Source: Mycobacterium sp. Root265 (GTDB lineage Bacteria; Actinomycetota; Actinomycetes; Mycobacteriales; Mycobacteriaceae). From it: 64,000 bases of DNA. The notes below the pieces were generated by a model. The model saw only the letters and a list, made by a program, of their open reading frames with translations. It was not told the origin of the DNA and searched no databases. The first letter of the stretch is position 1. Each line of letters starts with the position of its first letter. The stretch covers positions 625,010-689,009 of the forward strand of contig NZ_LMJA01000031.1 of assembly GCF_001428895.1 (NCBI RefSeq), read 5' to 3'. The position numbers and the translations under genes are program-made. Below are positions 1-64,000 of the stretch, piece by piece.

Positions 1-556
1 TGACGCGGATTCCCTTGCGAGACCCCCACTGCTGTGCGAGGTCACGGGTCAATCCGATTACAGCAGCCTTCGACGCGGCATAGGCAGCCTGGGGCAGACC
101 GGCGGTGGTGATGCCGAGGACACTGGCGATGTTGATGACCGATGAACCAGGCTGCATGACCCGACCGCAGGCCTGCGCCATCCAGTAGGACCCGTGCAGG
201 TTGACATCGACTACCCGGCGGAACTCGTCCGGGGTCTCGCGGGTAGCCGGCACCGCGGTGCCGACACCAGCATTGTTGATCAACACATCGACCTTGCCGA
301 ACTCGGCCACGGTTGCGTCCACCAAAGCCTGGCAGGAAGCCGGATCGGCGACATCCGTGCGCACAGGCAACGCTTTACGGCCAGCCGCAGAAACCAGCTC
401 CGAGGTGCGGGCGAGCCCATCGATGCGGCGTGCGCCGAGTGCGACATCAGCTCCGGCTTCGGCCATCGCCTGCGCGAATGCCACCCCAAGGCCCGAGGAT
501 GCACCGGTGACAATGACAACCTTGCCGTCGAGTCGAAACAGATCGAGAACACTCAC
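1..556 (-). CDS. SDR family oxidoreductase, 3' end beyond window
   Basis: About 185 codons are visible. The classical short-chain dehydrogenase fold is clear: a TGASSGLG cofactor loop near residues 17-24, NNAG near residue 90, a serine in the INIAS strand and the YAASK catalytic Tyr/Lys pair near the left edge. It should be an NAD(P)-dependent oxidoreductase; the substrate is unknown. The GTG start at 556 was chosen because AAAGGAG lies just upstream of it and the cofactor loop falls at the usual distance. The C-terminal part lies outside the window. It shares its strand with the TetR gene upstream, about 200 bases away, so co-transcription is possible but not shown. Confidence 0.85.
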   Translation of the reverse strand, partial: MSVLDLFRLDGKVVIVTGASSGLGVAFAQAMAEAGADVALGARRIDGLARTSELVSAAGRKALPVRTDVADPASCQALVDATVAEFGKVDVLINNAGVGTAVPATRETPDEFRRVVDVNLHGSYWMAQACGRVMQPGSSVINIASVLGITTAGLPQAAYAASKAAVIGLTRDLAQQWGSRKGIRV

Positions 557-752
557 GATGGCTCCTTTGTTTGCCCGCGGCCGGCCATACAGGCACACCG
601 CGTGGGTTCATTGCGCTCCAGAGGACACGGGCGTCAGCAACCAGCATAACCGCCTTTCCTCCTGGAAATTTGGAGTGCCAGAGGGTGATTGGGATATTGG
701 AAGAGCCGACCGGACAGCGACGAGTGCATTTCCGACCAGCACCTGTCCAGTT

Positions 753-1376
753 CTATCCGAGGCCGGTCAGCGCTCGAATCGACGCGGTCGACATCATCAC
801 GACGATCTCTTCTTGGTCCAGTCCCTTGTTCAAAGTCGCCACCGAGTTGAGCATCGAGAACACCGCCTGCGTCAACAGGCGGACCTGTGGTTCGGACAGG
901 TCTGGGCGTAGCCGGAGGACAACCAGAATCCATTCGTGCGCATATAGGTTCATCTCACGTCGAATCCGTCGCTGATCCGATACGGGAACGGCGTGCTCGT
1001 TCTTCAGGAAGATCAGCGTTCTCGGCGGGCCGGTTATCACCGATCTGACATGAAGGTCGACCATTGCCGCCAGCGCGGCGCCAGGATCCGATTCCGCGGC
1101 AGCGGTCGCCCGAGCGAACCGATGAAGCTCCTGTAGCCCCTCTTCGACCACCGCGATGAGCAACGCCTGCTTGTTCTGGAAGTGTCTATACAGACCTGGG
1201 CCGGAAATACCCGCCTCCGTCGCCACCATGCCGACCGTAACCGAGTCGTACGGGTGGCGCAGGAACAGCTCGGCGGCAGCATCGAGAAGCAGCTTCCGGC
1301 GCGAGCCACGGGGATGCGGATCACTCGTCCGCATGAGCGGGGCATCAGTCCCGATGGATGCTGCCGACGTTGCCAT
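753..1376 (-). CDS. TetR family transcriptional regulator (copy 1 of a duplicated regulator)
   Basis: About 207 aa. An N-terminal TetR helix-turn-helix is visible (LLLDAAAELFLRHPYDSVTV, then the GLYRHFQNK recognition-helix end), followed by an all-helical ligand domain. The ATG at 1376 is preceded by GGAAGGGCAGG; an in-frame ATG at 1400 has no clear ribosome site. It is divergent from the LLM monooxygenase operon and is strikingly similar along its length to the TetR at 11715 (shared YDSVTVGM, GLYRHFQNKQA, LIFLKNEHA, RLLTQ.VFSMLN). The arrangement suggests a repressor of the divergent operon released by a ligand such as a CoA ester; that role is inferred. A copy of the shared sequence element lies 40 bases upstream of its start. 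Confidence 0.85.
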   Translation of the reverse strand: MATSAASIGTDAPLMRTSDPHPRGSRRKLLLDAAAELFLRHPYDSVTVGMVATEAGISGPGLYRHFQNKQALLIAVVEEGLQELHRFARATAAAESDPGAALAAMVDLHVRSVITGPPRTLIFLKNEHAVPVSDQRRIRREMNLYAHEWILVVLRLRPDLSEPQVRLLTQAVFSMLNSVATLNKGLDQEEIVVMMSTASIRALTGLG

Positions 1377-1415
1377 AAGCGCCTGCCCTTCCGTCTGCAT
1401 GTTTATGCAGAGGCG

Positions 1416-1430
1416 ACTACGTTAACATCA
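1416..1430. promoter_or_regulatory. candidate TetR operator in front of TetR copy 1
   Basis: ACTACGTTAACATCA contains the same TACGTTAA core found in the two mirror promoters at 1543-1562 and 11456-11475. Its centre GTTAAC is palindromic. It sits between the regulator and the divergent operon, as expected of an autoregulatory site. Binding is inferred from sequence recurrence only. Confidence 0.45.
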
Positions 1431-1520
1431 GGAAGCGCGGCCGTGGACTGCAACCGGGCGCCTGCGCCTCACCAATATTGCTGTACAACAAGGCTACAGG
1501 GCGCATAAATCGTCCGAGGG

Positions 1521-1562
1521 TTGACAGTGAAGCGACCGAGCCTTACGTTAATGTCGATTCAC
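1521..1562 (+). promoter_or_regulatory. promoter with embedded operator for the LLM monooxygenase operon
   Basis: A perfect -35 TTGACA (1521-1526) is followed after 17 bases by TACGTT (1544-1549) as -10. The -10 lies inside TTACGTTAATGTCGATTCAC (1543-1562), a 20-base block repeated with one mismatch in the mirror promoter at 11456-11475. An operator covering the -10 would allow simple repression by the flanking TetR. Predicted transcription start is near 1556, leaving a leader of about 27 bases. Confidence 0.65.
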
Positions 1563-1582
1563 ATTGGAAGGAGATAAAAAGC

Positions 1583-2785
1583 ATGAGGTTCATATTCATG
1601 AGCGAGGGTGAGACAGCCCCTGGCGCCTCGTACGAGCACCGCTATCGTGAACTCATCGACGAAGTGCTCCTCGCCGAGGAGGTGGGCTTCGATGCGTTCG
1701 GCACTTCAGAACAGCATCTGGCCATCGGCACCGCCAGCACGTCCGCACCTGAGGTGTTGTATCCATACCTGATGGCCCTGACCAGCAGGATTCGGTTTGT
1801 TCACCTGGTCACCCTGCTTCCGACACGCATCAACCACGCGATCCGCGTCGCCGAGCGGTTGGCCACCGAAGACGTCCTGTCCAACGGTCGGGTCGAACTC
1901 GGTGTCGGGCGGGGAAATACCACGCTCGCGTTGCGCGCCTTCGAGGTGTCGCCTTCCGAGAACAAATCGCAGCAGCTCGAGGGGATCGAAGTGATCCGCC
2001 GCGCACTGCACAACGACGTCTTCTCCTTTGTCGGCGAACACTACAAGATCCCACCTCGCAGTCTGGTTCCCAGGAGTATCCAAACGCCCTATCCCCCCAT
2101 CCACATGGCTACCGGCAGCCCAGAATCGGTCTGCGCGGCAGCCGAACTCGGGATCGGGGCGATCGTAGGCGGCTTCTACCTCGGCTTCGACTTCGTCGAG
2201 AACATGATTCGTCGCTACGACGATGCGCTGGCCTCGGCAACGCACACCTATCCGGTACAGGCCGAGCGACTGGTAGCGATCGGCGGAGGCATGCACTGCG
2301 CGGAAACCCGTGAGGAAGCCCGCACCTGGGCGCGCGGACTCAAGGAGACAGTCGGCCTGTCCACTGACGCCTACGAACGACTCTCGAAGCTCTCGAGCGA
2401 TTACCAATACATGGGCGCAGTAAAGCATCTGGATTTCGGCGACGAACGCTACATGTTCGAAGATTCGTCCGGTTTCATCGTCGGCGACCCCGACGATTGC
2501 ATTGCCCAGGTCCAACGTTTCGCCGACCTTGGAGTCGACTCACTGGTGATGCGGATCGACGGCCTGCCGCACAGGGAACTCATGAAGTCGATTGAACTGT
2601 TCGGGAAGTACGTGATCCCGAAGTTCAAGAATCCGCGTGGAATAGCGCGCACTCCCGAGGCCATCCTGGCCGATATTCGCGACGCCCGACCCGCACATTA
2701 CGCCGAACGAGAAGCATTCGAGGAGAACATGAATCACAAGCAACCAGCAATCAGTGGTGTCGGCGCCGGCGCGGGTGAGGCGTGA
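1583..2785 (+). CDS. LLM class flavin-dependent oxidoreductase (luciferase-like monooxygenase)
   Basis: 400 aa. The bacterial-luciferase-like TIM barrel is recognisable: TSEQH near residues 41-45, and GRVELGVGRGN near 101-111, a phosphate/flavin-binding signature of the family. The start at 1583 has a strong GGAAGGAG ribosome site 6-7 bases upstream; an in-frame upstream extension to 1478 would run through the promoter and is rejected. First gene of the operon. The flavin reductase encoded five genes downstream could supply reduced FMN, making a two-component monooxygenase; that pairing is inferred from context. The C-terminal 60 residues are an extension beyond the barrel. Confidence 0.88.
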   Translation: MRFIFMSEGETAPGASYEHRYRELIDEVLLAEEVGFDAFGTSEQHLAIGTASTSAPEVLYPYLMALTSRIRFVHLVTLLPTRINHAIRVAERLATEDVLSNGRVELGVGRGNTTLALRAFEVSPSENKSQQLEGIEVIRRALHNDVFSFVGEHYKIPPRSLVPRSIQTPYPPIHMATGSPESVCAAAELGIGAIVGGFYLGFDFVENMIRRYDDALASATHTYPVQAERLVAIGGGMHCAETREEARTWARGLKETVGLSTDAYERLSKLSSDYQYMGAVKHLDFGDERYMFEDSSGFIVGDPDDCIAQVQRFADLGVDSLVMRIDGLPHRELMKSIELFGKYVIPKFKNPRGIARTPEAILADIRDARPAHYAEREAFEENMNHKQPAISGVGAGAGEA

Positions 2786-3636
2786 TGACCAACCTCAACG
2801 GCGACGACATCTTCGCCCGCTATCCGAAAGAGTTCCTGATCGAGCGTAAACCCAACGGCGTTCTATTGATAACCCTCAACAGGCCTGAGCATCTCAACGC
2901 GCTCACCATGCCGATGTTCGAATTGATGGGTGACCTACTGCTCGATGTCGAGCGAGATCCGCAGACACGAGTCGCCGTCATCACCGGTGCCGGCCGCGGA
3001 TTCTGCACAGGGATGGATGTCGCACAACCGGATCCATCGCTCGAAGACGCGATCGTGCTCATGGAGACCGAACGCAAGCGCATAATGGCGACGCTGAGCA
3101 TGGACAAGCCGATCATCTCGGCGATCAACGGGCCAGCCGTCGGCTGGGGTCTGTCGCTGGGGCTGCTCGCCGACATCAGTATCGCCGCCGAAGACGCCGT
3201 TCTCATGGACGGACACACGCGCGTCGGCGTGGTCGCGGGGGACCACTCATCACTGATCTGGCCGCTGCTCGTCGGCATGGCCAAGGCGAAGTACTACCAG
3301 CTCACCTCCGCACGAATGACCGGTGCCGAAGCCGAACGCATCGGCTTGGTCAGTCTCGTGGAGCCTCGAGAGAAGGTGCTCGAACGTGCCTTGGCGATCG
3401 CTGACGATCTCGCGCTGGGCTCGCAGCGCGCCATCCGATGGACCAAACGCTCACTGAATACCGGCTGGCTCACCAATGCTCTACCGCAGCAGGAACTCTC
3501 GGCCGCACTTGAAACCCTCAATTTCGCGGGCGCCGACTACCTCGAGGCGCGGCAGGCCTTCCGGGAGAACCGGCCCACGCGGTTCCCTTCTGCACACGGT
3601 GATCAGCCTGCACCGGCAATGGAACCAGTCAACTGA
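2785..3636 (+). CDS. enoyl-CoA hydratase/isomerase family (crotonase) protein, His at first catalytic position
   Basis: 283 aa from the ATG at 2785, whose first base is the last base of the preceding TGA (a GTG at 2782 is the alternative); GGTGAGG precedes it. Crotonase fold: LITLNRPEHLNAL, the oxyanion-hole stretch GAGRGFCTGMDV near residues 70-80, and the second oxyanion segment INGPAVGWG. By eye, the position of the usual first catalytic Glu (PEI.LGL in crotonase) reads DGHTRVGV, i.e. His. This is a recurring actinobacterial subgroup and the reaction may not be hydration. It acts on a CoA thioester, probably one made by the ligase encoded two genes downstream. Confidence 0.85.
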   Translation: MTNLNGDDIFARYPKEFLIERKPNGVLLITLNRPEHLNALTMPMFELMGDLLLDVERDPQTRVAVITGAGRGFCTGMDVAQPDPSLEDAIVLMETERKRIMATLSMDKPIISAINGPAVGWGLSLGLLADISIAAEDAVLMDGHTRVGVVAGDHSSLIWPLLVGMAKAKYYQLTSARMTGAEAERIGLVSLVEPREKVLERALAIADDLALGSQRAIRWTKRSLNTGWLTNALPQQELSAALETLNFAGADYLEARQAFRENRPTRFPSAHGDQPAPAMEPVN

Positions 3637-3638
3637 CG

Positions 3639-4445
3639 ATGGCTGAGACATCCTCCGTCCGTACCCCAGGGCTGACATGCGACGACCACTCCGGTGTCCT
3701 TGTGGTCAGCATGGATCATCCGCCCGCGAATGCGTTGAACAACAGCCTCGTCGCCAGTCTGTGTACGTTCTTCACCGAACTGGCTTCTCAAGCTGCACCT
3801 GCGCCGGTGGTCCTCACCGGTGCAGGTGAGCGCTTTTTCACAGCCGGTGGTGACATCAAAGAGCTGGAGGGCACCGGCCCGGCCGAAATCGAAGGGCGGA
3901 TGCGGGACTTCCACGCATTGCTCGTCGCACTGGATCGGTTCCCCCGTCCACTCGTGGCCGCCGTCAACGGGCACTGCGTCGGAGGCGGGATGGAACTGGC
4001 GCTGTTCGCCGATACCGTCCTGGCGACGCCTCACGCGAAGTTCGGCTTTCCGGAGATCAATCACGGCCTTCTACCCGCGGACAAGGGACTCCAACGGGCT
4101 GTGCGCATTCTCGGTGCTCGCGCCGTCCGTTCAATGGTCCTCTCCGGGAACCTTTTCTCCGCTGACGAGGCCGTCAGGATCGGCTTGGTCGAACGCCTCG
4201 AAGACAGCGACACCTTGCTCGACTCGGCGATCGAGGCAGCGCGCTCAGCCGGCATGAAGGCGCCGACCCTCTATCGCGCACTCAAACGCAGCGTGAACGA
4301 TCCGGACGGCACGCGCGATGAGCGGTCGTTGGCGAACACGATCAGTGCCGCCAAGGAGTACTTCGAGGATCCCGTCGCCGCGGGCTTGCGCGCCGGCTGG
4401 AACCGCGGCAAGGCCTCGACCGGCCGCCATCCGACAGACCAATAG
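3639..4445 (+). CDS. enoyl-CoA hydratase/isomerase family protein (crotonase)
   Basis: 268 aa. Crotonase family with oxyanion-hole residues in GAGERFFTAGGDIKEL (near 64-79) and VNGHCVGGGMELAL. Unlike its upstream neighbour it keeps the catalytic-type FGFPEINHGLLPA segment with Glu. It starts two bases after the upstream stop, so the two crotonases are translationally linked and may act in sequence or as a mixed complex. Expected to hydrate or isomerise an enoyl-CoA; true substrate unknown. Confidence 0.85.
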   Translation: MAETSSVRTPGLTCDDHSGVLVVSMDHPPANALNNSLVASLCTFFTELASQAAPAPVVLTGAGERFFTAGGDIKELEGTGPAEIEGRMRDFHALLVALDRFPRPLVAAVNGHCVGGGMELALFADTVLATPHAKFGFPEINHGLLPADKGLQRAVRILGARAVRSMVLSGNLFSADEAVRIGLVERLEDSDTLLDSAIEAARSAGMKAPTLYRALKRSVNDPDGTRDERSLANTISAAKEYFEDPVAAGLRAGWNRGKASTGRHPTDQ

Positions 4446-4479
4446 CAACATCAAGCTCGCCAAAAGACGAAGGCAGACA

Positions 4480-6390
4480 ATGGTCGTACAGAGAGCTTCC
4501 CGGACAGACGCGCCGAATCACGACAGCCCCGGCACAATCCCTGTCCTGCAGAGTGTTCACAATTTCGAGGCCTCGCCACGAACGTTCAGCCAGATGCTGG
4601 TCGATCGGGCTGCGCAGGAACCGGACACCGTGGCGTTTGCCTCATGGCAGCATGGCGTCGCCTGCTCGACCACGTGGCGCGATTACCTGGGCGAAGTCGA
4701 GCAGGTGGCCATCGGCTTGCACGAGCTCGGTGTCAGAGCGGGTGATCGAGTCGCGATCATGTCCTCGACCCGCCGTGAATGGGTCATCGCCACCATGGCG
4801 ATCCACAGCCTCGGCGCGATCCTTGTCGGGGTGTACCCGACCAGTTCGGCCACCGAGGTGGCGCGCGTCCTCCAGATCAGTGAGGCGACGGCAATCTTCG
4901 CCGAGACCGAATCAGATCTCGACAAGGTGGCCTCGGCTGCGCCGGACACACCGCACCTTCGGATCGCAGTCGGGATCGAGTGCACCTCGACCGAACTGCC
5001 CGAAACCATTCGGGCAACCGATTGGCGGACGCTGCAGAAGGTGGGATGGGCGCGGGCGGCCGCCGAGCCGAACCTGTTCGACGACCTGGTCGAGGGTGGC
5101 AATGTCGATCACCCCGCAGTACTGTTCTGGACCTCGGGCTCCACCGGAGATCCCAAAGGGGTCATACACACCCATCGCTCGCTGCAGTACTCGGTGCTGG
5201 CGTTCGCGATGGCCTACCCGGAGATCGGCCGCGTACGACACGATGCGGTTGCGTTCCTGGGACTTTCACACGTCGCACCGGCCCTGGTCAACGTCTTCGT
5301 CCCGGTCATGACGAAACTGGTCGTGACCTTCTGCACAGCGGAAGAGCGCCTGCCCGTGCTCACAGCAGTCCGACCGACCGCGATCGTGTGGCCACCGCGG
5401 ATGTACGAGAAGTTGGCCGGCGAACTGCTCGAGCAACTCCCGAAATCCGGACCGCTGTTCCGTGCTCGCTACACCGCGGCGATGGCAGTCGCGCGCGCTG
5501 TCTGCGCCCGTCGCTGGAACGACAAGCCGCTGAACAGGTTACTCGATGTGCTGAATCGCCTCAGTGTGCGGACTGTCTTCATGCCGCTACGGTCGACCTA
5601 CGGAATGGACCGTATCCGGGTCAGCTGGACCTCGTCGGGAGCCATGACGCCCGAGGTCGCGGCGCTGTGGCAGATGTGGGGCGTCGACCTACGCGAGATG
5701 TACGGGACGACCGAAACCTGCGGCCCGGTTCTCGTGCAGTGGGAACGGTCCTTCTATCCGGTGGGCACCGTCGGCAAATCCTTGCCCGATTCGCGGTGGT
5801 CCGTCCGGGTCAGCGAGGACGGCGAGTTCCAGGTCAAAGGCCCATGTCTGTTCACAGGGTACTGGCGTGGTGCTGCGGCCACCGATTCGACGCTGACCGG
5901 CGATTGGTACGGCACTGGGGATCTCGTCGAGATCGCACCCGACGGAGAGGTCGCCCTCATCGGCCGCATCAAGGACGTCCTCAAGACAAGTGGAGGAAAA
6001 TCCGTCAGTCCGCAGCCCATTGAGGTGCGGCTGAAGGCCAGCCCTTTGGTCGACGAGGCGATCGTGGTGGGTGAAGGCCGCAAGTACCTGACCGTCCTGC
6101 TCAGCGTCAGTGAGGAGGCGAAGGCGATGCCGGCACCCGAGCAACGGGCGGCCATCAACGCCTGGATCGAGGAGGTCAACGCCGAACTGGCCCGACCGTT
6201 GCAGCTGAAGAATTTCCGAGTTCTGCCGCGAGCTCTGTCGGTCGATCTGGGCGAGCTCACGCTCAAATCGACCATCAGACGCGGCACTATCCTCACTTCG
6301 TTCGCCGACCTCATCGATGAGATGTACGAAGCACACGAGCTCGATCAGATCGCCGGCCATGCTCGCCTGTCACGGTCCGGCAATGGCTGA
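4480..6390 (+). CDS. long-chain-type AMP-forming acyl-CoA synthetase (ligase copy 1)
   Basis: 636 aa, the length of ACSL-type ligases. The ATP loop TSGSTGDPKG is at residues 218-227, the YGTTET adenylation motif near 407-412, GTGDL near 479 and the C-terminal KTSGGK lysine motif near 502-507. It converts a carboxylic acid, ATP and CoA to acyl-CoA, AMP and PPi. The ATG at 4480 follows GAAGG; an upstream extension to 4318 overlaps the crotonase and lacks domain support. It is clearly paralogous over its whole length to the ligase encoded at 9245-11152. Operon position suggests it activates the acid processed by the LLM enzyme and the crotonases. Confidence 0.9.
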   Translation: MVVQRASRTDAPNHDSPGTIPVLQSVHNFEASPRTFSQMLVDRAAQEPDTVAFASWQHGVACSTTWRDYLGEVEQVAIGLHELGVRAGDRVAIMSSTRREWVIATMAIHSLGAILVGVYPTSSATEVARVLQISEATAIFAETESDLDKVASAAPDTPHLRIAVGIECTSTELPETIRATDWRTLQKVGWARAAAEPNLFDDLVEGGNVDHPAVLFWTSGSTGDPKGVIHTHRSLQYSVLAFAMAYPEIGRVRHDAVAFLGLSHVAPALVNVFVPVMTKLVVTFCTAEERLPVLTAVRPTAIVWPPRMYEKLAGELLEQLPKSGPLFRARYTAAMAVARAVCARRWNDKPLNRLLDVLNRLSVRTVFMPLRSTYGMDRIRVSWTSSGAMTPEVAALWQMWGVDLREMYGTTETCGPVLVQWERSFYPVGTVGKSLPDSRWSVRVSEDGEFQVKGPCLFTGYWRGAAATDSTLTGDWYGTGDLVEIAPDGEVALIGRIKDVLKTSGGKSVSPQPIEVRLKASPLVDEAIVVGEGRKYLTVLLSVSEEAKAMPAPEQRAAINAWIEEVNAELARPLQLKNFRVLPRALSVDLGELTLKSTIRRGTILTSFADLIDEMYEAHELDQIAGHARLSRSGNG

Positions 6391-7258
6391 GCCGGCATTC
6401 GCGGGCCACACCGGCCAGGAGTTACGGATCGAGCGGATGACCAGCGGTGAGGTGGCAGCTGCGATCGAGGAGGGCGCACGCACCGCGATCCTCCCGCTGG
6501 CCGCCGTCGAACAGCACGGCCCCCATCTGCCCCTGGCGACGGACGCCGATCATGCCGACGAACTCGCCATATGCATCGCGCGCGAGCTCGGTGATGCTCT
6601 GGTACTGCCCACGGTCAGAGTCGGGTACTCGCCGCACCACCTCGGTTTCGCGGGAACCCTGTCGCTGCGGGCCTCGACGCTGGAGGCCATCTGCGAGGAC
6701 TACGGTGCCCATCTGGCCGATTCGGGATTCAGAACACTCGTGCTTTTCTCCGGGCACATCGGAAACTATCCGGTGATGCGCGAATTCGAGGCGCGCCTCG
6801 CCGCCAAACTCGCTCCGCTGTCGGTGATTACCTTCACGGGTAGTGAGGCGATTCTCGATGCTTGGCGTGCGGCCGCGGAGTCCTCCGGCCACGGGGGCAG
6901 CGTCGGCGGGCACGCCGATATCGCCGAGACGTCGGTCATGCTCGTGCTGCACCCGGAACGGGTGCGCGCCGACAAGCTGGTCCCCGGATACCAGGTCCAT
7001 ACCGACGATGCGTTTGTCGCACGTCTGCTTGCCGATGGCCTGAAACCCATTTCGCCCAACGGGATCCTCGGTAACCCCGTCGGAGCCAACACTGCGATCG
7101 GTCGTGCCTGTCTCAACGCGGTCACCAGTCTGATCGTGGACTACGTCCGCAGCCGGGCAGAGCCGCTTCGCCCGGTGCACCAGCGTCCCAAAGCACACCG
7201 CTCTGCTTTCACTGAGGAAGATGAACATGAACGCGCTCACCCAGATCCGCTCCACTGA
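6383..7258 (+). CDS. creatininase family metal-dependent hydrolase
   Basis: 291 aa from ATG 6383, overlapping the ligase gene by 8 bases. The family metal-site signature EQHGPHLPLATD is at residues 43-54 (Glu43, His45 and Asp54 as likely ligands), with FSGHIGN near 122-128 (His125) and GHADIAETS near 176-184. Family members hydrolyse cyclic or small amides (creatinine, formylated intermediates) or take part in mycofactocin maturation (MftE). No mycofactocin genes are nearby, so hydrolysis of an amide or lactone in the operon's pathway is more likely, as an inference. The C-terminal 30 residues are charged and probably disordered. Confidence 0.82.
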   Translation: MAEPAFAGHTGQELRIERMTSGEVAAAIEEGARTAILPLAAVEQHGPHLPLATDADHADELAICIARELGDALVLPTVRVGYSPHHLGFAGTLSLRASTLEAICEDYGAHLADSGFRTLVLFSGHIGNYPVMREFEARLAAKLAPLSVITFTGSEAILDAWRAAAESSGHGGSVGGHADIAETSVMLVLHPERVRADKLVPGYQVHTDDAFVARLLADGLKPISPNGILGNPVGANTAIGRACLNAVTSLIVDYVRSRAEPLRPVHQRPKAHRSAFTEEDEHERAHPDPLH

Positions 7259-7751
7259 CGCTGCCCACGACGCGTCGAGACTGCGCAAGCTATACGGCCG
7301 GTATCCGACCGGCGTGGCCGCCATCTGTGCACTGCGCGACGGCGAACCGGTGGGGATCGTGGCCACCTCATTCACCCCGGTGTCCATGGAGCCCGCCTTG
7401 GTATCGATTTGCGTGCAGCACACATCGACGACGTGGCCGCATCTCTCTCGAGAAGAGCATCTCGGGATCTCGGTACTCGCCGCGGGACACGCAGAATTGT
7501 CGCGTCAACTGGCGGCCAAGAACACCGATCGCTTCGCCGGGCTGACGTGGTTCGCCAGCGACTCCTCCGCGGTTTTCCTCGCCAACGCAGCGGCGTGGTT
7601 CGACTGCCGGATCAGCACATCCATCACCGCGGGTGATCATGATGTCGTTCTGATGGAGATCATCAGTGCAGCCGAAGATGACACCGTATCGCCATTGATC
7701 TTCCACAACAGCCATTTCCGATCCATTCACACCGATGACCAGTCCCGGTAG
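7227..7751 (+). CDS. flavin reductase-like (FMN-binding split-barrel) protein
   Basis: 174 aa from ATG 7227, which has GAGGAA seven bases upstream; the ATG at 7221 is too close to that site. Flavin-reductase-like domain: YPTGVAAICALRDGEPVGIVATSFTPVSMEPALVS is the typical N-terminal flavin pocket (positions 24-58), with the later FDCRISTSITAGDHDVVLMEI strand. It would reduce FMN or FAD with NAD(P)H and pass it to a monooxygenase, most simply the LLM enzyme of the same operon. It overlaps both neighbouring genes, indicating tight translational coupling. Confidence 0.85.
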   Translation: MNALTQIRSTDAAHDASRLRKLYGRYPTGVAAICALRDGEPVGIVATSFTPVSMEPALVSICVQHTSTTWPHLSREEHLGISVLAAGHAELSRQLAAKNTDRFAGLTWFASDSSAVFLANAAAWFDCRISTSITAGDHDVVLMEIISAAEDDTVSPLIFHNSHFRSIHTDDQSR

Positions 7752-9195
7752 GACCCGACTTCGCGCTGAGCTGCTGCCTCGCGAGGAACAGTCGGCCTGG
7801 AAGATCGCCGAGCTCGCCGCCGACCCCGCGGCGGTACCCGTCGAGACCAAGACCATGGTGGTCAATCGCATCATCGACAACGCTGCGGTTTCGGCCGCCT
7901 CGGCACGCCAGCCTTCCGTGACCGTCGCGCGTGCCCAGGCACGCGTCCACCGATCGACGCCTGGGGCTGCCATCTTTGGGATCGAAGACACCTACTCACC
8001 CGAATGGGCCGCCTTCGCCAACACTGTGGCGACCCATGAAATCGAGTTGCACGATGTGTATCCGGCCGCCGATGACATGCACCCTGGGGCCAACATTCCC
8101 GCTCTGGTGGCCGTTGCCCAGCACGCGGGTTTAGGTGGCACCGATCTGGTCAACGGAATCGCCACCGCCTACGAAGTGCAGATCGCGTTGGCCCGTGGTA
8201 TCCGTCCGAACCACAGCCTGATCGATCCCGTCGGACTTCTCGGTCCGTCGGTGGCGGCGGGCCTGGGCACGGCTCTGCGGCTGTCGCCCGAGACAATCTA
8301 TGCCGCGATCGGTCACGCGGTACATCTGACTGGCGTCGGCCGTCGCTGCCATCCGAGTCCGAATTCGAGGCGGACGGGCTATGCGGCCGCCTACGCCGGC
8401 AAAGTCGCCATCGAGGCGATGGACCGCGCCATGCACGGTGAACGCCACCCGACCCCACCAGAAGAAGCCAACGACTGCGGATACGACTGGCTGTCCACCG
8501 GATACGGCCACCCGGTGCGACTACCCAAATCGGGGGATCCGAAGATCGCCATCCTCGACAGCTCTCCCAGAGCGCACTGCGCGGCGTACCCGGGTCAAGC
8601 ATGGATTGATCTGGCCTTGAGGATGCGGAATCGAATCAGCCGGCTCGACGCAGTCGAGTCCATCGTGCTGCACACCGGTCATGATGATCAATCGGGGGTG
8701 GTCAGCGGCACGAGCCGGACTCGTACGTTGGGTCCTCCCGTATCCCGGGAAGCACTCGGCAGTTCGGTGGTGTACATGTTCGTTGTCGCACTGCAGGACG
8801 GTGTTTGGCATCACGAACATTCGTACGCACCGGAGCGATCTCATCGGCCTGACACCGTTGAACTGTGGCAACAGATCTCCGTGGCCGAGGGTGTTACCGA
8901 AATGGGCCTAGGCGCAAGGGCAACAATCACCACGAAGTCCGGTGGTGTGTTCGTCGATGAGCTCACCGTTCCCGATGCGCACCCGTCGGGCGCACGCCCG
9001 TTTCAGCGCAGGGATTACATCGCCAAGTTCACCGAGCTGGCCGAAGGCATCATTGACCGGCGGGAGCAGCAGCGCTTCCTGGACGTGGTCACCTGCCTGA
9101 GCGATCTGAAGCGGGGTACGTTGAACATGCTGAATCCGCTTCTGAGCCGCGACTTCCTGGACAGTGCACCCATAACTCACGGTATTTTCCGGTGA
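7735..9195 (+). CDS. MmgE/PrpD family protein (2-methylcitrate dehydratase-like)
   Basis: 486 aa, the usual length for the MmgE/PrpD fold. The family region FANTVATHEIELHDVY (near residues 97-112) followed by HPGANIPALVAVAQ, and the central GLGTALRLSPETIYAAIGHA helix pair, are characteristic. Characterised members dehydrate 2-methylcitrate or isomerise hydroxy acids such as itaconate/aconitate. No methylcitrate cycle genes (prpB, prpC) are adjacent, so it probably handles another hydroxy acid here. It overlaps the reductase gene by 17 bases and is the last gene of the operon. Confidence 0.83.
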   Translation: MTSPGRTRLRAELLPREEQSAWKIAELAADPAAVPVETKTMVVNRIIDNAAVSAASARQPSVTVARAQARVHRSTPGAAIFGIEDTYSPEWAAFANTVATHEIELHDVYPAADDMHPGANIPALVAVAQHAGLGGTDLVNGIATAYEVQIALARGIRPNHSLIDPVGLLGPSVAAGLGTALRLSPETIYAAIGHAVHLTGVGRRCHPSPNSRRTGYAAAYAGKVAIEAMDRAMHGERHPTPPEEANDCGYDWLSTGYGHPVRLPKSGDPKIAILDSSPRAHCAAYPGQAWIDLALRMRNRISRLDAVESIVLHTGHDDQSGVVSGTSRTRTLGPPVSREALGSSVVYMFVVALQDGVWHHEHSYAPERSHRPDTVELWQQISVAEGVTEMGLGARATITTKSGGVFVDELTVPDAHPSGARPFQRRDYIAKFTELAEGIIDRREQQRFLDVVTCLSDLKRGTLNMLNPLLSRDFLDSAPITHGIFR

Positions 9196-9244
9196 GCGTG
9201 CTTGGGTGGCGGTGGTCGTATTCGGAGACGACGGCCCCGGCGGC

Positions 9245-11152
9245 CTACCGCTTCCGGTTCGGCTTGGCGTACCGCACCTCGCGGGCGATCGCGTCGAGAT
9301 CTCCGCCGTCGTACATTTCATCGACGAGATCGCCGAACGATGCAAGGATGACCGCCCGCCTGATGGTGCCCTTGGCTGTCAGTTCGCCTGCCGACACTGA
9401 CAATTCCCGCGGGAGGACTCGATACTTCTTGAGCTGGTGAGGCCGTGACAACTCGGCGTTCACCTCGTCGAGCCACCCGCTGACAGCGTCGTCGAGTTCT
9501 TGTGCGGTCAGTTTCGTGGCTTCCTGGCTCACGCTCAACAACACCGAAAGGTACTTCCGCCCGTCGCCCACGACGATCGCCTCATCGATGAGAGGGGCGG
9601 CCTTGAGCCGCACTTCGATCGGCTGCGGGTTCACCATCTTGCCCCCGCTGGTTTTCAGAACATCTTTCAGTCGGCCGATGATCTTCACTTCCCCGTCGGA
9701 TGCGAGCTCGGCCAGATCCCCCGTGCGATACCAGCCGTCCGACATCGCGGCCGTGGATGCTTCGGGATTCTCCCAGTAACCGACAAACAACGAGGGACTG
9801 CGTAGCTGCAACTCACCTTGGGCGGAGACTCGCAGCTGCCAGCGGGGGTCCGGTAGACATTTGCCGATGGTGCCCGGGGCAGGAAAGGAGCGGTCCCACT
9901 GTGCCAGCACCGATCCGCATGTTTCAGTGGTGCCGAACAGCTCTCGAAGGTCGAGGCCCCATATGTGCCAGAGTGCGGCCACATCCGGGGTCATGCTCCC
10001 GGACGCCGTCCAGGTCACCTGGATGCGATCCATGCCCACTTTGCCCAGCAGTGGGACGAATACCATCTTACGAGTCAACCCATCGGCCGCCCGGACATAC
10101 CAGGGCAATTCCCGTTGCTGCCAGCGCCGAGCAGTGATCGGTCTAGCGACGGCCATCGCCACGCGGTAGCCGAGTCGGAACATCCCGCCCGATTCCGAGA
10201 CTGCGTGCAGCACTTCGGCGGCCAGCTTCTCGTGCATACGCGGCGGCCAAAGCACGGCGGTGGGTCGCACGCTGATAAGTGCGGCGAGCCGTTCGTCGAT
10301 GCTGCAATGGGTGATGACCAGTCGGGTCATGATCGGCGCGTACACCGCGATGAGAGCCGGCGCAACGTGCGACATTCCGAGGAATCCTACGAGATCGTGG
10401 CGAGTGCGCCCGAGATCGGGATAGGACATGGCGAAGCCGAGCACCGAGTACTGGATCGTCCGGTGCGTGTGAGTGACACCCTTGGGTGCGCCCGTCGAAC
10501 CCGAGGTGTAGAACAACCCCGCGGGTTGATCGATATGACCCGCCTCGACCAGTCCTTCGAAGAGCGCGGGATCGCTGGCGGCCAGCCGACGGCCATCGGC
10601 ACGCAGTTGCTCCCACGTTGTTGCTGCGACACCGTCCGCCAAGCCTGCCGGATCGGCGTCGAGCCCGACGGCGAGTCGCAAATGGTCTGGTTGGGGCGTC
10701 AGCGAAGCCAACTTCTCGGCGTCGTTGGCTGTTTCGACAACTATCGCGGTGGCACGGCAGTTGTCCAGGACGTGCCGGATCTCCGCGAGTGAGCTCGTCT
10801 GGTGCACACCTACCGGGATGCCCCCGACGCTGAGGATCGCCAGTGCCGCGACCACCCACTCATGTCGGGTACCAGCAAGGACTGCAACGCGATCACGCGT
10901 TCCGATGCCGTGTCCATGCAAACCGAGCGCGATCTCACGAACTTCATCGAGATAGTCGCGCCAGGTACTCCGGCGCATTGCGCCACCCGACCAACTCTGA
11001 AAGGCGACCGTGTCCGGCTCGAACCGTTCCCGGTCGCAGAGCAGCTGCGGGAAAGTCCGGTCGACGGCCTCGAACGCAGCCACGGACGAAAGCACCGGCA
11101 CACCGGCACTTCTACCGGCACTCGGCGGTGTCATATTGAAATTCTCGCCCAT
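9245..11152 (-). CDS. long-chain-type AMP-forming acyl-CoA synthetase (ligase copy 2)
   Basis: 635 aa. ATP loop TSGSTGAPKG at residues 216-225, then FGTTETCG, RTGDL and KTSGGK motifs in order. It aligns without large gaps to the ligase at 4480-6390 (shared WPPRM.EKLA, FLG.SHVAPAL, KYL.VLLSVS), so the two are paralogues from one duplication. ATG 11152 has GAGGAA eight bases upstream. It converges on the operon end and is transcribed alone from a promoter matching that of the operon, with a leader of about 310 bases. Two ligases may widen acid specificity; this is inference. Confidence 0.9.
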   Translation of the reverse strand: MGENFNMTPPSAGRSAGVPVLSSVAAFEAVDRTFPQLLCDRERFEPDTVAFQSWSGGAMRRSTWRDYLDEVREIALGLHGHGIGTRDRVAVLAGTRHEWVVAALAILSVGGIPVGVHQTSSLAEIRHVLDNCRATAIVVETANDAEKLASLTPQPDHLRLAVGLDADPAGLADGVAATTWEQLRADGRRLAASDPALFEGLVEAGHIDQPAGLFYTSGSTGAPKGVTHTHRTIQYSVLGFAMSYPDLGRTRHDLVGFLGMSHVAPALIAVYAPIMTRLVITHCSIDERLAALISVRPTAVLWPPRMHEKLAAEVLHAVSESGGMFRLGYRVAMAVARPITARRWQQRELPWYVRAADGLTRKMVFVPLLGKVGMDRIQVTWTASGSMTPDVAALWHIWGLDLRELFGTTETCGSVLAQWDRSFPAPGTIGKCLPDPRWQLRVSAQGELQLRSPSLFVGYWENPEASTAAMSDGWYRTGDLAELASDGEVKIIGRLKDVLKTSGGKMVNPQPIEVRLKAAPLIDEAIVVGDGRKYLSVLLSVSQEATKLTAQELDDAVSGWLDEVNAELSRPHQLKKYRVLPRELSVSAGELTAKGTIRRAVILASFGDLVDEMYDGGDLDAIAREVRYAKPNRKR

Positions 11153-11455
11153 CAGATCTGTTCCTCGGAGAAATTCGACAGTTTACGGCCGGGTACCGTA
11201 AAACGACTTGCGGTTGTTCGCCAGCTTCCTGGCACAGGACGTGATCGATTGTCGCCGTGTCGTTCTCCCGTAAACCTCTTGCGCGGCCCACGTCGACACC
11301 GAGCAGCCTGGGTAGTACCGGTCAACGCGAACCGAGCGGCACACGGGATGGTGATCCTCCCAGAACGCGTCGATCCGCACTGCCTCGCAGGAACGCACAC
11401 CGCCGAGAACGGCTGCCGGCCGTCGCCTGACCGGGTACTGCGAGAACTGCGAACA
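11153..11455 (-). other. long untranslated leader of ligase copy 2
   Basis: About 300 bases lie between the predicted transcription start (near 11462) and the ligase start. A 94-codon open frame (11183-11467) begins at an ATG inside the promoter block, upstream of the likely transcription start, and has no recognisable domain. No hairpin or riboswitch-like pattern was evident. It may be the decayed remainder of genes present in the other copy. Confidence 0.35.
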
Positions 11456-11497
11456 GTGAATGGACATTAACGTAATTCGGTGGCGATGGCTTGTCAA
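11456..11497 (-). promoter_or_regulatory. mirror promoter/operator of ligase copy 2
   Basis: Read on the minus strand: TTGACA (11497-11492), 17 bases, TACGTT (11474-11469), inside TTACGTTAATGTCCATTCAC (11475-11456). Spacing, both hexamers and 19 of 20 bases of the block equal those at 1521-1562. The core ACGTTAATGT is an imperfect palindrome (8 of 10 positions), as expected for a TetR operator. Confidence 0.65.
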
Positions 11498-11611
11498 CTG
11501 TTTGTCTCCGATCGGTCCACAGTCAGACACGTAAGACCAGTTCCGAGAGTCTACAGACGGAGCTGACGGGCCTGCTGGTCGGGTTCGCCCTCTTGCCGTG
11601 AACTACTGTTC

Positions 11612-11631
11612 TAATATTAATGATGAGTTAC
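11612..11631. promoter_or_regulatory. possible degenerate operator upstream of TetR copy 2
   Basis: TAATATTAATGATGAGTTAC matches the promoter block of 1543-1562 at about 13 of 20 positions, including TTAATG..GA.T.AC, and lies in an AT-rich island upstream of the TetR gene. It could be an autoregulatory site; the match is weak and could be chance. Confidence 0.25.
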
Positions 11632-11714
11632 TTCGCATCGTCATATTCGCCTCTGCGGGCCCCGCCGAGGTGCGCACCCCGAACGGCACGTACAGACTGG
11701 ATATCGTAATCGGC

Positions 11715-12308
11715 ATGACTGAAGACCGACCCCGCGCGCAAGGCTTTCGGCGAGAGCTGTTGCTGAAGGTCGCTGCAGACCTGTTCTTGGAGCATCCCTA
11801 CGATTCGGTCACCGTCGGCATGCTGTGCGCGAAGGCGGGTATCTCGGCGCCAGGTCTGTACCGCCACTTTCAGAATAAGCAGGCCGTGCTCATCGCCGTC
11901 GTGGAGAACCCTATTGGTTCACTCCACGAGTTCGCCCGCAAAACTGCGGAGGAGACGACGGACCCGCATGCTGCGCTGATCTCCATGGTGGAGTTCCACA
12001 TCCGAAGCGTGGTGGAGGGGCCGCCGACTCCGCTCATCTTCCTCAAGAATGAGCACGCTCTTCCCGAGGCGGACCGACGACGCATTCGTCGGGCCATGAA
12101 TCTCTATGCCGAAGAATGGATCTCGGTGGTGGCGATCCTCCGCCCGGATTTGTCGGATCCTGCGGTGCGGCTGCTGACGCAGACGGTCTTCTCGATGCTC
12201 AATGCCGCTGCGACCCTGCACAAGGGCCTCGACCACGAGACGATCATCGCCACGATGTCGACGGCGGCCTATCAGGCTCTCACGGCATCCTCTCGACCAC
12301 GAGCCTGA
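11715..12308 (+). CDS. TetR family transcriptional regulator (copy 2)
   Basis: 197 aa from ATG 11715. N-terminal helix-turn-helix (LLLKVAADLFLEHPYDSVTV, GLYRHFQNK), with the same ligand-domain landmarks as the TetR at 753-1376. An in-frame GTG at 11598 would add 39 residues with no family match and is not favoured; no strong ribosome site is seen at 11715, so the exact start is uncertain. It diverges from ligase copy 2, mirroring the other TetR-operon pair. It probably binds the shared element; whether both repressors see the same ligand is unknown. Confidence 0.82.
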   Translation: MTEDRPRAQGFRRELLLKVAADLFLEHPYDSVTVGMLCAKAGISAPGLYRHFQNKQAVLIAVVENPIGSLHEFARKTAEETTDPHAALISMVEFHIRSVVEGPPTPLIFLKNEHALPEADRRRIRRAMNLYAEEWISVVAILRPDLSDPAVRLLTQTVFSMLNAAATLHKGLDHETIIATMSTAAYQALTASSRPRA

Positions 12309-12315
12309 TCGTGTG

Positions 12316-13470
12316 TTATTTCAAGAGCGCGCGCCCCATCACCACCCGCTGTATTTGATTTGTGCCTTCATAGATCTGGGTGATCTTGGCATCGCGCATC
12401 ATCCGCTCGACCGGAAAGTCGACGGTGTAGCCGGCACCCCCGAACAGCTGGACGGCGTCGGTGGTGACCTCCATGGCGATATCCGAGGCAAAGCACTTCG
12501 ACGCAGCCGATATGAACCCCAGGTTGGCCTCGCCGCGTTCAGCACGGGCCGCGGCGTTATACACCAGCAACCGGGCCGCCTCGATCTTCATCGCCATGTC
12601 GGCAAGCATGAATTGCACGCCTTGAAAATCACTGACAGCCCGTCCGAACTGCTTGCGTCCCGTCGTGTATGCGATCGCCGCGTCCAAAGCACCCTGAGCG
12701 ATACCGACCGCCTGGGCGCCGATGGTAGGACGGGTGTGGTCCAGAGTGGCCAACGCCGTCTTGAAGCCGGTGCCCGGCTCGCCGATCATCCGGTCACCGG
12801 GGATCCGGCAGTGCTCGAAATACAACTCGACGGTCGGTGAGCCCTTGATACCGAGCTTGCGCTCCTTCGGACCGACGGTGAAGCCTTCGTCGTCGATGTG
12901 GACGGCGAATGCCGAGATTCCGTTGGCACCCTTGTCCGGATCGGTCACCGCCATCACCGTGTACCAGGTTGATCTGCCGCCGTTGGTTATCCAGGCCTTG
13001 GAACCGTCGAGAATCCAGTCGTCACCGTCGGCTTTGGCACGCGTTCGCATGCCTGCGGCATCACTGCCCGCCTCACGTTCGGACAGCGCGTAGGAGGCGA
13101 GGTGGCCGTTCACCAGGTCCGGCAGTACCTGTTTCTTCAGGCCTTCCGACCCACGCAGGATCAACCCCATCGTGCCCAGCTTGTTGACCGCCGGGATCAG
13201 CGACGCCGAAGCGTCGACCCGGGCCACCTCTTCGATGACGATGCAGATGGCCACCGAGTCGGCGCCCTCACCGCCGTACTCCTCGGGCACGTGGACCGCG
13301 TTGAAACCCGAGGCATTCAACGCATCGAGGGCCTCTTGCGGAAATCGTGAGTTCTCATCAACGTCCGCGGCGTGCGGAGCGATCTCCTTCTCGGCGAGTG
13401 CGCGGATCGAGGCGCGCAGTTCGTGGTGTTCCTTCGGCAGATCGAACAAATCGAACGACGACTGGACCAT
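12316..13470 (-). CDS. fadE25: acyl-CoA dehydrogenase, FadE25-like
   Basis: 384 aa, near-collinear with mycobacterial FadE25 (recognised from memory: ALAEKEIAPHAA.VDE, VPEEYGG.GADSVA, YALSEREAGSDAA, VGPKERKLGIKGSPT). The catalytic-type Glu occurs in QIYEGTNQIQ near the C-terminus, as in short/medium-chain enzymes. It introduces the alpha-beta double bond into an acyl-CoA using FAD and passes electrons to ETF. ATG 13470 follows a perfect AAAGGAGG site; upstream codons to 13506 are excluded. It lies convergent and only 7 bases from the TetR stop. The E2 gene upstream on the same strand ends 77 bases away. Confidence 0.9.
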   Translation of the reverse strand: MVQSSFDLFDLPKEHHELRASIRALAEKEIAPHAADVDENSRFPQEALDALNASGFNAVHVPEEYGGEGADSVAICIVIEEVARVDASASLIPAVNKLGTMGLILRGSEGLKKQVLPDLVNGHLASYALSEREAGSDAAGMRTRAKADGDDWILDGSKAWITNGGRSTWYTVMAVTDPDKGANGISAFAVHIDDEGFTVGPKERKLGIKGSPTVELYFEHCRIPGDRMIGEPGTGFKTALATLDHTRPTIGAQAVGIAQGALDAAIAYTTGRKQFGRAVSDFQGVQFMLADMAMKIEAARLLVYNAAARAERGEANLGFISAASKCFASDIAMEVTTDAVQLFGGAGYTVDFPVERMMRDAKITQIYEGTNQIQRVVMGRALLK

Positions 13471-13547
13471 CGGTCCTCCTTTGGGCAAGGGGTGGCTGTG
13501 GCACATTCAGGTGCGGGTGTGTCGGCGATGACCGTCAATCACCTCGA

Positions 13548-14639
13548 TCACGACTCCAGACGGCTCCGTACCGCGGTCAGATAGCGCGCTGCATCGGCAC
13601 CGTCGATTGTCCGATGGTCGTAGGTAAGTGACAGGTACGCCATGGACCGGGTACGGATCAGCAATGCGCCATCGCTGTCACGTTCGGGTACAAGGCGTTC
13701 CGTGGCAGCACCAATCCCCAGGATCGCCGACTGGGGCTGGTTGATGATCGGTGTGTCGAAAAGTGCACCACGACTGCCGGTGTTGGTGATCGTAAAGGTG
13801 CCACCGCTCATGTCGTCGGGCCGTATCGAGCCGTCGCGCACCGCCGCAGCCGCCCTCGCGATGGCCGCGCCCACCTCCATGACATCGAGGTGCTGGGCAT
13901 CGCGGATCACCGGGACCATGAGACCCTTCGGACCGTCCACCGCCACTCCCAAGTGCACTGAACCGTGGTAGGTCACCTCAGTGCAGTCGGCGTTGACCGT
14001 GGCGTTGATGACGGGATGCGCTGCCAGCGCGTCGACCGCGGCTACCACGATGAAGGGCAGATAGGACAGCCGGGAGCCGGTGCGGTCGAGAAAGTCCTGT
14101 TTCATCTCCGCACGCCGCGCCGCGATCAAGCTGAGGTCGGATTCAACGACCGTCGTCAATTGTGCTGCGGTCTGGAGTGATTCGACCATTCGACGGGCGA
14201 TGGTCCGGCGAATCCGGGGCAACTTCTCAACACGATCGACCCCGATCCCAGCGTCGGGCTGCTCTGGTGATGGCGGGTGCGGAGGCGAGGAGATCGCCGA
14301 TTCCGTTGCTTCGGACGCCGGCACCGGTTCGGGTTCGGGTTCGGGAGGGGGCGGCGCACATGCATCCGCGGCCGGGGTCACCGGTGCGGAGACGTCGAGT
14401 CTCGCGATAACGGCGCCCACCGACACAACGGCGTCCTCGGCTTCCACGACTTCCAGCAAGGTGCCGGCCGCGGGGGCCGCAATTTCGGTATCCACCTTGT
14501 CGGTGGCGACTTCCAGGAGTGGTTCGTCGATTTCCACGGAATCCCCGACCGACTTGAGCCACCGGGTGATGGTCGCCTCGGTGACCGCCTCGCCCAGATT
14601 GGGCAATCTCACCGCGATGTCGTTCTCGGCAGCAGACAT
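13548..14639 (-). CDS. dihydrolipoamide acyltransferase (E2) of a 2-oxoacid dehydrogenase complex, no visible E3-binding domain
   Basis: 363 aa. One lipoyl domain (residues about 8-85, lipoylated Lys48 in TDKVDTEI), a Pro/Glu-rich linker (about 100-135), then the catalytic acyltransferase core starting at RIRRTIARRM with the active-site DHRTIDG at 341-347 (His342). The peripheral-subunit-binding domain that usually docks E1/E3 is not visible between linker and core, which makes this E2 unusually compact. The start follows the E1 stop by one base, so E1 and E2 are translationally coupled. It transfers an acyl group from E1 to CoA. Confidence 0.88.
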   Translation of the reverse strand: MSAAENDIAVRLPNLGEAVTEATITRWLKSVGDSVEIDEPLLEVATDKVDTEIAAPAAGTLLEVVEAEDAVVSVGAVIARLDVSAPVTPAADACAPPPPEPEPEPVPASEATESAISSPPHPPSPEQPDAGIGVDRVEKLPRIRRTIARRMVESLQTAAQLTTVVESDLSLIAARRAEMKQDFLDRTGSRLSYLPFIVVAAVDALAAHPVINATVNADCTEVTYHGSVHLGVAVDGPKGLMVPVIRDAQHLDVMEVGAAIARAAAAVRDGSIRPDDMSGGTFTITNTGSRGALFDTPIINQPQSAILGIGAATERLVPERDSDGALLIRTRSMAYLSLTYDHRTIDGADAARYLTAVRSRLES

Positions 14640-14640
14640 G

Positions 14641-16980
14641 TCACACCCCGCCCAGCAGATCCAGGGCTGCGCCAACGATGCTGTCGGTGTCGATGCCGTG
14701 GTACCGGTACACGTCTTCAAGCGAGCCGACCTGACCGAACCGGCTGACGCCCAATTGGGTTCCCGGCACACCGTTGACGGCAGGGAGGAACGCCAGGGTG
14801 TGCGGATGACCGTCGAGCACAGTGAGCATCGGAGCGGCCCGGCCGGCCGGGAACAGCTGATCCAGGATCCATGTCGGCGCGTCGCCACGCCCCTGCCTGG
14901 CTTGTAGAGCCTCGAAAAGCAAACCCGGACTGGTGACACAGACGACGTCGACGTCGACGCCTTGCTGCGCGAGCCGGTCGGCTGCGGCCAAGCTCTCAGT
15001 CATCATGGCGCCCATCCCGACGAGGGTCAGCGCCGGCTCGGCGGCCCGTCGCAATACATATCCTCCGGCCAGTACATGGCGCCGCCGCCGCTCCCTTCCG
15101 GCGGGGTCGCCGGGCACTGCGGCGAGCAGCTGGTCCACGGGCCGCGTGGACAACCGAATGTAAGCCGATGTCCCGTCGGGACGGCCGAGACGGCCGATAC
15201 ACGACAACAACGTCCACTCGACGTCGACGGCGAAGGCCGGCTCGTAGCTGACACAGCCCGGCTGCTCCAGGCCGATCGAGGGCGTCTTGATCGACTGGTG
15301 GGCGCCACCTTCAGCTGCCAACGTGACTCCGGACGGCGTGCCGACAAGAATGGACTGTCCGCCGGCATAGATCCCGTACGACCACGGTTCCAACGCGCGC
15401 TCGACGAAGGGGTCGTACAGAACACCGATGGGCAGCAACGGTTGTCCCCATCGGCTCCACGTTGCCCCGAGCTCGCTCATCAGCCCCACGAGATTGGTCT
15501 CCGCGATGCCGAGTTCCATGTGTTGTCCGGACGGTTTCTCCCGCCAGTGCATGATGGTTTCGGGATCATCGTCGAACCAGTTGCGTCGCTCGCTCGGGGA
15601 CCAGACACCGACCTTGTTCAGCCAGCCGGCCAGGTTCGTCGTCGAGCTCACATCGGGGCTGACGGTCACCACCCGTTTGGCGGCCTCCGGCGCCTGGCGG
15701 CTCAGGTCGAGTAGAACGCGCCCCAGCGCGGCCTGCGTGGTCGCCGTACCCGAAGGAGTGCGCCCCAGGTCTCCCGGTATCGGCGGTGGCGCCAACGTCT
15801 GCACCGGCTCCCGTTTGAGACGCTGCGCCGTCTCCGCACAGAGCCGGCCCGCGGCGGTACCGGGTGCGAATCGTGGCCAGGGATCGTCGACATTGATCCC
15901 CAGTTCGGTGGCCAGTTGCTCGTACTGCTCCGACGTCAGCAACGACGAGTGATTCTGTGGATGTCCTTGTGTCGGTAGGCCACGCCCCTTGATGGTGTAG
16001 GCAATAACGACCGTCGGGCGCGTGTCGTCGATCTGCGCGTACGCTGCACGCAGCGCAGAGAGGTCGTGGCCACCGAGATTGCGGATCGCGTGGAGCAGTT
16101 CCGCATCCTGCAACTCGGCCACCAACGCAGCAATGCCTACCGCCCCCGAGCCCGATCCCGGCAGTCGTTCACGGAGTTCCTCTGCAGTGCAACGCAAGAG
16201 GCGCTGGTACTCGGGATTGGGCATTTCGAGGATCCGCGTGCGCAGGCCGGGGCCGCCCGGACGGGCGAACAACGACTCAAGCAGAGCGCCGAACTTGACC
16301 GTGATCACCTGCCAGCCGGCTGCGGCGAACATGGCTTCCAAGCGCCCAGCGGCGATATTCGGCACCACCCGGTCCAGTGATTGACGATTCAGGTCGACGA
16401 TCCAGACGATCTCGCCGAGGTCCGCCACCGCAGGGTCGAGAATCGCCTCCCAGACCGCACCCTCATCCAGTTCGGCATCACCCACCAGCGAGTACTGGCG
16501 GCCCTTGCCGACAGCACTGATCTGGGTGTCGACATAGCGGCGCGCAATCGCACCCCAAATTGGCGCCGTGGCACCGATTCCCACCGATCCGGTCGAATAG
16601 TCGACCGGATCGGGGTCTTTGGTGCGGCTCGGGTAGGACTGCAGACCACCGAACTCGCGAAGCCTCGGCAGGTAGGACGCATCAAGCTCATCGATGAGGT
16701 AATTGATGGCGTGCAGCACCGGCGATGCGTGTGGTTTGACCGAGACCCGGTCCCCGGGGCGCAACTGCTCGAACCACAGGGATGTCATGATCGACACCAT
16801 CGAAGCACTGGACGCCTGGTGACCGCCGACCTTGAGGCCACTGGTATTCGGTCGAATTCTATTGGCGTGGTGAATGATCGCGGTGGACAACCACAAGATT
16901 CGCTGCTCAATCTCGTGGAGCGCGGCGTGGCTGTTGTCGACTTGGTGGGCAGTGTTTTGCACTGCGGCGTTGCCGGGCAT
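14641..16980 (-). CDS. 2-oxoacid dehydrogenase E1, homodimeric AceE-like
   Basis: 779 aa, a single-chain E1. The thiamine-diphosphate motif runs from GDAELDEGAVWEA (residues 168-180) to Asn198 in VDLNRQSLD, and GGHQAS lies near 53-58, as in AceE-type E1 and transketolases. The C-terminal half has the pyrimidine-binding domain with HMELGIAETN. ATG 16980 has AAGGA seven bases upstream; upstream codons to 17040 are not supported. It decarboxylates a 2-oxoacid and acylates the E2 lipoyl group. It is shorter than typical AceE (about 880-930 aa), so pyruvate is not certain; a branched or pathway-derived 2-oxoacid is possible. Confidence 0.87.
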   Translation of the reverse strand: MPGNAAVQNTAHQVDNSHAALHEIEQRILWLSTAIIHHANRIRPNTSGLKVGGHQASSASMVSIMTSLWFEQLRPGDRVSVKPHASPVLHAINYLIDELDASYLPRLREFGGLQSYPSRTKDPDPVDYSTGSVGIGATAPIWGAIARRYVDTQISAVGKGRQYSLVGDAELDEGAVWEAILDPAVADLGEIVWIVDLNRQSLDRVVPNIAAGRLEAMFAAAGWQVITVKFGALLESLFARPGGPGLRTRILEMPNPEYQRLLRCTAEELRERLPGSGSGAVGIAALVAELQDAELLHAIRNLGGHDLSALRAAYAQIDDTRPTVVIAYTIKGRGLPTQGHPQNHSSLLTSEQYEQLATELGINVDDPWPRFAPGTAAGRLCAETAQRLKREPVQTLAPPPIPGDLGRTPSGTATTQAALGRVLLDLSRQAPEAAKRVVTVSPDVSSTTNLAGWLNKVGVWSPSERRNWFDDDPETIMHWREKPSGQHMELGIAETNLVGLMSELGATWSRWGQPLLPIGVLYDPFVERALEPWSYGIYAGGQSILVGTPSGVTLAAEGGAHQSIKTPSIGLEQPGCVSYEPAFAVDVEWTLLSCIGRLGRPDGTSAYIRLSTRPVDQLLAAVPGDPAGRERRRRHVLAGGYVLRRAAEPALTLVGMGAMMTESLAAADRLAQQGVDVDVVCVTSPGLLFEALQARQGRGDAPTWILDQLFPAGRAAPMLTVLDGHPHTLAFLPAVNGVPGTQLGVSRFGQVGSLEDVYRYHGIDTDSIVGAALDLLGGV

Positions 16981-17094
16981 CGAGGTCCTTGTCGGTCGGC
17001 GTCGTGTTGGAGCGGGATCGCTGCACTGGACCCAGATCATGGGTCTGCGGCCCCTCCCTGTGCGGGTCCCCGGATGAGGGTTGCCCGGCGTAGT

Positions 17095-17111
17095 GGTGAC
17101 GCATTGTCACC
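17095..17111. promoter_or_regulatory. inverted repeat between AsnC-type regulator and E1/E2 operon
   Basis: GGTGAC-N5-GTCACC is a perfect 6-bp inverted repeat in the 261-base divergent intergenic region, about 115 bases upstream of the E1 start. It is a candidate site for the Lrp/AsnC regulator encoded next door. No other feature stood out in this intergenic stretch. Confidence 0.4.
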
Positions 17112-17241
17112 CGAGGTACGGTTCGCTCGTGCAAAAAGTCACCCTCAGTGGACCAGCGGCTCTCCGTCTGCGCAAGATGCGGCCGCCTTTATACGCAATC
17201 TGCTCACTTTCCGGCACTCCGGACTCAGCAGGCTGGGCATT

Positions 17242-17739
17242 ATGACCAACAAAACGCGCATCGACGCGATCGACGCGATCGACGCCAGGATCATCAAGGC
17301 GCTCAGCGACGACGCGCGCGCAACCGTGATAGCGCTCGCCGACACAACCAAGGTCTCCCGCAATACCGTTCAGGCGCGCCTGAACAAGCTGGAAAACCAA
17401 CATGTGTTCAGATCGCTCGAACGCCGGATCGATCCTGCCGCACTCGGGTACCCGCTCACTGCATTCATCCTGACGCGGGTGACTCAGCGCAAACTCGCAC
17501 AGATCGCCGACGCCCTCGAACAGGTTCCTGAAGTGATCGAAGTCCATGGGCTGGGCGGAGTCACCGACTTGATGATTCACGTGGTGGCGCGCGAAGCCGA
17601 TGACCTCTACCGGATAGCCGGCCGAATCTTGGACATCGATGGTGTCGAACAGACAACGACCTCGCTGGTGATGCGCAAACTGGTCGACTACAGAATCACG
17701 CCACTGCTCGACGACCTCATTCACCAAACAGGAAAGTGA
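17242..17739 (+). CDS. Lrp/AsnC family transcriptional regulator (BkdR-like context)
   Basis: 165 aa. The N-terminal winged-helix is recognisable (IDARIIKALSDDARATVIAL, VSRNTVQARLNKLE), followed by the RAM ligand-binding domain (VIEVHGLGGVTDLMIHVVA). Lrp-type regulators often sit divergent from 2-oxoacid dehydrogenase operons and sense amino or keto acids, so it probably controls the E1/E2 pair. The N-terminus carries a short tandem repeat (IDAIDAID, three near copies of ATCGACGCG at 17262-17285) that lengthens the first helix. The long upstream open frame to 16381 is antisense to E1 and is not real. Confidence 0.88.
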   Translation: MTNKTRIDAIDAIDARIIKALSDDARATVIALADTTKVSRNTVQARLNKLENQHVFRSLERRIDPAALGYPLTAFILTRVTQRKLAQIADALEQVPEVIEVHGLGGVTDLMIHVVAREADDLYRIAGRILDIDGVEQTTTSLVMRKLVDYRITPLLDDLIHQTGK

Positions 17740-17953
17740 TCGATCTGCCCAGTGATCAACGTCCTATACCTCGTTGGACTTGGCAAAATGCTCGATTTCG
17801 CTCATACCCGTTGCCCGACAGTGCAACAGGGGTATTGACTGGACAGCACTTCGTCCGACGTCCGCCGTCAGTCAGCGACGGAGGGCGGGGAAGTACACGA
17901 GCGGCTACTCCGTCAGTCGGTCAAGAGACTTTATCCCGAGGAGGAACGCCGCG

Positions 17954-19549
17954 ATGAAGGCCAGCGGGCAATCTGCGCAACTCACGTCGATGAGTTACGA
18001 ACCGTTGACGCCCACCGCATACCTCGATCGAGCGGCCAGTTGTCATGGCGACCGTGTTGCAGTGGTGGACGGTTTGAACGAATGGACCTACGAACAACTC
18101 CACCAACGGTCCGCGCAGCTAGCTGGGGCGTTGGCTCAGCTGTCGTCGGGACGGCCCGTCGCAGTGCTGGCACCCAACTCGCACGTCCTGCTGGAGTCGC
18201 ATTTCGGCGTCCCGTGGTCCGGTTCACCCCTGGTCGCCCTCAACACACGTCTCTCTGCATCTGAAATCGCCTATATGTTGGGCCATTCGGAGGCGGCAGT
18301 GCTGATCTATGACTCAACACATGCAGAGGTCGTGGAACAGGTCCGCGCCCAGATGAGCATCTCGCCGATCCTGGTGCAGGCTGACGATGGTCAACACGGT
18401 GACTACGAGCAGATGTTGTCGGCGGCCTCCCCGGTACGGCGCACGCCGACGGATGAGCTGAGCTTGTTATCTGTCAACTACACCTCGGGTACGACGGGAA
18501 AACCCAAGGGGGTGATGTATTCCCACCGTGGCGCCTACCTGCAAGCGCTGGCGATGGTCGGTCATACGGGTTTGTCCCCGTCGGCGGTCTACCTCTGGAC
18601 GCTTCCGATGTTTCACTGCAACGGGTGGTGTTTCCCTTGGGCGGTCACAGCTGCGGCCGCCACACATGTGTGCTTGCGCAAGGTCGACCCCTCGGAAGTC
18701 TGGCAACTGATCCGCCGGCACGGCGTAACTCACCTCAACGGCGCACCGACCGTGCTGTCCATGCTCGCGTACGCGGCCGAGGCGGACGCCATCGAGGGCA
18801 CCCCCGTTCGGGTCGCCACCGGCGGTGCGCCGCCTTCACCGGCCATCCTGCGGCGGATGGCGGAGCTCGGATTCGACGTCACGCACCTGTACGGACTGAC
18901 CGAGACATACGGACCCGCAGCCATATGCGACTGGCGCCCCGAATGGGACGCACTCGATCTGGAATCGCGCGCGAAGATCAAAGCCAGGCAGGGCGTCGCG
19001 AACATGATCTCCTGCGAGATTCGAGTACTCGCCGATGATGGCACCGACGTGCTCTCCGACGGCCTGAGTACCGGCGAGATCGCACTGCGCGGAAACAACG
19101 TGATGCTTGGATATCTGCATGACCTGAAGGGCACCGAAGCGGCGGCGCCCGACGGCTGGTTCCGAACTGGCGACCTGGGCGTGCGCCATCCTGACGGATA
19201 TATCGAACTACGCGACCGCAGTAAAGACGTAATCATCTCGGGCGGCGAGAACATCGCCTCGGTAGAGGTTGAGCAAGTAATCATGGAGCACTCCGCCGTC
19301 CTTGAGGTTGCAGTCATCGCGGTACCGGATCCTCAGTGGGGCGAAGTAGCGGCCGCCTACGTCGCACTCAAACCTGGCCGCGAAGCGACGGCCGAAGACA
19401 TCATCGATCACGTCCGGGCCAACATTGCGCGGTTCAAGGCACCCAAGCACGTGATATTCGGTGACCTTCCCAAGACATCCACCGGCAAGACTCAGAAGTA
19501 TCTGCTACGCGAACGCGCCTGGCACGACCGACAGAAGCACATTCAGTAG
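17954..19549 (+). CDS. AMP-forming acyl-CoA synthetase (medium-chain/DmdB-like)
   Basis: 531 aa. ATP loop YTSGTTGKPKG near residues 177-187, LYGLTETYGP adenylation motif, RTGDLG, and the C-terminal catalytic lysine region PKTSTGKTQKY. ATG 17954 is preceded by GAGGAGGAA at about eight bases. The LNGAPTVLSML and DWRPEWD segments are typical of the actinobacterial clade containing methylmercaptopropionate-CoA and medium-chain ligases. It activates a short or medium acid; the exact acid is unknown. It has its own 200-base upstream region and is not coupled to the AsnC gene. Confidence 0.88.
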   Translation: MKASGQSAQLTSMSYEPLTPTAYLDRAASCHGDRVAVVDGLNEWTYEQLHQRSAQLAGALAQLSSGRPVAVLAPNSHVLLESHFGVPWSGSPLVALNTRLSASEIAYMLGHSEAAVLIYDSTHAEVVEQVRAQMSISPILVQADDGQHGDYEQMLSAASPVRRTPTDELSLLSVNYTSGTTGKPKGVMYSHRGAYLQALAMVGHTGLSPSAVYLWTLPMFHCNGWCFPWAVTAAAATHVCLRKVDPSEVWQLIRRHGVTHLNGAPTVLSMLAYAAEADAIEGTPVRVATGGAPPSPAILRRMAELGFDVTHLYGLTETYGPAAICDWRPEWDALDLESRAKIKARQGVANMISCEIRVLADDGTDVLSDGLSTGEIALRGNNVMLGYLHDLKGTEAAAPDGWFRTGDLGVRHPDGYIELRDRSKDVIISGGENIASVEVEQVIMEHSAVLEVAVIAVPDPQWGEVAAAYVALKPGREATAEDIIDHVRANIARFKAPKHVIFGDLPKTSTGKTQKYLLRERAWHDRQKHIQ

Positions 19550-19831
19550 TTCAAGCAAAGACACTCGCGTCACGATCGCGCTGGCCGAAGCCATTCATCT
19601 GGGCCAGGTGGTTATGGCGTTGTCAGTCGTTGCCACCGCCGTGGCGACACTCCTGACTGCGTCTCCGAGACAGAGCAACCCGTCGACAGCCATAGCGCCG
19701 GTTCCGGGCAATCGTTGATTCCCGAACTCGGAGCCAAGGCACCTGCAGTTCTTGCTACCGAGCGTCCAGCCGAAATCCCGATGAACGGTCTCAGCCGACA
19801 GGAGCAGCGGCACAACAGAAGGTAGAACAAC
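19550..19831. other. non-coding or decayed stretch after the CoA ligase
   Basis: No confident gene. A 34-codon frame from ATG 19615 and a longer frame with coding-like composition ending at the TAG near 19830 overlap in different phases, which looks like eroded coding DNA. It may belong with the lipA remnant downstream. Confidence 0.3.
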
Positions 19832-20104
19832 ATGATTGCAACGACTGAACACCAGATTGCGTGGGAACTTGCCGACAATCTGAACGCACACCTGAGCGTC
19901 GAGCAACGCGCCCTGGTCTTCATGGACCTGGGCAGCGCTCACCACTCGGCTGCCATACACCGCCTCGTTCACGTCGCCCTGCAGGGCCAAATTGCACTTC
20001 CCCCTTCAACACTCGAGCGCCTCCACATGTGGTGCCGTGTCTACCAACGCGAAGCCGAATATGCGTCGCTACTCTCGCGACTCCGGAAGAGACCATCTCG
20101 CTGA
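19832..20104 (+). CDS. small protein of unknown function
   Basis: 90 aa, predicted all-helical and soluble, with two His-rich helices (SAHHSAAIHRLVHVAL) and a basic C-terminus (RLRKRPSR). ATG 19832 has AAGGTAG about seven bases upstream. I do not recognise the family. It sits between a CoA ligase and a decayed lipoyl synthase remnant. Codon use looks coding, but a short free-standing frame of this size could also be spurious. Confidence 0.5.
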   Translation: MIATTEHQIAWELADNLNAHLSVEQRALVFMDLGSAHHSAAIHRLVHVALQGQIALPPSTLERLHMWCRVYQREAEYASLLSRLRKRPSR

Positions 20105-20283
20105 CCGGCGGCACGACATGGCTTCGCGCTGACGATCGGCCATGGGGTGCGGGAAGCCGGTGTCGCTCGCACTAACGGGCTGTGATCTCAATCTCGTTGG
20201 AGAGCCCGAGGCGTCTAGGTGCGGGGTTGCGAAGCTCTCACGGCGATGGCGGAACCGATTCACTCACGCAAGTGACAAGAGCC

Positions 20284-20440
20284 GGAACGATATGCGCCCC
20301 GGCAAATTTGACGAACTCATCACCTTCACCGAAGCTCTCGGATTCGCCGGCGTACTGGCGGGTCCGATCGTGCGGTCCTCCTACCGCGCGGACAAGCTAC
20401 ACGGTGCCGCCGGCCCACCCCTGGCCAGACCGGAAACTGC
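20284..20440 (+). pseudogene. lipA: remnant of the 3' end of a lipoyl synthase gene
   Basis: The frame from about 20301 reads [14 protein letters not shown] and then [20 protein letters not shown], matching the conserved C-terminal tail of LipA (from memory: ...RYV.PEEFDEL...GF..V..GP.VRSSY.A). Just upstream, in a different frame, codons from 20284 read ERYAP, the preceding LipA residues, so a frameshift separates them. No radical-SAM core, cysteine motifs or start codon are present. The reading frame runs on past the LipA tail to 20609 without family support. This is a truncated, frameshifted relic; a lipA copy once associated with the nearby lipoyl-dependent E1/E2 genes is a plausible origin. 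Confidence 0.65.
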
Positions 20441-20607
20441 GACGAGTGTTCCCGCTCGGGAAGGCTCCCCATTCGGTAACTATCACCTGCCCCCGCTCTG
20501 CCTATTGTTCTTGCATTTGTCGCGGAGTTCCTCGGCGCGCCTCTCCCGTTCGGTTGGCATGCCTCCATCGCAGGGTTCGTCACGCGCCTGGTGGGTGACA
20601 TCCCGCT
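20441..20607. other. stretch with no supported gene between lipA remnant and operator
   Basis: One frame (from about 20500) reads [19 protein letters not shown] and looks protein-like and hydrophobic but lacks a start and a family. It may be another eroded fragment. Together with 20105-20283, which shows nothing recognisable, it forms a gene-poor island. Confidence 0.25.
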
Positions 20608-20647
20608 AATTTTGCGTGTTCAGCAATTTTGCGGACTACGCAATATT
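20608..20647. promoter_or_regulatory. compound operator upstream of FAD monooxygenase-TetR operon
   Basis: AATTTTGCG occurs at 20608-20616 and again at 20625-20633; the second copy faces its inverse CGCAATATT (20639-20647) across a 5-base spacer, giving an inverted repeat with 8 of 9 pairs. The first copy adds a direct half-site 17 bases away. It lies just upstream of the monooxygenase start and is the likely site for the TetR encoded at the end of the operon. Confidence 0.55.
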
Positions 20648-20664
20648 CTGCCAGGATGTCACTC

Positions 20665-21846
20665 ATGCCGAAAGCCAAAGTTCTCATCGTTGGTGCCAGT
20701 ATCGCCGGACCGGCAACCGCCTTCTGGCTGACTCGCGCCGGATTTGAGGTCACTATCGTCGAACAGGCGGTTGAACTCCGACGCGGCGGGAATGGCGTCG
20801 ACATCCGCTCCGAGGCGCTGGCAGTTGTCGAACGAATGGGGCTCAGTGCGGCGATCAAGGAGCGCGCGTTGGTCAACCAGGGTATGCGTTTCGTCGATCG
20901 CGATGGCCAGCAGCGCGTACGCTTCGCGGCAGCCGACGTCGAGAAGATGGTGGGCTCCGAAGACATCGAGATCACCCGCGGCGACCTGTCGCAGTTGCTG
21001 TATTCGGTCACCGAATCTGACGTCGAGTACATCTTCGGCGACTCTGTCACTGAGCTTCAACAAGATGACTCAGGGATAACCGTCGCGTTCACTCATCGGC
21101 AATCCCAGAGGTTCGACTACGTGGTAGGTGCAGACGGTATGCACTCGGGTGTACGGCGCCTGACTTTCGGACCCGAGAGCTCGTTTCGTGTCTTCAAGCA
21201 TCATTACTATGCGGTTTGCAGTACCGATCTTGCCGTGGGCGAACAGCATTGGACGACTTTCTACAACGAGCCAGGAAGGTCCGTCGCTGTGCACCGGGAC
21301 GGGACCGGGCACGGACTGATCAACTTCACCTTCCGCAGCGGCAACCCCATAACCTATGACTACCGCGACATCGACGCACAGCGTCAATTGCTCCGCGATG
21401 CATTCTGCGACCTCGGATGGCAGGTGCCGGCCCTCCTAGACGCCGCCGACGCCGCGCCGGACTTCTACTTCGACGCGTTGGACCAGATCAAGCTGCCGTC
21501 GTGGTCGATGGGACGCGTCGTGCTGGTGGGCGATGCGGCATACTGCGCCTCGCCGGCCTCGGGAGCGGGAGCGTTGTTGGCACTGACCGGTGCTTACCGA
21601 CTAGCCGGCGAATTGAGTTCCCAAGACGCCTCGCAGCGAGCATTTGCCCGGTACGAGGCTGCACAGCGTCCGCTTGTCGCCGGCAAGCAGGGCCACCTAT
21701 TCACCTACATAACGGTTCCCCGGACTCGGTTGGGCATCGCGGCGCGCAACCTTTTCCTGTCCACTCCACTGTCTCGCACGCTCCCCCGACTGTCGCTCGG
21801 CGAGCCAAAACAATTGCACGAATACGGATTTACACGTGACATCTGA
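20665..21846 (+). CDS. FAD-dependent monooxygenase (FAD-binding_3, TetX-like)
   Basis: 393 aa from ATG 20665 (CCAGGA eight bases upstream); an ATG at 20656 adds three residues. The N-terminal Rossmann motif VLIVGASIAGPATAFWLTRAGFEVTIVEQ, the DG motif region YVVGADGMHSGVRR, and the second FAD motif VLVGDAAYCASPASGAGA define a single-component aromatic hydroxylase-type flavoprotein. It would use NAD(P)H and O2 to hydroxylate or detoxify a small molecule such as a phenol, quinone or antibiotic. The downstream TetR overlaps by 11 bases, and a strong operator lies upstream, so ligand-induced expression is likely. Confidence 0.88.
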   Translation: MPKAKVLIVGASIAGPATAFWLTRAGFEVTIVEQAVELRRGGNGVDIRSEALAVVERMGLSAAIKERALVNQGMRFVDRDGQQRVRFAAADVEKMVGSEDIEITRGDLSQLLYSVTESDVEYIFGDSVTELQQDDSGITVAFTHRQSQRFDYVVGADGMHSGVRRLTFGPESSFRVFKHHYYAVCSTDLAVGEQHWTTFYNEPGRSVAVHRDGTGHGLINFTFRSGNPITYDYRDIDAQRQLLRDAFCDLGWQVPALLDAADAAPDFYFDALDQIKLPSWSMGRVVLVGDAAYCASPASGAGALLALTGAYRLAGELSSQDASQRAFARYEAAQRPLVAGKQGHLFTYITVPRTRLGIAARNLFLSTPLSRTLPRLSLGEPKQLHEYGFTRDI

Positions 21847-22465
21847 GGGGACCATCGGATCTGTGAACCATGACCAACGTTCACTGGGATTGAGAGAACG
21901 CAAGAAGCGCGACATGCGTGCGAGGTTGAGCGCTATTGCACTCGACCTCGCTGTCGAAAACGGGGTCGCGGCGGTCCGCATCGAGGACATCGCCGCTGCA
22001 GCCGGTGTTTCGCCCCGGACATTCAACAACTACTTCCCCAGCAAGGAGTCGGCAATCGTCGGCGTGGCGGCGATTCGGGCCGATGTCTTCTGCGCGGCTC
22101 TGCGGGCCCGGCCCGACGAGGAGGCGTTGCATGTCGCTCTACGCGCTGCTGCCAAAACCCTGTTCACGGGTGAGCCTGATCGACATTGGATGGCACGTGC
22201 GCGCCTGATCCGATCCGAACCGTCATTGTTCGCCGAGGAGCGAAAGTCCGATATCGAGGTCGAACAGGTCGTCGCCGCCGAGATCGCCTATCGCACCGGA
22301 AGTGACCCGCTGGTGGACCTCGGTCCACGCTTGGCGGCCGCGACCGTCGTCGCTGCCATCCACACCGCGGTCCAGTTCTGGCTGGAGATTCCCACCGCCG
22401 GCACGCTGCACGAGGTGCTCGACCGAGCCGTCACACCCTTGCCGCTGGGTACACCACCGGCATAG
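21836..22465 (+). CDS. TetR family transcriptional regulator
   Basis: 209 aa from GTG 21836; a GTG at 21863, 11 bases after GAGGGGAC, is an alternative. TetR helix-turn-helix: IALDLAVENGVAAVRIEDIA, then AAGVSPRTFNNYFPSKESAI (about residues 40-75). Such genes cotranscribed behind a flavin monooxygenase usually repress their own operon and are released by the monooxygenase substrate. The candidate site is the AATTTTGCG repeat at 20608-20647. The ligand domain is of the actinobacterial C-terminal type with no recognisable specificity. Confidence 0.85.
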   Translation: MTSEGTIGSVNHDQRSLGLRERKKRDMRARLSAIALDLAVENGVAAVRIEDIAAAAGVSPRTFNNYFPSKESAIVGVAAIRADVFCAALRARPDEEALHVALRAAAKTLFTGEPDRHWMARARLIRSEPSLFAEERKSDIEVEQVVAAEIAYRTGSDPLVDLGPRLAAATVVAAIHTAVQFWLEIPTAGTLHEVLDRAVTPLPLGTPPA

Positions 22466-22482
22466 GACCGCAGCTACCCGAA

Positions 22483-22514
22483 CGGGGCGCCTCCACAGTG
22501 GTGGAGACGCCCCG
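22483..22514. terminator. bidirectional hairpin between convergent genes
   Basis: A GC-rich stem (CGGGGCGCCTCCAC / GTGGAGACGCCCCG) with one mismatch and a 4-base loop sits between the TetR stop and the stop of the PGRS gene. It has no U-tract, as is common in mycobacteria. Confidence 0.65.
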
Positions 22515-22534
22515 CCGAGAGTGCGCACGACGAT

Positions 22535-25405
22535 CTACACGCTGGCGGGCGCCTCCTGCGGAACCGGAATCTCGAAGGCATTCAACACCGCAGAGGCACC
22601 GAGATAGGTGCTGGCCAGATTGACAAGGTCGACGAGCGCCACCCGCCCGAACGCCGCCTCTGCCGCGTAGTACAGCTGATCGCTGACACGGTAGGTCGAG
22701 ACGAGCTCCTGCACGAACTGGGCGGCGATCAGCTCGCTTCCGCTGAGCCCCACTGGAGTCTGACCGCTGCCGAGCGAGACGATCGTCTCCTCGGGCAGAC
22801 CCACGAGCCGGGCCACCTTGGCGTGTGACCACACCTCATAGTCCGAAGCCCAGAGCCCGCCAACCGAGAGGATGACCACCTCTTTCACCCGGGCGGATAG
22901 CGTCGACGACGAGAACGTATTGCCCACGTCGAACTGTGCTCCGCCGATGACCGGGTTGTACAGGTAGGCGTTCAACGGGCCGATCAGCTGTCCCTCGGGC
23001 GTCACCAACTCGATGCCGGTGGCCTGTTGAATGGGTAGCGCCAGGGCCTTGATCCGCGCGGCAAGCGCCAGCTGGTCCGGCGTGGCGGTGTCGAGATCCA
23101 GCAGCGGCAGCCGGCCACCCAATCCATTCGGACCGTCCGGGGCCGGCGGAGTTGCCGGGGCCGGCGTCGGAAGCACCGCGGGCGCAGCCGTATTCGGCCC
23201 ACGCACATTGAACGCGTTCAGCGTCGCCGAAACGCCGAGGTACGTACTGGCCAGATTGACCATATCGACGACTCCGGTCTGACCGAATGCCGCCTCGGCA
23301 GCCTGGTAGGTAGCCGCGCTCACCCGGTAGGTCGAGATGAGCTCCTGTACGAACTGCGCCGCCACAAGTTCGTTGCCGGTGAGACCGACCGGAGGCTGGC
23401 CGCTGGCAAGCGACACGACGGCAGCTTCGGGAACACCCACCATTCGAGCGACGAGCTCGTGGGCGTAGAGCTCATAGGGCGATCCCCACTTACCGCCGAC
23501 AGAGAGAATCACGATCTCCTTGACTCGTGCGGACAGTGTCGACGAAGAGAACGTATTGCCGATGTTGAAGATCGCCTCACCGATGACCGGGTTATAGAGG
23601 TAGGCGTTCAGCGGGCCGAGCAACAGCCCGTTGATGTCCTCCAACTGTATTCCGGTCGCAGCCTGGATCGGCAGACCCAGCCTCTTCATCAGTGCTGCCA
23701 GCGCCGCCTGAGCGGGGGTTGCGGAGTTGAGTTGGACCAGCGGCAACCGCCCGCCCAGTCCGCCATTACCACCCACACCGCCACCGGCTCCGGCCAGCGC
23801 ACCCGCACCGTTGACTCCGGTCACACCCGCCCGGCCGAACATGCTGCGCGTGCCGCCGACGCCACCGAGCCCCGCGAAACCAGCTGCACCACCGAAGCCA
23901 CCGATACCACCGACACCGGCGCTGTCGGTGAGCTGGCCGCCCGCCAGCGTGACAACCGTGGCTCCCCCGGTGCCGCCGAATCCACCGGCACCACCGGCAC
24001 CGGCCGCGCCCCCGGAGCCGCCGTTACCACCGTCGCCGATGAACAAACCGGCATTACCACCCGCGCCACCAAACCCGCCGAAGCCTCCACTGCCACCGTC
24101 GCCGCCGGGACCACCGTCTTCTTCAGCGGTCGACGCCGTGGTGCCGTGTGCCCCAGCTCCGCCTGCACCGCCGATGCCGCCGTCTCCACCCTCGCCACCC
24201 CAGCCGAAGAACAGGCCACCCCGGCCACCGGAGCCGCCGTCGCCACCGACTCCGCCGTTGCCGCCTCGCCCCCCGTTCACACCGGACTCGCCGGAAACTC
24301 CGGTGACCCCGCCTCCACCATCGCCGCCACGACCACCGTTTCCACCCAGGAGCCCGGCATTACCGCCACCGCCGCCCCGTGCCCCGAGACCGCCTGCCCC
24401 ACCGGCACCGCCGTTCCCCCACAACAATCCTCCGACACCGCCCCTGCCGCCGGCCACACCCTCCACGGTGCTCGACCAGCCGTCTCCGCCGTTGCCGAAT
24501 ATCCAACCACCACCGACGCCATTCGGATTCGCCTGCGTCCCGTCGGATCCGTTACAAATCAGTCCGCAACGATTGACGAACGCCGACCACGGGACCACCC
24601 GAGCCATGGCCATCGATTCGTCGGCCGCACGCGCCGCGCCGAATACAAAGGCAGCAGCACCGGTCGGTGGCGTAATCGGTTCCGCAGGATCCGAATCGGT
24701 CGAATCTGCTGCCGCTTGCGCAGTCGTACGCGCAGCGGTCAGCTCACCCGGACGCTGCGGGGCCGACAGCCTCGCAGTTTGGGATTGCACACGCACAACA
24801 CCGCGAGCGCCTTCGCCGGCCGCCTCGCGCCGGCCGTCACCGGCCGCATTCGCGCTGCGCGTCCCGTCGGCGCGCTTCCTGTCGCTGGGCTTGTCGCCAC
24901 TGCTCTTCTCGCCGGCGTCGGGGGCGCTATCACCATCAGCACCGTTGTCGAATCCCGCACGACGCTGACGGCGATCGGTGTCGTCGGCACGGTCGCCACG
25001 AACGCCACGGGCTGTTGCGCGCGGAGAATCCGGCTCGGAAGATCCACGACCCGAGGACGCCCCTGTCGACGAGTCCGATTGCGAAGAAACACGACCCGAC
25101 GACGCACCACCCGACGAATCCGACCCACCAGACGACGTGTCCGCCGCCGCAACGCCGTGTCCGGTGGTCAGGGCGAGACCGATGCCTGCGGCAAAGACCC
25201 CGACACGCAGCCATCGGCCCCAATTCTCGGGTATCAGAGACCAGGTCTGGGCCGCCGGCGTGAGCTGACTACCCGACGGACTGCGAACCACCGAGGAGGA
25301 CAGGCGGTCCGTGCTGGAAAGTAAACACAGGTGACGAATTTCGTATCCGTTTCGCACGAGATCGCCAGGTTCCAGCTCATCGGCGGGCCCAGAATCTATC
25401 GACAT
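22535..25405 (-). CDS. PGRS-type glycine-rich protein with two C-terminal carboxymuconolactone-decarboxylase-like domains
   Basis: 956 aa from ATG 25405, nine bases after AAGGAG. In order: a 60-residue N-terminal extension; a hydrophobic export segment (about 62-89, WGRWLRVGVFAAGIGLALTT...AAA); a Ser/Asp/Arg-rich low-complexity stretch (about 90-240); a PGRS-like Gly-Gly-X domain (about 298-552); then two tandem copies of a CMD/AhpD-like domain (about 555-735 and 765-945) joined by an Ala/Pro linker. Each copy has the E.VILSVGG..... YE...H..VARLVG core, with His but no CxxC, so AhpD-type thiol chemistry is unlikely. No PE domain is present. It is probably exported or surface-attached; the enzymatic role is unknown. 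It has its own promoter at 25478-25507. Confidence 0.85.
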   Translation of the reverse strand: MSIDSGPADELEPGDLVRNGYEIRHLCLLSSTDRLSSSVVRSPSGSQLTPAAQTWSLIPENWGRWLRVGVFAAGIGLALTTGHGVAAADTSSGGSDSSGGASSGRVSSQSDSSTGASSGRGSSEPDSPRATARGVRGDRADDTDRRQRRAGFDNGADGDSAPDAGEKSSGDKPSDRKRADGTRSANAAGDGRREAAGEGARGVVRVQSQTARLSAPQRPGELTAARTTAQAAADSTDSDPAEPITPPTGAAAFVFGAARAADESMAMARVVPWSAFVNRCGLICNGSDGTQANPNGVGGGWIFGNGGDGWSSTVEGVAGGRGGVGGLLWGNGGAGGAGGLGARGGGGGNAGLLGGNGGRGGDGGGGVTGVSGESGVNGGRGGNGGVGGDGGSGGRGGLFFGWGGEGGDGGIGGAGGAGAHGTTASTAEEDGGPGGDGGSGGFGGFGGAGGNAGLFIGDGGNGGSGGAAGAGGAGGFGGTGGATVVTLAGGQLTDSAGVGGIGGFGGAAGFAGLGGVGGTRSMFGRAGVTGVNGAGALAGAGGGVGGNGGLGGRLPLVQLNSATPAQAALAALMKRLGLPIQAATGIQLEDINGLLLGPLNAYLYNPVIGEAIFNIGNTFSSSTLSARVKEIVILSVGGKWGSPYELYAHELVARMVGVPEAAVVSLASGQPPVGLTGNELVAAQFVQELISTYRVSAATYQAAEAAFGQTGVVDMVNLASTYLGVSATLNAFNVRGPNTAAPAVLPTPAPATPPAPDGPNGLGGRLPLLDLDTATPDQLALAARIKALALPIQQATGIELVTPEGQLIGPLNAYLYNPVIGGAQFDVGNTFSSSTLSARVKEVVILSVGGLWASDYEVWSHAKVARLVGLPEETIVSLGSGQTPVGLSGSELIAAQFVQELVSTYRVSDQLYYAAEAAFGRVALVDLVNLASTYLGASAVLNAFEIPVPQEAPASV
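23750..24520 (-). repeat. PGRS-like GGX/GGN repeat domain
   Basis: About 255 codons of Gly-Gly-Ala/Asn/Asp/Phe repeats (GGAGGAGG, GGNGGxGG, GNAGLFIGDGGNGG), encoded by degenerate CCG/GCC-rich DNA that opens long Pro-rich frames on the other strand. It is similar to mycobacterial PGRS modules, which vary by repeat slippage between strains. Confidence 0.85.
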
Positions 25406-25428
25406 GTCTCTCAACTCCTTGCTGGGAC

Positions 25429-25449
25429 AACACTCTTCAGCAGAGTGTT
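25429..25449. promoter_or_regulatory. perfect inverted repeat in the leader of the PGRS gene
   Basis: AACACTC-N7-GAGTGTT lies between the predicted transcription start (about 25470) and the ribosome site of the PGRS gene. It could be an operator or an mRNA hairpin affecting translation. No adjacent regulator gene is an obvious partner. Confidence 0.45.
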
Positions 25450-25477
25450 ATGCGCGTCACAATTGACGGCTGTGCCG

Positions 25478-25507
25478 TTTATAGCCAACGGATTCGGCGA
25501 GGGTCAA
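25478..25507 (-). promoter_or_regulatory. sigmaA-type promoter of the PGRS-CMD gene
   Basis: On the minus strand, TTGACC (25507-25502), 18 bases, TATAAA (25483-25478). Both hexamers are close to consensus, which is notable in this GC-rich background. Predicted leader about 65 bases. Confidence 0.6.
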
Positions 25508-25617
25508 GATCGCGCGGCGATTACGAACGGGTACCGATTGTGCCAGTTTCATCGCGACGCCAATACGACGAATGTTGGTCACAAGCAACATATTCCAGGC
25601 CATATTGGGTTGGGCGA

Positions 25618-26154
25618 TCAAGACGCAGCAAGCGGAGGTGAACGAAAGAAGACCGCCAACTGGACGGCGCTGCCGAACAGCCCGACTATCGCCGCAATCG
25701 CCAAGCCCGCCCACCCATGCAGCAGCGGCCACAAGGCGGCATCGCGCAACAACAGAGAGTCCAGACTGAGAGTGCCGGCCCCGGTCCCTGCCACCGCTAC
25801 TGCTCCGGCCGCCAGCACCAGGTTGTACTCCCAGCCGTCTTTGGTGATGAAGAATCCGTTGCCGCGGTGAACGATCCATGCTGCCACGACCATCAACGAG
25901 ACGAATGCGGCAGCAGCCAGCGGAGTCAGGAATCCGATCGCCAGACAGACTCCAGCCATGATCTCGGCACCTGCGGCCACTCGCGCGTGAAGAGCACCCG
26001 GCGCCATGCCGATACTGTCAAACCACCGGGCAGTGCCCGCAATGCCGCCTGTGCCGAAGAACTTGTTGTAGCCGTGCGCGGCCATCGTCAGACCCAGAAC
26101 CACCCGCAGGAGCAGAATCGCGGCCTCGTATCCGGACACATCACCAGGAGTCAT
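25618..26154 (-). CDS. DoxX family integral membrane protein
   Basis: 178 aa from ATG 26154. Four hydrophobic segments (about residues 9-27, 53-72, 77-95 and 140-165) with the DoxX family features RVVLGLTMAAHGYNKFFGTGGI at the first helix, AEIMAGVCLAIGFLTPLAA in the second and the VHRGNGFFITKDGWEYNLVLA loop. DoxX proteins act in the membrane in redox or thiosulfate/disulfide stress complexes; the exact role varies. Upstream codons to 26295 are antisense to nothing useful and overlap the small gene upstream, so they are rejected. The gene upstream ends 16 bases away, so both are likely cotranscribed. Confidence 0.85.
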   Translation of the reverse strand: MTPGDVSGYEAAILLLRVVLGLTMAAHGYNKFFGTGGIAGTARWFDSIGMAPGALHARVAAGAEIMAGVCLAIGFLTPLAAAAFVSLMVVAAWIVHRGNGFFITKDGWEYNLVLAAGAVAVAGTGAGTLSLDSLLLRDAALWPLLHGWAGLAIAAIVGLFGSAVQLAVFFRSPPLAAS

Positions 26155-26170
26155 ATTCTCTGAACCGCAT

Positions 26171-26470
26171 TCACACGAAACGAGGCTCGGCAGAGGTCGA
26201 GAACGGCCAACGCAACGGCGATTCCGCCGACTCCAACTCGCGTTTGACTGCCGCCTCCACCTTGACGCGGTTGACGGCCGACAGCAAGGCCACATCCTCG
26301 GATCGCAGTGCCTCCCGCTGGACTTCCATTCTCTTGACGATCCGGTCGAAACGCCGGTTCAGTTGGGGCAAGCTCATCCCGAACCGCGGCAGCACCTCCT
26401 CCTCGGGCGGTCCACCGAACGGCTGCCAGTGCAACATGTATTGCACAATTCTCCGGTCGAACCAGTCCAT
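26171..26470 (-). CDS. small helical protein resembling DUF3263-type DNA-binding-like proteins
   Basis: 99 aa from ATG 26470, five bases after TAGGAG. The segment DRRIVQYMLHWQPFGGPPEEEVLPRFGMS..QLNRRFDRIV recalls the actinobacterial DUF3263 pattern, in which an aromatic-rich helix precedes a helix-turn-helix-like unit; the remainder is a charged helix. A regulatory or partner role with the DoxX gene downstream is possible but unproven. The family assignment is from visual resemblance only. Confidence 0.6.
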   Translation of the reverse strand: MDWFDRRIVQYMLHWQPFGGPPEEEVLPRFGMSLPQLNRRFDRIVKRMEVQREALRSEDVALLSAVNRVKVEAAVKRELESAESPLRWPFSTSAEPRFV

Positions 26471-26622
26471 GGCCACTCCTACCCTCCGCTACTCGCTATC
26501 GATGCCGATGCCGACCGCGCCGAACTTCCAAACGCGTTCGACTGACTCGATTTCACGGCCGCGGCGGCACCAAGTCAACGAACTGAACGGGTACGCCTTA
26601 CACCATCACTGCGCTGACCGGC

Positions 26623-27807
26623 TCACCGACCGACTTGGTGCCAGGGGCCCCAGGCCAGTCGATCCAGTGCGTCCGGACAAGGTGTGAAACCGGCTCCAGG
26701 CTCGGAATCCACACGGACCATTCCGTCGGCGGTGACGGACAGCTGCTGCGATACCAGCTGATCGAACCATGGCACGTACTCCAGCCACACCTCCTCCTGG
26801 TGCAGCGTCGCCAGCAGCTGTGCCGACACGTGCGGATAGAGATGCGGCAGCATCGTGGCGCCCGATTCGCGCACGCGATCAGCGACATCCAGCCATGCTC
26901 GCAGTCCCCCGACGCGTTCGGGCTCGCCGACGATATAGCGCACGCCGGCACCCACGAGTTCCTCGATATCGACCAGAGAGAACGATGTCTCGCCGCTGGC
27001 GATGTGGACCGGCGACCGCTGCGCGAGGTCGCGGTAACCGGAGATGTCGGTATGCGGCAGCGGGTCCTCGATCCAGTGGATCCCGAAGGGCTCAAATCGA
27101 TGTGCGGCGCGCAGGGCGGTGGCAGCACTGTCCCAGCGTTGCAGGGCGTCGACCATGAGCACGGCATCGGTCGGCAGTGAATCTCTGACCGCCTGGACCC
27201 TGTCCACATCCTCGTCGAGGTCCGGTTTGCCGACGAGCATCTTCACCGCGCGCACACCGCTCGCGTAGATCGCCGCCGCTTCCGCCACGAGCTCGTCGGT
27301 ACTCGACTGCAGCATCAGGCCCGTCTGGTAACACCGGACCCGTTCACGTCGGCGCCCGACCAGGTCGGCGAGTCCGATTCCACGACGCCTGCAAAGTAGG
27401 TCTTCAGCTGCCATCCGGAGTCCGGACGACGCGAATGCCATGACACCGTGTTCACCGACGAACCGGGTCGCGGACAGGACCCCGGCGTCCAGCTCGACCA
27501 TTCCGGCCGCCGGAACCACCTCTCTACACAGGTACTGCAGTCCCGCGCCGACCAGGACGGCCTGCCCCGGTTGCTGAAACCACAGCAGCGAGAACCCCTG
27601 CACTCCCTCGCCATCGGTCAACCGGAGCACGATCGCCGGGATGTCCGTCGGTGTCAGCCGCCCATTGGGAAGCCGAAAAGGTGCGATACCGGTCGGAATA
27701 CTCAGATATCGCACTTCAACCATTTCGGGGCAGATACCGACCACGTCCGCCTCGGACTTCACCCATCGGTTGACCATCTGTGCGGGGTGTCTCCGTTTCT
27801 GTGCCAT
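26623..27807 (-). CDS. enolase-superfamily enzyme (mandelate racemase/muconate lactonizing type) with altered active-site motifs
   Basis: 394 aa from ATG 27807 (AGG eight bases upstream; ATGs at 27777 and 27723 are alternatives). N-terminal capping domain, then a modified TIM barrel. Metal-ligand candidates: the Asp in VLMVDALQRWD, the Glu in HWIEDPLP and the Glu in ASGETSF. A possible acid/base His is in LPHLYPHVS, as in mandelate racemase. The usual KxK motif reads VKMLVG, so the second Lys is Leu, and the Asn of DxN is Leu. It abstracts an alpha-proton from a carboxylate, as a dehydratase, racemase or cycloisomerase. It is divergent from the aldehyde dehydrogenase gene. Confidence 0.8.
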   Translation of the reverse strand: MAQKRRHPAQMVNRWVKSEADVVGICPEMVEVRYLSIPTGIAPFRLPNGRLTPTDIPAIVLRLTDGEGVQGFSLLWFQQPGQAVLVGAGLQYLCREVVPAAGMVELDAGVLSATRFVGEHGVMAFASSGLRMAAEDLLCRRRGIGLADLVGRRRERVRCYQTGLMLQSSTDELVAEAAAIYASGVRAVKMLVGKPDLDEDVDRVQAVRDSLPTDAVLMVDALQRWDSAATALRAAHRFEPFGIHWIEDPLPHTDISGYRDLAQRSPVHIASGETSFSLVDIEELVGAGVRYIVGEPERVGGLRAWLDVADRVRESGATMLPHLYPHVSAQLLATLHQEEVWLEYVPWFDQLVSQQLSVTADGMVRVDSEPGAGFTPCPDALDRLAWGPWHQVGR

Positions 27808-28070
27808 GCATTTCACCTACCGCAGACGCTAGTTCCGCCGCATGCACGAAGGGGGGTTGCGTTGACACCCCTCATCAAGACCGGGGCACTGTCACCACCA
27901 CGCACCCTCCTTGACGGCATCGTCGGCAGCGATGAACCTTGGGGTACACACCGCAGCGACCGCACGCCACCCGCTTCGAATCAGGGGAGCGACTGGTATC
28001 CAACATGATTCGTTGAGATCGGTTACACGCGGTGCACACACCACAACGTCGACTCTTAAGGCGGTCAGCA

Positions 28071-29528
28071 ATGTCAGCTCGTGGACACGCACTGCGTTCC
28101 CGGCAGCGCGACACGATCTACATCGGCGGCCAGTGGGTGGCCTCGACTGGCTCCCGCCGGGATATCGTCTCGCCGGCGACCCTCGAGGTCATCGGGTACG
28201 CACCGGACGGCACGGCAGCCGATATGGATCGTGCGGTCGCCGCCGCACGGACGACCTTTGATGACGGCGGCTGGTCGGGTCTGCCGATCACCGAACGGAC
28301 TCGCTATCTGCGCCGTGCCGGCGAGATCTATGCCGAGCATTCCAACGAGATCGCCGATCTCATCACCGCCGAGATGGGCAGTCCGATCACCTTCTCGCGT
28401 AATGCTCAAGGCCCGATCGCACAGCATGTTCTCGGGTATTTCACCGCACTTGGTGACCGCTTCGAGATCGAACAACATCGCACCGAGCTCAGCACGCCGG
28501 TATCGGTGATCCATGATCCGGCCGGCGTGGTGGCCGCCATCGCGCCCTGGAACTACCCGCAGGCGTTGATGCTGATGAAGATTGCGCCCGCATTGGTGGC
28601 CGGGTGCACGGTGGTGGCCAAGCCGTCTCCCGAGACCGCACTCGACGGACTGCTGCTGGCCCAGATCTTCGACGAGGCAGGGCTTCCTCCGGGTGTGCTG
28701 AACGTCGTGCCCGCAGACCGTGAGGCCGGCGAACATCTGATCAGCCATCCAGCTGTGGATCGGGTGGCCTTCACCGGATCCACCGAGGCCGGCCGGCGCG
28801 TCGCCGAGATCTGTGGTCGCGCCCTGCGGCGGTGCACACTCGAGCTGGGCGGTAAGTCGGCCGCGCTGGTGCTCGACGACGCCGATATCGATCGCACCGT
28901 CGCGGGGCTGCGCGACGCAGCCTTCCGCAACAGTGGCCAGACCTGCACAAATCAGACTCGAATTCTGGTACCACACAGTCGAATCGACGATTTCACCGAT
29001 GCCTTCTGTGACATGGTGTCGTCGATGGTGGTCGGCGACCCGACCGAGCCGGCCACGGAAATCGGTCCGCTCGTGTCGCAGCGTCAGCGCGAGCGGGTCG
29101 AGGGTTATGTCACCCTTGGGCAGGCGGAGGGTGCCAAACTGGTTCTCGGCGGTGGTCGGCCCGCCGGCCTTGACACCGGTTGGTTTGTGGAGCCGGCCGT
29201 GTTCACGGCGGCCGACAACAGTATGCGCATCGCCAGGGAGGAGATCTTCGGTCCCGTGGTCTGCATCATTCCCTATGCCGATGACGAGGAGGGGCTGGCG
29301 ATCGCCAACGACTCTGAATACGGTCTGGCCGGGAGTGTCTGGGGTACCGACGTCGATCGCGCGACGGCGCTGGCCAAGCGCGTGCGGGCCGGCATGATCC
29401 TGGTCAACGGCGCCGGCGGCAGCTTCGACGGGCCGTTCGGCGGCTTCGGTCAAAGCGGTATCGGCCGGGAATGCGGTATCGAAGGCCTGCTGGCCTACAC
29501 CGAACCCAAACAAGTTCCCCTGTTCTAG
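28071..29528 (+). CDS. aldehyde dehydrogenase family protein
   Basis: 485 aa. NAD(P)-binding VAFTGSTEAGRRVAE near 232-246, catalytic Glu258 in LELGGK and nucleophile Cys292 in SGQTCTN; the C-terminal EIFGPVVCI and GGFGQSGIGRE segments are typical. ATG 28071 was preferred to an upstream GTG because AAGGCGG precedes it. It oxidises an aldehyde to the acid, perhaps the product of the alcohol dehydrogenase or P450 encoded further on. The amidohydrolase gene follows after about 50 bases and is probably in the same operon. Confidence 0.92.
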   Translation: MSARGHALRSRQRDTIYIGGQWVASTGSRRDIVSPATLEVIGYAPDGTAADMDRAVAAARTTFDDGGWSGLPITERTRYLRRAGEIYAEHSNEIADLITAEMGSPITFSRNAQGPIAQHVLGYFTALGDRFEIEQHRTELSTPVSVIHDPAGVVAAIAPWNYPQALMLMKIAPALVAGCTVVAKPSPETALDGLLLAQIFDEAGLPPGVLNVVPADREAGEHLISHPAVDRVAFTGSTEAGRRVAEICGRALRRCTLELGGKSAALVLDDADIDRTVAGLRDAAFRNSGQTCTNQTRILVPHSRIDDFTDAFCDMVSSMVVGDPTEPATEIGPLVSQRQRERVEGYVTLGQAEGAKLVLGGGRPAGLDTGWFVEPAVFTAADNSMRIAREEIFGPVVCIIPYADDEEGLAIANDSEYGLAGSVWGTDVDRATALAKRVRAGMILVNGAGGSFDGPFGGFGQSGIGRECGIEGLLAYTEPKQVPLF

Positions 29529-29579
29529 TCCCTTCCAAATTGGTGAATGCCGCTCCGGCGGCGGAGAGGTACGGATTCC

Positions 29580-30845
29580 ATGCCCAGTGATCTCGAGGAT
29601 TCGCTTTCGGATTCCAGCATCTTCACGGTCGGCCGTGACTACGAGTTGTCGTTACTGCCCGAGCCTGACCCCAAACCAGTTTGGTGCCCTGTCATCTCGG
29701 TCGATGATCACTCTTTCGAGCCGTCGACACTGTTCGATACCGTTCCGGCCAAGTTTCGCGATGACGTCCCGCGGCTGGTCCATGTCGACGGCCGTCCGGC
29801 GTGGCAGATCGCCGACAAGAAGTTCTTCTTCAGCGGGATGGATGGAGCGGCCGGGCGGCCCATCACCGAGTGGCGGTCCATGCAAATGCGACTTGAGGAC
29901 TATCGGGCGTCGGTCTACGACACTGATGCGCGAGTTCACGACATGGATATCGCGGGTGTCTGGGGTTCGCTGTGCTTCCCGTCCATCACGTGGGGGTTTG
30001 CCGGCACCACCTTCTCACGGATGCCGGACAAGGAGTTGGGTTTCGCGTGTGTGCAGGCCTACAACGACTGGGCGGTCGAACAGTGGGCGGGTTCGCATCC
30101 CGATCGCTTCATTCCGTGCGCACTGAGCTACCTGGCCGACGCCGAACTGGCCGCCAAGGAGATCTACCGCAACGCCGAGCGCGGTGTGCACGCGGTCAGC
30201 TTCACCGAGAATCCGGCCCAGCTCGGATTTCCCAGTGTGCATTCCGATCACTGGGAACCGTTCTGGCGGGCCTGCGCCGAGACCGATACCGCGATCAATC
30301 TGCACATCGGGTCGTCCGGGCGCATCAGCTGCCCCTCCCCGGACACTCCGGTACCGGCACAGGTGGCGTTGTTCCCGCTCAACGGGATCGAAACCGTCGT
30401 CGACTGGATATTCTCTGGAATTCCACAGCGGTACAGTGATATTCACATTGTACTGTCGGAGGCCGGCATCTCCTGGGTGCCGATGGTCGTGGAGCGTCTG
30501 CACCGCGCCTACCGCCAACGGGAAGCCGAGCCCGGCGTCTGGGCGGGATCGACCATCCACCCTGTCGATGTCCTGCATCGCAACTTCTGGTTCACCTCCA
30601 TCGAGGACCCATCCGCATTCCAGCGGCTCGATGTGATCAGCGAGGACCGGATGATGCTCGAAGTGGACTTCCCGCACAGCGACAGCTCCTGGCCGGACAG
30701 CCAGGAATTGTTCCGCGCCGAGCTGGAAACACTGCCGATAGAGACCATCAAGAAGATCTGTTACGGCAACGCCGCGGCGCTGTATCACCACCCGGAGCCA
30801 CCGCAGTCCATGCTCGACGAATCGGTACTGCTCGCACCGAGATAG
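29580..30845 (+). CDS. amidohydrolase family (PF04909-like) protein, paralogue 1
   Basis: 421 aa from ATG 29580 (GGAGAGG upstream). Amidohydrolase_2-type barrel: SVDDHSFEPSTL near the N-terminus supplies the first metal-binding His, NLHIGSSG in the middle a second, and EVDFPHSDSSWP a C-terminal Asp/His pair. Related enzymes are decarboxylases or hydrolases of aromatic and lactone substrates (ACMSD, gamma-resorcylate decarboxylase). It resembles the proteins encoded at 34503 and 41987, all in CoA-catabolic surroundings. Specific chemistry unknown. Confidence 0.83.
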   Translation: MPSDLEDSLSDSSIFTVGRDYELSLLPEPDPKPVWCPVISVDDHSFEPSTLFDTVPAKFRDDVPRLVHVDGRPAWQIADKKFFFSGMDGAAGRPITEWRSMQMRLEDYRASVYDTDARVHDMDIAGVWGSLCFPSITWGFAGTTFSRMPDKELGFACVQAYNDWAVEQWAGSHPDRFIPCALSYLADAELAAKEIYRNAERGVHAVSFTENPAQLGFPSVHSDHWEPFWRACAETDTAINLHIGSSGRISCPSPDTPVPAQVALFPLNGIETVVDWIFSGIPQRYSDIHIVLSEAGISWVPMVVERLHRAYRQREAEPGVWAGSTIHPVDVLHRNFWFTSIEDPSAFQRLDVISEDRMMLEVDFPHSDSSWPDSQELFRAELETLPIETIKKICYGNAAALYHHPEPPQSMLDESVLLAPR

Positions 30846-30880
30846 CGTAACGGTGCGCACACCTCGATGCGGTATGACGC

Positions 30881-30916
30881 GATGGGGGCGGATGGCTTCG
30901 GCTACCCGCCCCCATC
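30881..30916. terminator. bidirectional hairpin between convergent genes
   Basis: GATGGGGGCGG pairs perfectly with CCGCCCCCATC over 11 bp with a 14-base loop, between the amidohydrolase and FMN reductase stops. No U-tract. Confidence 0.65.
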
Positions 30917-30933
30917 GTGCTTGCGCCGGTGTA

Positions 30934-31500
30934 TCACACGCTGTCGGCGGGTAGGTCGAGGAGTTGCGCGGCAAGACAGTCGATCTGACCGATGACGGAC
31001 TGATCCTCAATCGACCCGTCCGGACCCCATGTGGCCGTGGCGGAGTTGATCGCCACGCCCAACGGGGTCGGCCAGGCGCGTAGCGCGTGACCGATGGTTC
31101 GCAGCTGGCCCAGCGTGCCGACCGCGGCCTGCCAGCCGTAAGCGCACGCGATCGCTCCCCAGCGAATATCGGCCAGGTAGGTGCGCGTACCGGCACGCAG
31201 ATCCTCGGCGTAGTCCAGAGCGTTCTTCACCAGCCCCGAAACCGCACCGTGGTATCCGGGTGAGGCGACGACGACCGCATCGGCGGCCCGCAAGCCGGCC
31301 ACCAGCGCGGTCGCCTTGGCAGTCCGCATGGTGTCGTAGGGGTTGTACATCGGCAGGTCCAGGTCCTCACCGCAGAACAGCTTCGTTTCGGCGCCCAGGC
31401 GCTCGGCGGAGGCCAGGCAGTGCCGTAACACCCGTTCGGTGGATGAGTCGGCGCGCAGGGTACCGCCGATGCCGACGACGAGGGGTTTCTTGGCTTTCAC
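30934..31500 (-). CDS. NADPH-dependent FMN reductase family protein
   Basis: 188 aa flavodoxin-like fold. The N-terminal phosphate loop VVGIGGTLRADSSTERVL (about residues 8-25) and SPGYHGAVSGLVKNALDY (about 80-97) are the FMN-binding signatures of this family. It reduces FMN or quinones with NAD(P)H and may feed an FMN-dependent oxygenase such as the LLM enzyme encoded at 41088. It is last in a minus-strand series after the cupin gene, but a strong hairpin lies between the two, so it may be transcribed at a lower level or separately. Confidence 0.87.
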   Translation of the reverse strand: MKAKKPLVVGIGGTLRADSSTERVLRHCLASAERLGAETKLFCGEDLDLPMYNPYDTMRTAKATALVAGLRAADAVVVASPGYHGAVSGLVKNALDYAEDLRAGTRTYLADIRWGAIACAYGWQAAVGTLGQLRTIGHALRAWPTPLGVAINSATATWGPDGSIEDQSVIGQIDCLAAQLLDLPADSV

Positions 31501-31542
31501 TGGATTATCACCTTCTGTGTCTGTTTTTTGTCGGACAAGAAA

Positions 31543-31580
31543 CCAGCGCCGGACGAGCTGATGCTCACGTCCGGCGCTGG
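31543..31580. terminator. 13-bp perfect hairpin between cupin and FMN reductase genes
   Basis: CCAGCGCCGGACG / CGTCCGGCGCTGG with a 12-base loop. Read on the minus strand it is followed by TTTCTTGT, so it resembles an intrinsic terminator after the cupin gene. Confidence 0.65.
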
Positions 31581-31597
31581 CTTTGCGGGGTATGCGA

Positions 31598-32083
31598 TTA
31601 CACCGTTGTTGCGTTGGGGTTTCCCTGCAGCCGCGAGAGCGTCTCGTTCACTCGGCTGGCGACATCGCCGGCGACCGCGTCCTCGGTATCACCGATGGGC
31701 AGCATCCCCTTGGCCGCCGAAAAGATCTCGACCGACAGGCAACCCTGGTCACCCGCAACGTGCGGTCCGTAGTACTCGCGGGGGTCGGAGGTCATGATGT
31801 CCCCGGACCGCAGAATATCGCCGTCGGGCACCGTGATGGAACCCGATATGACTACCTCGACCCGATAGCAGTCATGCGCGTGGCGGGGAAGCGTGTCTCC
31901 CGGGGCGATACGCAGCAGCGAGACGACCGCGTTGTCCGGGTCGGTACTGTTCTCCCCCATCACGATGGCACCGAGATCCCATCCGGGCATCACCTCACGC
32001 GTCGCCGCCCCCGCGAACCTCAGCTCGGGCGGGGTGATGGCATCGAAGAAGCCGGGATCGCTGACCTTGTAGTACTTCGGCAT
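31598..32083 (-). CDS. cupin domain protein
   Basis: 161 aa, single cupin barrel. The first motif LPRHAHDCYRVEVVISGSITV (near residues 64-84) carries two His and a Glu as likely metal ligands, and the second motif lies around SDPREYYGPHVAG. Such proteins are dioxygenases, isomerases or ligand-binding regulators. It follows the alcohol dehydrogenase after about 60 bases. Function unassigned. Confidence 0.78.
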   Translation of the reverse strand: MPKYYKVSDPGFFDAITPPELRFAGAATREVMPGWDLGAIVMGENSTDPDNAVVSLLRIAPGDTLPRHAHDCYRVEVVISGSITVPDGDILRSGDIMTSDPREYYGPHVAGDQGCLSVEIFSAAKGMLPIGDTEDAVAGDVASRVNETLSRLQGNPNATTV

Positions 32084-32145
32084 GGACGACCTTCCTATCC
32101 TTGGGGCTGGGCTGTATCTGAAGTTGACGGAGACCTGGGTGGCCG

Positions 32146-33234
32146 TCAGAAAGTAGTGATGACGCTGCGGACCACGTCCCCGGACAGCATCGCCTGCATC
32201 GCCTCGTTGATATCCGCCAAGGCCACCTCGCTCGACACCATGTCTTCGGTCCTGAGCCGACCGTGTTCGATGAGGTCGATGAATTTCTGGAAGTCCCGGC
32301 GGATCTGAGCCGAGCCCGCCACGCAGCCTTTCACCACCTTCTCCTGGGACTGCAGATCGAACGCCGGCAGCCTCAGCTCACTGTCGATCGGGCCGTAGCC
32401 AACCAGCACGATCATGCCGCCCTTATCGAGCATGGCGTAGGTGGTGGCGAAGGTCGCCGGTCCCCCGACGACATCGAAGGCGAACTCGACTCCCCGTCCG
32501 CGGGTCATTTCCCGCACCTGCTCAGCGGCTGGGTGCGCGCTCGGGTCGATCGCATCGGTGGCTCCGGTCCGCAGTGCCAGTTGACGTTTCGACTCGACCG
32601 GGTCGATCGCTATGATTCGTGCCGCCCCGGCGACCACCGCTCCCTGGATGACCGACAGCCCCACCCCGCCGCACCCGACGACGGCCACCGTCGATCCCGG
32701 CCGGACGTGTGCGGTGAACAGTGCCGCCCCCACGCCGGTCGTCATGCCACAGCCGAGCAGCGCCAGGTGCACGTCGAGCAGGTCGGTCCGCACCCGCACC
32801 ACCGATGCTTCGTCACAGGTGAGGAACTGACTGAAGGTACCGATACCGCTCATCGTGTTGACGCGTGTGTCGTCACTGCGCACCGCGCGCGGACGCTGCA
32901 TCAAGGAGGCCAGCGAGTCACACAGATGGGTGCGGCCGTCGTTGCAGTAGGTGCAGGTGCCGCACGCGGGCCTGAAGGAGGTGATCACCCGGTCCCCGAC
33001 GGCCACCCGGGACACCTGCGGGCCGACCTCGATGACGACACCCGCACCCTCGTGGCCGCCGATCATCGGGCCGGAGAACATCGTAGGGAACATGCCATTA
33101 CGCATCGACAGATCGGTATGACAGATGCCGCTGGCCCGGACCTCCACGATGACATCCCGTGGGCCCGGCGGTAACGGGGTGACGCTCTCGACCGACAGGT
33201 CGGCTCTCAGTTCATGCAGCACCGCCGATCGCAT
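32146..33234 (-). CDS. zinc-dependent alcohol dehydrogenase (MDR family)
   Basis: 362 aa. Catalytic zinc ligands Cys38 (GICHTD) and His61-Glu62 (GGHEGAG) with a Cys in LLGCGMTTG; structural zinc cysteines 91, 94, 97 and 105 (CGTCTYCNDGRTHLC). Rossmann motif VAVVGCGGVGLSVIQGA near 190. The ATG overlaps the P450 stop in TGATG, so it is coupled to the P450 and should oxidise the alcohol that the P450 makes. It belongs to the actinobacterial class-III-like/NDMA-dependent group; that subclass is inferred. Codons upstream to 33405 overlap the P450 gene and are rejected. Confidence 0.9.
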   Translation of the reverse strand: MRSAVLHELRADLSVESVTPLPPGPRDVIVEVRASGICHTDLSMRNGMFPTMFSGPMIGGHEGAGVVIEVGPQVSRVAVGDRVITSFRPACGTCTYCNDGRTHLCDSLASLMQRPRAVRSDDTRVNTMSGIGTFSQFLTCDEASVVRVRTDLLDVHLALLGCGMTTGVGAALFTAHVRPGSTVAVVGCGGVGLSVIQGAVVAGAARIIAIDPVESKRQLALRTGATDAIDPSAHPAAEQVREMTRGRGVEFAFDVVGGPATFATTYAMLDKGGMIVLVGYGPIDSELRLPAFDLQSQEKVVKGCVAGSAQIRRDFQKFIDLIEHGRLRTEDMVSSEVALADINEAMQAMLSGDVVRSVITTF

Positions 33235-34460
33235 CAGCACGGGCCTTCCCGGAAGCGCAGCGGGAGGTAATCGACACCCATCATCTGGCCCATCATCAGA
33301 TGCGGGTTGTGCTTCGGCGTCCCCGCCAGTTCCAGCGGCGGACGGTTCAGCAGAGCCTTCATCAGGACATGAATCTCCGCGCGCGCCAGGGTCGCTCCCG
33401 CGCAATAGTGCGGACCGATCCCGAATGTCACGTGTTGTCTGGGGTTGACACGGCTCGGACAGAACGACTCGGCATCCTCGAACTGTGCCGGGTCGCGGTT
33501 GGCAACGGCGTAGAGCAACACCAGCCGCTCACCGGCGGACAGCTCGCTGCCATTGAGCGTGGTCGCTGAGGTCGTGGTGCGGAACATGGTCTGCACGGGC
33601 GGCAGCATGCGCAGACCTTCCTCCACGAGACCTTCCAACGGAATGGCACCCGAGCGCATACCGGCCTGCAGGTCCGGATGGCTGACCACGTGATGCACCA
33701 GACTTCCCATGGCATGCGCCGTGGTTTCGAATCCGGCGAACACGAACGTCCGGAAGATGTTTTTCAGCTCGTCGTCGGTGAGCTTGCGACCACCGAAGTC
33801 CAGGTGTACCAGTCGACTCAGATAGTCGTCACCGGGGTTGTCCCGTCTCTCACCGAAGTACCGCGCGGCCTCTACATCGAGTTCCTGCAGCGCCTCCACC
33901 ATTGTCGGTGTGCCGGCGTTCTCCAGAATCTTTGTGGCGAAGGCCTGGATCATCTCATTGGCATCCTCGCCGAGACCGAGCAGATGCCCCACCGCGCGCA
34001 CCGGGATCTGCACCGCGACATGCTGCACGAAATCGGTATCTCCCGCGGCGGCAAACCCGTCGAGCATGCGTTCGGTGAGGCCCTCCAGGTAGGGCAGAAG
34101 CTTACGCACCCGAGGTGCGCTGAGCACCTCCATGAACAGTTTCCGGTAGGCGATGTGCTCGGGCCCATCGAATTCGATCGGGATGCTGGGCGGGCGGCCC
34201 TCGTGCGGAGGATGCAGCACGCCACTGGCCGACGAGAACGTCTTGGCGTCCTTCTCGACCTCGACCACGTCGTCGTATCGGGTCACCAGGGCGTACCCAC
34301 CATGGGCTGTGGTCTTCGGTACCGGACAACCCGCGCCGAGACCACGGTAAACCTCTTGCAGTCTTTCGTAGTTGAGCTCCGGGTCGAGGTGGTCGAAGGT
34401 CGTCACCGTACCTGCGGCATCGAAGGAATCGAGGCCGTCACCGGCTTGCATCTGTGTCAT
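33234..34460 (-). CDS. cytochrome P450
   Basis: 408 aa soluble actinobacterial P450. I-helix AGFETT, K-helix E-x-x-R (EEGLRMLPP), and the heme loop FGIGPHYCAG with Cys353. It needs a ferredoxin; the 3Fe-4S ferredoxin at 45570 is the only one in the window but is 11 kb away and not linked, so the pairing is inferred. It should hydroxylate a hydrophobic substrate, followed by oxidation via the coupled alcohol dehydrogenase. The amidohydrolase gene lies about 40 bases upstream, in the same direction. Confidence 0.92.
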   Translation of the reverse strand: MTQMQAGDGLDSFDAAGTVTTFDHLDPELNYERLQEVYRGLGAGCPVPKTTAHGGYALVTRYDDVVEVEKDAKTFSSASGVLHPPHEGRPPSIPIEFDGPEHIAYRKLFMEVLSAPRVRKLLPYLEGLTERMLDGFAAAGDTDFVQHVAVQIPVRAVGHLLGLGEDANEMIQAFATKILENAGTPTMVEALQELDVEAARYFGERRDNPGDDYLSRLVHLDFGGRKLTDDELKNIFRTFVFAGFETTAHAMGSLVHHVVSHPDLQAGMRSGAIPLEGLVEEGLRMLPPVQTMFRTTTSATTLNGSELSAGERLVLLYAVANRDPAQFEDAESFCPSRVNPRQHVTFGIGPHYCAGATLARAEIHVLMKALLNRPPLELAGTPKHNPHLMMGQMMGVDYLPLRFREGPC

Positions 34461-34502
34461 GGTTACCTTGCGTTTCGGATGTCCGGGCGGGAAAGGTGCG
34501 GC

Positions 34503-35687
34503 TCACGCCGGCAGCAGTAACTCGCCGTTGGTGTTGAAGAACTGTTCGACCGCTGACTGCGGTGCCGACGACAGTGCCTTGGTCAGCACCGTCCGGGAGT
34601 CCTTACCGCCTTCGACATGAGGAAAATCAGTGGCGTAGCAGTACATCGGCCACACATTGGTGTGCTGCTCGTAATAACGTCCCAGCGGCTCGAAGTAGAA
34701 CGGCGTGACCCGCACGTTGCGGGCCAGATACTCGGAGGGCCGCAGCGAGAGCGTGTCCCTGAGTCGTGACTTGAACATCGTGTCGGCCCAGACATCCAAC
34801 CGATCGGCGAGTGGGCCTGCCCAGCCGGCCGCCAGTTCGATGGCACCGAATCGCAGCGCCGGGTGCCGCTCGAAGACCCCGCCGAGAACCATCGTGGAGA
34901 CCATGTTCTCGGCGCAATAGTGGATATTGGTGGCCCGATACGGCTCGATGGGCAGTTCGATGCTGGACTTGTCGGAGGGATGGAAGATCTCGACACCCTG
35001 CGACCATGCCGTCGAACTGATGAATCCGCTGTCGGTACCGAGATGGATGGTGACCGGAATGTCTGCTTCAGCCGCGAGCCGCCAGAGCGGATCCAGCTGG
35101 GGATGGGCCGGCGACGCACCCGCGGGGGGCACGTTCGCCGGGATCATCAGTGCGCGGATACCCTGATCGATCGCCCACTTGGCCTGCTCGACAATCGATT
35201 CCGCAGGGGCGTCGGTCATCACGATGCCGACCGGCCGTACCCGATTCGATGTCGACCGGGTGATCTCGGCGGCCCACTCGTTGTGGGCTTCGACCGCTTG
35301 GCGGCCGAGCGCGCGGCCGTCGAACTTCTGCGCATCGAACCCGAGCCAGGTAGGTGCGTTCGGGTCGTTCAACAGGATCAGTGCGAACAGGCCGAAGGTC
35401 GGGAACACGAGCTGACGAGAGATCTCCATCTCGTCGAGCACAGCCGGCCGGCGACGCAGGTCGATGGCCGACGGGGCGGTCGCGCCCTTGAGTTGCCACA
35501 CCGATTCCTGGTTGATCGCTGTCGTGTCGCCTTCCAGCCCCGGCACCGACAGCGAATTGGCCCGGGTCCTGGTCAGGATGTCGAACCCGACTTCGTTGAT
35601 GCGGCGGGCGATCTCCTCGCCGAACACCTCACCCCAAAGCTCCAGCGGCGCCATCTCGTGGCTATCGACGTCGAGAACCGTTGACAC
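34503..35687 (-). CDS. amidohydrolase family protein, paralogue 2
   Basis: 394 aa. Amidohydrolase_2 fold: DVDSHEMAPLELW at the N-terminus (metal His), PVTIHLGTDSG in the centre, and CYATDFPHVEGG near the C-terminus. It is more divergent than the paralogues at 29580 and 41987 (VDSHE rather than VDDH..EP). It is first in the minus-strand run that continues with the P450 and alcohol dehydrogenase. Likely a hydrolase or decarboxylase in the same pathway; the start at 35687 follows GGAAGA at a normal distance. Confidence 0.82.
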   Translation of the reverse strand: MSTVLDVDSHEMAPLELWGEVFGEEIARRINEVGFDILTRTRANSLSVPGLEGDTTAINQESVWQLKGATAPSAIDLRRRPAVLDEMEISRQLVFPTFGLFALILLNDPNAPTWLGFDAQKFDGRALGRQAVEAHNEWAAEITRSTSNRVRPVGIVMTDAPAESIVEQAKWAIDQGIRALMIPANVPPAGASPAHPQLDPLWRLAAEADIPVTIHLGTDSGFISSTAWSQGVEIFHPSDKSSIELPIEPYRATNIHYCAENMVSTMVLGGVFERHPALRFGAIELAAGWAGPLADRLDVWADTMFKSRLRDTLSLRPSEYLARNVRVTPFYFEPLGRYYEQHTNVWPMYCYATDFPHVEGGKDSRTVLTKALSSAPQSAVEQFFNTNGELLLPA

Positions 35688-35834
35688 GTCTTCCTCCTTG
35701 GGGATTTTCCAACCTTCACCGTGATGCTGCGCTGGTCAACACCGAGGCACAAGTCGGTGCTGGTGCTGGTATCAGCTCAACCCCTGTAAGAGGTCAACTA
35801 CGTTTTGGCAGAGTCGATCCCGATGCTCGGTGCA

Positions 35835-35848
35835 TGGTTCTATAACCA
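35835..35848. promoter_or_regulatory. short inverted repeat before the ThDP enzyme gene
   Basis: TGGTT-CTAT-AACCA ends two bases before the ATG at 35851 and contains TATAAC, a possible -10. It could be an operator controlling the ThDP enzyme. It lies in the divergent region with the amidohydrolase. The repeat is short and may be chance. Confidence 0.3.
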
Positions 35849-35850
35849 GA

Positions 35851-37473
35851 ATGTCCCACAAAATCTCTGGCCATACGGCCCTCGCACAGGCATTCGCCGA
35901 CCAACGCGTCACCACCGCCTTCGGGGTGATCGGGGAAGGCAATATCCAGGTGCTCGCCCAGATGCGGGACAACCATCGTGTCGACTACGTGAAGGCCGCC
36001 CGTGAGGACGGTGCGGTGCTGATGGCCGGTGGGTTCGCCGCGGTCACCGGTGCGGTGGGCTTCGCCTCGGTGACGCACGGTCCTGGCCTGACCAACACGG
36101 TCACCGCCCTGACCCACCTGGCCCGTCGCGGGATTCCGGTGGTGGTTTTCGCCGGTGACACTGACCCGTTGCTTCCGTACGGTCGCCAGCGCGTCGACCA
36201 GGCCGGTATCGTCGCACCGACCGGCGCGGGTTTTCAGAATGTGTACTCCGCCGACGCCATTTCCGACGATGTGGCGCGCGCCTTCGGCCGCGCCCGCGCC
36301 GAACGTCGACCCATCGTGCTCAACGTGCCGGTCGATGTCCAGCACCATTCGACGACCTATCAGCCCGCTCAGGTCAATATCACTGCGTTACAGGCCATTG
36401 CGCCGGATCCGGCGGCCCTGGATGTGGCTGCCGGAGCGATCGCCGATGCCCGTCGTCCGGTCATCCTGGCCGGGCGTGGAGCGGTGCTCGCGGATGCCCG
36501 TACTCCGCTGACAGCCCTGGCCGCGCGGATCGGCGCCCCGCTCGCCACCACGTTGTGCGCCAAGGATTACTTCCGCGGTGAGCCCTTCGATCTGGGGATC
36601 TGCGGCAGCCTGTCCCACCAGATCGCCACCGACACCATCCTGGCGGCCGATTGCCTGATCGCCTTTGGAGCCAGCCTGAATTCGGACACCACGGCGCAAG
36701 GCTCCCTGCTGGAGGGCAAACGCATCGTGCAGGTCGACCTCGAATCTGCGCACCTTGGCCGGCATGCTCCGGTCGCCGCCGCCGTCCACGCCGACGTCGC
36801 CCAGACTGCGGTCACCCTGGTGGACTGGTTCGATGAGGTGAATCTGCCGCGATCGGGCACACTGTGCACTCCGGAACTCGCCGAGCGACTGTCCCAGTAC
36901 GATCCGCGCACGGAATTCACCGCACAGCGAGGCGACGTGGTCGACAACCGGGAGCTCACCCTCTTGCTCGATGCGGTGTTCGAGCAAGAGCGCACCTATG
37001 TCTGCGATTCCGGTCTGTTCATGGTGCCGGGCTACTCGTGGCTGCACGTGACCGAGCCTTCGGCCTTCATCGAGACGGTGGCGTTCGGATCGATCGGTCT
37101 CGGGCTGGCAACGGCAATCGGTGCAGCGGTGGGCAGGCGCGACCGGCCGACACTGGTGACCGTCGGAGACGGCGGACTGACAATGGGTCTGTCCGAGTTG
37201 CTCACCGCGGCACGCTACGGGCTGGACATGGTCGTGGTCGTGTACAACGACGGCGCCTATGGCGCCGAGCTCAAGATCACCGACCGTATCGGCATGGGCC
37301 ATGACCTACCGCTGCTCGGGGATGTGAACTTCGCCGCCGTGGCCGAGGCGATGGGCGTACCGGCGGTGCGCGTCGAGGGCCCCGGCCAACTCGAGCGGAT
37401 CCCCGCTGCTCTCGCCCAGCGCACGGGTCCGCTGCTCATCGATGTCAGGACCGGAACTCCCCCAGCGCACTGA
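35851..37473 (+). CDS. thiamine-diphosphate-dependent enzyme (acetolactate synthase/decarboxylase superfamily)
   Basis: 540 aa with the three-domain PYR-TH3-PP layout. Catalytic Glu52 lies in the AAREDGA loop, a Rossmann-like central domain is around 190-330, and the ThDP-Mg motif GDGG...N runs from about 438 (TVGDGGLTMGL) to VVYNDGAYG. Members form or break C-C bonds next to a carbonyl: acetolactate synthase, benzoylformate decarboxylase, oxalyl-CoA decarboxylase, or the C-C lyase 2-hydroxyacyl-CoA lyase. With so many CoA enzymes around, an acyl-CoA lyase is possible, but this is not determinable here. It stands alone on the plus strand and ends at a strong terminator. Confidence 0.87.
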   Translation: MSHKISGHTALAQAFADQRVTTAFGVIGEGNIQVLAQMRDNHRVDYVKAAREDGAVLMAGGFAAVTGAVGFASVTHGPGLTNTVTALTHLARRGIPVVVFAGDTDPLLPYGRQRVDQAGIVAPTGAGFQNVYSADAISDDVARAFGRARAERRPIVLNVPVDVQHHSTTYQPAQVNITALQAIAPDPAALDVAAGAIADARRPVILAGRGAVLADARTPLTALAARIGAPLATTLCAKDYFRGEPFDLGICGSLSHQIATDTILAADCLIAFGASLNSDTTAQGSLLEGKRIVQVDLESAHLGRHAPVAAAVHADVAQTAVTLVDWFDEVNLPRSGTLCTPELAERLSQYDPRTEFTAQRGDVVDNRELTLLLDAVFEQERTYVCDSGLFMVPGYSWLHVTEPSAFIETVAFGSIGLGLATAIGAAVGRRDRPTLVTVGDGGLTMGLSELLTAARYGLDMVVVVYNDGAYGAELKITDRIGMGHDLPLLGDVNFAAVAEAMGVPAVRVEGPGQLERIPAALAQRTGPLLIDVRTGTPPAH

Positions 37474-37519
37474 ACAGCGCTGTGGCCCCGCCCGAATCCG
37501 GACGGGGCCACAGCGCTGT
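37474..37519. terminator. 17-bp perfect hairpin between convergent genes
   Basis: ACAGCGCTGTGGCCCCG pairs fully with CGGGGCCACAGCGCTGT across a 12-base loop, directly after the ThDP gene stop and 8 bases from the convergent ligase stop. It serves both strands. Confidence 0.8.
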
Positions 37520-37526
37520 CGCCTGG

Positions 37527-39149
37527 TTATCGCCGGTCCCAGCTGACGTTCGCATTCTCCCGGTCCCAGGTGGCCGCCGTGGCGCCCTCGTCGCGCAGTT
37601 GATACTTGTGCACGCGGCCGACCGCACTGACCGGCAGCGCAATGCGGAACTCGATATAGCGAGGCAGCGCAAAGTACGGCATCCGGTCCTTGAGCCATTC
37701 GAACAGCTCGATCTCGCTGAGCTGCGCGTCGGCCTTGAGCACCGCGGTCACCTTGAGATCGTCCTCGGTCACCTCGGAGCGCACCGCATGCACGGCCACC
37801 TCGGCGACCGCGGTATGACCGAGGATCACCTGCTCGACTTCCTGGCTGGAGATGTTCTCACCGCGACGCCGCAGGTAGTCCTTCTTGCGGTCCTCGAAGT
37901 AGAAGAAACCGTCCTCGTCGAAACGGCCGAGATCTCCGGTGTGAAACCACAGGTTCCCCATTGCGGCCGCGAAGGCGTCCGGCCGCTCCCAGTAGCCCTC
38001 GAACATCACCCCCGGCCGCTTGGGACGGCAGACGATCTCACCGATCGCACCGGGCTCCACCTCGCGGTCGCCGTCATCGAAGATCCGGACGTCGAAACTT
38101 TCGGTGTTGGCCTTACCGGAGCTTCCCGGCGGTGCCGCGATGCCGGCGGGCAGAGTGGTCAGCGGAAATCCTTCGGTGAGCCCGTAGGCGTTGCCTCCGA
38201 CCACCTGCACACCGAATCGTGAGCGCCAGATGTCCTGGAGCTCGGCCGGAAACGGCGCACCGTGCACGACACGGATCTGGCCGTCACACAGGGCCATTTC
38301 CGGGGTGTCGTCCATCCGGGCGATCAGCGAACCCATCGATCCGAGCAGGTTCACCACGCTCGCGCCACAGCGCCGCATCTCCGGCCAGAAACCCGAGACC
38401 GAGAACCGGCCCGCGATCGAGGCCGCACTGCGCAGCAGCATGGTCCCGACGACCGTGCCGCTGACCAGATTGAAGTGATAGATCGGCAGCGGGCTCCAGT
38501 TGAGCTCGCCCTCCTGACGCCCGCACTGCTCGATGAATCCGCGGGCGGAGTTGAACACGTACCCGTTGGAGATCACGCAGCCCTTTGACGGACCGGTCGT
38601 TCCGCCGGTGTAGATGATCAGCGCGGTATCACGCGCGCCCCGGACCACATGGGCGTCTTCGTCGGGCTCAAGCAGGTAGTCGGCCAGCGGTTCCACCGGG
38701 ACCGTACCGATCGAGGTGCACGCGGTGGCGCCGCGTACCAGGATGCGTTCCAGTTGAGGAAGATTCGCTATCTCGGCACGAAACCGGTCGACGAAGTCCG
38801 CCTCGCAGACCACGATCCGGGCGCCGGAATCCGCGACGACATGCGCCAGGAAGCTGCCCTTGAGGGCCGTGTTCACCGGGACCCAGATACCGCCGCGCAG
38901 GTTGGTGGCGAACCACAGCGACACCGCGTCCACGTTGTTGTCCAGCATCGTGGCCACCGTCTGGTCCGGCATCAGCCCGGCCTTGCCCAGCCCTGCCGCG
39001 AACGCAGCGGCACGCTCGAAGATCTGGCGATAGGTGTGCTCCTGCCCGCTGAAGTCGAGAAACAGCTCATCGCCCACCTCATCGACACGTTCGCGGAGCA
39101 ACCCGACGACGCTGGGGTCATTCCGCGGTCCGAACCACACATCAGACAT
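37527..39149 (-). CDS. AMP-forming acyl-CoA synthetase (CaiC-like)
   Basis: 540 aa from ATG 39149, overlapping the crotonase stop by 8 bases. ATP loop YTGGTTGPSKG at residues 180-190, AYGLTEGFP, HTGDLGRFDEDG and the RRRGENISSQEVE region before the C-terminal domain. The loop sequence and RRRGENIS place it with crotonobetaine/short-branched acid ligases rather than long-chain ones. Last gene of a six-gene minus-strand operon. It activates the acid entering that operon's beta-oxidation-like route; the identity is not known. Confidence 0.9.
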   Translation of the reverse strand: MSDVWFGPRNDPSVVGLLRERVDEVGDELFLDFSGQEHTYRQIFERAAAFAAGLGKAGLMPDQTVATMLDNNVDAVSLWFATNLRGGIWVPVNTALKGSFLAHVVADSGARIVVCEADFVDRFRAEIANLPQLERILVRGATACTSIGTVPVEPLADYLLEPDEDAHVVRGARDTALIIYTGGTTGPSKGCVISNGYVFNSARGFIEQCGRQEGELNWSPLPIYHFNLVSGTVVGTMLLRSAASIAGRFSVSGFWPEMRRCGASVVNLLGSMGSLIARMDDTPEMALCDGQIRVVHGAPFPAELQDIWRSRFGVQVVGGNAYGLTEGFPLTTLPAGIAAPPGSSGKANTESFDVRIFDDGDREVEPGAIGEIVCRPKRPGVMFEGYWERPDAFAAAMGNLWFHTGDLGRFDEDGFFYFEDRKKDYLRRRGENISSQEVEQVILGHTAVAEVAVHAVRSEVTEDDLKVTAVLKADAQLSEIELFEWLKDRMPYFALPRYIEFRIALPVSAVGRVHKYQLRDEGATAATWDRENANVSWDRR

Positions 39150-39921
39150 CTCTTTGTGCATCCTTGCTTCCTGGGTGCCGCGGCGACCAGACCGGTGGCC
39201 GACGTTCGGCATATGCGGTGAATCCTTCGTGGGCCTCCGCAGTCCTGATCGAGGCGCCCACGCTGCGATCATCGACCAACGGAATATGCTGGTGTGCAGC
39301 TGCTTTCCAGGCTGCGCGGGCCGCAGGACCGGTCTCGCGGAGATCGGCAGCGATACGCTCGGCCGCATCTTCGAGTTCGTCATGCGGCACCACCCTGCCG
39401 ATGAGACCCATCGAGAGCGCCTCGTCGGCCGAGAACGAGCGTGCGGTCAGAGCGAGTTCCTTGGCACGCGCCAGGCCCACCACGGCGGGCAGTATCGCCG
39501 AACTCCACGGCGCGGCGACGCCGAGGCGAAGTTCCGGCAGCCGGAACCGAGCCCGGTCGCTGGCCACCGCCACATCGGCAAGCACGGCAAACCAGACGCC
39601 ACTGGCCTGGCAGTGTCCGTTGATCACGGCGATGACGGCAATCCCGGTACGGTGCAATATCGGGAACGGGAGCTCGACATCCTCGCCATCGGCGCCGTCC
39701 TGGGTGTGCGCGGCCGGATCGCCACCGGCGATGAAGACATCACCGCTGCCGGTCACCACCAGTACATCGAGATCGGGATCGGCCTCTACCTTCTCGATGA
39801 GCCGGCCGAGGCCGGCGTACATGGCATCCGACACGGTGTGGGGCCGATCGGGATTGCCCACAGTGCACCACGCGGTACGGCCGCGACGCTCGACCCGCAG
39901 CCCGGTACTACTCAAATCCAT
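39142..39921 (-). CDS. enoyl-CoA hydratase/isomerase family protein
   Basis: 259 aa from ATG 39921, which overlaps the upstream acyl-CoA dehydrogenase stop in TGATG. Crotonase motifs: VVTGSGDVFIAGGDPAA (oxyanion hole) and INGHCQASGVWFAVLADVAV, with RFRLPELRLGVAAP retaining the Glu. Coupled directly behind an acyl-CoA dehydrogenase, it most likely hydrates the enoyl-CoA that the dehydrogenase makes. A longer open frame to 40560 is antisense-phase noise inside the dehydrogenase gene. Confidence 0.85.
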   Translation of the reverse strand: MDLSSTGLRVERRGRTAWCTVGNPDRPHTVSDAMYAGLGRLIEKVEADPDLDVLVVTGSGDVFIAGGDPAAHTQDGADGEDVELPFPILHRTGIAVIAVINGHCQASGVWFAVLADVAVASDRARFRLPELRLGVAAPWSSAILPAVVGLARAKELALTARSFSADEALSMGLIGRVVPHDELEDAAERIAADLRETGPAARAAWKAAAHQHIPLVDDRSVGASIRTAEAHEGFTAYAERRPPVWSPRHPGSKDAQRDV

Positions 39922-41075
39922 CAGACACCGAGCATCCGTCGGCCGATGATGTCCTTCATGATCTCGTTTGTGCCACCGTAGATGGCCATCGCCCGGCCGT
40001 CGCGCCAGGCCCGCCCGACGGCGCATTCCTCCATGTAACCGTACGCGCCGTGCAACTGGACGCAGGTGTGCAACACCCGGCTGTTGAGGTCGGTACACCA
40101 CCACTTGGCCTGCGCCGCTTCCTCCCCGGTCAGCTCGCCGGCCAGATGTGCGGTCAGTTGAGCATCGACGAAGGCCTGCGCGACGTCGAGCTCGGTGCGC
40201 ATGGTCGCCAGCTGGAACCGGGAATTCTGGAACGATCCGATGGGTTGGCCGAACGCGTGCCGGGTCTTGCAGTAGGTCAAGGTCTCGTCGAACGCGGCCC
40301 GCGCGTGTGCCAGGGCCGTCACCGCGATCGAAAGCCGTTCCTGTGGAAGCATGCTCATCAACTGGTAGAAGCCGCGGTCCTGCTCGCCGAGCAGGTTGTC
40401 CGCCGGCAGGACCACGTTGTCGAAAAACAGTTCCGCGGTATCGGCAGAGTGTTGGCCGACCTTGTCCAGATTGCGGCCACGGCTGAATCCCGCGCGATCT
40501 GCCTCCACGACGAGCAGGCTCAGGTTTCGCTGCGCAGGTCCATCGAACCCGGTGCGGCACACCACGATGACGAGATCTGCGTTGATCCCGTTGGATATGA
40601 AGACCTTGTTGCCGGTGAGCACGTAGGAGTCTCCGTCGCGAACCGCGGAGGTGGAGATCGCCGCAAGGTCCGAGCCGGTATTGGGCTCGGTCATCGCGAT
40701 GGCGCCCACGAGCTCGCCGGAGGCCAGCCCGGGCAACCAGCGCTGCTGTTGTTCAGGGGTGCCGTACTTGATGATGTACGGCACCACGACGTCAGCATGG
40801 TTGGAGATGCCCAGCCCGGCGTTCATCACACCTGCCCGGCACACCTCCTCAAGGAAGATGGTATTGAACCGGAAGTCCGAAAGGCCACCGCCACCAAACT
40901 GTTCGGGGACGGCCACACCCAGTATTCCGGCGGCCCCGGCCTTGGTGAAGACCGCCTTGTCGATGATTCCTGCCCGCTCCCACTGCTCGAAGTCCTTGGT
41001 GAGCTCGCGCCCGATGAATGTCCTGACGGAATCCCGGAACATCTCATGCTCGTCATCAAAGAGGGTTCGCTTCAA
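39921..41075 (-). CDS. acyl-CoA dehydrogenase family protein
   Basis: 384 aa. N-terminal helical domain (DDEHEMFRDSVRTFIGREL), middle FAD-binding AIAMTEPNTGSDLAAI and the C-terminal QLHGAYGYMEECAVGRAWRD. At the position of the medium-chain catalytic Glu the sequence reads YGGTNEI, so the base is more likely the Glu in MLPQERLSIAV, as in isovaleryl-CoA-type enzymes; this is inferred by analogy. It forms an enoyl-CoA from a branched or cyclic acyl-CoA. It is followed in overlap by the crotonase gene. Confidence 0.88.
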   Translation of the reverse strand: MKRTLFDDEHEMFRDSVRTFIGRELTKDFEQWERAGIIDKAVFTKAGAAGILGVAVPEQFGGGGLSDFRFNTIFLEEVCRAGVMNAGLGISNHADVVVPYIIKYGTPEQQQRWLPGLASGELVGAIAMTEPNTGSDLAAISTSAVRDGDSYVLTGNKVFISNGINADLVIVVCRTGFDGPAQRNLSLLVVEADRAGFSRGRNLDKVGQHSADTAELFFDNVVLPADNLLGEQDRGFYQLMSMLPQERLSIAVTALAHARAAFDETLTYCKTRHAFGQPIGSFQNSRFQLATMRTELDVAQAFVDAQLTAHLAGELTGEEAAQAKWWCTDLNSRVLHTCVQLHGAYGYMEECAVGRAWRDGRAMAIYGGTNEIMKDIIGRRMLGV

Positions 41076-41087
41076 CTCGGAAAACTC

Positions 41088-41990
41088 CTATGTGTTCGTG
41101 ATCATGTCGACCATGTTCGGCAATGCCTCGGCAATCGCATCGACGTCGAGGCTGTGGATCGAGGGGCGCCGCTCCCCCACCTGCCAGGGGGCCAGGAGCA
41201 ACGAATCCACTCCCATATCCCGTAACGCCCGCACCGATTCCGGTGTGACGGCGCCACGCAGCCCGGTGCGGGTCGTGAACGGACGCGACGGCGCGTTGAG
41301 GGCGGACCGTGCAGTCTCCAGCCTTCCCATCATCGCTGCCACATCGTCGACGGTGTGGTTGGCGCCGACCCAGCCATCAGCGACGGCGGCACAGCGCCGG
41401 GCCGCCACCCCCGATGTCCCCCCGACGAAGACCGGGATCGGCCGTGGCGGGGTGGGATTGACGGCAACGGCATCGAAGGTGAAGAAGCGACCCTGGTGCG
41501 CAACCGGTGCGCCGGTCCACAGTTTCGGAATCAGCTCCAGCATCTCGTCCAGCACAGCGCCACGGGAGGAGAACCACTCGTTGCCGAGCGCCTCGTATTC
41601 CTCACGGAGCCATCCGACGCCCACCCCCAACTCGAACCGGCCGCCGGCCATTGCCGCAACGGTCGCGGTCTCCTTGGCCAGCATCACCGGGTGACGCAGC
41701 GGCGCGAGCAGCACAGCGGTCATGAAGCGGATGCTCGACGTCCGTGCCGCCAGATCTGCTATTGCGACGATCGGATCCGGTAGCAGGGTGTCGGTCGGCA
41801 GGCTGGCCGGTCGACCGCCTCCGTATGGATACGGGGACGAAAACGCCGCGGGCACGGCCGGGTGTTCGGAGAGCGCCACCCCGGTGACCCCGGCCCGCTC
41901 GGCCGCGAGGGCGAGCGCGACCAGACCCTCCGCGGGAAGGAACGGCAGCGACAGCCACACGTCCACCCTGCGGTGGTGGCCCGCAGTCAC
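41088..41990 (-). CDS. LLM class F420-dependent oxidoreductase
   Basis: 300 aa from GTG 41990, which overlaps the amidohydrolase stop by 4 bases (GTGA). Luciferase-like barrel with GVALSEHPAVPAAF near 36-49 and GRFELGVGVGWLREEYEALG near 124-143, the signature of mycobacterial F420-dependent members. F420 or FMN use cannot be told apart from sequence alone. It would reduce or oxidise a substrate of the operon. Positioned between an amidohydrolase and an acyl-CoA dehydrogenase gene. Confidence 0.85.
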   Translation of the reverse strand: MTAGHHRRVDVWLSLPFLPAEGLVALALAAERAGVTGVALSEHPAVPAAFSSPYPYGGGRPASLPTDTLLPDPIVAIADLAARTSSIRFMTAVLLAPLRHPVMLAKETATVAAMAGGRFELGVGVGWLREEYEALGNEWFSSRGAVLDEMLELIPKLWTGAPVAHQGRFFTFDAVAVNPTPPRPIPVFVGGTSGVAARRCAAVADGWVGANHTVDDVAAMMGRLETARSALNAPSRPFTTRTGLRGAVTPESVRALRDMGVDSLLLAPWQVGERRPSIHSLDVDAIAEALPNMVDMITNT

Positions 41991-43213
41991 TTCCTGATCG
42001 CGGGAGGCTCGGGCAGTGCGAAGTTGAACACCCGTGATGCGTTGGTCTGCATGACCTTTCGCTTCACCTCATCGGAGAGCCCCGCCAGCTCCTTATGCGC
42101 CACCTCGATGCAATTGGGCCACGTCGAATCGGTGTGCGGGTAGTCGGTCTCGATCATCACGTTGTCGACACCGATCTTCTCGATGGACGCCACCCCGAAC
42201 GAGTCCTCGATGAAGCAGCCGAAGATGTGCTTGCGGAACAGCTCCGAGGGCATGACCGAGAGATCCAGTCCACCGGAGTTGCTCTCGTCCCCACCCCAGC
42301 CCTTGAGATAGTCGTCCGCACTGAAACCGTCCTTGGCCGCCCAGCCACGCTGAACCTCTACCACGTGGTCACAACGCTCAATGACGTAGGGAATCCAGCC
42401 GATCCCGCCCTCGGACAGGCAGAGCTTGAGATTCTCATACTTCGGCAGCCAAGGGCTGAACAGCCAGTCGATGCAGGCCGCAGCGGTACTCGCCACCGGG
42501 GAAAGCGCGATCACGCCCAGCATGGGCATATCAGGAGATGTTGCGGGCAGCTGCGAGGACGAGCCCAGATGCATGCAGAGCGGCATCCCGGTGTCATTGG
42601 CGGCGGCGATCATCGGCTCCCAGTACCCGCTGCGGTCGTGGATGGACGGCAACCCGAGCTGATAGACATTCTCGCTGAAGGCGATCGCCTTTGCACCCAT
42701 CGCTGCGGTGCGTTCGATCTCCCTGGCGGCCAACCCAGGATCCCACAGGGGCAGGATCACCAACGGAATCAACCGGTCCGGAGCTGCCCCGCACCACTCC
42801 TCGATCATCCAGTCGTTGTAGGCCTGCACGCACAGCAGCCCGAGCTCACGGTCCTCTGCCTCGGTGAACTCCTGTCCACAGAAGCGCGGGTATGACGGAA
42901 ACGACAGCGAGGCAAGCACACCGGCGCGGTTCATGTCCTCGATTCGCGCGTTCGGCTCGTAGCACCCTGGCCGCATATCGGCGTAGGTGATGGGCAACGG
43001 ACTGAAGTCCTCGCGCTTCTTCCCGGCCGCAGCGGAGAGCCCGGTGGTGGGCTTGCGCTTGCCTTCAAACACCCACGCTTCGCCGTCGGCGTCATTCACG
43101 ATGCGCGGGCCGGCCTCCTTGAACTTCGCCGGAAGTCGGTCCTGCCACACGTGCGGCGGTTCCAGAACATGGTCGTCGACGGAGACCAGCCAGTCCAATG
43201 AAATGTCAGTCAT
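41987..43213 (-). CDS. amidohydrolase family protein, paralogue 3
   Basis: 408 aa. SVDDHVLEPPHVWQDRLPAKF, ENVYQLGLPSIHD, MPLCMHLGSSSQ and MIETDYPHTDSTWP match positions of the paralogue at 29580 (VDDHSFEP, ENPAQLGFPSVH, INLHIGSSG, EVDFPHSDSSWP) closely enough to indicate shared chemistry. It starts with a typical AAGGAGAGAAG site. It lies between a crotonase and an LLM gene in a single operon. Probably a metal-dependent decarboxylase or hydrolase of a ring-derived intermediate. Confidence 0.85.
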   Translation of the reverse strand: MTDISLDWLVSVDDHVLEPPHVWQDRLPAKFKEAGPRIVNDADGEAWVFEGKRKPTTGLSAAAGKKREDFSPLPITYADMRPGCYEPNARIEDMNRAGVLASLSFPSYPRFCGQEFTEAEDRELGLLCVQAYNDWMIEEWCGAAPDRLIPLVILPLWDPGLAAREIERTAAMGAKAIAFSENVYQLGLPSIHDRSGYWEPMIAAANDTGMPLCMHLGSSSQLPATSPDMPMLGVIALSPVASTAAACIDWLFSPWLPKYENLKLCLSEGGIGWIPYVIERCDHVVEVQRGWAAKDGFSADDYLKGWGGDESNSGGLDLSVMPSELFRKHIFGCFIEDSFGVASIEKIGVDNVMIETDYPHTDSTWPNCIEVAHKELAGLSDEVKRKVMQTNASRVFNFALPEPPAIRK

Positions 43214-43239
43214 CTTCTCTCCTTCGATTGTTGGTCACG

Positions 43240-44052
43240 TCAGGACGACGCGGCGGCCCTTGAGTTGCCGATGTTTCGGTCGGTGGTGTAGCTGTCCAGT
43301 TGTTCGCGGAACGTCGGTAGGGCAAACGTCTCGGCTTCCGCTGCGAAGGCGAAGTCGATCACGTTGCCGACAGCGGCGGTCACGTGCATGTTGAGCGCGC
43401 GCTTGGTGTCCCGCAGCGCCTGCTTCGGTTGGTCTGCCAGCCTTCGGGCCAAGGCATGTGCACTGGGCAGCACCTCCTCGGCGGGCACCACGTGGTTCGC
43501 CATCCCCAGGCGCTCAGCCGTGGCGGCGTCGATGCGGTCGCCGGTGAGCAGATACTCCTTGGCACGCAACATGCTCATCACCAACGGCCAGGCCAGCGCA
43601 CCGCCGTCGGCGGCCACGAGCCCGAGGGTTACGTGCGGATCCGCCATGAACGTCCGCTCGCTCATGAACACCACATCGGACAGCACCGCAAGGCTGCAAC
43701 CCAGGCCGACGGCCGGTCCGTTGACGGCGGCGATGACGGGTTTGGGGAAGGCGATCAGTTCGGTGACGATGCGGCGTGCCTCGGCCATGCTCCGGTAGCG
43801 GAAGTCCGGATCGTTGGAGACGCGGTTGAGAAAATCCATGTCGCCGCCGGCCGAGAAAGCCCTACCGGCTCCCGTCAGCACGACCGCGCCCACCTCGTCG
43901 TCATCGCGCAGTCCGGCCCAGACATCCGCCAGTTCCGAATGCAACTCCTCGTTGACCGCGTTCATCCAATCCGGCCGGTTCATCGTTACGGTCCGGACAC
44001 TGCCGGTGCCTTCCACCAGAAGAACACCCGAATCGCGATTTTTGTCGCTCAT
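43240..44052 (-). CDS. enoyl-CoA hydratase/isomerase family protein, His variant
   Basis: 270 aa from ATG 44052 with GAGGTTAT just before it. Oxyanion stretch VVLTGAGRAFSAGGDMDFL and VNGPAVGLGCSLAVLSDVV. Where crotonase has PE.xLGL it reads ADPHVTLGLVAADGGA, so, as in the crotonase at 2785, His replaces the usual first Glu. It is first in the six-gene operon running left to 37527. The divergent thiolase starts 282 bases away; that gap shows no obvious repeat. Confidence 0.86.
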   Translation of the reverse strand: MSDKNRDSGVLLVEGTGSVRTVTMNRPDWMNAVNEELHSELADVWAGLRDDDEVGAVVLTGAGRAFSAGGDMDFLNRVSNDPDFRYRSMAEARRIVTELIAFPKPVIAAVNGPAVGLGCSLAVLSDVVFMSERTFMADPHVTLGLVAADGGALAWPLVMSMLRAKEYLLTGDRIDAATAERLGMANHVVPAEEVLPSAHALARRLADQPKQALRDTKRALNMHVTAAVGNVIDFAFAAEAETFALPTFREQLDSYTTDRNIGNSRAAASS

Positions 44053-44334
44053 ATAACCTCCGTCAGTCCCGTTCAGTATTGCCATCACCGGACCGCACGG
44101 AACAGATTGCGACCATGCCATCAGCAGCACTGCCACGCTGCGTCGTCGTTGGCACGGCCTGGCAGTCTCGGCACCACACTGACCGACGGCCAGCCGAGTA
44201 GCATCACCACGCGCATCTGTGGCGCACCTAGAGGTGCTGTACCGCAACGGTATTGGCGGATCACCGACAATGGCGTCGCCGACCGCCGGGCCGGCGGCAC
44301 GATCCGTCGCGTCACAACACAATTTGGAGGACAT

Positions 44335-45501
44335 ATGCACGAGGCCGTGATCATCGATGCGGTACGTACACCCATCGGTAAACGCAATGGGTCTCTCGCC
44401 GATGTGCACCCCGCCGATCTGTCCGCGCATGTCTTGTGCGCGCTGGCACAACGCACCGGTATCGACCCCGCGATGGTCGATGATGTGCTGTGGGGCTGCG
44501 TGAACCAGGTGGGCGATCAGGCCGCCCAGATCGGTCGCTACTCGGTCTTGGCCGCCGGTTGGCCGGAGGGCGTCGCCGCGGTGACCGTCAACCGGGCTTG
44601 CGGTTCTAGCCAATCGACGTTCGATTTCGCTGCGGCCCTGGTCCGTTCGGGGCATTACGACATGGTGGTGGCCGGCGGTGTCGAGTCGATGAGTCGCGTG
44701 CCGCTGGGTGCCGGGCGCGATCTCGGCCGGCCGTTCGGCCCACGCGCACGGCAGCGGTATCAATCCGAGTTACGCGACGGGGGTTTCCCGAACGAGGATT
44801 TCAATCAGGGATTAGGCGCGGAGTTGATCGCGCAGCGCTGGGCGCTGACCCGTAAGCGCCTCGACGAATACTCGGTCCGTTCGCACGAGCTGGCGGCCTC
44901 GGCGATCGACGCTGGTGCGTTCGACACCCAACTGGCCCCCCTACCGGACAAGCCGGACTTCTCGGCCGACGAGGGGTTGCGCCGTGGCACCAGCGCTGAA
45001 TCTCTGGCGGGCCTGAAACCGGCATTCCAGGCCGACGGTGTCATCCACGCGGGCAATTCCTCGCAGATCTCCGACGGCGCGTCGGCCACCCTGATCTGTA
45101 GCGCCGCCAAGGCTCGTGAACTCGGACTGACACCCATCGCCCGCTACCACACAGGCGTCGTGGCAGGTTCGGACCCCGTGCAGATGCTGACCGGGCCGAT
45201 CCCCGCCACCGAGAAGCTGCTCCGGAGAACAGGACTGAGTATTTCCGATATTGGCGTGTTCGAGGTCAATGAGGCGTTTGCCTGCGTACCACTGGCCTGG
45301 CAGCAGAACTTCGACGCACTCGAAGAACGCCTGAACCCGCTCGGGGGCGCCATCGCGGTGGGCCATCCGCTCGGGGCATCTGGCACCGTGCTGATGACGA
45401 GGATGATTCATCACATGCGCGACAAAGGAATTCAATATGGGCTCCAGACGATGTGTGAGGGTGGTGGGACGGCCAATGCCACCATCGTCGAACTCGTCTA
45501 A
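44335..45501 (+). CDS. acetyl-CoA acetyltransferase (thiolase)
   Basis: 388 aa. Nucleophile Cys89 in NRACGSSQ, general-base His344 in VGHPLGASG and acid Cys374 in MCEGGG: the full degradative thiolase triad. GGAGG sits six bases before ATG 44335; a long upstream frame is antisense to the crotonase gene. It cleaves a 3-ketoacyl-CoA to acetyl- or propionyl-CoA and would finish a beta-oxidation turn begun by the divergent operon. The ferredoxin gene follows on the same strand. Confidence 0.93.
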   Translation: MHEAVIIDAVRTPIGKRNGSLADVHPADLSAHVLCALAQRTGIDPAMVDDVLWGCVNQVGDQAAQIGRYSVLAAGWPEGVAAVTVNRACGSSQSTFDFAAALVRSGHYDMVVAGGVESMSRVPLGAGRDLGRPFGPRARQRYQSELRDGGFPNEDFNQGLGAELIAQRWALTRKRLDEYSVRSHELAASAIDAGAFDTQLAPLPDKPDFSADEGLRRGTSAESLAGLKPAFQADGVIHAGNSSQISDGASATLICSAAKARELGLTPIARYHTGVVAGSDPVQMLTGPIPATEKLLRRTGLSISDIGVFEVNEAFACVPLAWQQNFDALEERLNPLGGAIAVGHPLGASGTVLMTRMIHHMRDKGIQYGLQTMCEGGGTANATIVELV

Positions 45502-45569
45502 GTGGTGCCGGCGATACTCTCATCGCCTCGGTCTCGATGAGCAGGGCCGATTGCGGCACGATCACAGCC

Positions 45570-45761
45570 ATGAAGATCTCGGTGAACTACGATCTGTGTG
45601 AGTCAAATGCCTTGTGCTGCTTCGCCGCACCGGAGATATTCGAGGTGCGCGAGGACGAACTGCTTTATGTCATCGACGACAACCCGCCCGAAACCATGCG
45701 CACCGAGGTTCATGAAGCGATCAATGCATGCCCGAAGCGAGCCATCACCATCGATGACTGA
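45570..45761 (+). CDS. 3Fe-4S ferredoxin
   Basis: 63 aa. Cys10-x5-Cys16 and a late Cys in ACPKRAI form the three-cysteine pattern of actinobacterial P450-partner ferredoxins (typical C-x5-C...CP). An extra Cys17 follows the second ligand. It carries electrons to a P450; the only P450 visible is at 33234. The thiolase gene lies 68 bases upstream and may share its transcript. ATG 45570 was chosen because the fold begins at once with MKISVNYDLC. Confidence 0.88.
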   Translation: MKISVNYDLCESNALCCFAAPEIFEVREDELLYVIDDNPPETMRTEVHEAINACPKRAITIDD

Positions 45762-45775
45762 TCGACGGTGATGGC
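45741..45775. terminator. hairpin overlapping the end of the ferredoxin gene
   Basis: GCCATCACC pairs with GGTGATGGC, extended past one mismatch by TCGAT/ATCGA with a 5-base loop. It spans the stop codon and faces the TetR gene on the other strand, so it can stop both transcripts. Confidence 0.65.
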
Positions 45776-45781
45776 TCCCAC

Positions 45782-46402
45782 TCAGGTGTAGGCCCGAATG
45801 AAGGCATCGACACCGTCGACGAGAATCGAATCGATGGCATCTCCGGCAGATGCGGCCGACGCGTCGACGGTGTCCTGCACCAGCAGGATCGTCAGCGCGA
45901 TGAAATGCTCGGCCGCCCGGTGAGGGGCATCGGTGCGGATGGCGCCCTCCTCGGCGAACTGCGTCATCCGCTCGATGAACAGCTCCATCGGAGTGCTGTA
46001 CTTGGGCCCTAGTATGCGGCTGCCCCCAGATGCCGCGTTCACCAGGTTGCGGTATTGCAAGTAGTCGGTCGAGGGCAGCGCCTCCATTGCGACTCGCCGC
46101 ACGAACGCCAGTAGTCCGGCACGCAGATCACATCCCGTCGGCATTTCGTCGGTTAGCGCCGCCGCCACGGTCGCCAACACCCCATCGGTGAGCCTTTCGA
46201 CGATCGTGGAAAGGATGTTCTCTTTGTCGCCGAAGTGGTCATACACGGTCCGCTTCGACACACCGGCGCGGGCCGCGATCGCGTCAACGCTGGTCGACTT
46301 GAAACCCGCGGTGAGAAACAGCTCCTGAGCGGCGTCGAGAATCGCGTGACGCTTTATCTCGGATCGGCCGCGACGGCTCGTGCCGGTGGTCGTGGTGGTC
46401 AT
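45782..46402 (-). CDS. TetR family transcriptional regulator
   Basis: 206 aa from ATG 46402 (GGAG about 12 bases before; a TTG at 46420 is possible). Helix-turn-helix AILDAAQELFLTAGFKSTSVDAIA...VSKRTVYDHFGDKENI at about 20-65, then a TetR_C-type ligand domain. It is unrelated in detail to the other TetRs here. An inverted repeat at 46443-46457 lies 40 bases upstream and fits autoregulation. Its targets may include the divergent MmyB-type regulator gene. Confidence 0.85.
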   Translation of the reverse strand: MTTTTTGTSRRGRSEIKRHAILDAAQELFLTAGFKSTSVDAIAARAGVSKRTVYDHFGDKENILSTIVERLTDGVLATVAAALTDEMPTGCDLRAGLLAFVRRVAMEALPSTDYLQYRNLVNAASGGSRILGPKYSTPMELFIERMTQFAEEGAIRTDAPHRAAEHFIALTILLVQDTVDASAASAGDAIDSILVDGVDAFIRAYT

Positions 46403-46442
46403 CTGCTGAATCAACTCCAAAATGTGACGAATATCAAACTAA

Positions 46443-46457
46443 ACTACTCGGTGTAGT
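46443..46457. promoter_or_regulatory. inverted repeat between TetR and MmyB-type regulator
   Basis: ACTAC-N5-GTAGT is perfect and lies in an AT-rich island in the 262-base divergent region. It is a candidate operator for the TetR at 45782. Confidence 0.45.
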
Positions 46458-46664
46458 GTAGTCTCACTATCGTGAACAACGGTGTTCAACACACAAGGCA
46501 AGGCGTGGATGTCGCCGGATCGGTCATCCCGCAGGCCCGTGGCGTTCGCCCGGTGCCATCCGCCCCTGGACGCCACCGCACCTGTCGGCGCGGCCCGGTT
46601 CGCAAACCCCTCACCGCCCGAGTCCCTCGGACGGATCCAGCCCCCGCGACGAGGAGACTGCTCC

Positions 46665-47588
46665 ATGGACGACTACACCCTGACTCTGCCCGGTCCCGCG
46701 CCGACTGTCGGCACCGAACCTCTTATGCCGCAGCTTGTCACCACGGGTGGCCGCAGCCGGACCACGGAGGACCAAGCCCGGCGCAACTCGCTAGCGGCGT
46801 TCCTGCGCGCCCGGCGGGAGTCGCTGCAGCCCGAGGACATCGGGATTCCGCGACGCGGACGCCGACGCGTGAAGGGACTGCGCCGGCACGAGGTCGCCGA
46901 CACCGCGGCGGTGAGTGTCACCTGGTACACCTGGCTGGAGCAGGCTCGCGATATCCACACCACCCCGCAGGTCATCGAAGCCTTGGCCCGCGCACTGCAA
47001 CTCGATGACAGCGGGCACAGCTATCTGCGCCGGCTCGCCGGAGTCACGTCGCGCACCACCTACGTCGACGCGCATGACATCGGTTCCAGCATGAAGGCTC
47101 TGGTCGACAATTTGCTGCCCAACCCCGCGCACCTGATGCTGCCTGCCACCGACCTGGTGACCTGGAACCGCGCCTATGCTCAGCTGTTCGTCGACCCCGC
47201 GACCTTGACACCGGAACATCGCAACGGCCTGTGGATCCAGGTCATGTGTCCGGAAATACGCGACCGCCTTGTGGATTGGGAACTGGAGACGCGCCGCGCC
47301 GCCGGCCGATTCCGCGCCGAAGCCGCCAAGTACCCCGGTGATCCGCACTTCGCCAGAGTCGTCGACACACTCACCGCCGAAAGCAGCTTCTTCCATGACA
47401 TCTGGGAACGCCACGAAGTTCAGGGTGTCGCAGACCATGTCGAAACGATCGACCACCCTCGGGTCGGTCACGTGCGTGCCCGGTTGATGCAACTGCGCCC
47501 GCTGGAGCACCCGAACATGTTGTTGATGGTGCACATGCTCGCCGACAACGAATCTCGGGAACGCATGCAGGCTCTATTGGCCGGCTGA
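46665..47588 (+). CDS. XRE-type regulator with MmyB ligand-binding domain
   Basis: 307 aa from ATG 46665 (GAGGAG eight bases upstream). A helix-turn-helix spans about 60-115, with the family signature GLRRHEVADTAAVSVTWYTWLEQARDI and then PQVIEALARALQLD; the C-terminal MmyB-type domain includes the WNRAYAQLFVDP and HPRVGHVRARLMQLRP elements. Related proteins in actinobacteria bind small or fatty ligands and often control adjacent oxidoreductases. Upstream codons to 46482 run through the intergenic region and are rejected. Confidence 0.85.
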   Translation: MDDYTLTLPGPAPTVGTEPLMPQLVTTGGRSRTTEDQARRNSLAAFLRARRESLQPEDIGIPRRGRRRVKGLRRHEVADTAAVSVTWYTWLEQARDIHTTPQVIEALARALQLDDSGHSYLRRLAGVTSRTTYVDAHDIGSSMKALVDNLLPNPAHLMLPATDLVTWNRAYAQLFVDPATLTPEHRNGLWIQVMCPEIRDRLVDWELETRRAAGRFRAEAAKYPGDPHFARVVDTLTAESSFFHDIWERHEVQGVADHVETIDHPRVGHVRARLMQLRPLEHPNMLLMVHMLADNESRERMQALLAG

Positions 47589-47598
47589 CATCGGCCGG

Positions 47599-48006
47599 TC
47601 ACCGCAGGCGCCAGCGCAGGACCGCCACCCGCCAGCCCTGCGACCCGAACTCGACTTCGTCGAACCCGACCTCGACGGACTGCCCGATCCGCAGACCTCG
47701 GCCGTCGGCCGGTCCGTCGATGTACCCGGGCATCAGCAGGTCGTCCTGTTCATCGAGCCGGACCATGACGACCACCGAGCGCGCCGAATCGGCGCCGGGC
47801 CGGTGGCCCACGGTCCACGACGCGATGGTGCCGCTACCGCTCGCCGCAAGCCAGTTCCACTCCAGAGAGCTGCAGTCACCGCACACCGCGCGGGCAGGCC
47901 AACGCAGCCGCCGGCAGCGAGCGCAATCCTGGACAAGCAACTCGCCCCGCTCCAACGCATCCCACCACGGCGCCGAATCGGCGTCGGCCAGAGGATGTTC
48001 GGTCAT
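47599..48006 (-). CDS. DUF35 OB-fold/zinc-ribbon protein, partner of the thiolase-like protein
   Basis: 135 aa. N-terminal rubredoxin-like zinc ribbon CARCRRLRWPARAVCGDC (two CxxC pairs, about residues 28-45) and a C-terminal OB-fold (about 50-130). DUF35 proteins bind CoA esters and act as obligate partners of thiolase-like lipid-transfer proteins, for instance in sterol side-chain aldol cleavage (Ltp2/ChsH2-type complexes). Starts 5 bases after the thiolase-like gene on the same strand, which supports a complex. Confidence 0.88.
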   Translation of the reverse strand: MTEHPLADADSAPWWDALERGELLVQDCARCRRLRWPARAVCGDCSSLEWNWLAASGSGTIASWTVGHRPGADSARSVVVMVRLDEQDDLLMPGYIDGPADGRGLRIGQSVEVGFDEVEFGSQGWRVAVLRWRLR

Positions 48007-48011
48007 AGTGG

Positions 48012-49175
48012 CTACCCTCCCCGCTTCAGGATGACCGCCCCGGTGATACCACTGTTGATCCCCGGTTGTGCGGTCGACAGCGCCACCTCGGCACCGGCCA
48101 CCTGCCGGTCACCGCATTCTTGGCGCAATTGCCGTACCGCCTCGACGACATGGTTGAGGCCGTGCACGTATGCCTCGGACAGGTGACCACCATGCGTATT
48201 GACCGGAAGCCGACCACCGATCCTCGTCTCCCCCGCCGCGATCATCGATGCCGCCTCGCCGGGTTCACAGAACCCGTATGCCTCCAGCTGTAACGGCACC
48301 AGCGAGCTGAACGCGTCGTAGAACTCGGCAACATCGATGTCCTCGGGGCTCATCCCAGCCGCCTCGTACAGCCGGGGCGCCATCCGGGTTGCTCCCGAAA
48401 GGGTGATATCCGAACGGTGATTGGAGGCCAACTGACTGCCCCCACCCGATGCGGTGGCACAGATGGTGACCGGCAGCGCCCTGGTGTCTCGACTCTGTAC
48501 CGACGACATCACGACCAATGCGACGGCTGCATCGGATTCGATACAGCAGTCGAACAGCCGCAGTGGTTCGTAGATCCATCGTGAGCCGAGATAGTCGTCC
48601 ATGCTGATCGGTTGCCGCATCATCGCTGCCGGATTGCGAACTGCATTGTCGCGCTGGTTGATCGCGACCGTGCCGAGATCCTCCTCGGTGAGGCCGTACC
48701 GGTGCATGTAGGCGCGGGTGAACATGGCGAACTGCGCCGGCGCGGAAACGTGTTGATAGGGTAACCAGTACTGCGCATCGGAGGACATTCCGGTCATGGC
48801 CCCCGCACCCGACATACGTGGACCCGAACGCGCGTTCAGCGCCCGCCACACCACCACGCAGCGGGCTTGCCCAGTGGCCACCGCGGTGGCCGCCGCGGCC
48901 AGCGGTGCGATACAGGAACTTCCGCCACCGAACACATCTCGAATGAACCTCACATCGGCGATACCCAGCACCTGGGCTACGAGTGCTGGGTCCGCCGAGT
49001 CGGCGATACGGTGACACGCCACGCCGTCGACGTCACGGGCGGTCAGCCCGGCATCGGCGAGCGCGGCGCTGACGGCCCGCACCGCGAGGGTGAGCGTGGA
49101 GACGCCCGAGCGCTTGGAGTACTCCGTACGCCCGACACCGACGATTGCGGCTGCGTCCCGAAAAGGGTTGTCCAC
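48012..49175 (-). CDS. thiolase-like/lipid-transfer protein (retro-aldolase type)
   Basis: 387 aa from GTG 49175. Thiolase-fold protein of the SCP-x/Ltp group: AIVGVGRTEYSKRSG at the start, GGGSSCIAPLAAA with a Cys near residue 88, and NTHGGHLSEAYVHGLNHVVEAV near the C-terminus, where true thiolases have GHP. The lack of the CxEGGG acid Cys fits aldolases or lyases rather than thiolysis. Paired with the DUF35 gene it should act on a CoA ester with a 3-hydroxy group. No clear ribosome site is seen before the GTG. Confidence 0.87.
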   Translation of the reverse strand: MDNPFRDAAAIVGVGRTEYSKRSGVSTLTLAVRAVSAALADAGLTARDVDGVACHRIADSADPALVAQVLGIADVRFIRDVFGGGSSCIAPLAAAATAVATGQARCVVVWRALNARSGPRMSGAGAMTGMSSDAQYWLPYQHVSAPAQFAMFTRAYMHRYGLTEEDLGTVAINQRDNAVRNPAAMMRQPISMDDYLGSRWIYEPLRLFDCCIESDAAVALVVMSSVQSRDTRALPVTICATASGGGSQLASNHRSDITLSGATRMAPRLYEAAGMSPEDIDVAEFYDAFSSLVPLQLEAYGFCEPGEAASMIAAGETRIGGRLPVNTHGGHLSEAYVHGLNHVVEAVRQLRQECGDRQVAGAEVALSTAQPGINSGITGAVILKRGG

Positions 49176-49389
49176 AAGCCGAATCTATCCGAGGTGAGGG
49201 ATCGCGACATGGTATACCGCCCACTATCACCAATGCCCATACGGTGGACCCGCGGATGCGCGCCGGGTCCTGACCGTAGTGGCATCGCAACCATTTTCGC
49301 CGTCGGCAACCACCGCTAGCCTGCTGACGGGATGATGGTTGCCTTCGAATGCGCGCCATCCCAATCATACTCACGGCGAAAGAGACACG

Positions 49390-50574
49390 ATGACGACGCA
49401 GAACCACCGAACCGAGGCTCGCGGCCCACTACTGGGACTGAAAGTACTCGATATCGGCCAGCTCGTCGCGGGCCCGATGATCGGTACCTATCTGGCCGAC
49501 TGGGGAGCCGACGTCGTCAAGATCGAACAACCACGTGTCGGTGACCCGATCCGCAAACTCGGATCACACTCCGGCGCACCGCTGTGGTGGAAGATCAACG
49601 GACGCGGGAAGCGTTCAATCGCCCTGGACCTGCATGAGCAGACCGACCGCGATGTGCTGTTGACGCTGGTGCAATCGGCCGACATCTTCATCGAGAACTT
49701 CACTCCCGGCACCATGGAACGCTGGGGACTGGACTATCCGACACTGCGGTCGATCAACCCGGGACTGATCATGCTGCGCGTCAGCGGCTTCGGCCAGACC
49801 GGGCCGAACCGGGCGAGCCGGGCGTTCGGGCGGATCGCCCAGTCCTTCAGTGGATTCTCCTCGGTGAACGGGTTTGCCGACCGGCCGCCCGTCCACCCCG
49901 GCATCCCGGTCGGCGATTACTTCGGCGCCCTCACCGGCACCGCCGCCGTGCTGGCAGCCTGCCTGGAACGGCAGAAATCCGGCGAAGGCCAGGAGATCGA
50001 CTTGGCCCTGTACGAGGCGTGCTTTCGTCTGATGGAACTGATGACCGCCACCTTCGACCAGGAAGGCAGGGTGATTGGCCGGGAGGGCACCTCCAACACC
50101 TATGTGGCACCGGTTGGCACCTGGAAAACCACTGACGGAAAATGGTTCTCCCTGACCGCCAGCACACAGCCGGTGGCCGAGAGGTTGCTGCAGACCGTGG
50201 GTGGCGCGGAGTTGGCCACCGACGACCGGTTCGCGACGAACTCACTGCGGGTCGCCAACCGAGAAGAGCTCGACGCGATCCTGGCATCCTGGGTGAACGG
50301 TCACACCACCGCAGAACTGATCCGCATCTGCGATGACAGCGACGTCGCCTACTGCGTCGAGTACGACGCCGCCGACATTTTCGCCGATGCCCACTATCGG
50401 GCGCGGGGCACCATCGAAACGGTGCAGGACCCGTTGTACGGCCCGATGCGGATGCCCGCGGTGGTTCCCCGGTTCGGCCGCACCCCCGGGTCGATTCGGT
50501 GGACCGGAGAAGAACTCGACGCCAGCCGCGACGAGGTGCTCAACGACCCGACCTGGAAGAACGGGACACCCTGA
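49390..50574 (+). CDS. family III CoA-transferase (CaiB/BaiF)
   Basis: 394 aa. N-terminal LKVLDIGQLVAGPMIGTYLADWGADVVKIE, then the catalytic Asp176 in PVGDYFGALTG and the RQKSGEGQEIDLALYE segment; the C-terminal half has the VGTWKTTDGKWFSLT strand. It moves CoA from a donor (often succinyl-CoA) to a carboxylate. ATG 49390 follows GAAAGAG at a usual distance. It is divergent from the thiolase-like/DUF35 pair and stands alone, ended by a perfect hairpin. Confidence 0.9.
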   Translation: MTTQNHRTEARGPLLGLKVLDIGQLVAGPMIGTYLADWGADVVKIEQPRVGDPIRKLGSHSGAPLWWKINGRGKRSIALDLHEQTDRDVLLTLVQSADIFIENFTPGTMERWGLDYPTLRSINPGLIMLRVSGFGQTGPNRASRAFGRIAQSFSGFSSVNGFADRPPVHPGIPVGDYFGALTGTAAVLAACLERQKSGEGQEIDLALYEACFRLMELMTATFDQEGRVIGREGTSNTYVAPVGTWKTTDGKWFSLTASTQPVAERLLQTVGGAELATDDRFATNSLRVANREELDAILASWVNGHTTAELIRICDDSDVAYCVEYDAADIFADAHYRARGTIETVQDPLYGPMRMPAVVPRFGRTPGSIRWTGEELDASRDEVLNDPTWKNGTP

Positions 50575-50593
50575 CCAGTTGTCGCCAGCCATA

Positions 50594-50634
50594 CCGAATA
50601 GGGCCGAACACCGTTGGTGTTCGGCCCTATTCGG
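50594..50634. terminator. 18-bp perfect bidirectional terminator hairpin
   Basis: CCGAATAGGGCCGAACAC and its exact complement flank a 5-base loop (CGTTG), 20 bases after the CoA-transferase stop and 24 before the convergent crotonase stop. The strongest hairpin in the window. Confidence 0.85.
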
Positions 50635-50657
50635 CAGTCAGCTGACGTCAGATCGGC

Positions 50658-51440
50658 CTATCGGCCGGTGAAATCACCCGCCCGGCGCTGTGTCATCGCC
50701 GAAAGGGCCTCGCCGACATCATCGGTGGTGGCCAGCACGGCGACATGGGAGGACACCATGTCCAACGCCGGCCGCAGCTCCAGACTTGCCGACTGTCTGG
50801 TGACCCGCCGGATCATCCGCACGCTCGCCGGCGGATTGGCGGCGATGGACCGGGCCAGAGTCATGGTCGCGTCGAGCAGTTCGTGCGGCTGAACCACACG
50901 ATTGACCAGTCCGATCCGCAGGGCCTCCTCGGCATCCACCGGTTCCCCGGTGAGCAGCAGCTCCAGCGCATTGGCCAGGCCGACCAGCCGTGGCAGGAAG
51001 TACGCGCCTCCGCCACCGGGTGCCAGCCCGAGCTTGACGTAACCCTCGGACACCCGGGCCGTACTCGACATCACCCGAAGATCACACATCAGGGCCATGT
51101 CCAGGCCTGCACCGACCGCCACCCCGTTGATCGCCGCGATGATCGGTTTTCCGAGATCCTCGACCGCCAGGGCGATCCGCTGAATCCCGGCATGCAGGTC
51201 CGTCTTTCGTTCAAGGGGGGTCAACGGGTCGGTGAGCCAGGCCAGATCGATTCCGGCGCAGAACGCACGGTCGCCTGCTCCGGTCAGCACGACTACCCGC
51301 ACGTCGTCATCGGTCCGACAACACCGAAGAATCTCCTCCCAGTCCCTGATCATGCTCATGGTGAAGGCATTTCGCGCCTCCGGTCGATTGATGACGAGGG
51401 TGCCGATACCGTCGGCAACCGTAAAGTCGAGGTGGTCCAT
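50658..51440 (-). CDS. enoyl-CoA hydratase/isomerase family protein
   Basis: 260 aa. Crotonase fold with VVVLTGAGDRAFCAGIDLAWL and INGVAVGAGLDMALMCDL. The third motif reads SEGYVKLGLAPGGGGAYFLPRLVG; here the usual Glu position is taken by Tyr within the common actinobacterial SEGYv..GL subgroup. It is last in the seven-gene operon starting at 58132, 19 bases after the acyl-CoA dehydrogenase gene. AGGAGAT precedes its ATG. Confidence 0.85.
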   Translation of the reverse strand: MDHLDFTVADGIGTLVINRPEARNAFTMSMIRDWEEILRCCRTDDDVRVVVLTGAGDRAFCAGIDLAWLTDPLTPLERKTDLHAGIQRIALAVEDLGKPIIAAINGVAVGAGLDMALMCDLRVMSSTARVSEGYVKLGLAPGGGGAYFLPRLVGLANALELLLTGEPVDAEEALRIGLVNRVVQPHELLDATMTLARSIAANPPASVRMIRRVTRQSASLELRPALDMVSSHVAVLATTDDVGEALSAMTQRRAGDFTGR

Positions 51441-51459
51441 CTGATCTCCTACCTTTCAT

Positions 51460-52593
51460 TCACCCCGGTTGTTTCACCGGTGGTGAGCCCCAGCGCGAAC
51501 CCGTGACACAGTCCCAGACATCGGCGGTGCCCAACGCCGTCCGGCCGACGCGCCGAGCGTGGTGGCCCACGCTGCCGAACTCGTCGACCCAGCTCCTGGC
51601 GCGCAGCGTCGACGGCCACAGCCCATGCTCGATACTGGTTCCCATCGCGCCGTGCAGCTGATGCGCGGACTCGGTCACCGCACCGACCACCGGGCCCAGC
51701 ACCGTCCTGGCCACCGAAACTGCGTACTCGGTGCGACCGTCCCCGAACCCGAGATCGGTCGCGGCGGCGACTGCCAATGTCACTGCGGCACGCGCGCGCT
51801 CGATATCACCCGCCATGACTGCCAGCGCATGCTGCACACTCTGCAGTTTGCTCAACGGCCGGCCGAACTGCACCCGCTCGCGACAGTGCCGTACCGAGGA
51901 CTCCGCCGCGGCATCGAGCGCACCGATCAACTGGACGCACCGGGCCCACGCCCCACGGCATTCGTATTCCTCGGCGACGGCCGGGTCAACGGGACGCAAC
52001 GTGTCACCGGCGATCGCGAAGGCGATCTCGTCACGCGGTTCACCGGCCAGATTCATACCGTGGTTGATCACCGTGTCGGCGGGATCGGCCAGCGCGACGT
52101 GGAGGGTCCCGTCGTCGGCACCGGGCCCGCGCACCTCGACCAGTACCACTCGGCCGGCCGAACGCGCCCACGGGACCGCGCCCGCCACACCGGTGACCAG
52201 CCCTCCCAGTGCCGTCCCCACGGCCCGTCCGGCCGTAAGCGGCCCGTCTGTCGGCACCGCGATATCGGCGCGTTGCATCAGCCAGGCCGCCACCAGGTCC
52301 GTCTCGGCGACCGGAACCGCGGCGCTGCTGCGCGCCAACCAGTACAGCACCACCGCGAGCTCGGCGGGTCCCGCTTCGTTGTCGGCATCGCTGGTGAGCC
52401 GGTCCAGTCCGCTCGCAACCAACCCATCCCAGAGTTGCTCGTCGAAGGTGTCGGGCCGTCGCCGGCACCCGAGGCGGGCGTCGGAGGAGCGTCGACCGAG
52501 ATCGTCGGCCAGTTCGGCGAGCGCATCGAATTCACCGGCCCCAGACGCGGCGCCGAAGACACCATGGGCCAGCACGGAATCGAAGTTCGTCAT
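51460..52593 (-). CDS. acyl-CoA dehydrogenase family protein (second subunit, pair 1)
   Basis: 377 aa from ATG 52593, overlapping its partner by ATGA. It is shortened and degenerate in the N-terminal domain and has HCRERVQFGRPLSKLQSVQHALAVMAGDIERARAAV and ESAHQLHGAMGTSIEHGLWPSTLRARS in the C-terminal four-helix bundle. Such partners in mycobacteria (FadE26/27- and ChsE-type heterotetramers) lack the catalytic Glu but complete the FAD site. It very probably forms an alpha2beta2 enzyme with the product of the gene at 52590. Confidence 0.85.
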   Translation of the reverse strand: MTNFDSVLAHGVFGAASGAGEFDALAELADDLGRRSSDARLGCRRRPDTFDEQLWDGLVASGLDRLTSDADNEAGPAELAVVLYWLARSSAAVPVAETDLVAAWLMQRADIAVPTDGPLTAGRAVGTALGGLVTGVAGAVPWARSAGRVVLVEVRGPGADDGTLHVALADPADTVINHGMNLAGEPRDEIAFAIAGDTLRPVDPAVAEEYECRGAWARCVQLIGALDAAAESSVRHCRERVQFGRPLSKLQSVQHALAVMAGDIERARAAVTLAVAAATDLGFGDGRTEYAVSVARTVLGPVVGAVTESAHQLHGAMGTSIEHGLWPSTLRARSWVDEFGSVGHHARRVGRTALGTADVWDCVTGSRWGSPPVKQPG

Positions 52594-53765
52594 CGTAATC
52601 CCATCCCCCGCGCCACCACACCGCGCAACACCTCGTTGGTGCCGCCCCGCAGTGTGAACAGCGGCCGGTGCAACCACGCAATGTTCACCATTGCCTGAAG
52701 TCCTGGGTCGGCCGGTACGCGCTCCAGCAGGTCGGCGACGATGTCGACCGACTCCTGCTCGAATCGAGTGCCCAGATCCTTGACCAACGCGGCCTGGTTG
52801 GCGGCCGGCTGCCCGGCCACCAATGCCCTGGCCACCGCCACCGACAGTTGCCGCAACGATGTCAACCGGGCGACCAGGTGGCCGACATCGGCCAACATCG
52901 CATCATCGGTATCGTCCTGCGCGGCCAACCGCGCCAGCGCCGCCGAGATCAGCGGCATCGTGGTCAATATGCGTTCGGGTCCGCTGCGCTCGAACGACAA
53001 CTCGGACGTGACCTGATGCCAACCGTTTCCGATCTCACCGAGCACGTCGGACTCGGCGATCTCGACATCGTCGAGCAGTACCTCGTTGAAATGGTGCTCA
53101 CCGGACATCAATTCGATGGCACTGATGGTCACACCGGGCGCGTCGCGGGGCACCAGGAACTGGCTCAGCCCGGCGTGCCGCTGTTCGGGATCAACCGCAC
53201 TGGTGCGGGCGAGCACCACGATCTGATGTGAGTGGTGGGCTCCGCTGGTCCACACCTTGGTTCCCGACAGCTTCCAGCCGCCCGCTGCTCTGGTCGCACG
53301 GGTGCTGACCGCCGCCAGATCCGAGCCGGCACCGTGTTCGCTCATACCGATCGCCGAGTAGAAACGGCCCGCAGCGATACGTGGCAGGATGCGGCGACGC
53401 TGCTCCTCCGTGCCGTAGGTGAGCAGTGCGGGCGCGACCTGGCGATCGGCGATCCAGTGCGCGGCCACCGGCGCGCCGTGCGCCAAGAGTTCCTCGGTGA
53501 CCACGTAGCGGTGCAGATGGCCGAGGCCCGCCCCGCCGTACTCGCGTGGCGTGGTGATGCCCAGGAAGCCCGCGGCGCCGAGGCGTTCGCTGAATCCTTC
53601 GTCCCAGCAGGACAACCACGAGTCGACCCGGGGAGTCCAGCCGTGCGCATCTCGATCGGCGCGCAGAAACTCCCGGATGCCGCGCCTCATCGCCGCCAGT
53701 TCGGCGCTATTGGCGGTCAGGTCGGCGAAGAATCCGTTCACCGAGGCCATGGCATCGGTGCTCAT
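52590..53765 (-). CDS. acyl-CoA dehydrogenase family protein (catalytic-type subunit, pair 1)
   Basis: 391 aa from ATG 53765 (ATGA overlap with the SDR stop). FAD-binding IGMSEHGAGSDLAAVSTRAT, KVWTSGAHHSHQIVVLART and the C-terminal LFTLRGGTNEVLRGVVARGMGL. As the YEGTNQ Glu is replaced by RGG, the likely base is the Glu in FERSGPERI, as in the sterol side-chain heterodimers; inferred. With its neighbour it forms one of two dehydrogenase pairs in this operon, perhaps for two different acyl-CoA intermediates. Confidence 0.87.
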   Translation of the reverse strand: MSTDAMASVNGFFADLTANSAELAAMRRGIREFLRADRDAHGWTPRVDSWLSCWDEGFSERLGAAGFLGITTPREYGGAGLGHLHRYVVTEELLAHGAPVAAHWIADRQVAPALLTYGTEEQRRRILPRIAAGRFYSAIGMSEHGAGSDLAAVSTRATRAAGGWKLSGTKVWTSGAHHSHQIVVLARTSAVDPEQRHAGLSQFLVPRDAPGVTISAIELMSGEHHFNEVLLDDVEIAESDVLGEIGNGWHQVTSELSFERSGPERILTTMPLISAALARLAAQDDTDDAMLADVGHLVARLTSLRQLSVAVARALVAGQPAANQAALVKDLGTRFEQESVDIVADLLERVPADPGLQAMVNIAWLHRPLFTLRGGTNEVLRGVVARGMGLR

Positions 53766-54670
53766 GAGCGCACCGGTAGCGGGCCGGCGAGTCCGCGTGG
53801 CGCGGTGCCCCACAGCCAGCGCGCCGCCTGTTGCAGTTCGTCGAATTCCAGGCGTTCGCCGTTGCGCGCCACATAGTGGTGCGGCGCCTCGGTGAACCCT
53901 TCGATGCGGATCAGTCGGCGGCCGTCGATCCGCACTATCTGCCCGGTCAGCCATGACGCCTGCGGGGATTGCAGCCAGGCCACCACAGCCGAGATGCACG
54001 CCGGGTCGAGTTCGGGATCGGCGGCCCGCTCCTCACCAAAGAAGGATGCGCTCATTCGGGTGACTGCCAACGGGGAGATCGCGTTGACCGCGACCCCGTA
54101 GCGTGCCATCTCCAGCGCAGTGACCAAGGTGAGCGCCCCGATACCCGCCTTGGCCGCGCTGTAGGCGGCCTGGCCGGGATTGCCCCACAGGCCAGCGCCC
54201 GACACGGTGTTGACGATGTGGGCGTCCACGGCGTGTCCGCTCCTGGCCATCGAGCGCCAGTAGTCACACGCGTGTTTGGTCACCGCGAAGGTTCCCTTCA
54301 GATGGACATCGACGACCGCGTCCCAGGCCTGTTCCGTTGCGCTGGTGATCACCTCGTCGCGCAGAATCCCCGCGTTGTTCACCACGCCGGTCAGCGTTCC
54401 GAACACAGACACCGCCCGACCGACCATGTCGCGGGCGTCTTCCCAGTCGGTGACCGATCCGGTGTGCGCCAACGCTACTCCGCCCGCGTCGGTGATCTCG
54501 GCGACGACGGCTTCGGCAGGTCCCACCCCACCGCCGCTGCCGTCTCGGTCCACGCCCGGATCGTTGACCACGACCGCGGCGCCACGCGCCGCAAGCTCGA
54601 GGCAGTGTGCACGTCCGATACCCCGACCTCCTCCGGTGACCAGAACCACCTGACCGTCCAGTGCTGACAT
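53762..54670 (-). CDS. SDR family dehydrogenase (3-hydroxyacyl-CoA dehydrogenase-like)
   Basis: 302 aa from ATG 54670. Cofactor loop TGGGRGIGR at 13-21, the extended DPGVDRDGSGGG loop seen in peroxisomal-multifunctional-enzyme-like SDRs, NNAGILRD, and the catalytic Ser/Tyr/Lys in VNTVSGAGLWGNPGQAAYSAAKAG. This loop and length match the MFE-2/HsdE type that oxidises (R)-3-hydroxyacyl-CoA with NAD. It lies between the CoA-transferase-family gene and the dehydrogenase pair, consistent with the third step of beta-oxidation. Confidence 0.88.
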   Translation of the reverse strand: MSALDGQVVLVTGGGRGIGRAHCLELAARGAAVVVNDPGVDRDGSGGGVGPAEAVVAEITDAGGVALAHTGSVTDWEDARDMVGRAVSVFGTLTGVVNNAGILRDEVITSATEQAWDAVVDVHLKGTFAVTKHACDYWRSMARSGHAVDAHIVNTVSGAGLWGNPGQAAYSAAKAGIGALTLVTALEMARYGVAVNAISPLAVTRMSASFFGEERAADPELDPACISAVVAWLQSPQASWLTGQIVRIDGRRLIRIEGFTEAPHHYVARNGERLEFDELQQAARWLWGTAPRGLAGPLPVRS

Positions 54671-54687
54671 ACCCGATCCCTTCTCGA

Positions 54688-55866
54688 TCAGAGGCCGAAC
54701 AACTCGGCTATCCTTCTGCGCCGCAACGGCCAATCGGCGTCGCGCAGGTCTGCGTGGCCGTTTTCGGTCACAATGAGGTCCACATCGCCGGCCGGTGTGG
54801 ACACCGGCCTGCTGAGTTGCTCCACCAGCGGACTGTGACCGTTCACCGTCGAGGGGGTCGCGATGATCGACAGACCCTGCGGATGCATGCGGGCGGCGGC
54901 GCAGAAGTCCGGATGCCCGCCGATGCCGCCGATGACCTTGTCGCCCCGTCCCTCGACGTTCACCTGTCCCACCGGGTCGATCTCGACGGCGGTGTTGACG
55001 GCCATCAACGGGATACCCCGTGACAGCCGGGTCAGATCGTGGGTGTGCTGCACCCCGCGCAGTATCGGCCGCCCGTCCGCCCACTCGTAGATTTCCTGTG
55101 TCCCGGTCAAATAGGTCGCCGAAGGGTTGCCGCAGAGCAGCCCGTGGCGCTCCAGATCGATCACCGCATCGGTGAGGAGGCCGGTGTCCACATGCAGCGG
55201 CACCGTCGCCCGGCGCAGCAGCGCGGTACCAAGTTGCCCAGGTCCGTACTGGATCCGGGAGCCCGCCGGAATGAATCGCAGTACCGCATCGGCGAGCGCA
55301 TCGTGCAGCGGCTCCGGTTCCCGGTGGTGGCTGACCGGCCCGGCACAGCTGCGGGCGACGATCTCGACCTGGGCCGGGCTCAGGGGTGGCTCGGCCGAGG
55401 CCATCGGGGTGGCGTCGTCGACGACCGCCAGCACCGGCACCCCGGACTCGACCAGCGCGCGCTGATAGGACACCTCACTGCCGAAGTGCAGTGCGCCCGC
55501 GCGTTCGACGAGGCGAGTGATCAGCAGCTGCGGCCGCAGCCGGTCGGCCAACAGAGCCGGCCACGCCGAGAACCGCGCCGGAACGAATCGTGTTGTGGCA
55601 CTGTGCATCAACGCCCGTGCTCCGGCGCCGGGCATCAGCACGACCAGCTCGTCGAAGGCCTTCGCGTCCAGACCGTCGGCGGGTTCGGGCAGCCAACCGA
55701 CGACCAGCCGGATCCCCCCGATCTCGGCTGCCGCACTGCACAGCGCCTCGCATACCGAGGTGCCATCGGGCAGTCGTCCCGGTACCCCGACCCCGTCGCC
55801 GAGGGCCACCGTCATCCCCGGGCGCAGCCTCGCCCGGAACACCTGCGCCAGAGTCAAGGTGGTCAA
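54688..55866 (-). CDS. acetyl-CoA hydrolase/transferase family protein with substituted catalytic Glu
   Basis: 392 aa starting at TTG 55866, which overlaps the upstream stop (TTGA); no better start is near. Two-domain CoA-transferase fold with YGPGQLGTALL near 208-218 and VEIDPVGQVNVEG and GGIGGHPDFCAAA loops. The active-site Glu of 4-hydroxybutyrate/acetyl-CoA transferases normally sits in HTE.LTDG..DL; here the same place reads VDTGLLTDAVIDL (about 226-238), so Gly seems to replace it. Either another residue serves, or the protein binds CoA esters without transferring. It lies between two dehydrogenase pairs in the operon. Confidence 0.82.
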   Translation of the reverse strand: MTTLTLAQVFRARLRPGMTVALGDGVGVPGRLPDGTSVCEALCSAAAEIGGIRLVVGWLPEPADGLDAKAFDELVVLMPGAGARALMHSATTRFVPARFSAWPALLADRLRPQLLITRLVERAGALHFGSEVSYQRALVESGVPVLAVVDDATPMASAEPPLSPAQVEIVARSCAGPVSHHREPEPLHDALADAVLRFIPAGSRIQYGPGQLGTALLRRATVPLHVDTGLLTDAVIDLERHGLLCGNPSATYLTGTQEIYEWADGRPILRGVQHTHDLTRLSRGIPLMAVNTAVEIDPVGQVNVEGRGDKVIGGIGGHPDFCAAARMHPQGLSIIATPSTVNGHSPLVEQLSRPVSTPAGDVDLIVTENGHADLRDADWPLRRRRIAELFGL

Positions 55867-57005
55867 TGCGGTTCCCGGGGCAGCTTCAGAAGCCGCTCGG
55901 CAAGAATGTTGCGCTGAATCTCGCTGGTGCCGCCCAGTATCGTCTGGGCACGCCCGACGAGCATGTGCCGCACCAGTTCATCGAGCTCTGGATCGACACA
56001 TGCATCGATGCCAAGCGCATCGGTGGCCAGGTCGGACAGGTCGCGATCGGTCTCGGAGGCAACCAGTTTGAGCACCGAGAACTCCGGTGAGGTGACATCT
56101 CCGCCAGCCACGGCTCGTTGCCAGGTGTGGCGCAACAGCCACGTCCTGGCCCACAGCCTCGTCAACGCCCGGCCCAGCACCGGGTCCAGCACACCGCGGC
56201 TACGCGCCGCCGCGACCAGGGCGTCATGGCGGCGGAACATCGCCACCGCATGGGTGCCCAGGGTCAGCCGCTCCCGCCCGAGCATCGCCAGCGCCAGTTC
56301 CCAGCCCTGACCCACCCGGCCTACCAGGGCGTCCCCCGGGATTTCGACACCATCGAGGAATACCTCGTTGAACTTCGATTCCCCGTCGATCTGACGCAGC
56401 GGGCGCACCGTGATGCCCGGTGTCCGCATCTCGACGATGAACATCGACAGTCCACCATGCTTATCGGATCCCGTGCGGGCCAGTAGAATTCCGAAATCCG
56501 CGTCCGCAGCACCGGAGCTCCACACCTTTTGCCCGTCGACCAGCCAGCCCGTCTCGGTGGGCTGAGCGCGGGTGCGCAACGATGCCAGATCAGAACCCGC
56601 CTCGGGCTCGGAGAACAGTTGGCACCAGATATGCCCGCCGGTCCGGATGGGTTCGAGGTGTCGTGCCTTCTGCGCATCGCTGCCGTAGCGGATGAGCACC
56701 GGCCCGACCAGATCGGGCCCGAAGAGGCTGAACTGCCGGGGAACCTCGGCGTGCGCGCATTCCTCGGCGAACATCGCCTGGAATGCCACCGACGCGTCCC
56801 GCCCGCCGTGCTCGGTCGGCCAGTGCAGGCAGGTGTAGCCGTGCTGGGCCAGGAAGCGGTGCCACGCCGAACCCGGCTCGACATCGGCCGCGGTGGGCGT
56901 GGGCCCGTAGTTGCGCAGTCCTGCCGGTTTGGGCGCACCGGCCAGGAAGGCGCGCAGTTCTGCACGGGTGAGGGTCGGGGAAGCGGTGTCGAGATCGCCC
57001 GTCAC
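55863..57005 (-). CDS. acyl-CoA dehydrogenase family protein (catalytic-type subunit, pair 2)
   Basis: 380 aa from GTG 57005 (GTGA overlap). QLFSEPEAGSDLASLRTRA, KVWSSGAADADFGILLART and the C-terminal TILGGTSEIQRNILAERLL. A Glu in LGRERLTLGTHAV is the likely base since the late Glu is absent. Unlike most acyl-CoA dehydrogenases the N-terminus starts with a short helical region (LTRAELRAFLAG) before the PTEHGG motif. It pairs with the gene product at 57002. Confidence 0.87.
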   Translation of the reverse strand: MTGDLDTASPTLTRAELRAFLAGAPKPAGLRNYGPTPTAADVEPGSAWHRFLAQHGYTCLHWPTEHGGRDASVAFQAMFAEECAHAEVPRQFSLFGPDLVGPVLIRYGSDAQKARHLEPIRTGGHIWCQLFSEPEAGSDLASLRTRAQPTETGWLVDGQKVWSSGAADADFGILLARTGSDKHGGLSMFIVEMRTPGITVRPLRQIDGESKFNEVFLDGVEIPGDALVGRVGQGWELALAMLGRERLTLGTHAVAMFRRHDALVAAARSRGVLDPVLGRALTRLWARTWLLRHTWQRAVAGGDVTSPEFSVLKLVASETDRDLSDLATDALGIDACVDPELDELVRHMLVGRAQTILGGTSEIQRNILAERLLKLPREPH

Positions 57006-58132
57006 GATGCCACCCCGATCAGCGCGGCTGATCGCTCCAGCACGGTCCAGTGGGCCGCCGGTGACCCGAACAACACCTCGTCGGTGCGGGCCCGTTTGAC
57101 GTACAGACCCACGGCATGCTCCCAGGTGAAGCCGATGCCACCGTGAATCTGCAGGTTGGCGTGCGCTGCTCCGCGCAGGCTTTCCGAGCACACCGCTTTG
57201 GCCATGCTGACCAGCCAGGGCGCGTCGGGGTCGGCGGCCTCGACGGCTTCGACCGCAGCCAATGACGCCGACCGTGCCATCTCCAGCTCCACCAGCATGT
57301 CCGCGCACCTGTGTTTGATGACCTGGAAGGAACCGATCGGCCGGTCGAACTGTCTGCGCACCCTGGCGTATTCGACCGCCATCTCCAGAACCCGCTCGGC
57401 GGCGCCCACCTGCTCGGCGGTCAGGACAGCGAGGGCGTACCGCAGGCTATCGGCGACGATCTCCTCTGCCGGGCGATCAGCAGGCAGGCACCTGGCCGCC
57501 GCGCCGTCCAGGGCAACCGTCGCCATCGGCCGGGTCGCATCCAGTACGGGTTCGACAGTGATCGTGACACCGGACTGATCGCGGTCGACGAGGTACAGCT
57601 GCGGGCGACCGTTCTGCGTGGCGAGAACCACGATGTGCTCGGCGCCCGCCGCGCCCAGGACGTGGCGTACCGCCCCCGAGAGCCGGCACTGTCCAGCGTC
57701 GTCGGACGACACAGGTAATTCGGCCTCCTCGACGCCGCCGTCCTTGGTGGGCACGGCCGCCGCGGCGGTGCTCTCGCCGGCAGCCAGGCCCTCCACGAGG
57801 TCAATGGCCCCGTCGGTCGCGGTGAGCAGGCGGGTGGCCAGAATGGCCGAGGACAGGAAGGGCACCGGCGCCAGTGCCCGCCCGACCTCGTGAGCGATCA
57901 CGGCATGCGCCGCAATCGGGCAATCATCGGTCTGGCCACCGTCAGCAATATCGATCGCGGCTACGCCGACCTGGCCGCACAGGACTTCCCAGAGCTGACG
58001 GTCGAAACCGCGATCGCCCACGGGTCCCTCGTAGGCGACGGCGCGCAGTCGGTGCTCGGGCAGCAGGCGCGTACACGCAGCACGGACCGAAGAGCTGAGC
58101 GTCGCTCGTTCTTCATCGGAAAGCGGAGTCAT
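57002..58132 (-). CDS. acyl-CoA dehydrogenase family protein (second subunit, pair 2)
   Basis: 376 aa from ATG 58132. N-terminal domain divergent; the C-terminal bundle has YARVRRQFDRPIGSFQVIKHRCADMLVELE and QIHGGIGFTWEHAVGLYVKRARTDEVLFGS, the pattern of FadE28-like non-catalytic partners. It heads the seven-gene operon; a perfect inverted repeat and a -10 candidate lie directly upstream. With the next gene it should form an alpha2beta2 dehydrogenase for a bulky acyl-CoA. Confidence 0.88.
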   Translation of the reverse strand: MTPLSDEERATLSSSVRAACTRLLPEHRLRAVAYEGPVGDRGFDRQLWEVLCGQVGVAAIDIADGGQTDDCPIAAHAVIAHEVGRALAPVPFLSSAILATRLLTATDGAIDLVEGLAAGESTAAAAVPTKDGGVEEAELPVSSDDAGQCRLSGAVRHVLGAAGAEHIVVLATQNGRPQLYLVDRDQSGVTITVEPVLDATRPMATVALDGAAARCLPADRPAEEIVADSLRYALAVLTAEQVGAAERVLEMAVEYARVRRQFDRPIGSFQVIKHRCADMLVELEMARSASLAAVEAVEAADPDAPWLVSMAKAVCSESLRGAAHANLQIHGGIGFTWEHAVGLYVKRARTDEVLFGSPAAHWTVLERSAALIGVAS

Positions 58133-58134
58133 AG

Positions 58135-58188
58135 AATATCTTTCGCGATATTTGTGAGATGCACAGAGGTTCGACAGCCTCAGTTATA
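58135..58188 (-). promoter_or_regulatory. operator and putative -10 of the seven-gene dehydrogenase operon
   Basis: AATATC-N6-GATATT (58135-58152) is a perfect inverted repeat that overlaps the ribosome-site region before ATG 58132. TATAAC (minus strand, 58188-58183) is a likely -10; no clear -35 was found. A protein bound at the repeat would block elongation or translation. Nearby IclR-type regulators are candidates for binding. Confidence 0.5.
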
Positions 58189-58250
58189 CCGCCGGTCGGC
58201 GGCCGGCAAAAGGTTCGACGGGGGTACGGAAGGCACCCCTCAAGCATGCG

Positions 58251-59021
58251 CTAAGCGACGACCCGGGTACGGGTTAACTTATTGTGCAACAACAGCTTCG
58301 AGATCTTCGTCGCCGCCGCGAGCAGGTGCTCCTCAATCTCGTCCTGGGCGCGCACCGAACGGCCCGAACGGGTGGCAAGCCCCAGCGCGGCGGGCATGCT
58401 CGCATCGGCCAGCGGTGCAGCAAGACAGGTGACCCCGTAGCGGAACTCCTGGTCACTGATCGACAACGGGCGGGCCACCAAATGAGGCCCAAGCCGCGAG
58501 CTGGTCTCGATGGTGTGACATGTGTAGCTGCGCAACGGATGTTGGGTCAGATACGTTTCACGCTGGGCCGTTCCGGCGTGCGCCAAGATGCTCTTACCGA
58601 TCGCGGTGGCATGGCCGGGAAGGTGCACTCCCGGCCAACAGTCGATTTGCGGGGCCGCCGGATGTTCGGCCATGCTCCAGACTTCGACTTCGCCGTGTAG
58701 CAGGCCACCGATCATGACATGCGATCGCGTGGCGGCCGCCAGACGCGCCATCGCTTCGCGAACCAGCCGATAATCCCGAGCACGGCCTTCCAATTCTGCG
58801 ACACTGGCGAACTGCGAACCCAGCACGTACCGACCATCCCGCGTGCGGGCAAGATATCCCTCGTATACCAGGGTCTGCGCCAGACGATAGACCGTGGCCA
58901 CCACGATCCCGGTTGAGTCACTGAGGGATTTGGCCGTCACGGGACCCCGCTCGGCCACGATGTCGACGAGCCTCATCCCCCGCTGCAAGCTCTGGATCAG
59001 GGTCGGGGCCGACGCATCCAC
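58251..59021 (-). CDS. IclR family transcriptional regulator
   Basis: 256 aa from GTG 59021. N-terminal winged helix (TLIQSLQRGMRLVDIVAERGPV, IVVATVYRLAQTLVYEGYL at about 8-60) and C-terminal GAF-like effector domain (WPGVHLPGHATAIGKSILAH, VTCLAAPLADASMPAALGLA). IclR proteins sense small acids or aromatics and repress or activate catabolic operons. It is upstream and co-directional with the dehydrogenase operon (118 bases) and directly behind a stand-alone IclR DNA-binding domain gene. Confidence 0.87.
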   Translation of the reverse strand: MDASAPTLIQSLQRGMRLVDIVAERGPVTAKSLSDSTGIVVATVYRLAQTLVYEGYLARTRDGRYVLGSQFASVAELEGRARDYRLVREAMARLAAATRSHVMIGGLLHGEVEVWSMAEHPAAPQIDCWPGVHLPGHATAIGKSILAHAGTAQRETYLTQHPLRSYTCHTIETSSRLGPHLVARPLSISDQEFRYGVTCLAAPLADASMPAALGLATRSGRSVRAQDEIEEHLLAAATKISKLLLHNKLTRTRVVA

Positions 59022-59025
59022 GGGA

Positions 59026-59307
59026 TCAGCCCGCCTCGTTGACGGAGGCCAACGACCGCGACTCCGCAGGGGCCGTGGCGAAACCGGTCCAGTCCAACCG
59101 CCCACCCAGCACATAGGAGCCGTCGTCCAACCGGATCAGATAGCCGTCGTGGACCAGCGTTCGCAACAGGTGGTAGGCCGTCGGAAGGGGAACCCCTACC
59201 TGACGTGCGACGGGCTTTGCGTGCAGCGGACCGTGCGCGGCCACCACGTTGATGATGCGCAGACCGCGCTGCAGTGATCGAATCATGGTCTGCTCTGCGC
59301 CTACCAC
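59026..59307 (-). CDS. stand-alone IclR-type DNA-binding domain protein
   Basis: 93 aa from GTG 59307, five bases after GGGAGG. It carries only the IclR winged-helix (IRSLQRGLRIINVVAAHGPLHAKPVA, LPTAYHLLRTLVHDGYLIR) plus a short tail (DWTGFATAPAESRSLASVNEAG); no effector domain. It ends four bases before the full-length IclR start. Both have a complete helix-turn-helix with different sequences, so this is a duplicated and truncated regulator rather than one frameshifted gene. It could dimerise with, or interfere with, its neighbour. Confidence 0.75.
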   Translation of the reverse strand: MVGAEQTMIRSLQRGLRIINVVAAHGPLHAKPVARQVGVPLPTAYHLLRTLVHDGYLIRLDDGSYVLGGRLDWTGFATAPAESRSLASVNEAG

Positions 59308-59463
59308 CGCACCTCCCAAGCTCAAGGCCGAGTGAATGATGTCCGTACGCAGCAAACCCTAGGCATCCACCGACCGCCGGAACAAGGGATAGCTCGTTGC
59401 TAGCATTGCCGCTAACACCGACGAAGACGGTTTTCAGCGTCCATTGTGTCGTCCGATATGTGG

Positions 59464-60966
59464 TCAGCCTTCGGCGGCCAGCATCGACTGCCAGGTCTGC
59501 TCGGGACGGTGTTCGGCGAGATTGGTCAGTGCGTAGACGTTGCCGTCGGGGCCCACATAGGATCCGTCAGCCGGATTGTAGGACGCGAATGCTATTGGGA
59601 CATCGTCAGTTTGGCTCGTCGCGGGCGGCGTCAGAGAGGCTGGCGCGGCCTGGGGTGTTGATTCCGGTGGCGTAGCCGGTGCCGGTGCGGCGGTGTCGAC
59701 CTGCGGGATTCCCTGACCCGACATGGTGGCGTTGGGGTCTCCCTTCCAGTTGAACCCGTCGTTGAGCGGGACATACTCTTCGTCGCTGTTGCACATCCGT
59801 GCCGTCGGTGCGCGTTTGCCCGGCTTGTTGACACACGGGAGGTTGCGCGCGCCACGCACATTGAAGGGGGAATCCTGTGGCACCCGGCAGTACAGATCAC
59901 CGGCGGGCCGGTCCGGATAGTCCTCGAACGCCGGTGAACGTTGTTGGCTGGGTGGAAGAAAGCCGGTCAGGCAGGGCGGTGGCACGTTCAGGTTCAGATC
60001 GAAGGTGACAAACGGTCCCTTGTAGGCGCTCATCACTCCCATACCGGGCACCAGCGAACTGCCCAAAACGGCAATGGCCTGGGGAACCAGCACCAGGACC
60101 TGCCGCACTCCGGCCTGGTAGGTGACAGCCAGCTCGGCCACCCCGGCGAGGTTGGCGAGCATGATCGGCAAGGACGGCTGCAGCCGCTCGAACAATTGGC
60201 GAACTTCCCCCGCCGTCGCGGCACCGTCCCCGATCAGCCTGCGTACCGCGGTGTCCCGCTGGGCCAGCTGACCGGTGATCCCGGCCAACTGCGACGCCCA
60301 GGCTCTGATCTCGCCGGCGGTGTCACTCTGGGTGTCCAGCACGGGGGCCGATTCGTCGATCAGGGTGGTGAGCGCCCGCAGATCCGCCTTGGCGCCAGAG
60401 GCCAACTTCGTGGATGCCCGGACCAGCCGGGCCAAGTCCGGTCCCAGACCGCCGAACGCGGTCGCACTCTCATCGATGACGGTACGAAGGTTGTCCGCGG
60501 GAATGGCGCTCAAGCCGCGGTTGGTCTCGTCGAGAATGGTATCGATGTCGACGGGCACTCCAGTGCGGTCGATACCGATGACGTCGCCATCACGCAACGC
60601 GACGCCGCGCGCATCGGCGAGCGGGGTGAGTTCGACGTACTGTTCGCCGATCGCCGACCGGCTGTGTACGCGTGCGGTCACCTCGGCGGGGATCGACACA
60701 TCGGAGTTCAGTGACAGGTCGGCTTCGATACCGGTGTCGGTCATCCGCACGTCGACCACCCGCCCCACCCCCAGCCCCCGGTAGGTGACATTGCCCGACG
60801 GATACAGTCCGCCTGTGCTGGGCAGGGCGATGGTGACTCGGTACTGGCCGATGCCGAAGACCCGGGCCGGCACCTCCATGAATCCGATGCTCATCACCAA
60901 TGCCGCCACCAGCGACACCACGGCAAACACGGCGAGCTGCACCCTGATCCGTTTGTTCAGTCTCAT
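59464..60966 (-). CDS. mceF: Mce family protein, MceF position
   Basis: 500 aa. N-terminal membrane anchor (about 10-30), the Mce domain (about 38-115, YRVTIALPSTGGLYPSGNVTYRGLGVGRV), a long helical region, and the mycobacterial MceF tail with LPCVNKPGKRAPTARMCNSDEEYVPLN and FASYNPADGSYVGPDGNVY. Mce proteins build the periplasmic tunnel of a lipid/sterol ABC importer. Starts one base after the mceE stop. It is the last gene of the operon; the IclR genes begin 157 bases beyond. Confidence 0.92.
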   Translation of the reverse strand: MRLNKRIRVQLAVFAVVSLVAALVMSIGFMEVPARVFGIGQYRVTIALPSTGGLYPSGNVTYRGLGVGRVVDVRMTDTGIEADLSLNSDVSIPAEVTARVHSRSAIGEQYVELTPLADARGVALRDGDVIGIDRTGVPVDIDTILDETNRGLSAIPADNLRTVIDESATAFGGLGPDLARLVRASTKLASGAKADLRALTTLIDESAPVLDTQSDTAGEIRAWASQLAGITGQLAQRDTAVRRLIGDGAATAGEVRQLFERLQPSLPIMLANLAGVAELAVTYQAGVRQVLVLVPQAIAVLGSSLVPGMGVMSAYKGPFVTFDLNLNVPPPCLTGFLPPSQQRSPAFEDYPDRPAGDLYCRVPQDSPFNVRGARNLPCVNKPGKRAPTARMCNSDEEYVPLNDGFNWKGDPNATMSGQGIPQVDTAAPAPATPPESTPQAAPASLTPPATSQTDDVPIAFASYNPADGSYVGPDGNVYALTNLAEHRPEQTWQSMLAAEG

Positions 60967-60967
60967 C

Positions 60968-62101
60968 TCAACGTCCCTGGTCGGCGATATACGGTGCGCT
61001 CAAGGGGTTTCCACCGGTATACGGGCTGGGCATCTGCCCGATCGTGCGACCCCATTGCATTTCCAGTTCGGTCAGGCTGCCTTCGAATCTGGTCCCGGTG
61101 AGAAAGCCCGCGTCGAGCCGGCTCAGGGTGAGATCGAAGACTCCGGTGAGGTTGACGTAATCACCGCGGAAATAGTTGCCGATGTTCTCCTTGACGAACG
61201 GGAAGGTCGTCAGGTAGCTCAGCGAGGTCACCATCGCCGGACCCGCATTGGCCAGGGACTCCAATACCGGACCGAGATCGTTGAGCTCGGTGATGAGGTC
61301 CTCCTTGGTCTTGCTCACCGTCTCGGCGGTGAGCGCACCGAACTGACCGAGCTTGTCCAGTGCCAGTGCCAGCTCGCTACGGCGATCCGCCAGCACCTGC
61401 AGCGCTCTGGGAATCGTGTCGAGGGCCCGGTCGAGGACCGGTGTCCGTGCCGCGAACTGTGCGACGAGCCGGTTGACACTGTCGGCGGCGTCGATGATGT
61501 CCCGGGTCTGGTTCTCGACATCGGCGACGAATACGTCGACCTGTTCGACGAGGCTGCCCAGGTCACCCGCTCGGCCGTCGAAAGCGGTACTCAACGATTG
61601 GGTGATGTCGTGGACCTGGCCGAGGCCGCCACCGTTGAGCACCAACGACAGTGCAGCAAGGGTCTGCTCGGTGGTCGGGTAGCTCCCGCCCGCGGACAGC
61701 GGAATCAACGAGCCCTCGTGCAGGCGTCCCTCGGCGGCGACGGCGACCGGCGCGGCCAGTTCGACGTGCAGTGAGCCCAGCAGGCTGGTCTGGCCTATCG
61801 TCGCGGTGGAGTTTGCCGGCAGGTCGACATCAGCGTTGAGTCGCATCGTCAGCAACGCGTGCCAACCTTGGCGCTCGATCGCGGTGACGGCCCCGACCGT
61901 GACATCGCCGACTCGTACGCGCGAATTTTGTTGGATGTTACCGACATCGGGGAGTTGGGCGGTGATGGTGTAAGCCCCCGGTCCGCTCCCCTCGGTACCG
62001 GGCAGCGGCAGCGAGTTCGCACCTTGCCAGCCGCACCCGGCCGTCAGCGACACTGTCGCCACCAGTCCTGCCAGGATGGACCTTCCGTGTCGGCGGTTCA
62101 T
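60968..62101 (-). CDS. mceE: Mce family lipoprotein, MceE (LprK-like)
   Basis: 377 aa. Lipoprotein signal peptide MNRRHGRSILAGLVATVSLT followed by lipobox LTAGC with Cys23, then the Mce domain (about 45-125). The lipobox identifies the E position of the six-gene mce cassette. The start overlaps the upstream gene (ATGA). It anchors to the outer face of the plasma membrane and contributes to the lipid conduit. Confidence 0.93.
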   Translation of the reverse strand: MNRRHGRSILAGLVATVSLTAGCGWQGANSLPLPGTEGSGPGAYTITAQLPDVGNIQQNSRVRVGDVTVGAVTAIERQGWHALLTMRLNADVDLPANSTATIGQTSLLGSLHVELAAPVAVAAEGRLHEGSLIPLSAGGSYPTTEQTLAALSLVLNGGGLGQVHDITQSLSTAFDGRAGDLGSLVEQVDVFVADVENQTRDIIDAADSVNRLVAQFAARTPVLDRALDTIPRALQVLADRRSELALALDKLGQFGALTAETVSKTKEDLITELNDLGPVLESLANAGPAMVTSLSYLTTFPFVKENIGNYFRGDYVNLTGVFDLTLSRLDAGFLTGTRFEGSLTELEMQWGRTIGQMPSPYTGGNPLSAPYIADQGR

Positions 62102-63375
62102 GAGCCCGGCCCCGGCGGTATCAACATGTCGTGCAGATCCTGCGGTGCCTGCTCGGCGGGTAACGGCGCCGGAGCGGGATCTGCAGCCGGCGTCGTTGGC
62201 GGGGGCACATAGTCCGGGCGCATCCAGTCCTCGCTGTAGGTGATCTCGTTCGGGCGGGCATAGGCGCCGACGACCGGGTTCACGCCCAGCGGCGGGAAGT
62301 TCATCTGCCGGTTCTTCACAATCGGCGCCAGATACTGAACACAGAGCTTGGCCGACTGTTCGGCATTCAGCCGGGACGCGGCTTGGATGGCACCACAGAG
62401 GAATTGGATGGGATTGGCAAAGTTGTTGAGACTGAACGCACCAGCGAAACCGCCGATGGCGGGCGGATAGATATTGACGAAGTTGGCCAGTTCGGTCGGT
62501 GCGACGTGCAGCGTCTGCTCCAGGTCATCGTGGCTCTCCTGCAGCGCGGTGCTGATCGAGGCCAGCTTGTCTGCCGTCACCCCTATCGTCTCGCGATTGT
62601 CCGCGGTGAAGCTCGTCACTTCACCGACGACCGCACTGAGCTCGTCGATGGCCGTTCCGATCTCCTGGGGCTGGTTGTCGAGCAGCTCCGTGGTGGCGGC
62701 CAGGTTGCGGTTCAGCTGGCGCATCACGTCCTTGCTGTCCTGCAGCGCCGACACCACCAGCGCCAGGTTGCGGGCCGTCGCGAAGATATCCTCGCTGTGA
62801 TCGCCGAGTGCGGACATGGTCGTCGAGAGGCGCTTGATCGCCGTGTGGATGTTGTCTCCTTGCCCGCGCAGATTGTCCGCCGCCGCGTTCACGTAGGCGC
62901 CGAGCGTGCTCACCCCACCCGGCTCGGTGGGCTGTAGCGCCTCGGCCAACTTGCCCAACTGCTCACGCAGGTCATCCCATTCGACCGGGACCGCGGTACG
63001 GTCGATCGGTATCACGGCGTCTTCGGCCAGTTCCGGTCCGCCGGTGTACGCTGGGACGAGCTGCACCGCCCGGGCCGAGATCAGCGAGGGCGACAGGATC
63101 ACCGCCTTGGCATCGGCAGGCACCTGGTAGCTGTCATCGACCCACATGGTGATCTGCACCCGGTCGGGTTGCGCCTCTATCGTCGCGATCTCACCGACGC
63201 GCACCCCGAGGATCCGCACATCGTCACCCGGGAAGATGCCGGTGCTGTTGGCGAAAAAGGCGGTGATGTGCGTGCGCCCGGCCGATTCCCAGAACCGCAG
63301 CGCGGCAGCGCCACAGGCCAGTACGGCCACCAGTCCGATGACCGCGGCCAGCCGCCCGGCCTTGGATGTCCTCAT
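62098..63375 (-). CDS. mceD: Mce family protein, MceD position
   Basis: 425 aa. N-terminal membrane segment (about 8-28), Mce domain (about 33-110, ITAFFANSTGIFPGDDVRILGVRVGEI), an extended helical region, and a Pro-rich tail (YVPPPTTPAADPAPAPLP). ATGA overlap with mceC. Co-transcribed with the rest of the cassette, judging by the overlaps. Confidence 0.92.
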   Translation of the reverse strand: MRTSKAGRLAAVIGLVAVLACGAAALRFWESAGRTHITAFFANSTGIFPGDDVRILGVRVGEIATIEAQPDRVQITMWVDDSYQVPADAKAVILSPSLISARAVQLVPAYTGGPELAEDAVIPIDRTAVPVEWDDLREQLGKLAEALQPTEPGGVSTLGAYVNAAADNLRGQGDNIHTAIKRLSTTMSALGDHSEDIFATARNLALVVSALQDSKDVMRQLNRNLAATTELLDNQPQEIGTAIDELSAVVGEVTSFTADNRETIGVTADKLASISTALQESHDDLEQTLHVAPTELANFVNIYPPAIGGFAGAFSLNNFANPIQFLCGAIQAASRLNAEQSAKLCVQYLAPIVKNRQMNFPPLGVNPVVGAYARPNEITYSEDWMRPDYVPPPTTPAADPAPAPLPAEQAPQDLHDMLIPPGPGS

Positions 63376-64000
63376 CGTCCTCCGTCCGTATCCGGTACCC
63401 CGCCCGCAGGGGGCTCACCGGGGGCCGGGACGAATACCGGTCCGTGGGTGGGCGGGATCGGCGAGGTGGCCCCAGGGTCCGGCGGTCCGGGCGGTGGTCC
63501 GCCGGGGGCGGGCGCCGGGATCGGTTCCCGATACGGGTAGCACCCGGTGGGCCCGGGCAGTGGCAGGCCCGGCGGTCCGCACCCCGGGTCGCCCGGATTG
63601 CCGGTGATCGCGTCGGGCAACGTCATCCGTGGAGTACCGCCCTGCCCGGTACGCGGGAAGGGCACCGGCAATGCCGGCGTGCCCGGCTGTCCCACCGGCG
63701 GATCGGTGAGCTGGGAGGGCGCCAGTACGTTGGGATCCAGCCCGAGGTCGGAGAACGCCGCGTCGATGAATGGCTGAATATACTGCCCGGGCGGCAGATT
63801 GACGACGAATCCCTTGAAGAATGGGCCCGAGGACACCGACTCGCCGAGCGCCATCGCATAGGAGTTGAGGCGTTTGACAGCGTCCTGCAGGCGTTCCCTG
63901 CGGTTGTCGATGATGGCCAGCACCCCGTTGAGTCGGTCCAGTGTCGGTCTGAACGACTCGCGGTTCTCCGCAATGAAGGCGCGCACCTGCCCGCTGACCG
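63372..64000 (-). CDS. mceC: Mce family protein, MceC position, 5' part beyond window
   Basis: About 209 codons of the C-terminal part are present. It shows the FRPTLDRLNGVLAIIDNRRERLQ helical part, the GPFFKGFVVNLPPGQYIQPFID conserved segment and a long Pro-rich tail with the CGPPGLPLPGPTGCYPY element typical of MceC. The Mce domain itself and the start lie beyond 64000, as do the expected mceA, mceB and yrbE permease genes. Confidence 0.9.
   Translation of the reverse strand, partial: VSGQVRAFIAENRESFRPTLDRLNGVLAIIDNRRERLQDAVKRLNSYAMALGESVSSGPFFKGFVVNLPPGQYIQPFIDAAFSDLGLDPNVLAPSQLTDPPVGQPGTPALPVPFPRTGQGGTPRMTLPDAITGNPGDPGCGPPGLPLPGPTGCYPYREPIPAPAPGGPPPGPPDPGATSPIPPTHGPVFVPAPGEPPAGGVPDTDGGR

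Follow-up and report, generated by a model that had tools for sequence, protein, structure and literature searches.

The window analysed here, the whole stretch of 64,000 nucleotides from Mycobacterium sp. Root265, carries a cluster of catabolic genes with two TetR-family regulators (Table 1). The operon divergent from TetR1 has the luciferase-like monooxygenase gene (LLM) as its first gene, which corrects the order given in an earlier note on this DNA. A Bac_luciferase-domain oxygenase and a flavin reductase, its likely partner, thus lie in one operon, as in two-component flavin-dependent LLM systems; no close characterised match to the LLM was found, the best PDB match scoring 84.6 bits. The Creatininase domain of the hydrolase (Pfam, E 1.3e-61) places this protein in the creatinine amidohydrolase family, with scores below the NCBIfam cut-offs for both MftE (128 versus 172) and creatininase (106.5 versus 235). 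Homologues of the acyl-CoA dehydrogenase (71-83%) adjoin related clusters at loci L002, L004, L048 and L049, and homologues of the 2-oxoacid dehydrogenase E1 (77-81%) do so at L048, L049 and L051.

Table 1. Features of the cluster, with positions in the window.
Feature	Position	Strand	Basis or remark
TetR1, TetR-family regulator	753..1400	-	Pfam TetR_N + TetR_C_24; 66% identical to TetR2
-35 TTGACA, LLM operon promoter	1521..1526	+	
-10 TACGTT, LLM operon promoter	1544..1549	+	17 bases from -35
Operator-like dyad ACGTTAATGTCGATTCACAT, LLM promoter	1545..1564	+	14/16 to consensus
LLM, luciferase-like flavin-dependent monooxygenase	1583..2785	+	Pfam Bac_luciferase
ECH1, crotonase-family protein	2782..3636	+	Pfam ECH_1; alignment; GVVAGD motif
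ECH2, crotonase-family protein	3639..4445	+	Pfam ECH_1; alignment; PEINHGL motif
ACS1 (ligase 1), AMP-forming acyl-CoA ligase	4486..6390	+	Pfam AMP-binding + AMP-binding_C_3; 57% identical to ACS2
Creatininase-family hydrolase	6317..7258	+	Pfam Creatininase; listed start falls inside ACS1, the actual one is probably downstream
Flavin reductase	7221..7751	+	Pfam Flavin_Reduct
MmgE/PrpD-family protein	7735..9195	+	Pfam
ACS2 (ligase 2), second AMP-forming acyl-CoA ligase	9245..11152	-	Pfam; paralogy with ACS1
Operator-like dyad at -10 of ACS2 promoter	11454..11473	-	12/16
-10 TACGTT, ACS2 promoter	11469..11474	-	
-35 TTGACA, ACS2 promoter	11492..11497	-	
Second, weaker dyad upstream of TetR2	11614..11633	not assigned	12/16
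TetR2, TetR-family regulator	11715..12308	+	Pfam; 90% identical to M. canariasense copy
Acyl-CoA dehydrogenase	12316..13506	-	NCBIfam matches
2-oxoacid dehydrogenase E2 (lipoyl acyltransferase)	13548..14645	-	Pfam
2-oxoacid dehydrogenase E1, homodimeric AceE-like	14641..17040	-	
Second-type acyl-CoA ligase	17774..19549	+	47% identical to cluster-ending ligase of M. neoaurum L004; cluster membership uncertain

Protein alignment bore out the earlier claim that both regulators and both ligases are full-length paralogues: TetR1 and TetR2 are identical at 127 of 191 amino acids and ACS1 and ACS2 at 354 of 621, in both cases without gaps. A TetR_N helix-turn-helix was found in TetR1 and TetR2 (Pfam, E 4.7e-16 and 1.3e-13, respectively), which are 215 and 197 aa long and carry a single such domain each, not the double-TetR chain of the Mce3R type. 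Their recognition helices are nearly identical (SGPGLYRHFQNK and SAPGLYRHFQNK), and outside these helices the two proteins diverge by 34%. Judged by eye against M. canariasense, ATG 11715 is a more likely start for TetR2 than GTG 11598, as is ATG 1376 or 1334 for TetR1 than 1400.

The two outward promoters proposed earlier, TTGACA followed by 17 bases and TACGTT, were confirmed at 1521 (+) and 11497 (-), the only two occurrences in the 64 kb. The associated 20-base block indeed matches at 19 of 20 positions between 1543-1562 (+) and 11475-11456 (-), but it is a palindromic operator-like site and not a plain shared 20-mer; it is a TetR-type dyad near ATGTTAAT-N4-ATTAACAT that overlaps the -10 element, and it looks like the site to which the two repressors themselves would bind. 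TTGACA-N17 was present in 18 of the 20 promoter regions scanned, and 16 of 18 related LLM promoter regions had the dyad at the -10 with at least 12 of 16 matches (11 in the other two; 95th percentile of shuffled sequences, 10-11), a count from which L008, L049 and L050 were dropped because they repeat, or nearly repeat, L007, L004 and L011, and which is partly circular, the scoring consensus having been derived from the same promoters. A genome search for the shared block, run as a dyad scan with a control pattern, is therefore the fairer test. Without mismatch, GTTAAT-N4-ATTMAC occurred only at the LLM and ACS2 places in the 6.67-Mb genome, and the reversed control gave no match even with one mismatch, so that these sites go beyond chance. 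With up to one mismatch, eight sites were obtained: those of LLM and ACS2, two before a major facilitator (MFS) gene, two at the gene for a BkaR-like TetR, and two inside ORFs, namely the lone sites on C10 and C22. The start of TetR1 itself showed no operator above chance (9/16).

The scan also located a third promoter that shares this design (-35, 17-base spacer, -10, operator); it lies in front of the MFS permease gene, some 2.2 kb beyond the left edge of the window. With at least this one further promoter of the kind in the genome, the idea that one operon and two regulators form a self-contained regulon is rejected. In M. canariasense, the MFS gene stands behind TTGACA-N17-TAGGTT and two sites, and a 71% MFS homologue in genome G394 has a site upstream. 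Of the 16 LLM regions with a second site, 13 have their paired dyads 174-182 bp apart (the others 153, 157 and 169 bp), and at three MFS promoters the spacing is 178, 180 and 173 bp. Looping between paired operators was considered and set aside as an explanation, as the spacing does not hold to a strict helical phase and regions that are homologous do not count as independent cases.

Relatives in Nocardia, Rhodococcus, Mycolicibacterium and Bradyrhizobium possess one TetR divergent from LLM, crotonase, ligase, creatininase and flavin-reductase genes, the set being clustered in Actinobacteria and also, with its genes in a different arrangement, in Bradyrhizobium, Azospirillum and Burkholderia plasmids. 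M. canariasense was the only other source, among the loci examined, of the extra TetR2/ACS2 pair and likewise of the MmgE/PrpD gene (62%; L010 alone among L001-L027, and none of L038 and L045-L054). M. canariasense keeps both operators although its TetR1 reads in two frames, so that two working regulators are not assured; TetR1 also forms a long branch in the tree. In L001 and L004, a RibBA-like gene lies 3' of the flavin reductase gene; a counterpart in the window's genome was rejected, the only match, elsewhere in the genome, being at 33%. LLM relatives (53%) on Arthrobacter and Pseudonocardia plasmids adjoin amidase, aldehyde dehydrogenase and Rid-family genes, which also occur in pyridine pathways.

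The layout fits the mirror-image duplication described in the earlier note, whose implied history does not necessarily follow. In inverted orientation, the DNA likeness of the units is only 67% over 1302 bp, 69.5% over 501 bp and 70% over 178 bp, and any duplication is thus old. Its history is doubtful because related modules contain a single TetR and a single ligase of this type, presumably the ancestral state, and because the second unit consists of just TetR2 and ACS2. Moreover, a clade of ACS1 and ACS2 was weakly disfavoured (p-AU 0.047, 12.7 log-likelihood units; tree without L006, a 166-aa piece only), and the best TetR tree, from which a length filter removed both M. canariasense TetR1 pieces, placed TetR1 and TetR2 together without support (51/62). 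From these sequence comparisons, TetR2 and ACS2 appear to be a lineage-specific, old, truncated second unit, lying tail to tail with the first, with in-place duplication unproven. A plausible, if somewhat doubtful, alternative is that they are the remnant of a separately acquired second cluster that lost its LLM-crotonase part, with TetR2 running both units and TetR1 being lost. The disfavoured ligase clade, the lack of the second operator in both genomes with the second unit (the remaining 16 of the 18 LLM regions have it) and the homologous clusters found on plasmids agree with such an acquisition, whereas the p-AU value is marginal, the best TetR tree pairs the two regulators, albeit at 51/62, and the search for a remnant LLM, or any leftover LLM or crotonase coding, between ACS2 and TetR2 found none (all matches E > 0.05).

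Paralogy, promoters, operator conservation and gene content, as read from the DNA, lead us to favour with moderate confidence a TetR-repressed catabolic cluster under BkaR-like autoregulated repressors, encoding an uncharacterised CoA-dependent oxygenase/hydrolase pathway. As relatives of BkaR, TetR1 and TetR2 would bind the dyad and cover the -10 of the TTGACA-N17 promoters, shutting off the LLM operon, ACS2 and the MFS permease gene, and would let go of the DNA in the presence of an intermediate of the pathway, the likeliest candidate being an acyl-CoA produced by ACS1 or ACS2. The nearly identical recognition helices, the similar operators in both units and the divergence of the regulators outside the helices would also suit a two-input gate, in which TetR1 and TetR2 sense different ligands at shared operators, possibly as heterodimers, and only a suitable mixture of intermediates opens the operon; this is nevertheless unlikely in view of the split TetR1 of M. 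canariasense, where both operators are kept, and of the TetR1 start, where no operator exceeds chance.

Under the favoured repressor model, an acid, predicted to be imported, would be converted to its CoA ester by ACS1 or ACS2 and oxygenated by the LLM with its flavin reductase. The two different crotonases would process the oxygenated product, the creatininase-family enzyme would hydrolyse a ring amide, a lactone or a C-C bond, and the acyl-CoA dehydrogenase and 2-oxoacid dehydrogenase would oxidise the products. We only infer that the substrate is a ring-containing acid; abscisic-acid catabolism was discarded as a lead, as nothing in the search results tied it to the cluster. No description or assigned substrate of this CoA-dependent cluster was found in the literature searched, in keeping with the earlier suggestion of a possibly new pathway. 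A more specific picture can be drawn only tentatively. In it, the two-component LLM and the creatininase-family hydrolase would open an acyl-CoA-bound ring as part of a mobile aerobic pathway that is so far undescribed, BkaR-like repressors would bind paired operators separated by about 17 helical turns, perhaps with looping, and the second TetR/ligase unit would provide a second sensor in this lineage. The operator and regulon offer a direct handle on a conserved catabolic cluster, which the analysis found in Actinobacteria as well as Proteobacteria, both chromosomal and plasmid-borne. Derepression or profiling of the regulon would reveal what the LLM/creatininase combination degrades, and the duplicated unit provides a small natural test of divergence or decay of paralogous repressors sharing one operator.

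The closest parallel is the BkaR regulon (NCBIfam SACE_7040 family, NF050111). In the available excerpts of PMC3920632, BkaR (Rv2506/MSMEG_4718) is an autoregulating TetR with a divergent target operon and two dyad copies, its core operator being GTTA(N)T(N4)A(N)TAAC. The same traits are predicted here from sequence, together with targets of the acyl-CoA dehydrogenase/ligase/2-oxoacid dehydrogenase type, a similar recognition helix and a block at LLM and ACS2 resembling that published operator. However, TetR1 and TetR2 score far below the 250-bit cut-off of NF050111 (112.5 and 114.8 bits), their right half-site is ATTCAC, their dyads are about 175-182 bp apart versus 25 in BkaR, and the target enzymes are not the same. 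The LLM and ACS2 sites fit the BkaR dyad with one mismatch, a stringency at which the consensus gave 16+16 genome matches versus 9+9 for the control, so that selectivity is poor with this relaxed pattern. The genome's own BkaR-like TetR (272.1 bits to NF050111, 32% identical to TetR2) has the same site class at its own promoter and a similar recognition helix (SGPAIYRHFSNK), and might itself read the cluster's sites in place of TetR1 and TetR2. We consider this very improbable: in relatives the site lies between a TetR1/2-type gene and LLM, exact matches to the BkaR core in this genome are confined to the pair at the BkaR-like gene, and the cluster's sites differ in the right half.

A second parallel is mel2 (Rv1936-Rv1941), which includes RibA, as L001 and L004 include a RibBA-like gene, and which has, to our knowledge, no such ligase, crotonase or creatininase genes. 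As far as the available excerpts go, this operon too is led by a luciferase-like monooxygenase and placed under a TetR-type repressor (PMC11036813), and its regulator Mce3R is a double-TetR chain acting on non-palindromic sites (PMC11667970). TetR1, whose nearest PDB match is Mce3R (9b7y), and TetR2 differ from it in being single-domain proteins with palindromic candidate sites.

Finally, the LLM and flavin reductase recall other two-component systems, namely type II Baeyer-Villiger enzymes and the pyridine and trigonelline ring-cleaving enzymes. An LLM acts as a Baeyer-Villiger enzyme in a progesterone-type cluster, which was rejected as a counterpart, the available part of that source making no mention of a creatininase, an enoyl-CoA hydratase or a CoA ligase (PMC12239570). 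Unlike such two-component systems, the operon described here has no Rid or aldehyde dehydrogenase gene, and the cluster combines the LLM with ligases, two crotonases and a creatininase-family gene.

The predicted regulon is larger than the two neighbouring units, namely unit 1 (TetR1 divergent from the LLM operon, which begins with a luciferase-like monooxygenase gene) and unit 2 (ACS2, the second ligase gene, divergent from TetR2). A scan of the whole Root265 genome with GTTAAT-N4-ATTMAC (at most one mismatch), independent of the promoter-region scoring, returned 8 sites (13 rows), and the reversed pattern returned none. Exact matches were confined to the LLM and ACS2 sites. Two further sites lie to the left of the window, the nearer one following TTGACA-N17-TAGGTT upstream of an MFS gene; two accompany a BkaR-like TetR gene that faces carboxylase genes, and the last two fall inside ORFs. 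The self-contained regulon of one operon and two regulators proposed in the earlier note is thus contradicted by the promoter of the same design, with its candidate sites, before the MFS gene. In M. canariasense, an MFS gene whose start reads like that of its Root265 counterpart lies behind a promoter of this design and a pair of sites spaced 180 bp. One site lies between E1, a 2-oxoacid dehydrogenase gene, and a 71% identical MFS gene in G394, and two sites 173 bp apart adjoin an MFS-family gene in G036.

Coordinates of features related to the candidate regulon and its relatives
Feature	Location	Remarks
Candidate site	C28:622662	~2.3 kb left of window base 1
Candidate site	C28:622840	~2.2 kb left of window base 1; 178 bp from the preceding site
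MFS gene	L053:11291-12730	DHA2/EmrB is the closest NCBIfam model, score under its cut-off
BkaR-like TetR gene, Root265	L061; C27:96265-96912	Pair of GTTAGT-N4-ATTAAC sites spaced 25 bp, ahead of carboxylase genes
ACS2 -10 to ACS2 ATG	window 11153-11460	~310 bases
TetR1 homologue, M. canariasense	L062; G401:C45:76912-77482	
Transfer (conjugation) genes adjoining the Bradyrhizobium cluster	L008:13537-17785	TrbI, CagX, TrbL-type

Scoring with the dyad ATGTTAAT-N4-ATTAACAT covered twenty promoter regions, taken from Root265 and its relatives. A dyad overlapping the LLM promoter -10 scored 12-16 of 16 in 16 of the 18 LLM regions (16 of 16 in L009) and 11 in the remaining two (L045, L046); for shuffled sequence, best scores had a 95th percentile of 10-11. 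The dyad scores are partly circular, because the consensus was drawn from the same promoter regions. Eighteen of the 20 regions contained TTGACA-N17 with a -10 of the tested form directly behind it; in L006 and in the ACS2 region of M. canariasense this arrangement was not found. A second, upstream dyad (at least 11 of 16) was detected in 16 of the 18 LLM regions, those devoid of it belonging to the window and M. canariasense, i.e., the two genomes that also carry unit 2 (TetR2/ACS2). The usual spacing of this second site is 174-182 bp; 157 and 169 bp were measured in L036/L052 (G356) and L051 (G330), where a single TetR is kept. In G238, of the same family, operator counts are raised by a dispersed repeat, GTTAATAAGTACTCAC, probably a mobile or repeat element (around 30 copies, many in pairs 24 bp apart on opposite strands).

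As the earlier note had claimed, both TetRs (127/191 identical residues) and both ligases (354/621) are paralogous, both outward promoters have TTGACA-N17-TACGTT, and the block common to them matches at 19 of 20 positions. TTGACA-N17-TACGTT occurs nowhere else within the window. DNA of the two units is only 67-70% alike, and therefore the duplication is not recent. Each ligase groups with its M. canariasense counterpart (support 100/100), placing unit 2 before the split from that species. The best tree does not make the ACS1 and ACS2 pairs sisters, and a tree constrained to do so is worse by 12.7 log-likelihood units (p-AU 0.047). TetR1, a long branch, forms one group with TetR2 and M. canariasense TetR2, with weak support (51/62). 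On these trees, unit 2 may have originated either in place or from outside. In the M. canariasense assembly, the TetR1 homologue is spread over two reading frames, through either a real split or an assembly error; both operators are kept there. Between the ACS2 -10 and its ATG, M. canariasense has about 140 bases; the corresponding region of the window yielded no coding remnant.

Searching genome contigs with TetR1 gave 27 loci, 11 of which (L001-L011) carry the LLM cluster, the other 16 being distant TetR matches. One such TetR is divergent to LLM in L001-L009 and L011, with only a piece of the ligase in L006, and L010 (M. canariasense) is arranged as the window (LLM 95%, each ligase 79%, MmgE, TetR2 90%). 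TetR matches at 1e-40 or better occurred in 9 of 401 family genomes, with two matches only in Root265; the cluster is uncommon, since LLM at 1e-110 was restricted to Root265 among 396 phylum genomes. In the plasmid collection, LLM was present in 19 records and the creatininase-family gene in 12 at the limits used, all 12 falling among the 15 LLM records listed. E1 (77-81%) and E2 (57-60%) are flanking genes of the cluster in three of eight G-loci examined (L048, L049, L051), and both are also seen beside it in L010, read by eye; Bradyrhizobium and Burkholderia plasmid clusters adjoin annotated 2-oxoacid dehydrogenase genes. In L048-L052, the genes after the flavin reductase include a RibBA-like gene and a further ligase gene. 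R. opacus L038 also has the RibBA-like gene, with part of that further ligase at the locus edge and, read by eye, ABC-transporter-like ORFs between crotonases and ligase.

Pfam and NCBIfam assign the operon to LLM, two crotonase-family proteins, an AMP-forming ligase, a creatininase-family protein, a flavin reductase, and an MmgE/PrpD protein. The crotonases fall into two types, one marked by GVVAGD (in Streptomyces, GVTAGD) and the other by PEINHGL; the alignment took in five two-crotonase clusters, and each has one crotonase of either type (examples cited are L001, L038, and the window, L038 being represented in the alignment by the first type only). An N-heterocyclic acid is suggested as substrate because amidase, aldehyde dehydrogenase, and Rid genes adjoin LLM relatives that are 53% identical, together with the amidohydrolase family name. 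Alternatively, the existence of LLM enzymes of the Baeyer-Villiger kind (PMC12239570) suggests such a reaction for the cluster LLM. A literature search retrieved no description of this gene combination, subscription papers lying largely outside its coverage. From family knowledge and site position, TetR would repress at the -10; in most relatives it may also control its own gene, and a CoA intermediate would act as the inducer.

BkaR is described as a dimer binding GTTA(N)T(N4)A(N)TAAC and repressing its own gene and a divergent operon (PMC3920632). TetR1 and TetR2 resemble the Root265 BkaR-like protein in their recognition helices, and TetR2 is 32% identical to it, but both fall far under the cut-off of the BkaR-type NCBIfam family. 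With one mismatch, the published BkaR core gave 16+16 matches in Root265 versus 9+9 in the control, and hence this pattern by itself is no proof of sites. The nearest solved structure to TetR1 is Mce3R, a double TetR acting on non-palindromic sites (PMC11667970) and controlling the LLM locus mel2 (PMC11036813). An LLM locus under a TetR-type regulator is thus common to Mce3R/mel2 and, as predicted, to the window cluster.
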